Source of the DNA: an uncultured Bacteroidota bacterium
GTDB lineage: Bacteria; Bacteroidota; Bacteroidia; Bacteroidales; P3
DNA: 46,691 bases
Assembly (NCBI GenBank): GCA_902784865.1
Contig: CACZWL010000015.1
Location: 1 to 46,691, forward strand
Reading direction: 5' to 3'
The notes under the pieces are model-generated. The model ran no database searches. It was not told where the DNA came from and worked only from the letters and a program-made list of their open reading frames with translations. A program made the translations under genes and the position numbers. Positions 1 to 46,691 of the stretch are shown here, piece after piece. The stretch's first letter is position 1. Every line of letters begins with the position of its first letter.

Positions 1-386
1 CATCTTCTCACTGCCTCCTCTCGCTCTTTTACACTGTGTCTTTTTCTCATAATAAAACCCCGAAAGTTTTTTGTCCAACTTTCGGGGTTCATTACAAAAT
101 CGCCCGTTTTTTATTTCCTGTCTATCAATGGATTAAAGGCACCCTCTTCTTCCCTTCTTCGTCATTGGTAAGGAGGTGGCAGGCAACGAAAGGTGAGAAG
201 CAAAAACATGACGGTTCTGGGGGTATGAAGAGCATAGGCTTCAGGGAGAAAATCGCAACGAACTTATCAGCAAAATTCGGGTCAAAAAAATACCTTAATT
301 CGATAGTTTTATTATCGGATCAAGTCTCATTTAAAAATTTTTCTCGCACATTTACAGGAACTTAAACCATTCTAGTAAAAAAATAT
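1..386. other. Non-coding stretch left of the first operon
   Basis: I see no convincing gene here. An open frame of about 109 codons starts at 36, but it runs through a perfect hairpin (56-89), has no promoter or family resemblance, and has an unconvincing composition. The window begins with CAT, so a leftward gene could start exactly at the edge, but nothing supports this. Confidence 0.5.
56..89. terminator. Perfect 12-bp hairpin, probable terminator
   Basis: Arms AACCCCGAAAGT (56-67) and ACTTTCGGGGTT (78-89) pair perfectly around a 10-nt loop. On the minus strand the stem is followed by a T-rich run; on the plus strand it is not. No flanking gene is visible, so its direction is uncertain. 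Confidence 0.45.
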
Positions 387-416
387 TTTGTAGCTTGTTT
401 TTTTTTACTACTTTTG
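387..416 (+). promoter_or_regulatory. Promoter of the 4-hydroxybutyrate operon
   Basis: TTTG at 387-390, an 18-nt spacer, then TACTTTTG (TAnnTTTG) at 409-416 match the Bacteroidota primary sigma-factor consensus. The start point is expected near 423. This gives a leader of about 450 nt that contains the cobalamin riboswitch. Confidence 0.65.
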
Positions 417-465
417 CCGCCGAAATCGAAAAGAGAGTGCCTTGACCTAATGCCAAGTAAACACT

Positions 466-645
466 ACAGCAGCGAGGTGCGTCCTGCCTGCACGTCAGGC
501 AGGACGATAATAGGGAACCATGTGAGATTCATGGACTGTCGCGCAACTGTGAACTCCCGCCACCAGCCTAGGGCTCAACGTCATTGGGAACCCGCTTCCC
601 GAGAAGGCACCCACGGCGAAGGGAGAAGTCAGGAGACCTGCCCGC
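466..645 (+). promoter_or_regulatory. Cobalamin (B12) riboswitch aptamer
   Basis: The conserved blocks appear in the correct order. AGCGAGGTGC is at 471-480, followed by a perfect 10-bp hairpin arm (481-490 with 496-505). TAATAGGGAA is around 508-517, a CCAT/ATGG stem encloses GTGAGATT, and GCGCAACTGT is at 541-550. A GAGAAGGC arm is at 601-608, and the B12 box AGTCAGGAGACCTGCC ends at 642. These are the signatures of the adenosylcobalamin aptamer family. Binding normally lowers expression of the downstream gene. Here that gene is abfD, whose enzyme does not use B12. Confidence 0.9.
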
Positions 646-871
646 TTGCTTGCAGACAAATCTTTCGCGTCAAAAGAGTTTGTCCACGCACGGAACCCCA
701 GTGGAAGGCACCAAACAGCCACCACTGAACTCCCCAGACTAGCCATGTCTTTCCCCTCCCTAATGCGTTGGAACTCAACGGCGAGAAACCGAAACCTGTT
801 CCGACGCACAACAAAAGAAGAAATAAAATTGATAAATTTATATAAACATTAAATTAAAAACTCAAAAAAGT
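646..871 (+). promoter_or_regulatory. Riboswitch expression platform / long leader
   Basis: These 226 nt separate the aptamer from the first start codon. Two stems can be drawn: GACAAA/TTTGTC with inner pairing (655-684), and a 10-bp stem GCGTTGGAAC / GTTCCGACGC (765-774 with 798-807, one wobble pair). Neither is followed by a U-tract, so a simple intrinsic terminator is not evident. Control may act on translation or through a mechanism I cannot infer. The last 65 nt are A-rich, as is usual before Bacteroidota start codons. Confidence 0.45.
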
Positions 872-2317
872 ATGATGACAAAAGAACAATACATTGAAAG
901 CCTTCGCAAGATGAAGCTTAACGTGTGGTACATGGGCGAGAAAATCGAGAACCCCGTGGACCACCCGATGATCCGTCCCTCGCTGAACTCGGTGGCCATG
1001 ACCTACGAGCTGGCCGAGCAGCCTGAGTATCAAGAAGTGATGACCGCCGTGAGCAACCTCACCGGCAAGCGCATCAACCGCTTCTGCCACCTCCACCAGA
1101 GCACCGAGGACCTCATCAACAAAGTGAAAATGCAGCGCCTCTGCGGACAGAAGACGGCCGCCTGCTTCCAGCGTTGCGTGGGCATGGATGCTTTCAACGC
1201 CATCTACAGCACCACCTACGAAATCGACCAGAAGCACGGCACAGAGTACCACAAGCGCTTCACGGAATACCTTAAATACGTACAGGACAACGACCTGACC
1301 ATCGACGGCGCCATGACCGACCCGAAGGGCGACCGCAGCCAGGGCCCCAGCGGCCAGAAGGACCCCGACCTCTACCTCCACATCGTCGAAGTGCGCCCCG
1401 ACGGCATCGTGGTCCGCGGCGCCAAGGCGCACCAGACCGGCGCCGTCAACAGCCACGAGCACCTCATCATGCCCACCGTGGCCATGAAGGAGGAGGACAA
1501 AGACTATGCCGTCAGCTTCGCCATCGCCAGCGACGCCCCCGGCATCACCATGATCTACGGCCGCCAGAGCTGCGACACCCGTAAGATGGAGCAATACCAC
1601 GACATCGACCTCGGCAACCGCCAGTTCGGCGGCCACGAGGCGCTGGTCATCTTCGACGACGTCTTCATCCCCAACGAGCGCGTCTTCATGTGCAAAGAGT
1701 ACGACTTCGCAGGCATGATGGTCGAACGCTTCGCCGGCTACCACCGCCAGAGCTACGGCGGCTGCAAGGTGGGCGTGGGCGACGTGCTCATCGGCGCCGC
1801 CGCACTGGCCGCCGACTTCAACGGTGTGCCCAAAGCCAGCCACATCAAGGACAAGCTCATCGAGATGATGCACCTCAACGAGACGCTCTACTCCTGCGGC
1901 ATCGCCTGCTCGTGCGAAGGCAAGCAGATGGCTGCCGGCAACTACCAGATCGACCTGCTGCTGGCCAACGTCTGCAAGCAGAACGTCACCCGCCTGCCCT
2001 ACGAAATCGCCCGCCTGGCCGAAGACATCGCCGGTGGCCTCATGGTCACCATGCCCAGCGAAGCCGACCTGCGCAACAAGGAAATCGGCCACTACGTGGA
2101 GAAATACCTCGCCGGCGCCCCCGGCGTCAGCACCGAGGACCGCATGCGCATCCTGCGCCTGATCGAGAACCTCACCCTCGGCACCGCCGCCGTCGGCTAC
2201 CGCACCGAAAGCATGCACGGCGCCGGCTCGCCCCAGGCCCAGCGCGTCATGATCGCCCGCCAAGGCGACCTCGAGAGCAAGAAGAAACTGGCCAAGAACA
2301 TTGCGAATATCAAATAG
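872..2317 (+). CDS. abfD: 4-hydroxybutyryl-CoA dehydratase / vinylacetyl-CoA delta-isomerase
   Basis: The 481-residue product converts 4-hydroxybutyryl-CoA to crotonyl-CoA in the cytoplasm by a radical mechanism using FAD and a [4Fe-4S] cluster. The cluster ligands known from the Clostridium aminobutyricum enzyme are all in place: Cys98, Cys102, His291 and Cys298, the last two in the motif YHRQSYGGC. Length and whole-protein character match the family. Two ATG codons stand side by side at 872 and 875; the first is used here and either could be the true start. It is the first gene after the cobalamin riboswitch and is separated by only 3 nt from the CoA-transferase gene, so the two are cotranscribed. 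The enzyme is oxygen-sensitive, which suits an anaerobe. G+C is high, especially at third codon positions. Confidence 0.95.
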   Translation: MMTKEQYIESLRKMKLNVWYMGEKIENPVDHPMIRPSLNSVAMTYELAEQPEYQEVMTAVSNLTGKRINRFCHLHQSTEDLINKVKMQRLCGQKTAACFQRCVGMDAFNAIYSTTYEIDQKHGTEYHKRFTEYLKYVQDNDLTIDGAMTDPKGDRSQGPSGQKDPDLYLHIVEVRPDGIVVRGAKAHQTGAVNSHEHLIMPTVAMKEEDKDYAVSFAIASDAPGITMIYGRQSCDTRKMEQYHDIDLGNRQFGGHEALVIFDDVFIPNERVFMCKEYDFAGMMVERFAGYHRQSYGGCKVGVGDVLIGAAALAADFNGVPKASHIKDKLIEMMHLNETLYSCGIACSCEGKQMAAGNYQIDLLLANVCKQNVTRLPYEIARLAEDIAGGLMVTMPSEADLRNKEIGHYVEKYLAGAPGVSTEDRMRILRLIENLTLGTAAVGYRTESMHGAGSPQAQRVMIARQGDLESKKKLAKNIANIK

Positions 2318-2320
2318 ACA

Positions 2321-3616
2321 ATGGACTGGAGAACCGAATATAAAAACCGAATGACCACGGCCGAAAAGGCCATCAAGAGCATCAAGGACGGCGACACGGT
2401 CGTCATGTCCGAGTGCGCCGGGGTGCCCCGCACCCTGGTCAAAACCCTGGCCGAGCACCACGCCGACTACCGGGGCGTGAGCATCTACCACATGCTCACC
2501 CTGGGCGAGGGCGAGTGCTTCGCGCCTGAATGCAGCGAAAACTTTTGTCATCTTACCAACTTCCTTGGGGCCAACTCCAGACAACACGTCTGGAGTGGCC
2601 ATGGGGAGTTCTTCCCGGCCTACTTCAAGGACATCCCCGGGATGCTCGGCAAAGAGATAAGCTGCGACGTGGCCATCGTCACCGTCACCGAACCCGACGC
2701 CTTCGGCTACTGCTCCGTGGGCCTCTCGTGCGACTACGCCATGGCCGCCATCAAAAAGGCCCGCATCGTCATCGCCGAGATGAACGACCAGTTGCCCTAC
2801 ACCGCCGGCGGCACCCTGGTGCACGTCAGCGAACTGACTCACATCGTCCCCGTCAACTACCAGCCACCCACCCTGCAGCCCGCCAAGATAGGCGACGTGG
2901 AAATGGCCATCGGCCGCCACTGCGCCTCGCTCATCAACGACGGCGACACCCTGCAGCTCGGCATCGGCGCCATCCCCGACGCTGTGCTGGCTCAGCTGGG
3001 CGACAAGCGCGACCTCGGCATCCACACCGAGATGTTCTCCGACGGCGTGGTAGACCTGGTGGAACGCGGCGTCATCAACGGCGAAAAGAAAACCCTCCAC
3101 AAGGGCAAGCTCGTCGCCACCTTCCTCATGGGCACGCAGAAGCTCTACGACTTCGTGGACCACAACCCCATGGTGGCACTCTACGGCGTGGACTACGTCA
3201 ACGACCCCACCGTCATAGCCAAGAACGACAACATGGTGGCCATCAACTCGTGCATCGAGGTAGACCTCATGGGCCAGGTGGCCAGCGAGAGCATGGGCGC
3301 CAAGCAGTTCAGCGGCACCGGCGGCCAGGTGGACTACGTGCGCGGAGCCTCGATGAGCAAGGGCGGCCGCAGCATCATGGCCATGCCCTCGACGGCTGCC
3401 AAAGGCACGGTGAGCCGCATCGTGGCCACCCTGAAACCCGGCACCGCCGTCACCACCCCGCGCAACGACGTCGACTACGTCGTCACCGAATACGGCATCG
3501 CACACCTGCGCGGCCTCTCGCTGCCCAAACGCGCCGAGGCCCTCATCGCCATCGCTCACCCCGACTTCCGACAGCAGCTGCGCGAAGATTACGAAAAAGC
3601 ATACAAAAACATCTAA
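2321..3616 (+). CDS. abfT: 4-hydroxybutyrate CoA-transferase (acetyl-CoA hydrolase/transferase family)
   Basis: The 431-residue product moves CoA from acetyl-CoA or butyryl-CoA to 4-hydroxybutyrate, supplying the substrate of AbfD. Family features seen include the glycine-rich LGIGAIP (about 213-219) and TEMFSDG with Glu237, which aligns with the catalytic Glu238 of the C. aminobutyricum transferase. A C-terminal VTEYGIAHLRG motif is typical of the family. The gene follows abfD by 3 nt and precedes the dehydrogenase gene by 5 nt, so it lies in one tight operon. Substrate choice between 4-hydroxybutyrate and other short acids cannot be settled from sequence alone. The gene neighbourhood strongly favours 4-hydroxybutyrate. 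Confidence 0.93.
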   Translation: MDWRTEYKNRMTTAEKAIKSIKDGDTVVMSECAGVPRTLVKTLAEHHADYRGVSIYHMLTLGEGECFAPECSENFCHLTNFLGANSRQHVWSGHGEFFPAYFKDIPGMLGKEISCDVAIVTVTEPDAFGYCSVGLSCDYAMAAIKKARIVIAEMNDQLPYTAGGTLVHVSELTHIVPVNYQPPTLQPAKIGDVEMAIGRHCASLINDGDTLQLGIGAIPDAVLAQLGDKRDLGIHTEMFSDGVVDLVERGVINGEKKTLHKGKLVATFLMGTQKLYDFVDHNPMVALYGVDYVNDPTVIAKNDNMVAINSCIEVDLMGQVASESMGAKQFSGTGGQVDYVRGASMSKGGRSIMAMPSTAAKGTVSRIVATLKPGTAVTTPRNDVDYVVTEYGIAHLRGLSLPKRAEALIAIAHPDFRQQLREDYEKAYKNI

Positions 3617-3621
3617 CAGCC

Positions 3622-4737
3622 ATGTTCACAGTTAAAAGCAACATACACCAATTCGACACCTTTGCGCAGTTTGCCAAAGAGTTCCAACTGGGCAAAGGCG
3701 ACCTGGTCATCACACAGAGCTTCATCCACGAGCCCTACATCAAGCCGCTGGGCCTGGAGTGCCACTTCGTGATGCAGGAGCAATACGGCGCCGGCGAGCC
3801 GAGCGACGAGATGATTCAGCGCATGATGGACGACCTGCGCACGGCGCACTACGACCGCGTGGTGGCCGTGGGCGGCGGCACGGTGATCGACATCTCGAAG
3901 CTCTTCGCCCTGGGGTGCCTCGACAACGTCACCGACGCCTTCGAGCGCAAGATACCCATCGTCAAGCAGAAGCGCCTCGTCATCGTGCCCACCACCTGCG
4001 GCACCGGCAGCGAGGTGACCAACATCAGCATCGCCGAGCTGAAGCAGAAGCACACCAAACTGGGCCTGGCCGACAACGCCATCCTGGCCGACGACGCTGT
4101 GCTCGTGCCCGAGCTGCTGAAGACCCTCCCCTTCAAGCCCTACGCCTTCAGCGCCATCGACGCCCTGATCCACGCCACCGAGAGCTACCTCTCGCCCAAG
4201 GCCACGCCCTTCTCGCGCATGTTCTCCGAGGAGGCCATCCGCCTCATCCTGCCCATTTTTGCGGGCATCGCCAGCGAAGGTCCCGACTACCGCCTAGCCC
4301 ACCTGGAGGCCATGCTCCGCGCCAGCACCTACGCCGGCATCGCCTTCGGAAACGCAGGCTGCGCGGCCGTCCACGCACTCTCCTATCCCCTCGGCGGCAA
4401 CTACCACGTGCCTCACGGCGAAAGCAACTACCAGTTCTTCACCCACATCCTCAACCTCTACGCACGGCGCAACCCCACGGGCGACATCACGAAGCTCAAC
4501 GCCCTCTACGCCAGCCTCCTCGGCTGCAGCGACGAGCCGAAGGCCCTCTACGAAGAGGTGGACCGCGTCCTCTCCTCGATGGTGGAGAAAAAGCACCTGC
4601 GCGAGTACGGCATGCAGGAGGCTGAGTGCGAGCTGTTTGCCGACAGCGTGCTCGAGAAACAGCAGCGCCTGCTGGGCAACAACTACGTGCCGCTGAGCCG
4701 CGAGGAAATCGTCGAAGTATACCGGCAACTGTACTGA
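3622..4737 (+). CDS. 4hbD: NAD-dependent 4-hydroxybutyrate dehydrogenase (iron-type alcohol dehydrogenase)
   Basis: The 371-residue product reduces succinate semialdehyde to 4-hydroxybutyrate. The nucleotide-binding GGGTVID is at about residues 84-90. The metal ligands of group III alcohol dehydrogenases are all present: Asp180, His184 (DALIH), His251 (VHALSYPLGG) and His265 (HVPHGE), with the usual 14-residue spacing between the last two histidines. The frame is open much further upstream, inside abfT, but the start at 3622 lies 5 nt after the abfT stop and gives exactly the expected family length. It is cotranscribed with abfD and abfT. A 140-nt gap with an 11-bp triplicated repeat separates it from sucD. 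Confidence 0.94.
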   Translation: MFTVKSNIHQFDTFAQFAKEFQLGKGDLVITQSFIHEPYIKPLGLECHFVMQEQYGAGEPSDEMIQRMMDDLRTAHYDRVVAVGGGTVIDISKLFALGCLDNVTDAFERKIPIVKQKRLVIVPTTCGTGSEVTNISIAELKQKHTKLGLADNAILADDAVLVPELLKTLPFKPYAFSAIDALIHATESYLSPKATPFSRMFSEEAIRLILPIFAGIASEGPDYRLAHLEAMLRASTYAGIAFGNAGCAAVHALSYPLGGNYHVPHGESNYQFFTHILNLYARRNPTGDITKLNALYASLLGCSDEPKALYEEVDRVLSSMVEKKHLREYGMQEAECELFADSVLEKQQRLLGNNYVPLSREEIVEVYRQLY

Positions 4738-4773
4738 CACCTGGTAGGTGTCTGGTAGGTATCTGGTAGGTGA
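4736..4773 (+). repeat. Three tandem 11-bp repeats with overlapping hairpin
   Basis: CTGGTAGGTGT, CTGGTAGGTAT and CTGGTAGGTGA stand head to tail at 4741-4773. The first copy also forms the perfect stem GACACCT/AGGTGTC (4736-4752) around a GGT loop, overlapping the 4hbD stop. It may be a protein-binding array or an RNA processing site; no function is known to me. The rest of the gap (to 4877) is AT-rich, with only a weak promoter-like TATTTTCG at 4803-4810. Confidence 0.7.
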
Positions 4774-4877
4774 ATACTTCGACTCTTTCGCATATTTTCC
4801 CCTATTTTCGCACCACTTTGAAACAAAAGCCACAAATATAAAGAGAAACAGAAAATTAACATAAAAACAACAACACA

Positions 4878-6236
4878 ATGACCGAGATAGAACAAATGAT
4901 AGCCAAGGCCCGCCAGGCGCAGGCCACCTATGTGAACCACTTCGACCAGGACGACGTCGACATGGCGGTGAAAATCACCACCCGCACCATCTACGACCAC
5001 GCCGAAGAGCTGGCCAAGCTGGCCGTCGAGGAGACCCAGATGGGCGTCTACGAAGACAAAGTGGCCAAGAACCGCAACAAGTCGAAGGGCGTCTACTGGG
5101 ACCTCAAGGGCAAGAAGTCGATGGGCATCCTGAGCATCGACGAGCGCACGGGCCTCATCGAGATAGCCAAGCCCATCGGCGCCGTCGCCGGCGTCACCCC
5201 CATGACCAACCCCATCGTCACCCCGATGTCGAAGATAGCCTTCGCCCTGAAGAGCCGCAACGCCATCATCATCGCCCCCCACCCCAAGGCCAAGAAGTGC
5301 TCCTCGCTGGCAGTGAAGTACATCGTCGAGGCGCTGAAGGCCATCGACGTGCCCGAAGGCATGGTGCAGATCATCGAAGAGCCGTCGCTCGACAAGACGC
5401 AGGAGCTCATGGCCCGCTGCGACGTGACGGTGGCCACGGGCGGCATGCCCATGGTGAAGAGTGCCTACAGCAGCGGCAAGCCCAGCTACGGCGTCGGCGC
5501 CGGCAACGTGCAGGTCATCGTCGACCGCAACATCGACTACGACCTGGCCACGCAGAAAATCATCACCGGCCGCTCATTCGACAACGGCATCATCTGCTCC
5601 GGCGAGCAGAGCTGCATCTACCCGCAGGAGTGCCGCGAGGCCGTGATAGAGGGCTTCAAGAAAGCCAAAGCCTACGTCTGCACGAAAGAGGAGCGCGAGA
5701 AGGTCGTCGCCGCCATCTTCGAGGACGGCCACACGGCCCGCGACGTCGTCGGACAGTCGGCCGCCAAGATTGCCGCCAAGGCCGGCATCACCATCCCCGA
5801 AGGCACCAAGGTCATCGTCCTCGAGAGCAACGGCGGCTTCGGCATCGACGACCCCATCAGCAAAGAGAAGATGTGCCCCGTGCTGGCCATGTTCCCCTAC
5901 CAGTACTTCGACCAGGCCATCGACATCGCCCAGACCAACCTCAACAACGAGGGCAACGGCCACACCGCCGGTCTGCACTCCAACAGCCAGGCCAACATCA
6001 TCAAGGCCGGCTCGGAGCTCAGCGTGTCGCGTCTGATCGTCAACGCTCCCTGCGCCACCACCGCCGGCGGCAGCATCCAGAACGGATTGCCCGTCACCAA
6101 CACCCTCGGCTGCGGCTCGTGGGGCAACAACTCCATCAGCGAGAACTTCACCTTCAAGCACCTGCTCAACATCACCCGCGTCGCACCACTGCAGACCCGC
6201 ATGCAGGTTCCCACCGACGAGGAGATCTGGAAGTAA
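4878..6236 (+). CDS. sucD: CoA-acylating succinate-semialdehyde dehydrogenase
   Basis: The 452-residue product reduces succinyl-CoA to succinate semialdehyde with release of CoA. It is the entry step of the pathway whose later enzymes are encoded just upstream. It belongs to the aldehyde dehydrogenase superfamily. The catalytic cysteine is Cys240 in NGIICSGEQS, close to the position known in the P. gingivalis and Clostridium enzymes, and VGAGNVQVIVD precedes it. No N-terminal extension is present. The 140-nt upstream gap holds a triplicated repeat, so sucD could be read through from 4hbD, started separately, or both. A strong terminator follows at 6295. Together the four genes make succinyl-CoA to crotonyl-CoA complete; the reduction to butyryl-CoA must be encoded elsewhere. 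Confidence 0.94.
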   Translation: MTEIEQMIAKARQAQATYVNHFDQDDVDMAVKITTRTIYDHAEELAKLAVEETQMGVYEDKVAKNRNKSKGVYWDLKGKKSMGILSIDERTGLIEIAKPIGAVAGVTPMTNPIVTPMSKIAFALKSRNAIIIAPHPKAKKCSSLAVKYIVEALKAIDVPEGMVQIIEEPSLDKTQELMARCDVTVATGGMPMVKSAYSSGKPSYGVGAGNVQVIVDRNIDYDLATQKIITGRSFDNGIICSGEQSCIYPQECREAVIEGFKKAKAYVCTKEEREKVVAAIFEDGHTARDVVGQSAAKIAAKAGITIPEGTKVIVLESNGGFGIDDPISKEKMCPVLAMFPYQYFDQAIDIAQTNLNNEGNGHTAGLHSNSQANIIKAGSELSVSRLIVNAPCATTAGGSIQNGLPVTNTLGCGSWGNNSISENFTFKHLLNITRVAPLQTRMQVPTDEEIWK

Positions 6237-6294
6237 CCACCCCTCAGAAACCCTCTGATTTTTTTGACATAAGTCTGCTGTAAGCGACAGAAAC

Positions 6295-6325
6295 GAAGAC
6301 ACCGCCTACTGAGGGCGGTGTCTTC
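6295..6325. terminator. Bidirectional terminator between sucD and secA
   Basis: Perfect 12-bp stem GAAGACACCGCC (6295-6306) / GGCGGTGTCTTC (6314-6325) with a 7-nt loop, placed between the convergent ends of sucD and secA. Runs of T on either side are short. Confidence 0.7.
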
Positions 6326-6342
6326 ATTATGCGGACCGATGG

Positions 6343-9657
<3,315 letters not shown>

Positions 9658-9723
9658 AGTATATATCTCTTATTATATTATCATTCAATATATTGTACCG
9701 AAATCGCAAAGAAATCGGGCGTA

Positions 9724-9755
9724 CAAAGGTACAACTTTTTTGCCACACGGACAAA
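9724..9755 (-). promoter_or_regulatory. secA promoter
   Basis: Read on the minus strand: TTTG (9755-9752), a 20-nt spacer, then TACCTTTG (9731-9724). This fits the Bacteroidota consensus and predicts a leader of about 60 nt before the secA start codon. Confidence 0.75.
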
Positions 9756-9858
9756 AGAAAATTGCACCCCGCACGAAAAACGCAATGCAAAAAGCGTGCC
9801 AAACCACCCACCACCAACTGCCCGCCGCCTGCTAAACTGTAGGTATCAACTAGGGCTG

Positions 9859-9891
9859 TTCTTCGTCTGTGCTTCGTCTGTTCTTCGGTCG
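9859..9891. repeat. Three imperfect 11-bp tandem repeats
   Basis: TTCTTCGTCTG, TGCTTCGTCTG and TTCTTCGGTCG stand head to tail, 20 nt beyond the vapD stop. Unit length and copy number match the unrelated repeat at 4741-4773. Confidence 0.6.
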
Positions 9892-9910
9892 CCTTGGCTT
9901 GCGCCCGCGG

Positions 9911-10192
9911 CTAATTGCCTTTGATCAAGTCTGTAAAGTTCGACCAGTCTTCCACCTTGTAGCCGCGTATGTCACGAACCGACTGCCGGAACCAGTCGAT
10001 TTTCTTCAAATCCATGATGGCCCTGACAAGATTTGTCATATCTCCCGACGAGGTGAGGTAGGTGCTTCCTTGTATCCACTCGAATCCGTCGCGCAACAAC
10101 AACTGTTTGACTTCGTAATAGGCATTGTTGTACAACTCGCCATAGTGAACCTTCAATTCGCTAATCGACAAATCAAAACTAATGGCATACAT
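9911..10192 (-). CDS. vapD: VapD-family endoribonuclease (Cas2-like fold)
   Basis: The 93-residue protein starts [14 protein letters not shown] and contains [21 protein letters not shown] and the C-terminal [16 protein letters not shown]. These are the conserved blocks of the virulence-associated protein D family. VapD proteins are small ferredoxin-fold ribonucleases related to Cas2, and in Haemophilus VapD acts as the toxin of a toxin-antitoxin pair. The conserved Asp in AISFD corresponds to the catalytic position of the family. The gene follows a small gene by 3 nt, so both are on one transcript. That partner may be its antitoxin, but it does not resemble VapX or other antitoxins that I know. 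No cas genes or CRISPR array lie nearby. Confidence 0.88.
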
Positions 10193-10195
10193 GGT

Positions 10196-10375
10196 TCAGC
10201 AGCAGGGTTTGAACCGGTCTATCGGACCGAAGAAGATTATGCCATCGGCCGTTTGCGCTGCAACGACCACACCGACGAAAGAATTGTTCTCCACGTCGAT
10301 TATCTTTCCGCCAATCCACTCCTGACGGTTCGTCAGATCGGGCGAAATCATCACATTGTCACCTTTTTTCATCAT
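10196..10375 (-). CDS. Small protein upstream of vapD, possible antitoxin or partner
   Basis: The 59-residue product begins MMKKGDNVMISPDL and is predicted to be mostly beta strands of SH3-like character, with EWIGGKIIDVENNSFVG and FFGPIDRFKP. The frame is open up to an ATG at 10492, but a TATCTTTG promoter element at 10401-10408 lies inside that extension. The ATG at 10375 (or its neighbour at 10372) is therefore preferred. I do not recognise a named family. Its position just ahead of the VapD ribonuclease makes an antitoxin or accessory role plausible but unproven. Confidence 0.6.
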   Translation of the reverse strand: MMKKGDNVMISPDLTNRQEWIGGKIIDVENNSFVGVVVAAQTADGIIFFGPIDRFKPCC

Positions 10376-10400
10376 AGGCAAACCGAATTGTTTCCGACTG

Positions 10401-10408
10401 CAAAGATA
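10401..10408 (-). promoter_or_regulatory. Promoter -7 element of the vapD operon
   Basis: TATCTTTG on the minus strand, 26 nt before the ATG at 10375. No good TTTG is seen at the expected upstream distance. The element argues against the longer reading of the small gene. Confidence 0.45.
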
Positions 10409-10568
10409 CGAACTTTTTTCGACATGGAAGCCATTTTTTTGAAAAAAAAATCTCACCGCCGGCCAACCCGGAGCACCTTCAGCCTTGTCCAATCGCTTCT
10501 TTCTTAAAATAACATGTTGTTTTTTGTTGTTCCTGTTGTTTTTTTTGTAATTTCTTGTCTTCTAATAC

Positions 10569-10596
10569 AAAAAAAGGAGGCGCACATAGCGCCTCC
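10569..10596 (-). terminator. Terminator of the repeat-protein gene
   Basis: On the minus strand GGAGGCGC / GCGCCTCC (10596-10589 with 10583-10576, 5-nt loop) is followed by seven T. It lies 30 nt after the stop codon at 10626. Confidence 0.85.
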
Positions 10597-10625
10597 CAAA
10601 GGTTGTCTGTGTTGTCGTAAGAAAA

Positions 10626-11849
10626 CTACCGCACCACGACGATGCGCCTGGCCGGCGCCTGGCCGATGCGGACCAGGTAGGCACCCGAGGTGGGCACCTC
10701 GAAGGCGAGCGGCTGCCCCTCGTCGCGGCGCGTGGCCAGCTGGCGGCCCACGGCGTCGTAGAGCACCACCTCGTGCCCCTCGGCCCCCTCGACCACCACC
10801 CGGCCGCCGCGCTGGTAGATCTTGGCATTGACGGCCACGGCGCCGTCGATGCCCTGCTGGTCGGTGACGTAGACCGTGTCGTGGATGTAGACCGTGTCAA
10901 AAATGTAGCGGTTGAGGTAGATGGTGTCGTAGATGTAATTGTTGACCAGGACGGTGTCGTGGTAGTAGTGGCTGACGATGACGGTGTCATAGAAGTAGTT
11001 GTTGATGGTCACCGTGTCGCTCTGCGTGAGGTTCACTATCACAGTGTCATACTGCGTGTGGTTGATGATAACGGTGTCGTACTGGTAGCGGTTGCTGATG
11101 GTGGTGTCGTAAATGTTGACAATGGTCGTGTCGTAGACGTTGACCAACGTCGTGTCGTAGCGGTAGGTGTTGAAGACCACGGTGTCGAACTGGTAGCGGT
11201 TGTAGATGGAGGTGTCGAAGGTGTAGAGGTTGACAATCATAGTGTCGAACACCAGCGTGGTGTCGAAGCGGAAGGAGTTGTAAATCGATGTGTCGTACTG
11301 GAAGTTATTGACGATGGTGGTATCGTACTGGTAGACGTTGCGGATGACGGTGTCGAAGATGTTGACAATGGTGGTGTCGTAGAGGTTATGGATGGTGGTG
11401 TCGAAGACGTTGACCAGCGTCGTGTCGTAGCGATAGACATTGACCAGCGTCGTGTCATGAACGTATATTGTGTCGTGGACGTACACCGTGTCGCGCGACT
11501 GGAGAAGGAAGAAGGCTGTGATTGCGGTGTCGCTGGTGAGGGTGAGGCTGCGGGGGTTGTCGGTGTTGAGGTCGCTCCAGTGGTCGAAGCGATAGCCATC
11601 GGCTGCAACGGCATTGACGACTGCCGTCGGGGCCTGGCAGGTGGGCTGGGTGAGCACTGCCACGCTGCCCATGGCATCATTGCCAGAGGTAGCGGAGAAA
11701 GTGAACCCTGCGTCCTCGACGAAGTTGGAGAAATAGCTCCAACGCGAGTAGTATGACATTTGGCTTCCGCAAGGGATGGAGACAGGGATGGTGCTGGGGA
11801 TTCCGCTGAAGGTACTGCTGAAGGTACTGCTTTGTACAGTCGGCGCCAC
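10626..11849 (-). CDS. C-terminal part of a frameshifted BspA-like surface protein, with T9SS sorting domain
   Basis: This frame continues the leucine-rich-repeat gene that begins at 13377; a 10-bp duplication at 12063-12082 separates the two. The first ATG in this frame is at 11849, but the homologous frame runs up to about 12072 and adds three more repeats. After the last repeat comes an InlB-like B-repeat region ([16 protein letters not shown]). About twenty short aspartate-threonine repeats of the type YDTTIVN follow, probably an extended stalk. The final 70 residues ([17 protein letters not shown], then [11 protein letters not shown]) match a type A T9SS sorting domain, which sends proteins through the outer membrane for anchoring to the cell surface. 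Alone, this fragment has no signal peptide and could not be exported. Confidence 0.75.
10861..11492 (-). repeat. Degenerate tandem repeats encoding Asp-Thr stalk
   Basis: About twenty units of 8-10 residues with the core Y-D-T-x-I-V-N (24-30 bp each), bounded by DTVYVHD and DTVYVTD. Units differ enough at DNA level to limit slippage. Confidence 0.75.
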
Positions 11850-11869
11850 ACTGGACTCACAGCGGATAG

Positions 11870-13110
11870 AGGTCAGGCCGCTGCAGTAAGAGAAGGCAGA
11901 GGAACCGATGCTGGTGACCGAGTTGCCGATGGTGACGGAGGTCAGGCCGCTGCAGTCAGAGAAGGCATGATCGCCGATGCTGGTGACCGAGTTACCGATG
12001 GTGACGGAGGTCAGACCGCTGCAGTTATAGAAGGCAGAGCTGCCGATGCTGGTGACCGAGTCCGGGATGGTGCGGGATGGTGACGGAGGTCAGACCGCTG
12101 CAGTAAGAGAAGGCAGAGTTGCCGATGCTGGTGACCGAGTTGCCGATGGTGACGGAGGTCAGGCCGCTGCAGCTAGCGAAGGCAGAGCCGCCGATGCTGG
12201 TGACCGAGTTGCCGATGGTGACGGAGGTCAGGCCGCTGCAGCTCCGGAAGGCACCGTCTCCGATGCTGGTGACCGAGTTACCGATGGTGACGGAGGTCAG
12301 ACCGCTGCAGTTATAGAAGGCAGAGCTGCCGATGCTGGTGACCGAGTCCGGGATGGTGGTCAGACCGCTGCAGTAAGAGAAGGCAGAGTTGCCGATGCTG
12401 GTGACCGAGTTGCCGATGGTGACGGAGGTCAGGCCGCTGCAGTTATAGAAGGCAGAGCTGCCGATGCTGGTGACCGAGTCCGGGATGGTGACGGAGGTCA
12501 GGCCGCTGCAGCCCAAGAAGGCATTTTCTCCGATGCTGGTGACCGAGTTCGGGATGATAGTGCTTTGGCACCCCATGACGAGTGTATTGGTTGCAGTCTT
12601 GATCATGGCATTGCAGTTGTTGCGACTGTCGTATGTCGGGTTATTGGAAGCAACTGCAATGGAGGTCAGGCCGCTGCAGCCCAAGAAGGCAGAAGTGCCG
12701 ATGCTGGTGACCGAGTTCGGGATGGTGACGGAGGTCAGACCGCTGCAGTCAGAGAAGGCACGATCGCCGATGCTGGTGACCGAGTCCGGGATGGTGACGG
12801 AGGTCAGGCCTCTGCAGCCAGAGAAGGCACAATCGCCGATGCTGGTGACCGAGTTCGGGATGGTGACGGAGGTCAGACCGCTGCAGCCCAAGAAGGCACG
12901 ATCGCCGATGCTGGTGACCGAGTCCGGGATGGTGACGGAGGTCAGGCCGCTGCAGCTAGAGAAGGCAAAGGAACCAATGCTGGTGACTGAGTTGCCGATG
13001 GTGACGGAGGTCAGGCCTCTGCAGATATAGAAGGCAGAGTTGCCGATGCTGGTGACCGAGTTGGGGATGGTGACGGAGGTCAGGCCGCTGCAGTCATAGA
13101 AGGCATAATC
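11870..13110 (-). repeat. 69-bp tandem repeats encoding 23-residue leucine-rich repeats
   Basis: Around seventeen near-identical units read [22 protein letters not shown], the BspA / Treponema-type leucine-rich repeat. One unit (about 12560-12660) is replaced by an irregular island containing [10 protein letters not shown]. One copy near 12358 lacks 6 bp in frame. Near-identity at DNA level makes unit gain, loss or slippage likely. Confidence 0.9.
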
Positions 13111-13377
13111 GCCGATGCTGGTGACAGTATAGGTCGTCCCACTGTAGGAAACGCTGGCAGGGATGGCCAGGTCGCCTGTAGGATCGGTGAACCCATCGTA
13201 TGGCCTCCTTCTTTCAGAGCCGGGATACGTCACTTCCACCTCGGTGGCGGAGGTGATATTGTAGTAGAGCGTCTGCCCGCTCGGGGCGACGGAGGAAAAG
13301 TAGTAGTCGGCGCGGACGCTCTGCGGCAGCGCCAAAGCCATCAGCAGAATGGCCAAAAGGGATACTTTGTGTTTCAC
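12025..13377 (-). CDS. N-terminal part of a BspA-like leucine-rich-repeat surface protein (frameshifted)
   Basis: The 450-residue frame starts with a clear signal peptide ([18 protein letters not shown], cleavage likely after VRA). A short domain follows ([16 protein letters not shown]), then fourteen 23-residue leucine-rich repeats. BspA-type proteins of oral and gut Bacteroidales bind host or bacterial surfaces. The repeat series breaks off at [14 protein letters not shown], where a 10-bp tandem duplication shifts the frame. The remaining repeats and the secretion tail continue in another frame to 10626. Without the shift, one protein of about 900 residues would result. In the sequence as given it lacks its T9SS tail and would remain in the periplasm. 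This may be a broken gene, a phase-variable state or a sequence error. Confidence 0.8.
12063..12082. repeat. Frame-shifting 10-bp tandem duplication
   Basis: CGGGATGGTG occurs twice in direct succession, whereas the same place in the neighbouring 69-bp units has it once. The extra 10 bp change the reading frame of the surface-protein gene. Confidence 0.9.
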
Positions 13378-13776
13378 AAATGTTGTTTTTATTGATTAAT
13401 ACTCTAACAATTTCCCCAAAAACAACACATAAAAAAGAGCGCGGGAACAACTTTCTTGCTTATCCCGCATTCTAGGCCTTCGCATTGCCCCTATTACTGA
13501 ATAAGCAATGCCGAAGCCCACGCTGAAGACGCATAGTGAAGACCACCATACGCCAAACCATGGACGAGGAACATTGCGTTATTGCGGTAATAGATTCAGA
13601 AGTTGCGAAGTTCAGAATGCCGCAGATAAACGCCGTTACAACGTCTTTCTTATATGTGCCGCTGCCTGTGGCACAGGTGTTTGCACCCCTGCCCCACCCG
13701 CTTGACCCATCGCTCTCGAAGGGCTTCGGCGGTACGGAAACGACGCTGCAAAAATACGAACTTATTTTGAATCGGC
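13378..13776. other. Long intergenic region upstream of the repeat-protein gene
   Basis: No credible gene is seen. A plus-strand frame at 13536 has no family resemblance and runs into the HEPN gene. An imperfect hairpin joins GGCCTTCGCATTGC (13475-13488) to GCAATGCCGAAGCC (13505-13518). If the minus-strand promoter at 13749-13780 serves the surface-protein gene, this region is a leader of about 365 nt. Confidence 0.5.
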
Positions 13777-13780
13777 CAAA
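13749..13780 (-). promoter_or_regulatory. Minus-strand promoter upstream of the repeat-protein gene
   Basis: TTTG (13780-13777), a 20-nt spacer, then TATTTTTG (13756-13749) on the minus strand. It fits the consensus well but lies 370 nt from the next start codon at 13377. Confidence 0.5.
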
Positions 13781-13816
13781 AATAAATTTCCCCGACAGAG
13801 GATTTCGCCGTCGGGG
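13777..13816 (-). terminator. Terminator of the MNT-HEPN operon
   Basis: On the minus strand, stem CCCCGAC/GTCGGGG (13816-13790, 13-nt loop) is followed by an A/T-rich, T-biased tail, 30 nt after the HEPN stop. Confidence 0.65.
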
Positions 13817-13846
13817 AGAGGGTGTAGTGTGGGGAGGGGGGGGGGA

Positions 13847-14233
13847 TTATTCGTTTGCACGAATGAGCTGCACGGTGCAGTCGATGAAACGTCGTGTGGG
13901 GCCGAGAACCATGTCGACGTCTTCCTGGCAGAAGTCGAACATGTCGCTGTAGTCTCCTTTGCTGCGCCAGTTTAGGAGTTTGGAGTAGACTTTGTAGGTG
14001 CCCGCATCCATTTTGCCGGTGCGTACCACGTTTTCGGAGAACTTGGCAATCACTCCGGCATGTGACTTGGCTCCAATCTTCTGCTGCAAAAGCAAGGCCG
14101 ATGCGACATAGAAGCATGCATAATAGAGTCGGTTGACTGCCGAGTTCCACTGCCCGGCCTCATAGAGAATGCAGGCGGCCTGGTAGACCTCCTCTGCCTT
14201 TTCGATGCGGTATTGGATAAATTCCTGTGTCAT
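13847..14233 (-). CDS. HEPN-domain protein, putative toxin of an MNT/HEPN pair
   Basis: The 128-residue all-helical protein has AEEVYQAACILYEAGQWNSAVNRLYYACFYVASALL and the later SHAGVIAKF and GDYSDMF. These are hallmarks of HEPN proteins paired with minimal nucleotidyltransferases. In studied pairs the HEPN partner is an RNase toxin that the nucleotidyltransferase neutralises by adenylylating it. The start codon overlaps the stop of the upstream gene by 4 nt, so translation is coupled. The usual R-x4-6-H ribonuclease motif near the C-terminus is not evident: the last helix reads PTRRFIDCTVQL. RNase activity is therefore doubtful, and it may work differently. Confidence 0.82.
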   Translation of the reverse strand: MTQEFIQYRIEKAEEVYQAACILYEAGQWNSAVNRLYYACFYVASALLLQQKIGAKSHAGVIAKFSENVVRTGKMDAGTYKVYSKLLNWRSKGDYSDMFDFCQEDVDMVLGPTRRFIDCTVQLIRANE

Positions 14234-14544
14234 AGCCTGATGGCCTCGCGTGTAACGTTCTGGTAGAAGGGGGTGACGCTGTGGCGGCCATGCCAGTCGG
14301 CCTTGCCGTAAGCAAAAAGATGCACCACCTGTCCGGTCTCAATCATGAGGTCGGTCATGTGGTCGATGAACACGCCCTCGTCTTTGACCGAAAGGCTTGC
14401 CTGCGGAGAGAGTACAAGCACGTCCCAGTCCGACTCTGCATGTTCGGTGCCCCGTGCCCGCGAGCCATAGAGCCACACCTCGGCCTGGGGGTCGATGTCG
14501 TGCACGTTGGCTTTGATTTTCTCGGCTATTTGGCTTTCAGACAT
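14230..14544 (-). CDS. Minimal nucleotidyltransferase (MntA-like antitoxin)
   Basis: The 104-residue protein carries the DNA-polymerase-beta-type motif GSRARGTEHAESDWDV, with Gly27-Ser28 and the metal-binding Asp39 and Asp41. In MNT/HEPN systems this protein transfers AMP to a tyrosine of the HEPN toxin and so silences it. The frame is open to an ATG at 14643, but a TAATTTTG promoter element at 14572-14579 lies within that extension. The ATG at 14544, about 20 nt after the predicted transcription start, is the better choice. It overlaps the HEPN start by 4 nt. Confidence 0.85.
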   Translation of the reverse strand: MSESQIAEKIKANVHDIDPQAEVWLYGSRARGTEHAESDWDVLVLSPQASLSVKDEGVFIDHMTDLMIETGQVVHLFAYGKADWHGRHSVTPFYQNVTREAIRL

Positions 14545-14571
14545 GGATGTGTCGGTTTTGTTTTCAAACTG

Positions 14572-14579
14572 CAAAATTA
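14572..14579 (-). promoter_or_regulatory. Promoter -7 element of the MNT-HEPN operon
   Basis: TAATTTTG on the minus strand, 28 nt before the chosen start codon. The upstream TTTG element is not clear. Confidence 0.45.
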
Positions 14580-14623
14580 CGAATTTATTTTGAACTGGGA
14601 GAAAAAAAGTTTTGCCGAGGCGC

Positions 14624-14655
14624 AAAAAAGGGGAGGTGCACACGTGCGCTTCCCC
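14624..14655 (-). terminator. Terminator of the DUF4332-like gene
   Basis: On the minus strand a GGGGA...TCCCC stem with further inner pairs (14655-14630) is followed by six T. It lies about 60 nt past the unshifted end of the gene at 14717. Confidence 0.75.
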
Positions 14656-14757
14656 AAAAGTTGCTGTCGCCCGCAGCGCTGTCCACGGGAAAAAGGCAGC
14701 GCTGCGGCGAAGAGGTTCAGTACTTCACAATGGGTTCCATCTCCTTGGCCTGGGCAA

Positions 14758-15150
14758 TCATCTTCTCGATTTCCTTGACGGCGGGGATGCGGTTGGTGAG
14801 GTTCTTCTCGGCGTTGACGGCCTCCATCTTGGCGCGGCGTTGACGGCCTCCATCTTGGCGTGGAGGTTGGCGGGGACGCGGTGGCGGAACTCCTTGATGG
14901 TGTCCACTCCGGCGGCCTCGAGCAGCTCGGCGAACTGGCCGGCGACGCCCTTGATGCGGAACAGGTCGGCGTGGTTTGTCCACTTCAGGATGAGCTTCTC
15001 GCTGATTTCCGAAGCCTCGGCCACTTTCTTGCGGCCGCTCTTGGTGGCGCACTGGGCCAGCAGGTCGTCCGTGGTCTTCAGACCGGCTTTTTTCAGCTTG
15101 GCGGCATAAGCCTCGCCAATGCCTTCGATTTGTTCAAGTTTATATGCCAT
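14758..15150 (-). CDS. Helix-hairpin-helix (DUF4332-like) protein with shifted C-terminus
   Basis: The 130-residue frame begins MAYKLEQIEGIGEAYAAKLKKAG, a helix-hairpin-helix motif. A second appears in LFRIKGVAGQFAELLEAAGV. This pairing is typical of small DUF4332 proteins, thought to bind nucleic acid. After KMEAVNA the sequence becomes arginine-, proline- and serine-rich (PRWRPSTPRRTSP), which looks like out-of-frame translation. The natural continuation, AEKNLTNRIPAVKEIEKM and onward to a stop at 14717, is in another frame. A 26-bp tandem duplication at 14809-14860 separates the two. Without it the protein would have about 135 residues. The first 100 residues are intact, so function may survive. 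It has its own promoter and terminator. Confidence 0.75.
   Translation of the reverse strand: MAYKLEQIEGIGEAYAAKLKKAGLKTTDDLLAQCATKSGRKKVAEASEISEKLILKWTNHADLFRIKGVAGQFAELLEAAGVDTIKEFRHRVPANLHAKMEAVNAAPRWRPSTPRRTSPTASPPSRKSRR
14809..14860. repeat. Frame-shifting 26-bp tandem duplication
   Basis: Positions 14809-14834 and 14835-14860 are identical (CGGCGTTGAC...TTGGCG). Because 26 is not a multiple of three, the frame of the DUF4332-like gene changes. Confidence 0.92.
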
Positions 15151-15217
15151 AACATTAATGTTTTTTGCCTACTCTTGGAATGGATTTTCGGCGACCTCCG
15201 TTGATGAATTCACGCTG

Positions 15218-15251
15218 CAAAAATACAAATATTTTCCCGAACGGAGGCAAA
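15218..15251 (-). promoter_or_regulatory. Promoter of the DUF4332-like gene
   Basis: TTTG (15251-15248), a 22-nt spacer and TATTTTTG (15225-15218) on the minus strand, giving a leader of about 60 nt. Confidence 0.5.
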
Positions 15252-15331
15252 AAGTTTATCAACAGGCGCTGTTAAAATCCACTCATAACCGCCTAGAATA
15301 CAGCCTCGCAGAACAAAAAACAAAAAACTAT

Positions 15332-15362
15332 TTTGCCATATCGGAAAAAGTTTGTACCTTTG
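15332..15362 (+). promoter_or_regulatory. Promoter of the tRNA-Ser gene
   Basis: TTTG (15332-15335), a 19-nt spacer and TACCTTTG (15355-15362) match the Bacteroidota consensus, about 40 nt before the tRNA. Confidence 0.8.
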
Positions 15363-15403
15363 CACCCGTTTTGGACGACGGCTACCGCGTCCGAAACCGA
15401 CCC

Positions 15404-15494
15404 GGAAAGATGCCGGAGTGGTCGATCGGGGCGGTCTCGAAAACCGTTGACCTCCTTGCGGGGTCCCAGGGTTCGAATCCCTGTCTTTCCGCCA
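15404..15494 (+). tRNA. tRNA-Ser (anticodon CGA)
   Basis: The 7-bp acceptor stem GGAAAGA/TCTTTCC, discriminator G and encoded CCA (15492-15494) are present. The anticodon stem GCGGT/ACCGT holds the loop CTCGAAA, giving anticodon CGA for UCG. A long variable arm typical of class II tRNA and a T-arm with GGTTCGAATCC follow. It has its own promoter and terminator. The integrase gene directly downstream makes the tRNA 3' end a candidate phage attachment site. Confidence 0.96.
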
Positions 15495-15499
15495 ATAGG

Positions 15500-15537
15500 A
15501 AAAGGAGCTGTCAGTTTGTAGCTGGCGACTCCTTTTT
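15500..15537 (+). terminator. tRNA-Ser terminator
   Basis: AAAGGAG (15501-15507) pairs with CTCCTTT (15529-15535) and inner GTCAG pairs with CTGGC. Five T follow. Confidence 0.8.
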
Positions 15538-15620
15538 GATTTTCAATGGATTGTGTTTCTTGCGATTTGTGTATCAACATGTTTCGTCCTTATATAGGGA
15601 TAGAGACGTGTTGTAGTGAA

Positions 15621-15696
15621 TGTTATATTATGTTATATCATGTTATGTCATATTATGGGTTTTGTAAGCGCAAGCGCATACATTTTGTAAGCGCAA
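15621..15696. repeat. Short direct repeats at the phage end, possible integrase or attachment sites
   Basis: Three imperfect 10-bp units TGTTATATTA, TGTTATATCA and TGTTATGTCA are at 15621-15650. A perfect 14-bp direct repeat TTTTGTAAGCGCAA is at 15660-15673 and 15683-15696, starting 23 bp apart. Direct repeats between a tRNA and an integrase gene often bind the integrase arm domain or an excisionase; here that is an inference. Confidence 0.45.
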
Positions 15697-15712
15697 AAAT
15701 TTTAGACAACTA

Positions 15713-15793
15713 TTTGACCGCTTTTAGAAAATCTTATCTTTGTAAAAGTGGCAGAAAAACATGGTTTACAAATCGTTGTTACAAAAGATAAGA
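15713..15793 (+). promoter_or_regulatory. Integrase promoter with overlapping inverted repeat
   Basis: TTTG (15713-15716), an 18-nt spacer and TATCTTTG (15735-15742) form a consensus promoter. The -7 element lies inside TCTTATCTTTGTAA (15732-15745), repeated in inverted form with one extra base at 15779-15793. A regulator binding this palindrome would cover the promoter. The leader to the integrase start is about 130 nt. Confidence 0.55.
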
Positions 15794-15877
15794 CGTTAAT
15801 ATATTGATTATTAAATATTTGCTTTCTTTTGCATTAAGATAGATTTACAATAAATGTTACAATAAAGTTTACACATC

Positions 15878-17053
15878 ATGGGAACACCGACATTAAAACT
15901 TATCTACGACCGCAGACACCGGGCCTCGGACACCAAGGAGGGGGCCATCGAGCTGCGCATCACCTACAACCGCATACAGAAGCATGCCACCACTGGCGTG
16001 CGTGTGCTACCCAAGCATTGGCGCAATGGCTGTATCGTGAACCGTCTGGACGCTTCAGAGCTGCAATACACGCTCGATCTCTTCGTGGCCAAGGCCCGCA
16101 AGGTAATCAACGAGAGCATGGAGTCCGGAACTCTCGACATGCAGACCATTGTGTCGGCAATCAACGTTAGACAGCGTCATGAGGCTACCGAGAATGTGCC
16201 GAGCCAACAAGCGCTGCTACCCTTCTTCCGTGAGCGGGCCGTCATCCGAAAGTATGGCCGTGTTGAGGACAGCCAGGAGCGGTACGACCGCTTCCTACGG
16301 TGGTTCGAGGCATGGGGTGGCATGGTTACCTTCGACGACCTGACAGAGGCTAACATCTTGCGCATGGACGAGGTGCTGCAGGCCAAGGGCATGAAGGCCT
16401 GCAGCATCTGGAACAACTATCACCGTTTTCTCAACAGCTTCATCCTCGACGCTATGGACGAGGGATTGATACGCCGGAACCCCTACAAGAGTCTGCATAT
16501 AGACAAAGCGAAGCGCAGCGAGGGCCTTGGCAAGTACCTCACCAAGGAGGAGTTCGACAGGCTTGCGGAGATAGACCCGACGGTGGACTACCTGCGGCAT
16601 GCCCGAGACCTTTTTGTCTTCCAAACGTACACATGCCTGGCTTATGTCGACATGGCCGCTTTCGACGCGGCAAATATACGCGAAGTGAATGGGCGGAAAA
16701 TATACGTGGGCAAGCGAGGAAAGACAAACCAGGAATACACGTTCTTGTTGCTGCATCCTGCACTGAAGGTGCTGGAGGCGTATGGTGGACGACTGCCGAT
16801 GATGAGCAATCAGAAGTACAACAACTACCTGAAAATGCTGGCCGTGATGGCTGGCATTAAGAAGCCCTTGAGCAGCCATTGGGCGCGGCATACCGGGGCC
16901 ACGATGCTGTTGAACAGCGGTGTGGGCATGGAGATTGTCAGCAAGGTGCTAGGCCACTCCTCGACGAAAATAACGCGCGAGGTGTACGCCAAGTTGCTCG
17001 ATGAGACGGTGGCCGATGCCATGGCCAAGGTGGAGCGGTCTTTATTTGACTGA
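15878..17053 (+). CDS. int: Tyrosine recombinase, phage integrase
   Basis: The 391-residue product has an N-terminal arm-binding region (LKLIYDRRHRASDTKEG), a core-binding SAM-like domain (about 105-220) and a C-terminal catalytic domain. Catalytic residues seen are His334 and Arg337 (SHWARHT), His360 (LGHSS) and the nucleophile Tyr370 (EVYAKL). The position of the first conserved arginine is Ala255 (TCLAYVD). Loss of this arginine is known in the CTnDOT integrase subfamily of Bacteroidota elements, so this may be natural. It catalyses integration and excision of the element. It lies 384 bp downstream of tRNA-Ser on the same strand, with direct and inverted repeats in between, marking the left end of the prophage. 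Confidence 0.93.
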   Translation: MGTPTLKLIYDRRHRASDTKEGAIELRITYNRIQKHATTGVRVLPKHWRNGCIVNRLDASELQYTLDLFVAKARKVINESMESGTLDMQTIVSAINVRQRHEATENVPSQQALLPFFRERAVIRKYGRVEDSQERYDRFLRWFEAWGGMVTFDDLTEANILRMDEVLQAKGMKACSIWNNYHRFLNSFILDAMDEGLIRRNPYKSLHIDKAKRSEGLGKYLTKEEFDRLAEIDPTVDYLRHARDLFVFQTYTCLAYVDMAAFDAANIREVNGRKIYVGKRGKTNQEYTFLLLHPALKVLEAYGGRLPMMSNQKYNNYLKMLAVMAGIKKPLSSHWARHTGATMLLNSGVGMEIVSKVLGHSSTKITREVYAKLLDETVADAMAKVERSLFD

Positions 17054-17140
17054 CAATCGGCAACCGGCATATCGATATAGTACAAACACCTGTATATGAG
17101 CGATATGTTTATTTGCCTATAATTTGCTGGAGAAAAGCGA

Positions 17141-17170
17141 GAGCCGCCAGCGTTCTTGCACTGACGGCTC
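17141..17170. terminator. Weak hairpin between int and the lipoprotein gene
   Basis: GAGCCG (17141-17146) pairs with CGGCTC (17165-17170) between convergent genes. No good T-run follows on either strand. Confidence 0.3.
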
Positions 17171-17225
17171 CTGAACTCCTCCTACAGCATGGTAGGTGAG
17201 ATGTGTACGACCCGGAGGGGGTGTT

Positions 17226-17768
17226 TTACTCGCGTTTATTGAAAGCGGGGTTGGTGTTGACGACCTTTCCGGTGACGGCATCGACAAAAAGAGGTTCGTC
17301 GATGGTGCCGAAGACGTACTGAGGATTGCAACTATAAGGGCCGACAGGTTCTCGTAGGATGCAGTTCTTACTATGAGGCTTTGGATAATTGGACTTCATC
17401 AGCTGCTCGTAGGCTTGAATGTATGTAAGCTTGATGTCGGCAGGTGTCATAGCGCAGTCCTCGATCCAGATGTCGTCGTGCTTTGTAGAGTCCACCTTAC
17501 TGCCCGCATGGGTGAAGATGATGACGTGAGGCTGGCCGCCATCGAAGTATTGGAAGACGTTGTCCACATACTTGAAAGCGGTGGAGTTGCTGTTGTCGAG
17601 GTAGTCGGCGAGGGTGATTTGCGACTCGTACCAGACGAAGTCGGGATGATGTTCCGACATATAGGTGTAGTCGGAGGTAATAGTTTGTTCGACCGTCTGC
17701 TGCTTCTTGCAGGACGTGGCTCCGAGCAGCAGGGCGAGAGCCAACGTCATCATGATAAACTTTTTCAT
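17226..17768 (-). CDS. Prophage-encoded lipoprotein of unknown function
   Basis: The 180-residue product has a lipoprotein signal (MKKFIMMTLALALLLGATSC), with Cys20 as the likely lipidation site followed by KKQQ. The mature part is mixed alpha/beta with several aromatic residues; three further cysteines could pair. I do not recognise the family. It ends the leftward block and stands next to the integrase, a common place for lysogenic conversion genes. A surface or periplasmic role such as superinfection exclusion is possible but purely inferred. It has a short gap of 45 nt after the holin-like gene. Confidence 0.75.
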   Translation of the reverse strand: MKKFIMMTLALALLLGATSCKKQQTVEQTITSDYTYMSEHHPDFVWYESQITLADYLDNSNSTAFKYVDNVFQYFDGGQPHVIIFTHAGSKVDSTKHDDIWIEDCAMTPADIKLTYIQAYEQLMKSNYPKPHSKNCILREPVGPYSCNPQYVFGTIDEPLFVDAVTGKVVNTNPAFNKRE

Positions 17769-17813
17769 TGTTGTGGATTTTTTTTTGATGAATAATTAAT
17801 TTGTGGGCCTATA

Positions 17814-18326
17814 TTAGAGGTCAAAACGTTCTTTGAGAACTTTTTCGTACTTGCACATGGCCTCCAGCTGTTGATGCAGTTTAGCACATTTGTCGGCTGG
17901 AACATCCATGATTTTTTTGGAATATACGAACTTCGTCAGTTTCTCAATGCGTTCCGCGAGTTGTGCTTCTTCTTTTTTGACCATGCGGTCGACATAGGTC
18001 TCATTGCCTCCGAATAGGTCGGTGATGGCGTCAAGGGCGGCCTTGACTTTCTTCCAAGTGTAGATCTTGTTGGCACAGATGGCCACGATGAGGCCACCCA
18101 CGGCGGCGGCGGCATAGTTCCAGCCGCCAAGGCCGAAGTCGAGACCGTTGCAGAGCACGAAGAGGAAGGCGGTGCCCAGAGAGAGCACCCACGATAGGAT
18201 GGTGTTCACCAAGTCGGACTTGATGTTGAAGATGCCTTTGATGGTCGAGGTGAGCAGCAGCTCAGCAGCCATCATGGAAGGGATGACCACTTCCAGTTGT
18301 TTGATTACATCGATGATTTGTACCAT
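17814..18326 (-). CDS. Holin-like phage membrane protein
   Basis: The 170-residue protein has a hydrophobic N-terminal helix (about 12-32), two clear membrane segments (about 41-60, TILSWVLSLGTAFLFVLC, and 69-87, AAAAVGGLIVAICANKIY) and a charged helical tail. Size and layout fit phage holins that form pores for lysis. The tail (YVDRMVKKEEAQLAERIEKL ... YEKVLKERFDL) resembles the next small gene (18391-18600), so the two share a domain. No endolysin gene is visible in the window. Function is inferred from topology, not from a motif. Confidence 0.7.
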   Translation of the reverse strand: MVQIIDVIKQLEVVIPSMMAAELLLTSTIKGIFNIKSDLVNTILSWVLSLGTAFLFVLCNGLDFGLGGWNYAAAAVGGLIVAICANKIYTWKKVKAALDAITDLFGGNETYVDRMVKKEEAQLAERIEKLTKFVYSKKIMDVPADKCAKLHQQLEAMCKYEKVLKERFDL

Positions 18327-18390
18327 AATTTTTATTTTTTGTGGTTAATAACTATGTTGATTGTTCCGTCAGGCGTTGTTAATTGTCCTG

Positions 18391-18600
18391 CTACTCGAGG
18401 GTGATACGCTCGGCGAGGATATGCTCGTAGAGGGCCATGGCGTGGAACTGCTGTTCCATCAAGATTTGTTTACGGCGATTGAGGCCTTTGAAGATGTCGC
18501 TCTCGTGGATGAACCCAGCGAGTTTGTCAATGCGCTCCTTGAGCTGTTTGTGTTCCTCGTGCATGCGGTCGAGGTAGGTGTTGTTGGATTTGTTTTGCAT
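18391..18600 (-). CDS. Small helical phage protein (crAss001_48-related type)
   Basis: The 69-residue product, YLDRMHEEHKQLKERIDKLAGF ... FHAMALYEHILAERITLE, fits the pattern of small helical proteins common in Bacteroidota phages and named after crAss001 gene 48. Function is unknown. Its sequence lines up with the cytoplasmic tail of the holin-like protein: YxDRM, then L-x-ERI-x-KL, then a YE-x-xL-x-ER ending. It may compete with or regulate that protein. Confidence 0.7.
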   Translation of the reverse strand: MQNKSNNTYLDRMHEEHKQLKERIDKLAGFIHESDIFKGLNRRKQILMEQQFHAMALYEHILAERITLE

Positions 18601-18657
18601 GATATGATGATGTTGTTGGTATTCTACTAATAGAATAAATAGAATGAAATAGAATGA

Positions 18658-19029
18658 TTATTCTTCGGCGGGTATCTCCTCCCCTGCTGCGAGGCGAGAG
18701 ATGCGGTCTGTGATGGTCTTGTTGGCCTTGACGGACATATCGGCTGATATGGCCTGCATCTTGGGAGTGTGGTAGGAGAGCAGTTCGATCTCGGCTTTGG
18801 CGCGTTCGGATGCTTTCATGCTCATGAGGTCGAGTTCGTAATGAGAGAACATTTCCCCGGCATGTTTCTGTTTCCACTCCTCGTTACCGAAGTCAACATC
18901 CTCAGCCGGAATGTTACGGGTGAAGTAGTCCACGGAGTGTTCGTGGAGCAGGGTCTTTAGTGGATTGTCCTTATTCGGTGTACCTTTTGCGCGACCGCCT
19001 GTCTTTGGTTTTCCTTTTTGAAACGGCAT
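18658..19029 (-). CDS. Putative small terminase subunit or DNA-binding protein
   Basis: The 123-residue protein starts MPFQKGKPKTGGRAKGTPNKDN, a glycine-, lysine- and arginine-rich motif seen at the N-terminus of many phage small terminase subunits and related DNA-binding proteins. A helical region follows (SHYELDLMSMKASERAKAEIELLSYHTPKM). It is the first gene of the leftward transcript, while the large terminase subunit is 21 kb away on the other strand. That separation is unusual, so the terminase assignment is tentative. Confidence 0.6.
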   Translation of the reverse strand: MPFQKGKPKTGGRAKGTPNKDNPLKTLLHEHSVDYFTRNIPAEDVDFGNEEWKQKHAGEMFSHYELDLMSMKASERAKAEIELLSYHTPKMQAISADMSVKANKTITDRISRLAAGEEIPAEE

Positions 19030-19033
19030 AATT

Positions 19034-19095
19034 CACAACTTACAATCGGAGTGCAAAGGTACGGCTGTATTTTTGCAGCCGAATTATAAGTTGTG
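19034..19095. promoter_or_regulatory. Divergent promoters inside a long inverted repeat
   Basis: CACAACTTACAATCGG (19034-19049) is repeated in inverted form at 19079-19095 with one mismatch and one extra base. Between the arms lie TACCTTTG on the minus strand (19061-19054) and TATTTTTG on the plus strand (19068-19075), the -7 elements of two diverging promoters. A small stem GGCTG/CAGCC encloses the latter. A dimeric regulator bound to both arms could switch the leftward and rightward phage transcripts together. Confidence 0.6.
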
Positions 19096-19120
19096 AAATC
19101 ATTTAAAAACAAGCAATGAT

Positions 19121-19660
19121 ATGATAGGAAGTCTGATAGGCAGTGCGCTGGGTATCGGTGCATCCATTTTCGGGGGCATCAAAGCCTCGCAAGCCATGAA
19201 AGGTGTGAAGAGCAACCTTGAACAGCAGCGGAGAGACAACCAGAACTGGTACGACCGCAGGTACAACGAAGATGCGACGCAGCGAGCCGATGCGCAGCGG
19301 ATATTGACGCAGACTGCGGAGGCCATCAAGCAGCGCAACAAGGCAGCTGCCGGCACTGCCGCCGTGATGGGAGGCACCGAGGAGAGCGTGGCTGCCACCA
19401 AGGCCGCCAATGCACAGGCGATGGCAGATGCGGCGAGCAGGATTGCCGTTGCCGGAGAGGCAAGAAAGGACAATATCGAGCAGCAGTACCAGCAGCGCGA
19501 CCAGGCGTTGCAGGGGCAACTGAACAATATGGAAGTGAACAAAGCCAACGCCATCACGCAGGCCGCTGCCGGTGTGGCGGGAGCTGCTGGTAGTGCTGGG
19601 GAGGCATACGACCAGAATATGCTGGAAAAAGCCAAAATAGCTGCTGGAATAGTATCATAG
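19121..19660 (+). CDS. Internal virion / DNA-ejection protein, T7 gp14-like
   Basis: The 179-residue protein has a glycine/alanine-rich hydrophobic start (IGSLIGSALGIGASIFGGIKAS). A long helical, Gln- and Ala-rich body follows (NLEQQRRDNQNWYDRRYNEDATQ) and it ends in another Ala/Gly-rich segment. This layout is typical of small podovirus internal virion proteins that are ejected with the DNA and help form the channel through the envelope. It is the first gene of the rightward transcript. It precedes another virion-like gene and the giant polyvalent gene, supporting a role in the injected core. No enzyme motif is seen. Confidence 0.65.
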   Translation: MIGSLIGSALGIGASIFGGIKASQAMKGVKSNLEQQRRDNQNWYDRRYNEDATQRADAQRILTQTAEAIKQRNKAAAGTAAVMGGTEESVAATKAANAQAMADAASRIAVAGEARKDNIEQQYQQRDQALQGQLNNMEVNKANAITQAAAGVAGAAGSAGEAYDQNMLEKAKIAAGIVS

Positions 19661-19672
19661 GAAGGAGGAAAT

Positions 19673-20626
19673 ATGCCAACACCACAGAAGGGCTATTACA
19701 ACGAAGCCAACGATGAAGAGAACCTGCTGAACAGTACGCCGACAGAGAATGCAGGGAATGAGAAAGGAGGGGATGGAGAGAATGAGCAGCCATCCCCTAC
19801 TACTATTTTGCCTACATCGACCGACACAAAGGAAAATACCTATAGTGGGTACGACGACATCCTCGCCATGATGCAGGAGGCGCAGAAGAGGACGAATGAA
19901 GACGAGGAAACGGCGCGACGACAGGAGCGGTTGGCCCGTGCGCACTCGTTCACAAGTGGCATTGGCGACCTCGGTCGAGCCATTGCCAACATGTACTTCA
20001 CTACGCAGTATGCCCCTAACGGGTACGACCACAACAAAGACAGCCTGTCTGAGAAAGCCAAAGCGAGAGCCGACAAGTGGCGTGCCGAGCGCCAGCGGTT
20101 GCAGAAGGAATACTACAACTACGCCATGCAGGGCGCGAATGCAAAGGTTGGGAGTGAAAGAGCCAAGGCTGCAGATGAACGGGCCAAAGAGCAACAGGCG
20201 TACCGTGACAAGCAGTTGGATCTGTACTACCAGCGTGAGGAGAGGATGCAGCAGGAAGCCGACCGCAAGGAGAGGATGGCAGACTGGCAGAAGGAGTACC
20301 AGCAGGGCCAGCTCGACCTGAAGAAGGCACAGATAGAACTGCGTAGGTGGATAGAGCAGGGCAAGATGAGCCGTGCGCAGATTAACCACAACCTTGCCTC
20401 ATGGAAGCGCACCAAGCGGTACATCCTCGATAACAGGGGCAAGAAGATTGGAGAGGAAGAGGAGCGCATCGTGATGAACCCCGACGGCACCCTTACCACC
20501 GAGAGCACCATTAAGTATGATGATGGGCAGGGCGGTGGAAGCTCGCAGCAGGGAGGACGCAAGGCCAACCCCATGGGAGGCGGTCAATCTGGCACAGGTG
20601 GCAAGAAGAAAAACCCTATGGGATAG
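19673..20626 (+). CDS. Coiled-coil phage protein, probable internal virion protein
   Basis: The 317-residue product has a disordered acidic N-terminus and a long charged coiled coil (about 95-240, rich in Lys, Glu, Arg and Gln). The Gly-, Lys- and Asn-rich tail contains the repeated motif KxNPMG (KANPMGGG, KKNPMG). It lies 12 nt after the previous gene and is probably cotranscribed. I recognise no domain. Position and composition suggest a virion core component delivered with the genome. Confidence 0.6.
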   Translation: MPTPQKGYYNEANDEENLLNSTPTENAGNEKGGDGENEQPSPTTILPTSTDTKENTYSGYDDILAMMQEAQKRTNEDEETARRQERLARAHSFTSGIGDLGRAIANMYFTTQYAPNGYDHNKDSLSEKAKARADKWRAERQRLQKEYYNYAMQGANAKVGSERAKAADERAKEQQAYRDKQLDLYYQREERMQQEADRKERMADWQKEYQQGQLDLKKAQIELRRWIEQGKMSRAQINHNLASWKRTKRYILDNRGKKIGEEEERIVMNPDGTLTTESTIKYDDGQGGGSSQQGGRKANPMGGGQSGTGGKKKNPMG

Positions 20627-20652
20627 GCAGTTGAGTATGGATGCTGAAATAG

Positions 20653-20843
20653 TGACACACAATTTGACACGCAGATTGACAAACAAATGACACACTATTT
20701 GACACAGCATTTGACACACAAAACACTCTTGCAACAGTCTGTAAGTGTTCACGTTGTAGAGATATAGGTAGGTTGATTGACACAGCAAATGACACAGTAA
20801 TTGACACGCAGATTGACACGCAGATTGACACACAGATTGACAC
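20653..20843. repeat. Two sets of six TGACAC repeats (iteron-like array)
   Basis: TGACA(C/A) starts at 20653, 20665, 20677, 20688, 20700 and 20712, and again at 20778, 20790, 20802, 20814, 20826 and 20838. Spacing within each set is 12 bp, with a single 11-bp step. The fullest unit is TTGACACGCAGA. The sets are 66 bp apart start to start. All copies have the same orientation and none lies in a credible gene. The layout resembles iterons of replication origins or a multi-site operator. Confidence 0.8.
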
Positions 20844-20920
20844 ATATATAAGAATAATAAAGAATATAAGAATATAATATAACCCCCTATAATCCCCCTT
20901 GGGGAAAAATCGAGACGATT
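20844..20920 (+). other. AT-rich leader of the giant gene
   Basis: A run of almost pure A/T with repeated AGAATA/TAAGAATA units (20844-20882) directly follows the repeat array, as in origin unwinding regions. A small stem TCCCC/GGGGA (20893-20905) then stands 15 nt before the start codon at 20921. No consensus promoter is visible here. Confidence 0.5.
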
Positions 20921-23900
20921 ATGAACGACGGCGACAACAAGCGAAAGTTATATGATGCTCTCAGTAAGGATTACGACATGGGAACCTTTGAACAGTTCTC
21001 GACCGATGTCGAGGATGAGGGCAAGCGAAAGAAACTGTATGAGGCTATCAAGGGCGAGTACGACCTACCCGACTTTGATGGCTTCACTCGTCAGCTGGTT
21101 GGAGAGCGTAGTCAGGTGCAGCAGCCAGCCGCTACTCCTGCCCAGCAGGAAGAGCACAGTCCCTACCAGATGGCACAGGGCAACACACCGACCTACAACT
21201 ATGGCGGACAGATGCCCCCGGCACCGAGACCTTCCACACCCAGGAGCAAAGGTAATGCCCAGCCGACACAGACGGCAGCGGCACAACCCCTGGGGCCGGA
21301 GAAGTTCGCAAAGCAGATGCAGTTCGAGCAGCGGATGCGGCAACGTGTTCCCTCTCCCGAAGCCATGATGCAGGACTTCTCCCAGCGTATGGAGAATATC
21401 CGCAAGGGCAACCAGCCGTTTGGATCTGCGAGCGAGCAACGGTACAATCCAGAGACCGGGAAGATGGAAACAGTGTACTTCACCAAGAGCGGTGAGGAAG
21501 TTTCCACTCCTATGGAACAGCAGCGTATCAACCGTGAAGTCAGCGACCCTGTCGGAAGTGAGTTGCGTGAAGCATACGCAGAGCGCGACAGACTCAACAA
21601 AGAGATTGACCGCAGGACGCGAGAGGTTGACAAGGCCAATGAGCCGTCGTTTGCCCAGATGCTTGCAGCGAGTGAAGGCGGTGGATATAACCCAGTCTTT
21701 GCTGCCCGTAGTGAAGACCCTGAGCTTTCCATGTTGTGGACTGCCAAGCGCAAGAATGAGGCACGTATCAAGACGTTGGAGCGTGAGGGTAAGAACGAGG
21801 GTTTCTTCCGCACCCTCGGCAAAACATTGTTCTCGTTAGACACTTGGGACTTCGGACTGTTCGACCTCATAGATGCTGGCAACACGATGGCCTATGGCGA
21901 TAAGAAGCTCAAAGGCTCCCTCGGTGAAGCACAGGAGTCCATGATGGAGAATACCTATAGAGCTAACGTCGCACAGCAGCAGTATGGCGAGAATGACACC
22001 TTCTGGCAGCGAGCAGGTGAGATAACCGGCAATGCTATACCCTTTGTGGCAGAATTTGCCCTCACTGGTGGTTATAGCGGACTGACACAGGCAGGTACCA
22101 AAGCAGGTAGTAAGATGGCTGCAAAGTATGCTACTGGAAAGGTTGGGCAGTGGGTCATTAAGAACACTGGCACCCTTGTAGGTGATATGGCTGCAGGTTT
22201 TGCTATGGCCAACACCACAGGCGGCATGAAGACCGCAGCCGACATCATCAACAGACACCAGGGCCAGCTCGTCAAGGATGAGGATGGCGACTATGTGTTT
22301 GATGGAGGCAAGAGCTGGGGACGTTCCATCTATGAGGGTGAAATGGCCAACACACTCGAATACTACACCGAGAAACTGGGTGTACACCTCGACGGAGCAG
22401 GAAAGGTAGTCGGAGGATGGCTTGGCAAGGGCATGGAGCGCATGGGCGCAGGTCGTGTGTCGGAACTGTTCAACCGCATCACAGGCAGCGAGTGGGCGAA
22501 GATTACAGGTCAGGTACTGCGCAAAGGCGGCGTACAGGACTATCCGAGTGAGGTTGTTGAGGAAGAGGCCAACATCTTGCTCAACTCTCTCCTTGTGGGT
22601 GATAACAAGTTCAGCGACTTTGTGGACGGCAAGACACAGGCCGACATCTGGGGAGGCATGATGCTTTCCATTGGCTTCATGCAGAGTCCCGGCATGGTTG
22701 GTGGCGGTTACCAGACGGCACAATACTATCGCTACAAGCACAAGACGGACATGAGCGACCGTGTAGCCTTTACCCGTCTCACTCCCGAACGCTGGGAGCC
22801 GTGGCGCGAGCGTATCGACAACACCACCAACGAGGATATGCGTGATGTTATCAGCGACATCATAGGCAGTCAGGAGTTGCAGGATGAGGAGAAGAAAGCC
22901 GCCATCAACTATGTGGGCAACCTCATGCAGATGCGAGGCTACAACCTTCGCACCACTGCCGATGCCAAAGACAAAATCAACGGTACGGAAGCCGTTGATG
23001 AAGCCGTCGATGCAGACAATGAGTCATACCAGAACGGCTATGAGGCCGACGAGCAGAGCCGCAGGGACATCGCTATTGAATACTCCATGAACCCCGATGA
23101 TGAGGTAAGAGCCGCAGCCGTCGATGGTGTTCGTCAGCGTATCGAAGATGATGCGGACATGGAAGTTGAGGGATGGCGAGAGGAAGGGCGCAAGATGATG
23201 CATAGCGACGGCTCCATACGTCCGGCGGTCCTGAAAGTGAAGAATGAGAACGGAGATGACACCGAGGTGTACATCGTAGAGGGCAACGTGCAGATGATGG
23301 CCGACGGTACGATGGTGGATCCAGAGACCAGCGACCGCAGCGTTGTCATCTATGACCCTGCCACAGGTGAGCGCAAGATTATAGACCCGACGAGCGACAT
23401 GGGTATTCTCTCCATTGGAGAGGCCACCAGTGCCGATGACTTCGAGTATGAGATACAGCGCAGACGTGATGAGTATGTGCAGCGGATGCTCGACGAGGCC
23501 CAAGGCACTGTGCGTGTCGAGTTGGGTCAGCCGCTGACGATGCCCGACGGCAGAGAAGGTACAGTTATGGCCATCAGTCCCGACGGCGAGAGCTTCACCG
23601 TGGTAGCCAATGACGGCAGCGGAGAAGAGGTGCGCATGGAGCGTTCCGACCTCCAGCAGATAGCCGATGCAGCTGCATTGGCAGACTATCAGGCACGACA
23701 CCAAGAGGACGAAGCCACAGCCGAACAGCCCACCGAGAAAGAGACCGATGAGCCGACGGCAGTTGCTCCTGGTACTGTAGAAGGTGCTCCGACGGAGTTC
23801 CTGCCCGACATGGATATTACCATTCTCGATGATGCCGGCAACGAGCAGCCCGCCACCGTCATGGGCATTGTCCGCTATGAGCGTGGGAAGTTCGTTCCCG

Positions 23901-26900
23901 ATGAGACTGGCAACATCGTGGAGTATGTGGTGGACGGACAGGTGAAGCATGAGAATACCGCCATGCTTGCCGAGAAGGTCGTGAGCTATGTAGATGCCAC
24001 ACTTGCAGCCCAAGAGACCGCAGCAGAGCAGCCCGCAGCCGTTAAGCAGCCCACTGTAGAGACTCCAACTGCAGAGGTTGAGACTCCAGCCACTGAACCC
24101 GCCGGAGAAACGACAGGCACTGTGGCAGAGCAGCCGACTGTGGAACCCATGCCAATGCGTGAGGATGGTGAGGCCGATTTCCTTGCCACCACTCCCGAGC
24201 GTGGCCACCAGTTCATATATAACGAGGCAGGATTGAGCCGAGAGGAGGCCGGGCAGTTTGTCAAGGCCAACCTCGAGACTGCCACCAAGGCCCTCGACAA
24301 GGCCAAGAAGGAAGCCCCGAAGATGGGTACCAGCCTCGTCAAGTACAAACAGCAGCAAGCCGAGCACCAGGCGAAAGTCGATGCAGCACAACAGGCCGTG
24401 GACTACTGGCAGGGAGTGAAATCCACCCAGAGTGCCATTGTTTCCGCTGAAATGGCAGAGCAAGCCGAGCGCGACAGAGCCGCCCACGAAGCTGCGGTGC
24501 TGGCAGAGCAGAAGCGGCTGGCAGAGGAGCTTGCCAAGCAGCAGGAGCAGGCCGAGCGAGGAGCCAACGCCGTGCATCCTGCCATTCGTGAGAAGTGGGA
24601 TGGTGCACCCAAGGTCGAAGGGGCAGAGAATGAGATTACCCTTGCCAACGGCGAGACGTTGAATGGTCGGTATATGCTGGTGGAGAGTGGAGCGGCCACG
24701 CCGAGCCACAATGCCACGAGCGGGTTTGCCCGCAGTGAGGGCTTCCCTGTTGACGAGAACGGGCAGACGGTGAACGACCGCGACTATGAGCGTGACCAGC
24801 AGGCCCAGCAGATAACGAGGGATATGGCAGACCAATACGACAGCAGAGCCATACAGAACGTGCCGGTGGTGAGCAGAGACGGCGTAGTGTTGAGCGGAAA
24901 CGGCAGGACTATGGCCGGTGAACTGGCGGCGCAGAACGGCACCGACGGAGCCTATATAGAGCATCTGCGGAAGTATCCGCAGCAGTTCGGCTTCACGCCT
25001 GAGCAGGTGGAGGGGATGCAGCATCCGAGAGTGGTGTTTGTTCCCGACGAGGCGATGCCGTATACCACGGAGACCTTTGCGAAGTTCAACCAGCAGGATA
25101 TGAAGAGCCAGAGCCGGACTGAGCAGAGTGTGAAGATGGGCAAGACGGTGGATGATGCCACCTTCGGGCGCATCGTCAGGAGCATCAACGCCTTCGACAC
25201 GCTGGGCGACTTCTACAACGACCCGAAGGCTGCACCCGCCGCCATAGGCGAGTTGCACAAGGCTGGAGCCATCAACCAGATGCAGGTGGCCGAGATGATG
25301 GACGGCGAGAAGGTGAGCGGGCAGGGCCGTCAGATGCTGGAGAATTTGCTTATCGGAAAATCCTTCGAGGGCAATCCTGATGCTGTGCGACAGCTGGCGG
25401 AGTTTCCGGCTATGCGACAGAGTGTGGTGAGTGCGCTGGCCGAGATAGCCAACAACATACACCTTGGCGAAGACTACTCACTGGAGAGCGAGATGGCGCA
25501 GGCCATCAATTTGGCATACCAGGCGCGGAAGAGTGGCGGCATCGGAGCCGGCGAGAAGGTGAGCGGATTTGCGAGACAGCAGAGCCTTTTCCCCTTCGAC
25601 GAGGGCGAGACGGTGGCCGACTATACCAACGCCACGGTGCTGATGCTTGCCGACTGCATGAACGACGGCAGGGTGAGCCAGATGAAGAAAGTGCTGGCCA
25701 TCTACAACGACCACGCTGCGCAGAGTGCTGCGGGTCAGTACGACATCTTCAGCGGTGGTGTGAAGATCAAAGAAGAGATAATCAACGACGTATTAAACAT
25801 ACTGAACAATGGAACAGAAACAGAACAACAGACAGCCCTCACAGGGGCAGCCGAGCGACGCAAAGAAGCAGCGGGCGTTGGGCAAGATGGCGTTGCTGGC
25901 AACAGCGATGCAGGAAGCGGAGCAGAATTGGCCAACAGCAGAGGACTTGTTGAGCAAGAAGCTGGGTTGAGCGAGGATGAGGCAGACGACCTTATCCTTG
26001 CTTCTGCAGCCAGAGCGAAGATAATGCCACAATTGCCTGTTCCGCTCACATCAGTAGCTTGGCAGATGGAGTTTGGCAACGGAGTGTTGCAGACACCAAT
26101 GGGCGAGGTAAAACTTGGAGAGAACCAGTTTGCCAAGATGATAACGAAAGGTCGCGAGAAAGAAGCCGGAATGATTAAGCCGACATTGACAGACCCTGAT
26201 TTCATCATTGAAGAAGCCAGCCAAGCCGGTGATGGCAACACAGAGAGGTCGAGCTCTTACCTATTTGTAAAAGCCTTTATCGGCAACGATGGAAAGAAGC
26301 GATACTTCTTCAAGTCAGTAACAGTAAAGAAAGATGGGTTAGAGATAAACATCAGTAACCATATTGACAGTGCGAAGCGATTGAGGGAAGCTTTAAAGAA
26401 AGGGAAGTTGCTATACCGATTTGACGGTGGCGCACAGACCGAGCAGACCCCTGCATCTGCTTCTGTGACAACCTCCCCCGTTGACTTGCAGGGAGTTTCT
26501 GAGCGCAAAGATACGAACAATTCTGAAACTGAGCAAGAAAAAGTTGTAAGTGCCATAAAATCAGCCGAGGCGGAGGTGGACACCAACCCCACAAAAGGCC
26601 AGAAAAAGGCCGGGAACTACAAAATGGGACACGTCAAGGTTGACGGTTACGACATCACGATAGAGAACCCCAAAGGCAGTGTGCGCCGTGGTACCGACCC
26701 CAGCGGCAAGGCGTGGGAGCAGGAGATGCACAACACCTACGGCTACATACGCGGTACCGAGGGCGTTGACGGCGACCATATCGACGTGTTCCTTTCGGAT
26801 GATCCTACGAGCGGTGATGTGTTCGTTGTGGACCAGGTAACCCCCAAGACGGGAGAATTTGACGAGCATAAGGTCATGTATGGCTTCCCCGACATCGAGA

Positions 26901-29900
26901 GTGCCAAGGCCGCCTACCTCTCCAACTATGAGGAGGGCTGGCAGGGACTCGGCGCCATTACGCCGGTCAGCAAAGAGGAGTTCAAGAAATGGATAGAGAG
27001 CAGCCACCGTAAGACCAAACCCTTCGCCGAGTATGCGAGTGTGAAGACCAATGGCGACACACAGCTTGGTGAGGGCAGTCCGTATGCCCGGTACCATAGA
27101 GAGGCCGAAGCCGAGATACAGCAGCTGCTGGATGCGGCCCCCGACCGCACCGGTCCTGTGGCAAGTCCTGAACGTACCGAAGCCATCCAGAAGATTGCCG
27201 ACATGCTGAACGAGGCCGACAGTGCCATAGAAGACCTGGAGTTGAACGACGACCAGCTGCAGCGTTTCCAAGCCCGCCGTGATGCCGCCGAGAAGTGGCT
27301 GGAGGAGAATGTCTATGGCGAGGGAGTGGCATTGTCTGTCGAAGACCTTAAAGAGGCCAGCGACGAGGCCGAAGGTGCAGCACCTGCAGAGCAGCCACAA
27401 GCAGAGGCGACCGAAGAGACCGCAGCGCAACCCAAGGCAGAGACCAAGAAGAGCAAGTGGGTTGATGATGAGGATGCGGAGCGTTTCGAGGAACTGCGCC
27501 GCCGAATGAGAGAGTTGAACGGACACCTTAACATGGGTGTGAACCCCGAGCAGCTTGCTATCGGCGTTGAAATGATCTACTATGTCATCAAGCACGGCGC
27601 CCACAAGTTTGCCGACTATGCCAAGCAGATGATAGATGCCCTTGGCGAGTGGGTACGTCCCTATCTCAAATCGTTCTACAACGGAGCACGAGACCTGCCG
27701 GAAATGGAGGTCATAGGAATATCTGCAGAACTGACCCCATACGACGAGGTGAAGACATTTGACGTGATGAACTTCGACAAGGAAGGCCCGAAAGACATCA
27801 TCGCCCTTGCCGACGAGGTGGTGAAAGAGCAAGATGTGGAGAAGCAGAAAGAAGAGGCAGAGAAGAAGCTGATAGACAATAGAAAGGAACGTTGGCAAAA
27901 GAAGAAAAAGGCAGAGAAACCTACAACAGGTGATAAAGATACAACAAAAAAGCCGAAGAATGGGAAAAAAGATGTATCTTTGCAGTCGCAAATGAGCCTA
28001 TTCGACAGCGATGGTACGGAAACCGAACCCAAGGGTACGGAATCCAGACCCAATAACACAGAGTCCGAACAACCCACAGTCGAAGAGGAGCAGGAAGCAG
28101 AGAGTACATTGAAGTATAGCGGGGAGCAGATGAGGAAGATGTCCGCAGCTGTTACCACGGACTTACTGATAGGACTGCAAGATGGTGTTAAGCCGTATAA
28201 GAGTATTGTCGATTTGCGACGGAGGGCCAAGAGTCTTGGGCTTGAAGTGGACGATGAAGGCAGAGACGATGTTGCGTTGCAAGAAATGGTTGAGGATGGA
28301 CTTGTTAGAGCCGCCCGAACCATGGTTGAAAGTGGCAAATATGGTGGCAGCAAGTCGAGAGAAGCGTATGAAGCCATCTGCAAGTTGTACGACATGCAGC
28401 CCACCATCAGCCGCAGGAGTGCCAACCGAGTGAAGATGCAGCAGTATTCCACTCCATTGCCAATGGCATTCATGGCAGACAGTTTCGCATGGAAGCCCGG
28501 CATGAAGAAGATACTGGAGCCGACGGCAGGAAACGGCATGTTGGTGTTCGCGGTACCGGCAAAGAGCGTGATAGCAAACGAGCTTGACGAGACACGACTG
28601 GCAAACCTCAAAGAGCAAGGTTTCCTTGGTGTTATACACAACGATGCGCTGACGCATGATTTCAGGGAACTTGGGAGATATGATGCCGTGATAGCAAACC
28701 CACCATTTGGTAGTGCAGCAGCTAAGGAGTATGACGGCAAGAGTATTGCCGGACTTGACGAGCAGATAACGCTGAATGCCCTTGCAGCGATGAAAGACGA
28801 TGGCAGAGCCGCCATCATCATCGGAGGCAACATGGAGTATGCCAAGAATGGTGCTGTTAGCAACAACAAGGCATTCTGGACGTACCTCTACGACCACTAT
28901 AACGTAAAGGGTGTAGTGGATATGGATGGCAAACTGTATGCAAAGCAGGGGACAACCTACCCCACCCGCATGATACTTATCGATGGACGCAGGAGCGAAG
29001 ATGAGCGTGCGCAGAGTACTGTGTACCCACCGAGGAAGTTCGAGGCTGTGCGCATGGCAGAGACCTTCGAGGACCTGTATGACATAATTAATGAAATAAA
29101 CCAATCAAAAAATAGAACCAATGGCAACGAAGTATTACGCACCAGCAGCAAGCCTATCGTGTCTAACACTGACAACGAGACCGGGCGCACTAACGAGAGC
29201 GATACTGGTAGAGAATCTAATGAGAATGTTGGCAATGGAAGCCAACGAGAGCCACGACCGACTAACAGCGGAAGAGGCGAACGCGGAGATAGACAAACTG
29301 AACCGCAGCGAGTACCAGAGACTCCGCGAGAAAGCGACAGTGGAGCTGGACAGCCAGGAAATGCAGGAGTATCTGCAACGCAAACGGATAATGTTGGGCG
29401 ATCCGCTGGTAGCAGTGAACGAAGCGGAAGTGAACGTACAGGAGATACTGAACGAGTTCACGATGACGGAGTTCGAGCAGCAGGAAATGCCGCTGGTGGA
29501 GTACGAGTAGAAGAGAGTGCTACACCTGAAACCGCAGCCCCACAGCAGAAAGAGCAACCCAAACAGAGGACAGTAGAGGATGAGAAGCTCCCCTATCGTC
29601 CGCACAACACAGCCTTTAGTTTAGAGAGTGTAGCCCCAGCCGCCATGGTAGAGGCTATGGATAACACCCTTTCGGAAATAGAGAGGGTGCATGGCATGAG
29701 CATAGACGAGTTTGTTACCAGCGAGCTTGGTTATGACAGTATCGATGACATGCACCATGCTCTTGCCGCCGAGCAGGTTGATAGTGTGGCAATGGCCATA
29801 CACAACATGTGGGGAGGCAATGCTATGATTATCGGTGACCAGACTGGAGTAGGCAAAGGGCGACAGATGGCCGCATTGATACGCTGGGCCTGCAAGCAAG

Positions 29901-32900
29901 GCAAGAAACCCATCTTCATTACGCAGAAAGCAGACCTGTTCAGCGACATCTATCGCGACTTGGTAGATGTAGGAAGTGGCGATTTGCGTCCGTTCATCTT
30001 CAACAGCGACGGAGCGATGGTTGATGCCAACGGCCACGTTGTTCACAAGCCATTGAGTAGTGCAGCACAGGCGAAAGTATTTGCTGGTGAAACATTACCT
30101 GACGATTATGACTTTGCCGTCCTCACTTACTCGCAGGTGAATACTGGTGATGAGGTTAGCAGAGAGTTTGCGAAACAGCACAAAGACAAAGACCAGCGAG
30201 GCTCGAAGCAAAGCAAGGCCGTGAAGAATGGCAAGGCAACACCCAAGGCCACCTTCCTGCGCAAGATAGCACAGGACAACTACCTTTTCCTTGATGAGAG
30301 CCACACGGCAGCTGGTGACAGCAATGTTGGAGCTTATATCCGCAGCATCATAGGCACAAAGGCAGGAGCTGTGATAGGCAATGCCGGCGGAGCAGTGGAA
30401 GGTGGAGTGAAAGGAGTTACTTTCGCGAGTGCCACCTTTGCCAAGCGACCCGACACCATGCCTATGTACGCCATGCGTACAGCCATGAGTGAGGCCAACG
30501 TGAAGCCAGAAGAGCTTATCAAGATTATTGAGAAAGGTGGTGTTACGTTGCAGGAAATCATGAGCCGTGCCTTGACTGATAGCGGTCAAATGGTACGCCG
30601 TGAGCGTGATATGAGCGACGTGCGTACTGATTGGGAGACAATCAGCGATCCTGCAACCGTCAAGAGAGCCAGAGAGAACTACGACCGCACCATTGCCGCA
30701 TTCAACGCCATTATCGACTTCCAAGATACGTATGTAAAACCGTTGATAGCCGCAAAGGATGCAGAATTGAGTCTCTATGCAGAGAGTGCTGGAGTAAAGA
30801 AAGGAACTGACAAGATGGGCGTTGAGAATGTACCATTTGCCAGCAAGACCTATAACTACACCAAGCAATTGATGCTCGCCTTGAAAATCGATGCCATTGC
30901 CGACCGGGTAGAGGCCGAGATAAAGGCGGGCAGACATCCTGTTATTGCACTGGAAAGCACGATGGAGGCAAGCATCAAAGACTATACCAACGGAGAGGTT
31001 ATTGATGAGCCGACTTTTTCCGCCAGTCTGTTGCGTGGCCTTGACACTGTGATGCAGTACACTGTGAAGGACGAGGACGGCAAAGAGACACACCACCATT
31101 ACAAGCCCAGCGACCTTGGGCGAGATGGTGAGACTGCCTACTATGCGTTGCAGAATGCTATCAGGGAGGCTACCAGCGACATATTCATCAGTCCTCTTGA
31201 TGCTATCATCGAGAAACTGCATGAAAAAGGATACAAGGTTGGTGAGTTGACAGGCAGAAACAACTATGTAGAACGTGATGCCGATGGACGTGTTGTTGTC
31301 CGCAGACGTACCGACAAGGATAAGAAGCGTATGCAGCGTGAGTTCAACAGTGGTGCATTGGATGTGCTGATACTTAACAAGAGCGCATCGACAGGAATCT
31401 CACTTCATGCCAGCAAGACTTTCAGCGACCAGCGACAGAGAACGATGATTATAGCCCAGCCATTGAGCGACATCAACGACTACATGCAGATGATTGGCCG
31501 CATCGACCGTACAGGCCAGATACACCGTGGCTACTATATCAACCTCGGACTTCCTGTGCCAGCCGAAAGCCGATTCCTGATGATGCTTTCCACCAAGCTG
31601 AAATCGCTGAACGCCAACACCACCACAAGCCAAGACAGCGAGGACAACAGTGTGGATGCCCCCGACCTGCTGAACAAATATGGCAGTCAGGTGGTTGTTG
31701 AGTACCTGCGTGACAATCCAAGTATCTATGAGAAGATGGGTGAACCCATCAGGAAAGGCATGGGAGAGAAAGTGTCTGCAAGCGAGTTGGATGAATACAA
31801 AGCTCCTGCCAGCGATGAAGTGGCCCGCAAGATAACAGGATATGTGGCATTACTTACCACACAAGAGCAGGAGGACTTCTATAACGACGTTGTGCGTCGT
31901 TATACCGACCTTATCAAATACCTCGACAGCACTGGTGCCAACGACTTGAAGATAACCGTCATGCCGTTGAAAGCAAAGACTCTTCGCAAGGGCGTATCGA
32001 GTAAGGGTAATAATCCCAATGGCAGCAATCCCTTTGCGCAGGATGCTTACGTTGAAGAGGTGGAAATGGACGTGTTAAGAAAGCCCATGAAAGCCGATGA
32101 GATACGTAGTGGTATGGAGCAACTGAATAAGCTGCATGGAACAGAGAAAGGCCATCTGCGTACCGCTAATGAAGAGAAAGTGCATGGTGAGCGAGTGTTG
32201 GAAATAATGGGAGTTGTGCAGCGTGATGAGGATGCGAGACTGCAAGCCGAAGAAGAGCGATATGAGGGAAGCAAAGCCCGACTCACCGAGAGTATCGGGA
32301 AGAAGCGTGATGCCCTTTCCAAGCAGAACCGCAGCGAGGAAGAGAAAGCCGATGCTTTGAAGAAATACGTTGACGAAGAGACTAAGAAGGTAGAAGAGAG
32401 ACATGAAGCCAACGTTAACAAGGCACGTTCCCTGACATACTTCATGCGTGAAGGATTGACCAACTACATAACCGGTAGAACATACTTTTTGCCGCAAGAC
32501 CTCACCGAAGAGGGAGGTCAGGCAGGAATGTTCAAAGTTCCTGCCATCTTCATGGGCTACAAGGTTAAGGATGATAAACCAACCCCCAGCACCAGCTTTG
32601 CCGTTTTTGCCACTTTGGATGGCCGTCGTAGAGTAGAGGTGAAATTCACCGACAACTATACCAACAAGACCATCGACTTCTTGACCAACAGCGACTATAA
32701 CGAGGCACAGCGCACCACGTTAGACAACTGGGACAGCAAGATACCCAGCGAGACCCGCAAGAAGGGTTACATAATGACTGGTAACATCCTACAGGCAGTA
32801 GCCGACACCAGTGATGAAATGGGTAACTACAAAGGACAACTTATCAGCTACACCGATGAGCAGGGCGAAATTCATGACGGTATCTTGATGCCCGACAGAT

Positions 32901-35900
32901 GGGAGCCGTCGATGCTAAAGACGAGCGGAGTACCTATCAATGCCAAGTTGGGAGAGATACTAAGAGGAAGTCATGTGTCGAGTACAGACGGCAAAATAAA
33001 TATAAGCAGTAATGGTAACGGCCATGCCACACTCTCTGTGCCAAAGACCAAGAAAGAGGGTGCAAAGTACTACGAAAACCCTGTCATCCTGCGAGCCATT
33101 GACTCCCTCGGCTTCTGGCAGAATAGAGGCGAGTTCCAAGCAGACATCACTGGAGAGTCCAATATCCGAAAGGTTGTTCAAGAGTTGTCCAGCATGGGTG
33201 TGAGGGTACGCGACGAGCAGGCCGACAATAATCTATTGAGCCGTGGTGTGAGTGACGAGGAGCGCATAGCCGAGCTTGAGAGTCAGCCGAAGATGAAGAT
33301 GTACCGCAGCATGGTACTTATCGACGGTAAACTGTACCCGCCAATGAGCAGCAAGGAAGCCGACGGAAAGGGTCTGCGTGAGCCGAGCGAGATAGGCAAG
33401 TGGGAAGAGAGCGAAGAGGCCCCGGAGAAAGCCGTGTTGCGTAATGGCAAGTGGGTATTCCCATTGAAGAAAGACAACGGCAAGAGCCTGTATGCCGCTT
33501 ACAATCCCTATATCCATACGTCTGCCACAATGCTCAACGACCAGTTCAGCGAGGCGCAGAACCGTGAAAACCTCGTCGTTGTGGAAATGGAAGTCCCCAT
33601 GAGCGAAATGACGAGTGGCTATCTGGCAGAGAAAGCCAAGGATAGTGTTGGAATGAAGCAGTGGAAGGCAGGTGTGATCCAGGGACAGTTGAACGGTTCT
33701 CGTGAGGTGATGTTGAGCCGTTGGGCTAAACCTATCCGTATCGTACCCACTGAGGAGGTTGCCGAGAACATTGCGAAGCAGATAGATGGTATAATCACTG
33801 TCATGCCGAGCAATGTGGTAACGCCGCAGGTGCGTGAGGCCATGGAGAAGTTGGGTGTTAAGTTCGTTGAGACCGACAACACCGGCAAGTTAAAAGAGGG
33901 TGCCAACAAAGGCCGCAGCTGGACCAGTGTGTACGGCAAAGGCAAGAGTGTCCAGAAGTTGATGCGAGAGGGTGAAATCGAGGCCGTTGAGTTGGAGCGT
34001 CCGAGTAAAGATGCCGATTGGCAGGAGCAGCTATGGTACACAATGCCAGAACGGTGGTTTGACATCCAGCGTGGCACTATGGCCTACGAGGACGGTGTGC
34101 GGATGAGCAGACTTCGTGGCTACAGCAAGAGACGTTACGATGCCATGCTGGAGAGAGCCGTGGAAAGCTTTAAGAAGCAGGTGATGCAGACAGCCGAGCG
34201 TATGAACATAGGCGACCGAGTGCATGTCGTGGCCACTGCCGACGAGATAACCGACGAGAAGCTGACCGATAAGCAGAAGAGCGACAAGGCTCTGTACAGT
34301 CCGACCAGCGATAAGATATATATCATCCTCGGCAATCACCGCAACATGGATGACGTGATGAAGAGCTTGCTGCATGAGAGCGTGGCTCACCACGGACTGC
34401 GCGAACTCTTCGGCGACCACTTTGACACCTTCCTTGACAACGTGTATGCAGGAAGCGAAGAGAGCATCCGTGTGAAGATAGCATCGATGGCCGCAAAGCA
34501 CGGCTGGAATGTGCGTACCGCCACGGAAGAATATCTGGCACAGATGGCCGAGACAATGGACTTCGAGAAGCCTGAAAACAACAGTTGGTGGAGCAAGGTC
34601 CAGACCTGGTTCTTTGACATGCTGCATAAGATTGGCTTCACGGTGAAGAATTGGCCCGGCACCATTACCGACAACGAACTTGCATACGTATTGTGGAGAA
34701 GTTACCAGAACATGGTGAACCCCGGACGTTACCGCAGCCCGATAGAGATTGCAGAAGATACTGTGATGCAAGACAAGTTGAGAGTGGGACAGTTTGAGAA
34801 AAACGCCGACCGAAATCGGTCATCGAAAAGAGAGGTGTTGAGAGCAGCCGAGGCGATAATAGATGATGCGTTGTTGGATGATGATGTTTATCTTGGCATG
34901 TGGCAGCGGTTGGAGGATGAAAGCGTTGAAATGGAAGAAGCGAATGCCATTCGTGAGTATATTAATCGAGCACTTGAAGGAACACTTGGACCCGGTTTCG
35001 ATGAGGCGTATGAAGATATGCTTGATGCCGTGGAGGAATACATAGCCGACAGAAATGCCGCAGCAGGACCCAGTGGACTATTGTCGCGTGATGGTGACTT
35101 CTCGCCGAGGGACAATGCCATTGCGAGAGACTACTATGAGCGGATGGTGTCGCAGAATGGCTACCAGGTGCAGGAGGCCATGCAGGACTCCATGCTTGGA
35201 CTGCGTAAGGCCATGCAAGCAATACTGGGTGCTGGAAAGGACTTCAAGATTGAAGAGGTCGCAGGAAATGAGAACGCCTACCTTGCCGAGAACCGTATGA
35301 GCAGCACCAATGCCGCCGAGCAGCACAACTACTTCCGTCAGTGGCTGGAGCCCCTATTGAAAGCCGTACACGAGATAGCCGGTAGCAAAGCCGCAGAGCG
35401 TGAGGCGTTGACCAACTACATGATGGCCAAGCACGGTTTGGAGCGTAACGAGAAGTTTGCCGAGAGAGACTTTGTAGCCTACCAGCAGCAGTATCCGACA
35501 GGCGGTAAGACGTTGGCCGATTTCCGCCAGAATGACTACGCCGGCCTTACCGCATTGACAGGAGAACAGGACGTGGTAGATGCCGAAGCAGTAGCCCGGC
35601 AGATGGTAGCCGACTATGAGGCACTGCACAATACCAGCGAATTGTGGGATGCCGTCAACACCGCCACGAAGGTAACGCTGGCCAGGATGTACAGAGGAGG
35701 GCTGATGAGCAAAGAGAGCTACGAGCATACAAGGGACATGTTCGACTACTACATTCCTTTGCGCGGTTTTGACGAGACCACCAGCGACGAGGTGTATGGC
35801 TACCTCACCAGCCGACAAGGGCCGTTGGGCAGCAGCATACTGAAACATGCCGAAGGACGTAGGAGCAAAGCCGATGACCCGATAGCCACCATAGCCATGA

Positions 35901-38059
35901 TGGCCGACCAAGCCATCATGCAAGCCAATCGCAACGAAATGAAGCAGCGTTTCCTCACCTTTGTGCAGAACCACCCCAGCGACCTTGTGAGCGTGAGCAA
36001 GCTGTGGTTGCAGTATGATGCTGCCGCCGACGAGTGGGTGCCCGTCTTTGCCGACATCGACGAGGGCGACACCGCAGCCGACGTGGCGAGAAAGGTTGAG
36101 GCCTTTGAACAGCGCATGGAGCAGTTGGCCGCCAACGACCCCGACAACTACAAGAGCGGCAAAGAGGCCGCGAACATACCTTATAGGGTGCTTCCGGGCA
36201 ATATGAACGAGCACCAGGTGCTTGTGAAGAGAGCCGGAGAGACCTTTGTGCTGACCATCAACGGCAACCCGAGAGCCGCCCAGGCCCTCAATGGGCTCAC
36301 CAACCCCGATGTCAAGACCGGTGGCTTTATCGGTGGCTTTATGAAAGCATCGAGCACCATCAACCGCTTCTTGAGTTCTGCTTACACGACGAGGACACCC
36401 GACTTTGTTGTGAGTAACTTCTTCCGCGACATGCTGTATAGCAACTGTATGGCATGGGTGAAGGACACTCCGAGCTATGCGCTGCGGTTCCATAAGAACT
36501 TTGGCAGGTTCAACCCCGTCACCATGCGAGTGTTGTTTGGCAAGTGGGAGAATGGCACATTGGATGACGGCAAGCCCATAGAGTATATGTTCAAGCAGTT
36601 CATGATGAACGGAGGCGAGACAGGCTACACCAACGTGCGAGACATCGAGGCCCAGAAGCGCAGGATAGTGAAAGAACTTCGTCGACAGGGCAGTGTACCG
36701 AGAAAGGTGCTGCATGTACTTGGAGAGCAACTTGACCTTGTCAACCAAGCCGTCGAGAACTGTGCGAGATTTGCCGCCTTCATCACCTCGCAGGAGCTTG
36801 GGCGCAGCATAGAGCGCAGTATATACGATGCCAAGGAAGTGAGTGTGAACTTCAACAAGAAAGGCAGTGGTGATAAGATGATGGGAGCCGAAGGCCAGAC
36901 CAAGATAGGCAATGTTGCCGCATTCCTGAGTGGTGCTGGACGCAGCTTGCAGGTGTTCTGGAATGCTGGAGTGCAAGGCATGACCAACTTCGGACGTGCC
37001 GCCAAGCGCAAGCCCGGCAAGTTTGTCGCCGCATCAGCCACCATGTTCACACTTGGCGCCGTGATACCGCTGATAGCGAAAGCCCTTGCCGGTGATGGCG
37101 ACGACGATGATAAGAACGCATACTACAACCTGCCAGAGTATGTACGCCGCAGCAATATCTGCTTCCGTGTCGGTGATGCCTGGATCACCATACCGTTGCC
37201 CATCGAGTTCAGAGCCATCTACGGACTTGGCGAGTTAGGCACAGGCGTAATCACTGGCGAAGAGCATTACAGCGATGGCGAGTTGGCAAGACAGATGGTT
37301 GCACAGGTGAGCCAGATACTGCCTTTGGACTTCATGGAAGGACAGGGAGGTTTGCATAACCTGTGGCCAAGTTGGGCGAAGCCCATCGTCGAGGCCCACA
37401 ACAACAAGGGATGGACTGGTCTGCCAATATACAGAGACACCCCATTCAACCAGAGCGACCCTGAGTTTACCAAGGTGTATAAGAGTGCCGACAAGCACAT
37501 TGTAGCCGCCAGCAAGTGGCTCAACGAGATTACTGGAGGCGATGACTACAAGAAGGGCTGGGCCGACGTGGTGAACCCCGCACAGGTTGAATACGTCCTC
37601 AATGGTTACTTCGGTGGTTACTTCAAGGTGCCTAACCAGCTCATCAAGATGACCGAGACGGCAACCGGCAACCGTGAGTTTGAGTGGCGAAACATGATGA
37701 TTGCCAACCGTCTTATCAAGAGTGGTGACGAGCGTACCGCCCACCGCAAGCTGCAAAACGAGTATTTCAAGTACAAAGAGGAGTATGAAGAGACCAAGCG
37801 CCTGAAGAAGAAGTACGAGAAAGCAGCCGATGAAGGCGTTGTAGGATATGCCGAGAAGGTCAATTTCCTCAACAATTCGGAGGAATATGCCCGCTACCTC
37901 ATTTTCGATGAGTACCGCAAGGAGATAAACGACCTCTACAATCTACAGAAAGAAGAGACCGACGAAGAGAAGCGCAAGGAATACGAGGCAGAATACTACC
38001 AGGTGATGCGAGAGATGGTCGATGCGATGCACGAATATGAGAGGAGCAAAGGCAAGTAA
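20921..38059 (+). CDS. Giant 5,712-residue polyvalent phage protein (DarB-like methyltransferase-helicase with many added domains)
   Basis: Order of recognisable regions: two copies of a short N-terminal motif (KRKLYDALSKDYDMGTFEQF type, 1-60); a glycine-rich hydrophobic stretch (about 300-450); a DdrB/ParB-like domain (about 1220-1630, SGNGR at 1325); a phage Barnase/EndoU/RelE-like nuclease domain (about 1700-1835); an inorganic-pyrophosphatase-like domain (about 1890-2037, DGDHIDVFL); an N6-adenine methyltransferase (EPTAGNG at 2533, NPPFG at 2593); a Strawberry-notch-type superfamily 2 helicase (GVGKGR near 2976, DESH at 3125, QMIGRIDRTGQ at 3523); a possible zincin (His4485-Glu-x3-His4490); and an LPD38-like C-terminus with a hydrophobic segment near 5366-5392. 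Polyvalent proteins of this kind, such as P1 DarB, are packaged and injected to protect incoming DNA from host defences. Lying between internal virion proteins and portal, it is probably ejected with the genome. Linkers are low-complexity. Confidence 0.85.
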   Translation: MNDGDNKRKLYDALSKDYDMGTFEQFSTDVEDEGKRKKLYEAIKGEYDLPDFDGFTRQLVGERSQVQQPAATPAQQEEHSPYQMAQGNTPTYNYGGQMPPAPRPSTPRSKGNAQPTQTAAAQPLGPEKFAKQMQFEQRMRQRVPSPEAMMQDFSQRMENIRKGNQPFGSASEQRYNPETGKMETVYFTKSGEEVSTPMEQQRINREVSDPVGSELREAYAERDRLNKEIDRRTREVDKANEPSFAQMLAASEGGGYNPVFAARSEDPELSMLWTAKRKNEARIKTLEREGKNEGFFRTLGKTLFSLDTWDFGLFDLIDAGNTMAYGDKKLKGSLGEAQESMMENTYRANVAQQQYGENDTFWQRAGEITGNAIPFVAEFALTGGYSGLTQAGTKAGSKMAAKYATGKVGQWVIKNTGTLVGDMAAGFAMANTTGGMKTAADIINRHQGQLVKDEDGDYVFDGGKSWGRSIYEGEMANTLEYYTEKLGVHLDGAGKVVGGWLGKGMERMGAGRVSELFNRITGSEWAKITGQVLRKGGVQDYPSEVVEEEANILLNSLLVGDNKFSDFVDGKTQADIWGGMMLSIGFMQSPGMVGGGYQTAQYYRYKHKTDMSDRVAFTRLTPERWEPWRERIDNTTNEDMRDVISDIIGSQELQDEEKKAAINYVGNLMQMRGYNLRTTADAKDKINGTEAVDEAVDADNESYQNGYEADEQSRRDIAIEYSMNPDDEVRAAAVDGVRQRIEDDADMEVEGWREEGRKMMHSDGSIRPAVLKVKNENGDDTEVYIVEGNVQMMADGTMVDPETSDRSVVIYDPATGERKIIDPTSDMGILSIGEATSADDFEYEIQRRRDEYVQRMLDEAQGTVRVELGQPLTMPDGREGTVMAISPDGESFTVVANDGSGEEVRMERSDLQQIADAAALADYQARHQEDEATAEQPTEKETDEPTAVAPGTVEGAPTEFLPDMDITILDDAGNEQPATVMGIVRYERGKFVPDETGNIVEYVVDGQVKHENTAMLAEKVVSYVDATLAAQETAAEQPAAVKQPTVETPTAEVETPATEPAGETTGTVAEQPTVEPMPMREDGEADFLATTPERGHQFIYNEAGLSREEAGQFVKANLETATKALDKAKKEAPKMGTSLVKYKQQQAEHQAKVDAAQQAVDYWQGVKSTQSAIVSAEMAEQAERDRAAHEAAVLAEQKRLAEELAKQQEQAERGANAVHPAIREKWDGAPKVEGAENEITLANGETLNGRYMLVESGAATPSHNATSGFARSEGFPVDENGQTVNDRDYERDQQAQQITRDMADQYDSRAIQNVPVVSRDGVVLSGNGRTMAGELAAQNGTDGAYIEHLRKYPQQFGFTPEQVEGMQHPRVVFVPDEAMPYTTETFAKFNQQDMKSQSRTEQSVKMGKTVDDATFGRIVRSINAFDTLGDFYNDPKAAPAAIGELHKAGAINQMQVAEMMDGEKVSGQGRQMLENLLIGKSFEGNPDAVRQLAEFPAMRQSVVSALAEIANNIHLGEDYSLESEMAQAINLAYQARKSGGIGAGEKVSGFARQQSLFPFDEGETVADYTNATVLMLADCMNDGRVSQMKKVLAIYNDHAAQSAAGQYDIFSGGVKIKEEIINDVLNILNNGTETEQQTALTGAAERRKEAAGVGQDGVAGNSDAGSGAELANSRGLVEQEAGLSEDEADDLILASAARAKIMPQLPVPLTSVAWQMEFGNGVLQTPMGEVKLGENQFAKMITKGREKEAGMIKPTLTDPDFIIEEASQAGDGNTERSSSYLFVKAFIGNDGKKRYFFKSVTVKKDGLEINISNHIDSAKRLREALKKGKLLYRFDGGAQTEQTPASASVTTSPVDLQGVSERKDTNNSETEQEKVVSAIKSAEAEVDTNPTKGQKKAGNYKMGHVKVDGYDITIENPKGSVRRGTDPSGKAWEQEMHNTYGYIRGTEGVDGDHIDVFLSDDPTSGDVFVVDQVTPKTGEFDEHKVMYGFPDIESAKAAYLSNYEEGWQGLGAITPVSKEEFKKWIESSHRKTKPFAEYASVKTNGDTQLGEGSPYARYHREAEAEIQQLLDAAPDRTGPVASPERTEAIQKIADMLNEADSAIEDLELNDDQLQRFQARRDAAEKWLEENVYGEGVALSVEDLKEASDEAEGAAPAEQPQAEATEETAAQPKAETKKSKWVDDEDAERFEELRRRMRELNGHLNMGVNPEQLAIGVEMIYYVIKHGAHKFADYAKQMIDALGEWVRPYLKSFYNGARDLPEMEVIGISAELTPYDEVKTFDVMNFDKEGPKDIIALADEVVKEQDVEKQKEEAEKKLIDNRKERWQKKKKAEKPTTGDKDTTKKPKNGKKDVSLQSQMSLFDSDGTETEPKGTESRPNNTESEQPTVEEEQEAESTLKYSGEQMRKMSAAVTTDLLIGLQDGVKPYKSIVDLRRRAKSLGLEVDDEGRDDVALQEMVEDGLVRAARTMVESGKYGGSKSREAYEAICKLYDMQPTISRRSANRVKMQQYSTPLPMAFMADSFAWKPGMKKILEPTAGNGMLVFAVPAKSVIANELDETRLANLKEQGFLGVIHNDALTHDFRELGRYDAVIANPPFGSAAAKEYDGKSIAGLDEQITLNALAAMKDDGRAAIIIGGNMEYAKNGAVSNNKAFWTYLYDHYNVKGVVDMDGKLYAKQGTTYPTRMILIDGRRSEDERAQSTVYPPRKFEAVRMAETFEDLYDIINEINQSKNRTNGNEVLRTSSKPIVSNTDNETGRTNESDTGRESNENVGNGSQREPRPTNSGRGERGDRQTEPQRVPETPRESDSGAGQPGNAGVSATQTDNVGRSAGSSERSGSERTGDTERVHDDGVRAAGNAAGGVRVEESATPETAAPQQKEQPKQRTVEDEKLPYRPHNTAFSLESVAPAAMVEAMDNTLSEIERVHGMSIDEFVTSELGYDSIDDMHHALAAEQVDSVAMAIHNMWGGNAMIIGDQTGVGKGRQMAALIRWACKQGKKPIFITQKADLFSDIYRDLVDVGSGDLRPFIFNSDGAMVDANGHVVHKPLSSAAQAKVFAGETLPDDYDFAVLTYSQVNTGDEVSREFAKQHKDKDQRGSKQSKAVKNGKATPKATFLRKIAQDNYLFLDESHTAAGDSNVGAYIRSIIGTKAGAVIGNAGGAVEGGVKGVTFASATFAKRPDTMPMYAMRTAMSEANVKPEELIKIIEKGGVTLQEIMSRALTDSGQMVRRERDMSDVRTDWETISDPATVKRARENYDRTIAAFNAIIDFQDTYVKPLIAAKDAELSLYAESAGVKKGTDKMGVENVPFASKTYNYTKQLMLALKIDAIADRVEAEIKAGRHPVIALESTMEASIKDYTNGEVIDEPTFSASLLRGLDTVMQYTVKDEDGKETHHHYKPSDLGRDGETAYYALQNAIREATSDIFISPLDAIIEKLHEKGYKVGELTGRNNYVERDADGRVVVRRRTDKDKKRMQREFNSGALDVLILNKSASTGISLHASKTFSDQRQRTMIIAQPLSDINDYMQMIGRIDRTGQIHRGYYINLGLPVPAESRFLMMLSTKLKSLNANTTTSQDSEDNSVDAPDLLNKYGSQVVVEYLRDNPSIYEKMGEPIRKGMGEKVSASELDEYKAPASDEVARKITGYVALLTTQEQEDFYNDVVRRYTDLIKYLDSTGANDLKITVMPLKAKTLRKGVSSKGNNPNGSNPFAQDAYVEEVEMDVLRKPMKADEIRSGMEQLNKLHGTEKGHLRTANEEKVHGERVLEIMGVVQRDEDARLQAEEERYEGSKARLTESIGKKRDALSKQNRSEEEKADALKKYVDEETKKVEERHEANVNKARSLTYFMREGLTNYITGRTYFLPQDLTEEGGQAGMFKVPAIFMGYKVKDDKPTPSTSFAVFATLDGRRRVEVKFTDNYTNKTIDFLTNSDYNEAQRTTLDNWDSKIPSETRKKGYIMTGNILQAVADTSDEMGNYKGQLISYTDEQGEIHDGILMPDRWEPSMLKTSGVPINAKLGEILRGSHVSSTDGKINISSNGNGHATLSVPKTKKEGAKYYENPVILRAIDSLGFWQNRGEFQADITGESNIRKVVQELSSMGVRVRDEQADNNLLSRGVSDEERIAELESQPKMKMYRSMVLIDGKLYPPMSSKEADGKGLREPSEIGKWEESEEAPEKAVLRNGKWVFPLKKDNGKSLYAAYNPYIHTSATMLNDQFSEAQNRENLVVVEMEVPMSEMTSGYLAEKAKDSVGMKQWKAGVIQGQLNGSREVMLSRWAKPIRIVPTEEVAENIAKQIDGIITVMPSNVVTPQVREAMEKLGVKFVETDNTGKLKEGANKGRSWTSVYGKGKSVQKLMREGEIEAVELERPSKDADWQEQLWYTMPERWFDIQRGTMAYEDGVRMSRLRGYSKRRYDAMLERAVESFKKQVMQTAERMNIGDRVHVVATADEITDEKLTDKQKSDKALYSPTSDKIYIILGNHRNMDDVMKSLLHESVAHHGLRELFGDHFDTFLDNVYAGSEESIRVKIASMAAKHGWNVRTATEEYLAQMAETMDFEKPENNSWWSKVQTWFFDMLHKIGFTVKNWPGTITDNELAYVLWRSYQNMVNPGRYRSPIEIAEDTVMQDKLRVGQFEKNADRNRSSKREVLRAAEAIIDDALLDDDVYLGMWQRLEDESVEMEEANAIREYINRALEGTLGPGFDEAYEDMLDAVEEYIADRNAAAGPSGLLSRDGDFSPRDNAIARDYYERMVSQNGYQVQEAMQDSMLGLRKAMQAILGAGKDFKIEEVAGNENAYLAENRMSSTNAAEQHNYFRQWLEPLLKAVHEIAGSKAAEREALTNYMMAKHGLERNEKFAERDFVAYQQQYPTGGKTLADFRQNDYAGLTALTGEQDVVDAEAVARQMVADYEALHNTSELWDAVNTATKVTLARMYRGGLMSKESYEHTRDMFDYYIPLRGFDETTSDEVYGYLTSRQGPLGSSILKHAEGRRSKADDPIATIAMMADQAIMQANRNEMKQRFLTFVQNHPSDLVSVSKLWLQYDAAADEWVPVFADIDEGDTAADVARKVEAFEQRMEQLAANDPDNYKSGKEAANIPYRVLPGNMNEHQVLVKRAGETFVLTINGNPRAAQALNGLTNPDVKTGGFIGGFMKASSTINRFLSSAYTTRTPDFVVSNFFRDMLYSNCMAWVKDTPSYALRFHKNFGRFNPVTMRVLFGKWENGTLDDGKPIEYMFKQFMMNGGETGYTNVRDIEAQKRRIVKELRRQGSVPRKVLHVLGEQLDLVNQAVENCARFAAFITSQELGRSIERSIYDAKEVSVNFNKKGSGDKMMGAEGQTKIGNVAAFLSGAGRSLQVFWNAGVQGMTNFGRAAKRKPGKFVAASATMFTLGAVIPLIAKALAGDGDDDDKNAYYNLPEYVRRSNICFRVGDAWITIPLPIEFRAIYGLGELGTGVITGEEHYSDGELARQMVAQVSQILPLDFMEGQGGLHNLWPSWAKPIVEAHNNKGWTGLPIYRDTPFNQSDPEFTKVYKSADKHIVAASKWLNEITGGDDYKKGWADVVNPAQVEYVLNGYFGGYFKVPNQLIKMTETATGNREFEWRNMMIANRLIKSGDERTAHRKLQNEYFKYKEEYEETKRLKKKYEKAADEGVVGYAEKVNFLNNSEEYARYLIFDEYRKEINDLYNLQKEETDEEKRKEYEAEYYQVMREMVDAMHEYERSKGK
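25809..25970 (+). CDS. Alternative-frame ORF nested in the giant gene (first linker)
   Basis: A 53-codon frame, shifted +1 relative to the giant gene, starts at an ATG and ends with TGA. Its product (MEQKQNNRQPSQ ... ALGKMALLATAMQEAEQNWPTAEDLL) has a normal helical composition. The giant frame in the same stretch is a low-complexity Gly/Ala/Glu linker between the ParB-like and nuclease-like domains. It may be a true overlapping gene or a relic of a former gene boundary. Confidence 0.35.
   Translation: MEQKQNNRQPSQGQPSDAKKQRALGKMALLATAMQEAEQNWPTAEDLLSKKLG
29121..29510 (+). CDS. Alternative-frame ORF nested in the giant gene (methyltransferase-helicase linker)
   Basis: A 129-codon frame, again shifted +1, follows an A-rich stretch (AATCAAAAAATAGAACC) that resembles a Bacteroidota translation start. 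The product is acidic and helical (LTAEEANAEIDKLNRSEYQ, then EYLQRKRIMLGDPLVAVNEAE, ending PLVEYE) and looks like a real small protein. The giant frame here reads as a Ser/Gly/Arg/Thr-rich linker without structure. It could be an overprinted gene made from the same mRNA. No family is recognised. Confidence 0.5.
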   Translation: MATKYYAPAASLSCLTLTTRPGALTRAILVENLMRMLAMEANESHDRLTAEEANAEIDKLNRSEYQRLREKATVELDSQEMQEYLQRKRIMLGDPLVAVNEAEVNVQEILNEFTMTEFEQQEMPLVEYE

Positions 38060-38095
38060 TTCATAAGATAAAGACGAGATGGTGCGGTGAAGGTG

Positions 38096-38103
38096 TATCT
38101 TTG
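38096..38103 (+). promoter_or_regulatory. Promoter -7 element before the portal gene
   Basis: TATCTTTG lies 36 nt before the portal start codon, in the 79-nt gap after the giant gene. The upstream TTTG is not seen. Confidence 0.45.
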
Positions 38104-38138
38104 CCGCGCCATTTTGGGACAAAAGAAAAAAAAGAGAT

Positions 38139-40121
38139 ATGGAAACGAAATTGCATAGATTGAGCAGGGTGACGCTCTCGAAGAAGATGGGCGAGCCTGA
38201 CAGTATCAAGCGAAGTCGTATGGAGAATGCCGACGACAGGGCACGAGGGCAGCAAGTGTTGCTGGAGGCGCAGCGGTATTGGGACAACATGAGCAAGTTC
38301 CGTAAGGACCGTGAGCGCAACAAGCGTTACAACTATGGCGACCAGTGGGGCGACGTGGTGTGTGTGGACGGGCAGCGGATGACGGAGGAGGAATACATCA
38401 AGTCGCAGGGGAGTGTGCCCTTGAAGACGAACCTTATTCGCAAGCAGGTGAACACGGTGATAGGTTTGTTTCTCAGTCAGCAGAACGAGCCGACCTGCAT
38501 AGCCCGCGACCGCGACGAGCAGCGGCAGGCCGAGACGATGAGCACGGTGTTGCAGTACAACATGCAGCTGAACCGCATGAAAGAGGTCTATGCCAACTCG
38601 ATGGAAGAGTTTCTGATGAGTGGCCTTATCATGCACAGGAAGTGGTGTGGCTGGCGCGACAACAAGGTGGACTGCTGGACGGACTATGTGCAACCGAACA
38701 ACGTCTTCATCGACACCAACATGAGGGATTTTCGCGGATGGGATTGTTCATTCATTGGCGAGATACATGACCTGTCGAGGGAGAGTGTGTTGGAGCGATT
38801 TGCGAAGAGTCCCGCGGCCTATGAGAGGCTGGTGAAGATATACGACGAATCCATGAGTGCGAGAAGGGACGTGTATACGTGGGAGCAGTTTGGATATGGC
38901 AGTGGGCAGGTGCTGAAAGACTTTCTGATGCCGAGAGACGCGAGCCTGTGCCGTGTTATCGAGGTGTGGCGTAATGAGAGCAAGCCTCGCTACCGATGCC
39001 ACGACTACAACAGCGGCGAGATATACAAGATAGACATAAATGATTTGGGTCCCGTTGTCATTGCCGAGAACCAGCGGCGCCAGCTACAAGCCCGCCAAGC
39101 CGGAATACCCGAGGAGGATATACCGTTCATCACCTATGAGTGGTTCATGGACTCGTATTGGTATTACTACTTCCTTTCGCCGACGGGCGACATATTGGAA
39201 GAGGGAGAGACCCCCTACGAGCACAAGAGCCACCCATACGTATTCAAGGCATACCCCTTCATCGACGGGGAGATACATTCGTTTGTGAATGATATTATCG
39301 ACCAGCAGCGATATGTGAACCGACTGTACACCCTCTACGACTGGATTATGAGAGCGAGTGCCAAGGGTGTGCTGATGGTGCCGGAGGAATGCTTGAAGGG
39401 TCACGACCCGAGCGAGTTCACCGAGAACTGGGCCAAGTTCAACGGTGTCATATTCTACACGCCGAGCAAGAACGGTGCAAAGCCCGAGCAGGTGGCCAAC
39501 AACTCGACCAACATCGGCATCCACGAACTGTTGAGCCTGCAGTTGAAGATGATGGAAGATGTCACTGGTGTCAACTCCTCGTTGCAGGGCAAGGCCGAGT
39601 ATGCAGGGATGAGTGCAGCGATGTTCAACATGCAGACGCAGAATGCCACGACGAGTTTGCGCCGCATCCTCGACAGCTTCCAGGACTTCATATTGGATGC
39701 CGCCTACAAGGATGTCAAGAATATCCAGCAGTTCTACGACCAGAAGCGCACCTTCAACATAGCAGGACGCGCCAGTTCGCAGGTCATCTACGACCCTGCG
39801 AAGATACGCGACGTGGAGTTCGACCTGAGCATTGTCCCCAGCCAGACCTCGCCGGTGTACAGGGCGATGGCCAACGAGTTCCTCATGGAGCTGTTCAAGG
39901 CCAACGCCATCAGCGTGGAGCAGTTGTTGCAGGCTGGCGATTTCCCATTTGCCGACGAGCTTTTGCAGAACATCCAGAGCCAGAAAGAGCAGATGGAGAG
40001 AGGACAGATGCCCAACGGTGTGTCGCCCGAGCTACTCCAGCAGGCGCAGCGTGGAGCCGACCCGAAGGCCATGCAGATGTTGCAGCAGGCCGCTGCCTAT
40101 CCTGTGCGAGCCGCTGCCTAA
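38139..40121 (+). CDS. Phage portal protein
   Basis: The 660-residue protein forms the ring at one capsid vertex through which DNA is packaged and leaves. Portal character is seen in the N-terminal clip/wing region (RYWDNMSKFRKDRERNKRY, VPLKTNLIRKQVNTVIGLFL). A middle part follows (YVNRLYTLYDWIMRASAKGVLMVPEE), then the segment NNSTNIGIHELLSLQLKMMEDVTGVN, and a Gln-rich C-terminal coiled part. Length is normal for podovirus-type portals. It precedes the large terminase by 47 nt, the usual packaging-gene neighbourhood. The family is very diverse, so the call rests on pattern and context. Confidence 0.82.
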   Translation: METKLHRLSRVTLSKKMGEPDSIKRSRMENADDRARGQQVLLEAQRYWDNMSKFRKDRERNKRYNYGDQWGDVVCVDGQRMTEEEYIKSQGSVPLKTNLIRKQVNTVIGLFLSQQNEPTCIARDRDEQRQAETMSTVLQYNMQLNRMKEVYANSMEEFLMSGLIMHRKWCGWRDNKVDCWTDYVQPNNVFIDTNMRDFRGWDCSFIGEIHDLSRESVLERFAKSPAAYERLVKIYDESMSARRDVYTWEQFGYGSGQVLKDFLMPRDASLCRVIEVWRNESKPRYRCHDYNSGEIYKIDINDLGPVVIAENQRRQLQARQAGIPEEDIPFITYEWFMDSYWYYYFLSPTGDILEEGETPYEHKSHPYVFKAYPFIDGEIHSFVNDIIDQQRYVNRLYTLYDWIMRASAKGVLMVPEECLKGHDPSEFTENWAKFNGVIFYTPSKNGAKPEQVANNSTNIGIHELLSLQLKMMEDVTGVNSSLQGKAEYAGMSAAMFNMQTQNATTSLRRILDSFQDFILDAAYKDVKNIQQFYDQKRTFNIAGRASSQVIYDPAKIRDVEFDLSIVPSQTSPVYRAMANEFLMELFKANAISVEQLLQAGDFPFADELLQNIQSQKEQMERGQMPNGVSPELLQQAQRGADPKAMQMLQQAAAYPVRAAA

Positions 40122-40168
40122 GACTCGCGGCCTGAAGACCGCGACCTTCGACCACCAACACGGAATAC

Positions 40169-42280
40169 ATGGGCAAGAAAGACGACATAGAAGCGCAAGT
40201 GTTGAAACTGTTCAAAGAGAACGACCGCCGACGGGCCGTTCTCTTTGGCACATTCAATCCCATCACTGGCGAGTGCAGTGTGGGCGAGCGTGATAAGTTC
40301 ACCCTACCCGACTACCCGATAGCGACCCAGTGGTTGCCTGTGGAGATGATGGAAGAGCCTTTTGTGAAGGAGTTGCAGGAGGCCGGGAGTGTGCATGCAC
40401 TGGTCAAGAAGGTCATCATTGGCGGCAGTATAGCAGAGATATATGAGGAAGCGTACAACAAGATAGTGGAGCAGTTTGTGCGCATCCGCATCAAGTACGA
40501 CTTTCCATTCTGGGCGGCCTCATTCGTATATATCAAACGCAAAGGAGGAGGCAAGGATGTCCTCTTCCGCCTGAACAGACCGCAGCGTAGGTTAGTAGAG
40601 CGGTTTGAGAAGATGCGGAAAGCAGGGAGACCCATCCGTCTTATCATCTTGAAAGCCCGACAGTGGGGAGGCTCGACGTGTACACAGATGTACATGGCAT
40701 GGCTCCAGCTGGTACATAAGGTTGGTTTGAACTCGTTGATTATAGCCCATCAGTCGAAGGCCTCGGACAAAATCAAGGCCATGTTCGACAAGATGATAAA
40801 AGCCTACCCTGTGCAGATGCTGCATGAGATGGGCGACAACTACGACGAGAACGAGAAGAAGATTATAAGTATTGGCAAGAGTGGCAGCATCTACCGTGTA
40901 CCGCAGCGCATTTGCGACATCAACATAGGTACTGCGGAGAGTCCCAATGCAGACCGAGCTGGCGACTACAACCTGGTGCATATGTCGGAGGTTGGTTTGT
41001 ACCCAAAGACAGACAAGATGAACCCAGAGAGCATCGTGCGAGGTTCGTTGTCCGGCATACTGTACATGCCAGACACAATGATAGTGTTAGAGAGTACCGC
41101 CGATGGAGTGGGTTCATTTTTCCACAAAGAATACCTTGCTGCCAAGAAAGGGAAGTCACAGTACGAATCCATATTTGTGTCTTGGCTTGAGATTGAGCAG
41201 TATCAACTTGAATTCGAGAGCGAGGCAGAGAAGAAGGCATTTCTCCGCTGGTTGTATGAAAACCGGAATAACGAAGAGGTCGATAGTGATCGAGAGGAAC
41301 CGGGCACCTACTTGTGGTGGTTATGGACACAAGGAGCCACGCTGGAAGGAATACATTGGTATGTCCAGGAGCGCACGAAGTATACCAATCATGGTGACAT
41401 GGCCAGCGAGTATCCGAGTGACGACATCGAAGCGTTCATTTTCTCTGGTCGCAAGGTGTTCAACCATGAGGACGTGGAGAATTTACGAGGGGGTTGCCGT
41501 CCGCCGAGGATGCGAGGAGAGATATACGGCAATGCCGACGAGGGCGAAATGGCGCTGGAGGGGCTGCGGTTCAGGAAAGAGAAAGATGGGCGTCTGTTCA
41601 TCTACCACGACGTAGAGAAAGACACCGAGGAAGAGCAGATACTCGACAGGTATCTGGTTGTGGTGGATGTGTGCAAGGGGCATACCAAGAATGCAGACTA
41701 TGCAGACATCCTGGTACTGGACAGGCTGTATATGATGGATGGGGAGCCGCCTGTGGTTGCTGCCGAATGGCACGGCCATATCGACATGGACCGGCTGGCA
41801 TGGAAAGCGGCGCAGGTAGCCGAGTATTACAACCATGCCAAACTGGTCATCGAGAGCAACACGTTAGAGACCAACAACACCAAAGGCGAAGCCGAATACA
41901 TCCTGACGCTGATAGCCGACGTGTACGACAACCTTTATGCGAGAAAGCAGAGCGCCGAGGACATCCGTCAGGGCTTGCCCAAGAAATACGGCTACCATAC
42001 CAACGTACTGACGAAGAAAGTAGTCATACTCAATCTGCAGGTGGCCGTGAGGCAACATCTGTACATCGAGCATGAAAGCGAGTGTCTGGACGAATACCTG
42101 ACATACGTAGAGACCGACAAAGGTGGCTATGAGGCCATGGAAGGTCACCATGACGACCGACTGATGACAAGGGCCATCGGCTTGCAGGTGTGCTTCCATG
42201 AAATGGACCTGCCGAGGGTGGTGAAGCGAGAGCGGTTCAAGACCACCACACAGAAAGTTGTGAGTGCTGCAACAATATAG
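40169..42280 (+). CDS. terL: Phage terminase large subunit
   Basis: The 703-residue protein is the DNA-packaging motor. The ATPase domain has the variant Walker A LKARQWGGST (161-170) and a Walker B region VHMSE with the catalytic Glu274; the coupling segment VLESTAD follows. The nuclease domain begins with YLVVVDVCKG, where Asp500 is the first metal ligand of the RNase-H-like fold; VIESNTLETNN and a late HHDDRLMTRA supply further acidic residues. An extra N-terminal part of about 120 residues precedes the ATPase core. It follows the portal gene and is closed by a strong terminator at 42305. Confidence 0.92.
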   Translation: MGKKDDIEAQVLKLFKENDRRRAVLFGTFNPITGECSVGERDKFTLPDYPIATQWLPVEMMEEPFVKELQEAGSVHALVKKVIIGGSIAEIYEEAYNKIVEQFVRIRIKYDFPFWAASFVYIKRKGGGKDVLFRLNRPQRRLVERFEKMRKAGRPIRLIILKARQWGGSTCTQMYMAWLQLVHKVGLNSLIIAHQSKASDKIKAMFDKMIKAYPVQMLHEMGDNYDENEKKIISIGKSGSIYRVPQRICDINIGTAESPNADRAGDYNLVHMSEVGLYPKTDKMNPESIVRGSLSGILYMPDTMIVLESTADGVGSFFHKEYLAAKKGKSQYESIFVSWLEIEQYQLEFESEAEKKAFLRWLYENRNNEEVDSDREEPGTYLWWLWTQGATLEGIHWYVQERTKYTNHGDMASEYPSDDIEAFIFSGRKVFNHEDVENLRGGCRPPRMRGEIYGNADEGEMALEGLRFRKEKDGRLFIYHDVEKDTEEEQILDRYLVVVDVCKGHTKNADYADILVLDRLYMMDGEPPVVAAEWHGHIDMDRLAWKAAQVAEYYNHAKLVIESNTLETNNTKGEAEYILTLIADVYDNLYARKQSAEDIRQGLPKKYGYHTNVLTKKVVILNLQVAVRQHLYIEHESECLDEYLTYVETDKGGYEAMEGHHDDRLMTRAIGLQVCFHEMDLPRVVKRERFKTTTQKVVSAATI

Positions 42281-42304
42281 CTGTGCCGACGCAACATACG
42301 TTAC

Positions 42305-42334
42305 CGGCCGCTACTTCTTGTAGTGGCCGTTTTT
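42305..42334 (+). terminator. Terminator after terL
   Basis: CGGCCGCTAC (42305-42314) pairs with GTAGTGGCCG (42320-42329), with one wobble pair, 5-nt loop and five T following. The stop codon and last codons of the minus-strand gene lie within the stem. Confidence 0.85.
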
Positions 42335-42721
42335 CATTTTATAGATAATGTTTCTGGCGTGTCTTGGCTTCATGTAGAACTTGGGCGCCGGGGAATTGAC
42401 AACCTCGAAAACAATGTCGATGAGAGGCGTGTCAGTTTTCTGTTCGCGGATGGCGAGGACGCGGTTGTAGATTTCGAGGAACATTTCGCGCTTGGTAGGG
42501 CGCATGGTGTTGAGGATAGGTTGTCCTCGCATGATAGCCGACACGACGATAGAGGCACGAGCCTCAGAGATCCAGAAGCGCGAGCAAGGCATATTTACCA
42601 CTTGCTCATAATCCTTGGTGATGTCAAAGAAAGACTTTTGTTCGAACACTTTGCGGAAAGCACGGATGAGTTCGTCATTACGCATTTGTGTGAAATCGGA
42701 GATAGAACCTGGGTATTTCAT
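42311..42721 (-). CDS. Opposite-strand phage protein of unknown function
   Basis: The 136-residue basic protein contains MRNDELIRAFRKVFEQKSFF, PCSRFWISEARASIVVSAI and a Lys-rich end. It is predicted mainly helical. I have no named family for it. It lies alone on the minus strand between terminase and scaffold genes, with a TATTTTTG promoter element 38 nt upstream (42766-42759). Its last codons are inside the terL terminator stem. The position of a lone, independently transcribed, basic protein within the late genes suggests a regulator or DNA-binding role; this is inference. Confidence 0.65.
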   Translation of the reverse strand: MKYPGSISDFTQMRNDELIRAFRKVFEQKSFFDITKDYEQVVNMPCSRFWISEARASIVVSAIMRGQPILNTMRPTKREMFLEIYNRVLAIREQKTDTPLIDIVFEVVNSPAPKFYMKPRHARNIIYKMKNGHYKK

Positions 42722-42758
42722 GATTGGCTGGTGATTGGTTAGGGGCTGAAATCAACTG

Positions 42759-42840
42759 CAAAAATACAAATTTATTTTCGATTGCGAAAATATATTTTCA
42801 CAACATAAAGATATTGGGGATAAAAACGGTAGTACTTTTG
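42759..42840. promoter_or_regulatory. Divergent promoter elements between opposite-strand gene and capsid operon
   Basis: TATTTTTG on the minus strand (42766-42759) and TACTTTTG on the plus strand (42833-42840) face away from each other. The rightward one gives a leader of about 60 nt to the scaffold gene. No clear TTTG elements are found. Confidence 0.5.
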
Positions 42841-42906
42841 CAGTCGAATCTGGCGAGAAGCCAGTGATTGGTGAATATTGATTAGACAACGTAAAACACT
42901 GACATT

Positions 42907-43647
42907 ATGGCTGAAAATCAACCAACGAAAAGCAGACGAGAGTCCGTTCTTGGCCGCATGAGGACGAAGTACCCGGAGAAGAAATTCGAGGACGAGGAAG
43001 AGCTGTTTGGCCAGATTGACGATGACCTTGCCGCAGGTGAAGAGGAAATAGGCAAGTACAAAGAGCGAGAGCAGATTTTGACAGACGGGTTTTCGAGAGA
43101 CCCGCGAGCTGCCAACTTTTTTGTGCGTATCCTGAAGGGAGAGAATCCGTGGAGTGCACTGGTGGAGATGGTGGGCGTAGATGGAGTTGCAGAGCTTCTC
43201 AATGACCCAGCCAAACAAGAGGAATTCGCCGAAGCCAACCGCAAGTATGTGGAGCGTATCGCCAAAGAGAAGAGCCTTGGCGAGGAATACGAAGCCAACT
43301 TTGCGTCGAGCATGAAATTGCTGGAGCAGATGCAGGCCGAGCGCGGCCTCAGCGACGAGCAGATAGACGGAGCTATGGACTTCATCATGAAGATGGTCAA
43401 CGAGGCCATCATGGGGAAGTTCACGCCTGAGACCATCGACATGGCGTTGAAAGCCATCAACCACGATGCCGAGGTCGAGGCTGCGAGAGCCGAGGGTGAA
43501 GTGGCCGGGAAGAATGCAAAGATAGACGAGAAGTTGCGCAAGACGAAGGCCGGAGATGGCCTGCCTGCGATGGGAGGTGCGACCGTGGCTGTACCCACCG
43601 AAAAGAGGAAAGGCTTCTTTGATGACCTGCCACGTAGAAAATTCTAA
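42907..43647 (+). CDS. Probable capsid scaffold protein
   Basis: The 246-residue protein is highly charged and helical, with an acidic N-terminal half (EEELFGQIDDDLAAGEEEIGKYK). The middle contains NPWSALVEMVGVDGVAELLNDP, and the C-terminus is basic (KRKGFFDDLPRRKF). This charge layout, with a basic tail that can bind the capsid protein, and the position just before the major capsid gene are typical of phage scaffolds. Its stop codon lies in an 18-bp tandem duplication that forms the leader of the capsid gene. Confidence 0.75.
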   Translation: MAENQPTKSRRESVLGRMRTKYPEKKFEDEEELFGQIDDDLAAGEEEIGKYKEREQILTDGFSRDPRAANFFVRILKGENPWSALVEMVGVDGVAELLNDPAKQEEFAEANRKYVERIAKEKSLGEEYEANFASSMKLLEQMQAERGLSDEQIDGAMDFIMKMVNEAIMGKFTPETIDMALKAINHDAEVEAARAEGEVAGKNAKIDEKLRKTKAGDGLPAMGGATVAVPTEKRKGFFDDLPRRKF

Positions 43648-43676
43648 TAACAAAAAAAATTCTAATAACAAAAAAA
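43641..43676 (+). repeat. 18-bp tandem duplication at scaffold stop / capsid leader
   Basis: ATTCTAATAACAAAAAAA occurs twice in a row (43641-43658, 43659-43676). The first copy contains the scaffold stop codon. The second extends the A-rich region just before the capsid start codon at 43686. Confidence 0.85.
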
Positions 43677-43685
43677 AATAAGATT

Positions 43686-44993
43686 ATGAAAAAGAACTTT
43701 CATCCATTCATGAGCTTCATCGTAGGGCCTGGTTCTGGCGCAGTCGTCGAGACCGCCACCGCAGAACCTAACGGCACTACCGTTGTGAGCGAAAGAGCCG
43801 ATGGCACCAACGTCGTAGCGCAGGACTATCTGGAAGAGGATCTTGACAAAAAGATTGTCATGGTCCGTCCCCAGGACACCCCCATCGACACCTTCACGCG
43901 CAGCATTGCCAACAACGAGAGCTGCAAGAGCTGGGAAGCCGGTGGCTGGGAAATCGGCACCCGCGAGACCCGTGACACCGTTGCCGCCGCCTATCAAGCC
44001 GGCACGAGCACTGCCAACGTCCTTTCTGTCGACAACATCGAGATGTGGAAACCTGGCGACACCTTCATCATCAACGCCACCGCGTCTGGTGTCGACAATG
44101 GTCCCATGCTCGACAGCGGCAACACTCCCGTGCAGTGTCTTGTCAAGAGTGTCGACAATGCCAACAGCAAGCTCACCGTCCAGCGCGTAGGTGCCTTGAA
44201 TGCCGTCCTGCCTAACGTTGGCGAGGACTACATCCTCTGTCGCCTGTCGCCTGCCGTGTCCGAGCTGGAGGCCTCCGTCGAAGGCTTCAATATCCAGCCG
44301 TCCGACCGCAAGTACTACAACCAGACCCACATGACCCAGGTCGAAGAGTCGGTCGTTCACAGCCTCCTCAAGAAGAAGGTTGCCATGGACTTTTCCGTCT
44401 ACAAGGAGCAGACCATCTGGGACTTCAAGCGCGGTATGGAGCTGTGCAACCTGTTCGGAGTCGGCGGTCTGTCGAAGAACGCCAAGGGCGAGCTCGTCCA
44501 CCTCTCCACGGGTCTGTGGTGGCAGATGACCCAGCAGTCCGTCGTGTCCTACGGGCAGGCCATGAGCGACCAGGACTGGAACACTATCGGCAAGGCCATC
44601 TTCGAGGGCAACAACGGTGCCGACCGTCGTCTGCTGTTCGCAGGTGCCGACCTGCTGGCCCAGATTTCCAACGCCAAGTCGTACAGCAAGCAGCTGGAAG
44701 CCAAGAATACCGAGATGGTGCTAGGTCTGCGCGTCTACAAGATCGAGACGCCCTTCGGCGAACTCCTGGTAAAGCCCATGGGCAGCCTGTTCGAGGGTTA
44801 CTTCTCGAAATGTGGCATGGTCATCGACCCGAACTTCGTGAAGAAGTACATCATGGAGCCGTTGCAGACCACCAACCTCGACCTGAACAAGACCGGCCAG
44901 CGCCGTGTGGACAATGCCGTCCGTATGCACGAGACCTACTCCTTGTTCTTGGAGAACCTGCCGTGCCATCGCAAGATTGTTCCTGCGGCTTAA
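43686..44993 (+). CDS. Major capsid protein
   Basis: The 435-residue protein is expected to form the head shell. Evidence is its place directly after the scaffold, its length, and its character: an extended N-terminal arm (MKKNFHPFMSFIVGPGSGA) and mixed alpha/beta body, including VMVRPQDTPIDTFTRS, MTQVEESVVHSLLKKK and a C-terminal HETYSLFLENLPCHRKI. Codons shift to strong C-ending use compared with the giant gene, as expected for high expression. An A-rich leader and a very strong terminator (45014-45054) flank it. Confidence 0.82.
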   Translation: MKKNFHPFMSFIVGPGSGAVVETATAEPNGTTVVSERADGTNVVAQDYLEEDLDKKIVMVRPQDTPIDTFTRSIANNESCKSWEAGGWEIGTRETRDTVAAAYQAGTSTANVLSVDNIEMWKPGDTFIINATASGVDNGPMLDSGNTPVQCLVKSVDNANSKLTVQRVGALNAVLPNVGEDYILCRLSPAVSELEASVEGFNIQPSDRKYYNQTHMTQVEESVVHSLLKKKVAMDFSVYKEQTIWDFKRGMELCNLFGVGGLSKNAKGELVHLSTGLWWQMTQQSVVSYGQAMSDQDWNTIGKAIFEGNNGADRRLLFAGADLLAQISNAKSYSKQLEAKNTEMVLGLRVYKIETPFGELLVKPMGSLFEGYFSKCGMVIDPNFVKKYIMEPLQTTNLDLNKTGQRRVDNAVRMHETYSLFLENLPCHRKIVPAA

Positions 44994-45013
44994 CAGGGCC
45001 TTCCCATAGTGTG

Positions 45014-45054
45014 AAAGCCTGGCGGCGCAATTTTCACCGCCGCCAGGCTTTTTT
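45014..45054 (+). terminator. Strong terminator after the capsid gene
   Basis: A perfect 14-bp stem (45014-45027 with 45038-45051; core AGCCTGGCGGCG) with a 10-nt loop runs into T residues to 45054. Confidence 0.92.
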
Positions 45055-45081
45055 ATAAATATAATAAAAAATAAATACGAT

Positions 45082-45540
45082 ATGGCAAAGAAGACATACA
45101 AGACTTATTTTCTCAAAGGTCTCCAACTTCTGTTGTTCGACGAGCAGGGCCGCACGATAGAAATAAACTTCAAGGGCGGGCTTCAGGTGGACTCCACGGC
45201 GAAGTTCAGCACCAGCGACGAGAAGTTGCAGAATGCCATCGAGCAGTGCAGCGGTTTCAATCGCGACTTTTACCTTGACTCCGTCCGTGAGGACGCCCCC
45301 GCAGATGCAGCCCCGGTAAAGGCGGTAGCAGAAGTGCCAGTAGGGCAGGAAGAGAACGAGGCGACTGTACCTGATGACGCCGATGACCAAGTGGTGAATG
45401 TCTCCTGTAAGGCCGACGCTGTGGAGTGGCTGAAGGAGCATTACCCAGAGAAAGGGTACAATGGCAGCAACCTGCGCAGCAAGGAAGCATTCGAGAACGC
45501 CTGCAAGGACTGCGGTGTGACATTTGATTTTTCCGAATAA
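45082..45540 (+). CDS. Phage head or neck-region protein of unknown function
   Basis: The 152-residue product has a beta-rich N-terminus (TYFLKGLQLLLFDEQGRTIEINF), an acidic Ala/Pro linker (about 75-100) and a helical C-terminal domain (KADAVEWLKEHYPEKGYNGSNLRSKEAFENACKDCGV). That last domain resembles small helix-extended-helix modules but no family can be named. Position after the capsid gene suggests a decoration, neck or adaptor protein. Confidence 0.6.
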   Translation: MAKKTYKTYFLKGLQLLLFDEQGRTIEINFKGGLQVDSTAKFSTSDEKLQNAIEQCSGFNRDFYLDSVREDAPADAAPVKAVAEVPVGQEENEATVPDDADDQVVNVSCKADAVEWLKEHYPEKGYNGSNLRSKEAFENACKDCGVTFDFSE

Positions 45541-45558
45541 GACCGTCATATTGCTGAC

Positions 45559-46206
45559 ATGATAAAGCAAGTCGAAGACATATTGAAAGATGTGCGTGTC
45601 TGTTTGGACCGAAACGAGACAGGCAACGCCCTTATCAGCACCGGCGACGAAGAGACGCTGCTGCTTGACGACATCATACGCTCGAAGATTGTGGAGTCGG
45701 TGGACAGCGTACATATGGCGGCGCCGTACTGGATGCTGGAGCAGGGGCACAACCTCGAGGGCTCTATTCATTGGGGAGAGTTGGAGAGTGGCTATGTGCT
45801 ACTGCCCGACGATTTCCTACGGCTGGTGGTGTTTGAGATGAGCGACTGGGAGCGGCCTGTGCACGAGGCCATCAGTGTGCTCAGTCCGGAGTACAAGTTG
45901 CAGCGGAGCCGTATCAAGGCTTTGCGCGGTACGGCACAGCGTCCTGTATGTGCGATAGTGGTGAAGCCGTTTGGCCGGGTGCTGGAGTTTTATTCGTGCA
46001 AGACGGAAGGGTCCACGGTGAGCCGGGCAGTCTACATCCCGAAGGCGGAGATAGACGCCAACGATGGCGTGGACATCAGCGAGAAGTGTTATAGAGCCGT
46101 GGTGTACACGGTTGGGGCAGCATCGCTGACAACAATGGGCGAGGCGCAGCATGCCGCTGTCCTCGTCGCGCAAGCAAACAACATATTACATACAGAACAA
46201 CAATGA
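45559..46206 (+). CDS. Putative head-tail connector / adaptor protein
   Basis: The 215-residue protein begins with a helical part (MIKQVEDILKDVRVCLDRNE, LLLDDIIRSKIVESVDSVH), then a beta-rich middle (ESGYVLLPDDFLRLVVFEMSDWERPV) and a C-terminal helix. It lies 18 nt after the previous gene and overlaps the next start by 4 nt, so translation is coupled. Position after the capsid gene and before a tail-fibre gene fits a neck or tail-tube adaptor of podovirus type. No motif proves it. Confidence 0.6.
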   Translation: MIKQVEDILKDVRVCLDRNETGNALISTGDEETLLLDDIIRSKIVESVDSVHMAAPYWMLEQGHNLEGSIHWGELESGYVLLPDDFLRLVVFEMSDWERPVHEAISVLSPEYKLQRSRIKALRGTAQRPVCAIVVKPFGRVLEFYSCKTEGSTVSRAVYIPKAEIDANDGVDISEKCYRAVVYTVGAASLTTMGEAQHAAVLVAQANNILHTEQQ

Positions 46207-46691
46207 TCTACAAGATAACAGAGATAGACGGCGACATGACCGTTGGACGCGATATCTATGCCGGAGGCAAGATGAATGTGCGTGGAAGTATGACCGTTGG
46301 GCACACCATGAAGGTGGACGGATGGCTTGACGCGCCAAACGTAAAGGGAGGAAACAAGGGCCTGTTCCTTACGGAAGAGGCGCTGAAGGAGGCCTATCCG
46401 AAGCCGGAGGCCGGGTGGTATGCCGGAGTGGGTACAGGGACGCCGTTTGCTGGATATGTTGTTGAAAATGGCGAGTGGGTGTTGAGTGGGGGTACTATAG
46501 AGATAGACCCCGACACCACTGCATTGTTGGAAGAGATGGATGAGAAGGTTGACCTAGCGCAGGCCTATGCGGAGGGTTCGCCCGATATCACCGGCGCCAA
46601 GCAGTATGCTGAGGAGGCCGGTGAAAAGGCACAAGAGGCAGGTTCGTATGCAAGAAATTCTGCCGATTCTGCTTCCGACTCAGCCACTTCA
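46203..46691 (+). CDS. Start of a phage tail-fibre or tail-spike protein, cut by the window end
   Basis: The frame opens with the ATG overlapping the previous stop (ATGA) and stays open for 163 codons to the edge. The product starts MIYKITEIDGDMTVGRDIYAGG, with repeated short beta turns (MTVG, KMNVRGSMTVGHTMKVDG) as in tail-fibre adaptors. It passes through AGWYAGVGTGTPFAGYVVENGEW, and then becomes helical and Ala/Ser-rich (AKQYAEEAGEKAQEAGSYA), typical of trimeric fibre shafts. The receptor-binding end is outside the window. Confidence 0.7.
   Translation, partial: MIYKITEIDGDMTVGRDIYAGGKMNVRGSMTVGHTMKVDGWLDAPNVKGGNKGLFLTEEALKEAYPKPEAGWYAGVGTGTPFAGYVVENGEWVLSGGTIEIDPDTTALLEEMDEKVDLAQAYAEGSPDITGAKQYAEEAGEKAQEAGSYARNSADSASDSATS

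Follow-up and report, generated by a model that had tools for sequence, protein, structure and literature searches.

The window analyzed here is a 46,691-nt stretch of DNA from a gut-type Bacteroidales bacterium; its first base is the first base of contig C15; the gene upstream of the operon described below lies beyond the contig. Four plus-strand genes follow a leader near the start of the window, in the order abfD, abfT, 4hbD, sucD (Table 1). The best solved relatives of their products are 1u8v, "Gamma-aminobutyrate metabolism dehydratase/isomerase" (AbfD, E 6.9e-254, full length), 3eh7, "4-hydroxybutyrate CoA-transferase" (AbfT, E 1.2e-167), 30sm, "Cvir-Hbd2" (4HbD, E 2.3e-113), and 8cei, "Succinate-semialdehyde dehydrogenase (acetylating)" (SucD, E 4.4e-138). 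Together they make up the complete set for the succinate-to-crotonyl-CoA (4-hydroxybutyrate) pathway to butyrate. A preliminary description of this DNA had named all four enzymes correctly, but in pathway order, with abfD actually coming first on the DNA. It had also called them cobalamin-independent, and Pfam bears this out, with no B12-binding domain in any of the four (E up to 1e-5). Only 3 nt separate abfD from abfT. Because a 140-nt gap precedes sucD, control of that gene by the abfD leader is only likely. No operon-end terminator 3' of sucD was found in a scan of positions 6200-6400.

Table 1. Features of the abfD operon and its leader (window coordinates).
Feature	Position	Strand	Basis
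Probable Bacteroidota-type promoter: TTTG 387-390, 18-nt spacer, TACTTTTG 409-416	387..416	+	sequence
Cobalamin riboswitch aptamer RF00174, B12 box AGTCAGGAGACCTGC at 627-641	458..659	+	cmscan
Hairpin with TTTCGC (663-668) on the loop side, candidate L13 partner of L5	655..684	+	folding and motif comparison
Putative expression platform: C-rich stretch, hairpin, A/T-rich lead-in to abfD	685..871	+	folding, terminator scans, composition
abfD, 4-hydroxybutyryl-CoA dehydratase / vinylacetyl-CoA isomerase, 481 aa	872..2317	+	PF11794 + PF03241; 1u8v
abfT, 4-hydroxybutyrate CoA-transferase, 431 aa	2321..3616	+	PF02550 + PF13336; 3eh7
4hbD, Fe-type 4-hydroxybutyrate dehydrogenase, 371 aa	3622..4737	+	PF25137 + PF00465; 30sm
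sucD, CoA-acylating succinate-semialdehyde dehydrogenase, 452 aa	4878..6236	+	PF00171; 8cei

The leader was said to contain a B12 aptamer starting at 466. The Rfam covariance model RF00174 confirmed the aptamer with 82.9 bits vs. a gathering score of 31.5 (E 4.9e-19), covering model positions 1-189 of 189, but placed its start at 458, so that 466 falls 8 nt inside. This was the sole Rfam match at or above the gathering threshold in the whole window, and an RF00174 search of the whole genome returned the same score. The aptamer ends 212 nt before the abfD start. The leader retains AGGGAA, CGCAACUGU, the B12 box and the L13 motif. The segment at 580-586 reads GUCAUUG where the consensus is GCCACUG, a variant also present in the aptamers of loci L021 and L025, and P1 includes several non-standard pairs in the model's register. 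The window aptamer also forms a long branch on the aptamer tree. Given this branch and the departures from consensus, reduced function is possible.

Just past the aptamer, a candidate L5-L13 contact (GTGAGA/TTTCGC) would have six complementary pairs; it is proposed from complementarity and position. TTTCGC or TCTCGC occurs 20-21 nt past the B12 box in all 12 leaders of the window's aptamer type and was found in none of the other 14. The CTTTCGCG motif also lies 3' of two other aptamers in the same genome, those before nrdD and before a second CoA-transferase gene. Upstream of the aptamer is a site that we take to be a promoter on the basis of the Bacteroidota promoter consensus; a sigma-70 scan of the leader gave no match. 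Counted without a shuffled control, TAnnTTTG precedes the aptamer in 12 of the 26 leaders carrying one and sits at its extreme 5' edge in 10. In four of the 26, among them L032, which is cut by a contig end, it was not found within 100 nt.

Between the aptamer and abfD, the leader has a stretch at 685-765 that is rich in C (0.41) and poorer in G (0.17), followed by an 11-pair hairpin at 764-808. An intrinsic terminator was sought here in terminator scans and none was found, leaving shut-off by such a terminator unsupported for this leader. Across the survey described below, the scan was positive in 11 of 26 leaders, while shuffled sequences were positive at rates up to 0.57; among those 11, only L021 and L025, with a good hairpin and a T-run, look convincing. 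Masking of the translation start was likewise unsupported, as the final 60 nt ahead of abfD are rich in A and T and mostly single-stranded in the centroid fold.

An aptamer over abfD is not a one-off, since 29 of the 55 Bacteroidales leaders that could be read contain RF00174. Profile and B12-box scans found none in 31 readable leaders outside the order. Record titles of the carriers name rumen Bacteroidales, Tannerella, Porphyromonas, Rikenellaceae and Sanguibacteroides. The counts leave out seven loci with a leader cut by a contig end or an incomplete gene (L034, L049, L058, L061, L012, L014, L180), although the 371 nt of leader present for L034 and the 407 nt for L049 show no aptamer, as well as L093, which is outside Bacteroidales. 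L009 and L010 were not recounted because their AbfD is identical to that of L027 and L048, and from L160-L180 only L163, L172, L173, L175 and L176 entered the counts as new loci. The B12 box lies within about 390 nt of abfD in 24 of 26 carrier leaders; the exceptions are L035, where a MarC gene intervenes, and L064.

The window's nearest relative, L018, has 94% AbfD identity and no aptamer over its abfD. Simple deletion of the aptamer among such relatives is not supported as a loss in place: the leader regions of the window, L018, L022 and L023 align poorly, and the upstream genes differ. On the aptamer tree, abfD aptamers fall at three places, and supported branches force at least three label changes, which suggests repeated recruitment to abfD. 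A single origin is not supported by this tree, though its long branches caution against over-reading.

The preliminary description had reasoned that the operon competes for succinyl-CoA with the B12-dependent methylmalonyl-CoA mutase of the propionate branch. The window genome encodes both mutase subunits. All 29 carriers have a mutase (PF01642) or epimerase (TIGR03081) match, L021 being scored by the epimerase only and L028 by the epimerase and a partial mutase match; seven of the 26 non-carriers lack both. Five non-carriers were scored by the mutase alone, which all of them have. The co-occurrence expected from a fork at succinyl-CoA was present, in that none of the seven readable genomes without mutase and epimerase has the aptamer over abfD, an association that is not significant allowing for shared descent. 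Fisher's test gave p 0.003 for the 55 leaders and 0.04 for 28 clusters of 50 leaders; the mutase alone, in 50 leaders, gave a table of 28/1/14/7 (p 0.007). If the mutA genes of L018 and L163, which are interrupted, are scored as lost, p falls to 0.0005, a figure on which we rest no conclusion. Supported branches hold only three independent pairs, of which one to three agree depending on the pairing and none opposes, so that significance is unreachable; a phylogeny-aware test of the association was set aside for this reason. Firmicutes and other AbfD carriers outside Bacteroidales were not usable as support: a PF01642 protein occurs in 20 of 32 such genomes, and no readable leader there has an aptamer by box or profile.

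Eight other cobalamin riboswitches remain in five of the seven genomes lacking mutase and epimerase, two over nrdD, three over BtuB plus a YncE-like protein and three over T9SS-type or YncE-like proteins, so B12 sensing as such is retained in them. Conversely, the mutase is present in 19 of 26 non-carriers, including the 10 readable loci of genus g378; the propionate branch therefore does not require the switch.

Elsewhere in the window genome, RF00174 also precedes a BtuB-like receptor gene followed by a YncE-like protein, the class III nrdD, a large secreted surface protein of T9SS type, and the second 4HB-type CoA-transferase gene, for which 3eh7 is again the best solved relative. The genome also encodes the B12-dependent NrdJ, and it has the acyl-CoA dehydrogenases and EtfAB needed downstream of crotonyl-CoA. 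TIGR03081 had no match in it, nor in carriers L020, L032 and L036; the propionate route of the window genome may be incomplete, or the epimerase gene may lie in a gap or be too unlike the model.

Taking these observations together, we consider it probable that a B12 off-switch governs the abfD operon at the propionate/butyrate fork from succinyl-CoA, and B12-repressed diversion of succinyl-CoA to butyrate is its likely function. Ligand binding, the direction of control, the way in which expression is shut off and the change in flux are inferred, as follows. With enough adenosylcobalamin, the aptamer would fold with its L5-L13 contact and turn down abfD-abfT-4hbD, and probably sucD, and succinyl-CoA would pass through the methylmalonyl-CoA mutase towards propionate. 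At low B12 the switch would be open, and the B12-free route, from succinyl-CoA through succinate semialdehyde, 4-hydroxybutyrate, 4-hydroxybutyryl-CoA and crotonyl-CoA to butyrate, would become the electron sink. Shut-off might occur by premature termination; Rho-dependence is proposed because the C-rich stretch comes without a terminator.

The riboswitches before btuB, nrdD, the T9SS-type protein and the CoA-transferase are also what one would expect if a real B12 off-switch placed abfD in a general low-B12 regulon for some reason other than the propionate fork, and the many non-carriers with a mutase fit that account too. We think it unlikely, since the five branch-less genomes that keep other B12 riboswitches have none over abfD. 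It is less probable still that the aptamer is there by inheritance or operon mobility and has decayed or become uncoupled from abfD in the window genome. The terminator-free leader, the long branch with its departures from consensus and the aptamer-free L018 are all compatible with decay, but the conserved motifs are intact, the GUCAUUG variant is common to L021 and L025, a promoter-like site lies 5' of the aptamer, and the B12 box stays close to abfD in nearly all carrier leaders.

The sign of control is not revealed by the window sequence, and PMC11575231 cites Listeria genes that are maximally expressed only with cobalamin. abfD could in principle be raised by B12, for example through an antisense arrangement or other indirect control. 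The same paper states that most cobalamin riboswitches repress, and those before btuB and nrdD in the window genome fit repression, making an on-switch very improbable. As for a wider version of the off-switch at the fork, we lean only slightly towards it: the riboswitch would pick the Bacteroidales end product (propionate with B12, butyrate without), would have come to control the abfD operon through two or three separate recruitments, would have disappeared along with the B12-dependent branch, and would be joined here by the second riboswitch-bearing CoA-transferase.

The closest precedent is metE/metH. According to PMC9600662, genomes that have both genes commonly carry the riboswitch before metE, and B. 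subtilis, with metE and no metH, has none there. As in that system, a B12 riboswitch stands over a B12-free alternative and follows the same presence rule: the operon enzymes are B12-free, the genome also encodes a B12-dependent counterpart, and the switch is missing where the counterpart is missing. Similarly, a riboswitch precedes nrdD in the window genome alongside the B12-dependent nrdJ, with the CTTTCGCG motif shared. However, NrdD and NrdJ are isozymes of a single reaction and MetE and MetH yield one product, whereas the abfD case would carry the rule to unlike pathways that leave one intermediate for different end products. Searches under B12 riboswitches would then extend beyond isozymes to competing pathways, linked by a B12 enzyme that shares a substrate.

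B12 supply is known to permit propionate formation in rumen Bacteroidales (PMC11575231). If butyrate-capable Bacteroidales also turn to butyrate when B12 is scarce, then cobalt and B12 supply and corrinoid competition would set the propionate/butyrate ratio, and would do so through gene control too, beyond cofactor supply. The organism of that study, Xylanibacter ruminicola, is a relative from the rumen whose propionate formation depends on B12, with many of its most-changed genes near riboswitches. It differs from the present case in that, per the same paper, none of its four riboswitches is near propionate-pathway genes and the strain is reported to make no butyrate.

A search of open full texts, mostly judged at title level and with subscription papers and preprints mostly outside it, found no paper proposing the succinyl-CoA fork logic. 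The arrangement itself, which had been thought undescribed, is already in print. One sentence of a 2020 metatranscriptome survey (PMC7160235) reports, for Tannerella, a cobalamin riboswitch preceding the 4-hydroxybutyryl-CoA dehydratase gene, an arrangement identical to the window's. In the part of that paper available, the dehydratase gene is assigned to adenosylcobalamin biosynthesis, and neither the fork logic nor a connection with the mutase appears. Tannerella is represented in our survey by L048, L055 and L056.

A cobalamin riboswitch over the butyrate branch is real and conserved. The preliminary description had recognised a B12 aptamer in the abfD leader, and scoring with the Rfam model RF00174 recovered it over the full length of the model (see the table). 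The aptamer departs from consensus in P1 and in having GUCAUUG instead of GCCACUG, a variant common to L021 and L025, two other loci with RF00174 upstream of abfD (carriers). Upstream of it lies a promoter-like TTTG/TACTTTTG pair. In raw counts over 26 carrier leaders, TAnnTTTG stands upstream of the aptamer in 12, and in another 10 it sits right at the 5' border of the Rfam match; it was not found in 4, one of which is truncated by a contig end.

On the 3' side of the aptamer, a hairpin displays TTTCGC, which is complementary to loop L5. TTTCGC or TCTCGC occurs 20–21 nt past the B12 box in all 12 leaders of the window's aptamer type and in none of the remaining 14 of the 26. The region from 655 to 880 folds better than its shuffles (z = −3.46). 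A terminator between aptamer and abfD, which the preliminary description had named as evidence against its reading, was not found by terminator scans of the window leader; the C-rich, G-poor stretch there (C 0.41, G 0.17) would suit Rho. Scans were positive in 11 of the 26 leaders, shuffled sequences gave hits at rates between 0 and 0.57, and only the predicted terminators of L021 and L025 convince, each with a long hairpin and a T-run about 50 nt upstream of abfD. At L035, a MarC-family membrane protein gene (5998–7001) lies between aptamer and abfD.

Features of the window, and the other cobalamin riboswitches of its genome
Feature	Position	Strand	Details
Inverted repeat	58–87		Perfect, 11 pairs, CCCCGAAAGTT/AACTTTCGGGG; near contig end; TTTT after it on the − strand
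Promoter-like pair	ends at 416		TTTG, 18 nt, TACTTTTG; 41 nt upstream of aptamer
Cobalamin riboswitch aptamer, RF00174	458–659	+	Whole model, 82.9 bits
Hairpin	655–684		3' of aptamer
C-rich, G-poor stretch	685–765
abfD	starts at 872	+	Solved relatives, domains
Operon end	6236
Inverted repeat	6298–6322		GACACCGCC/GGCGGTGTC; between sucD and secA; rejected by terminator scan
Open frame	20921–38059	+	5712 codons
Riboswitch elsewhere in genome			BtuB-like receptor, then YncE-like protein akin to solved YncE family proteins
Riboswitch elsewhere in genome			2151-aa protein with secretion-tail domain
Riboswitch elsewhere in genome			Class III nrdD
Riboswitch elsewhere in genome			Second CoA-transferase, 58% identity to AbfT

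The window opens contig C15 of a 2.40 Mb genome (43 contigs, 98% complete). After abfD come abfT, 4hbD and sucD, followed by secA on the opposite strand, and the order of the four genes is constant in all Bacteroidales loci that have them all. Solved relatives and domains back the four enzyme assignments. NCBIfam gave nothing above its curated cut-offs, just sub-threshold kin, so the names rest on solved relatives, gene order and pathway. By AbfD, the closest named relatives among the best 80 of 171 loci are both uncultured Bacteroidales: isolate RUG134 (94%) and a roe-deer rumen MAG (92%). Many Bacteroidales loci have an abfD–abfT gap of about 300–550 nt (e.g., L027:8441–8750), which may encode a small gene; the window has almost none.

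AbfD was infrequent in wider samples, with 3 positive genomes among 395 from the phylum, 10 among 393 from the order and 22 among 190 from the family. We carried out the survey of abfD leaders, proposed in the preliminary description for Bacteroidota, within Bacteroidales, which account for 48 of the best 80 of 171 AbfD loci (L018–L065, with L063 assigned by tree position); the other 32 lie elsewhere. RF00174 was placed upstream of abfD at 25 of the 48, 24 by direct Rfam match and L027 through L009, which has an identical AbfD and the same RF00174 places in its genome. Rfam found none at the other 23, of which 4 have truncated leaders. With L015–L017 and the window there are 29 carriers, set against 26 readable non-carriers (19 of the 23, plus L011, L013, L163, L172, L173, L175 and L176). 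Outside Bacteroidales, a 26-aptamer profile and a B12-box scan (at least 13 of 15), used instead of Rfam, found no aptamer in 31 readable leaders.

The best supported reading of these sequences is that B12 would set the choice between propionate and butyrate. The mutase of the B12-dependent propionate branch (PF01642) was found in 49 of 58 Bacteroidales genomes, copies counted, and its epimerase (TIGR03081) in 46 of those searched. Both are missing from eight genomes, and none of the seven with readable leaders (L013, L022, L023, L026, L030, L033 and L062) has an aptamer over abfD. These include the isolate Porphyromonas circumdentaria (L062) and two genomes stated to be 97% complete (L022, L023); absence is less sure for L013 and L033, since their genomes are, respectively, 74% complete (G485) and only 1.1 Mb (G797). 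Each of the 29 carriers has at least one of the two: the epimerase alone in L021, a partial mutase with epimerase in L028, and a mutase match without epimerase in the window genome (zero TIGR03081 matches), L020, L032 and L036. With shared descent ignored, Fisher tests of aptamer against branch gave p = 0.0012 (50 leaders), 0.003 (55 leaders) and 0.04 (28 clusters, obtained by grouping the 50 at 95% AbfD identity). The AbfD tree offers three independent pairs on supported branches (five on all), of which one to three agree and none is opposed. The proposal is that a B12-repressed operon would divert succinyl-CoA to butyrate, and the aptamer co-occurs with the propionate branch. A strict aptamer–mutase rule is opposed by 19 non-carriers that possess the mutase, including 10 readable loci of genus g378.

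Full-text searches of open papers turned up no published statement of this fork logic. The metE/metH logic that it moves to a pathway fork is set out, and tested in B. subtilis, in PMC9600662. The arrangement itself, of which the preliminary description knew no account, is already mentioned for Tannerella in one sentence of PMC7160235. PMC9403272 names Porphyromonas and Tannerella among organisms with the AbfD route, and the word riboswitch does not occur in its main text. According to PMC11575231, propionate is B12-dependent in a rumen relative, many of the strongest changes are close to riboswitches, and its propionate genes have no riboswitch nearby.

When 72 aptamers were placed in a tree, the 29 from abfD leaders fell at three separate positions, and some aptamers of nrdD and CoA-transferase genes were nested close to that of the window. 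The starred branches of this tree require the abfD label to change at least three times, by gain or by loss. Repeated recruitment of the aptamer to abfD is a suggestion rather than proof, because several branches are long, the window aptamer's included.

The window genome has five cobalamin riboswitches, that of abfD included, and also encodes the B12-dependent nrdJ, mutB (B12-binding domain) and mutA, two acyl-CoA dehydrogenase matches and EtfAB. Its sister genome G782 has a matching set of four (btuB, T9SS-type protein, nrdD, second CoA-transferase) except for the abfD one, which is missing. In two close relatives that are non-carriers, L018 (G782 = G935; L116) and L163 (G948; L181), mutA is broken by frame changes at different sites, which may reflect mutase decay or assembly error; the window genome, G946 (carrier L025) and G897 (non-carrier L019) each have an unbroken mutA. 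Five genomes without mutase and epimerase (G786, G787, G790, G794 and G797) keep eight cobalamin riboswitches, two over nrdD, three over BtuB with a YncE-like protein, and three over T9SS-type or YncE-like proteins; G485 and G826, also without both, gave zero RF00174 matches under stricter filters.

Among 40 sampled riboswitch neighbourhoods of relatives, tblastn identified BtuB-like (9), NrdD-like (6, one weak), T9SS-type (8) and CoA-transferase (2) genes; the remainder were read by eye or left unassigned. Riboswitches precede a 4-hydroxybutyrate-type CoA-transferase at L098:7114–8749 (window genome, contig C1), L123 and L136, an enzyme that may complete or supply the same butyrate route; a pyridoxal-kinase-like gene follows it in the window genome and G782. 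Large T9SS-type secreted proteins behind cobalamin riboswitches in several Bacteroidales (L099:7500–14286, L106, L112, L113, L121, L124 and others) are candidates for surface B12 capture. At L159, in the uncultured Alistipes genome of L037, a cobalamin riboswitch lies over biotin-carboxylase and carboxyltransferase genes that by eye resemble an acyl-CoA (propionyl-CoA) carboxylase, a possible further tie between B12 and the propionate branch.
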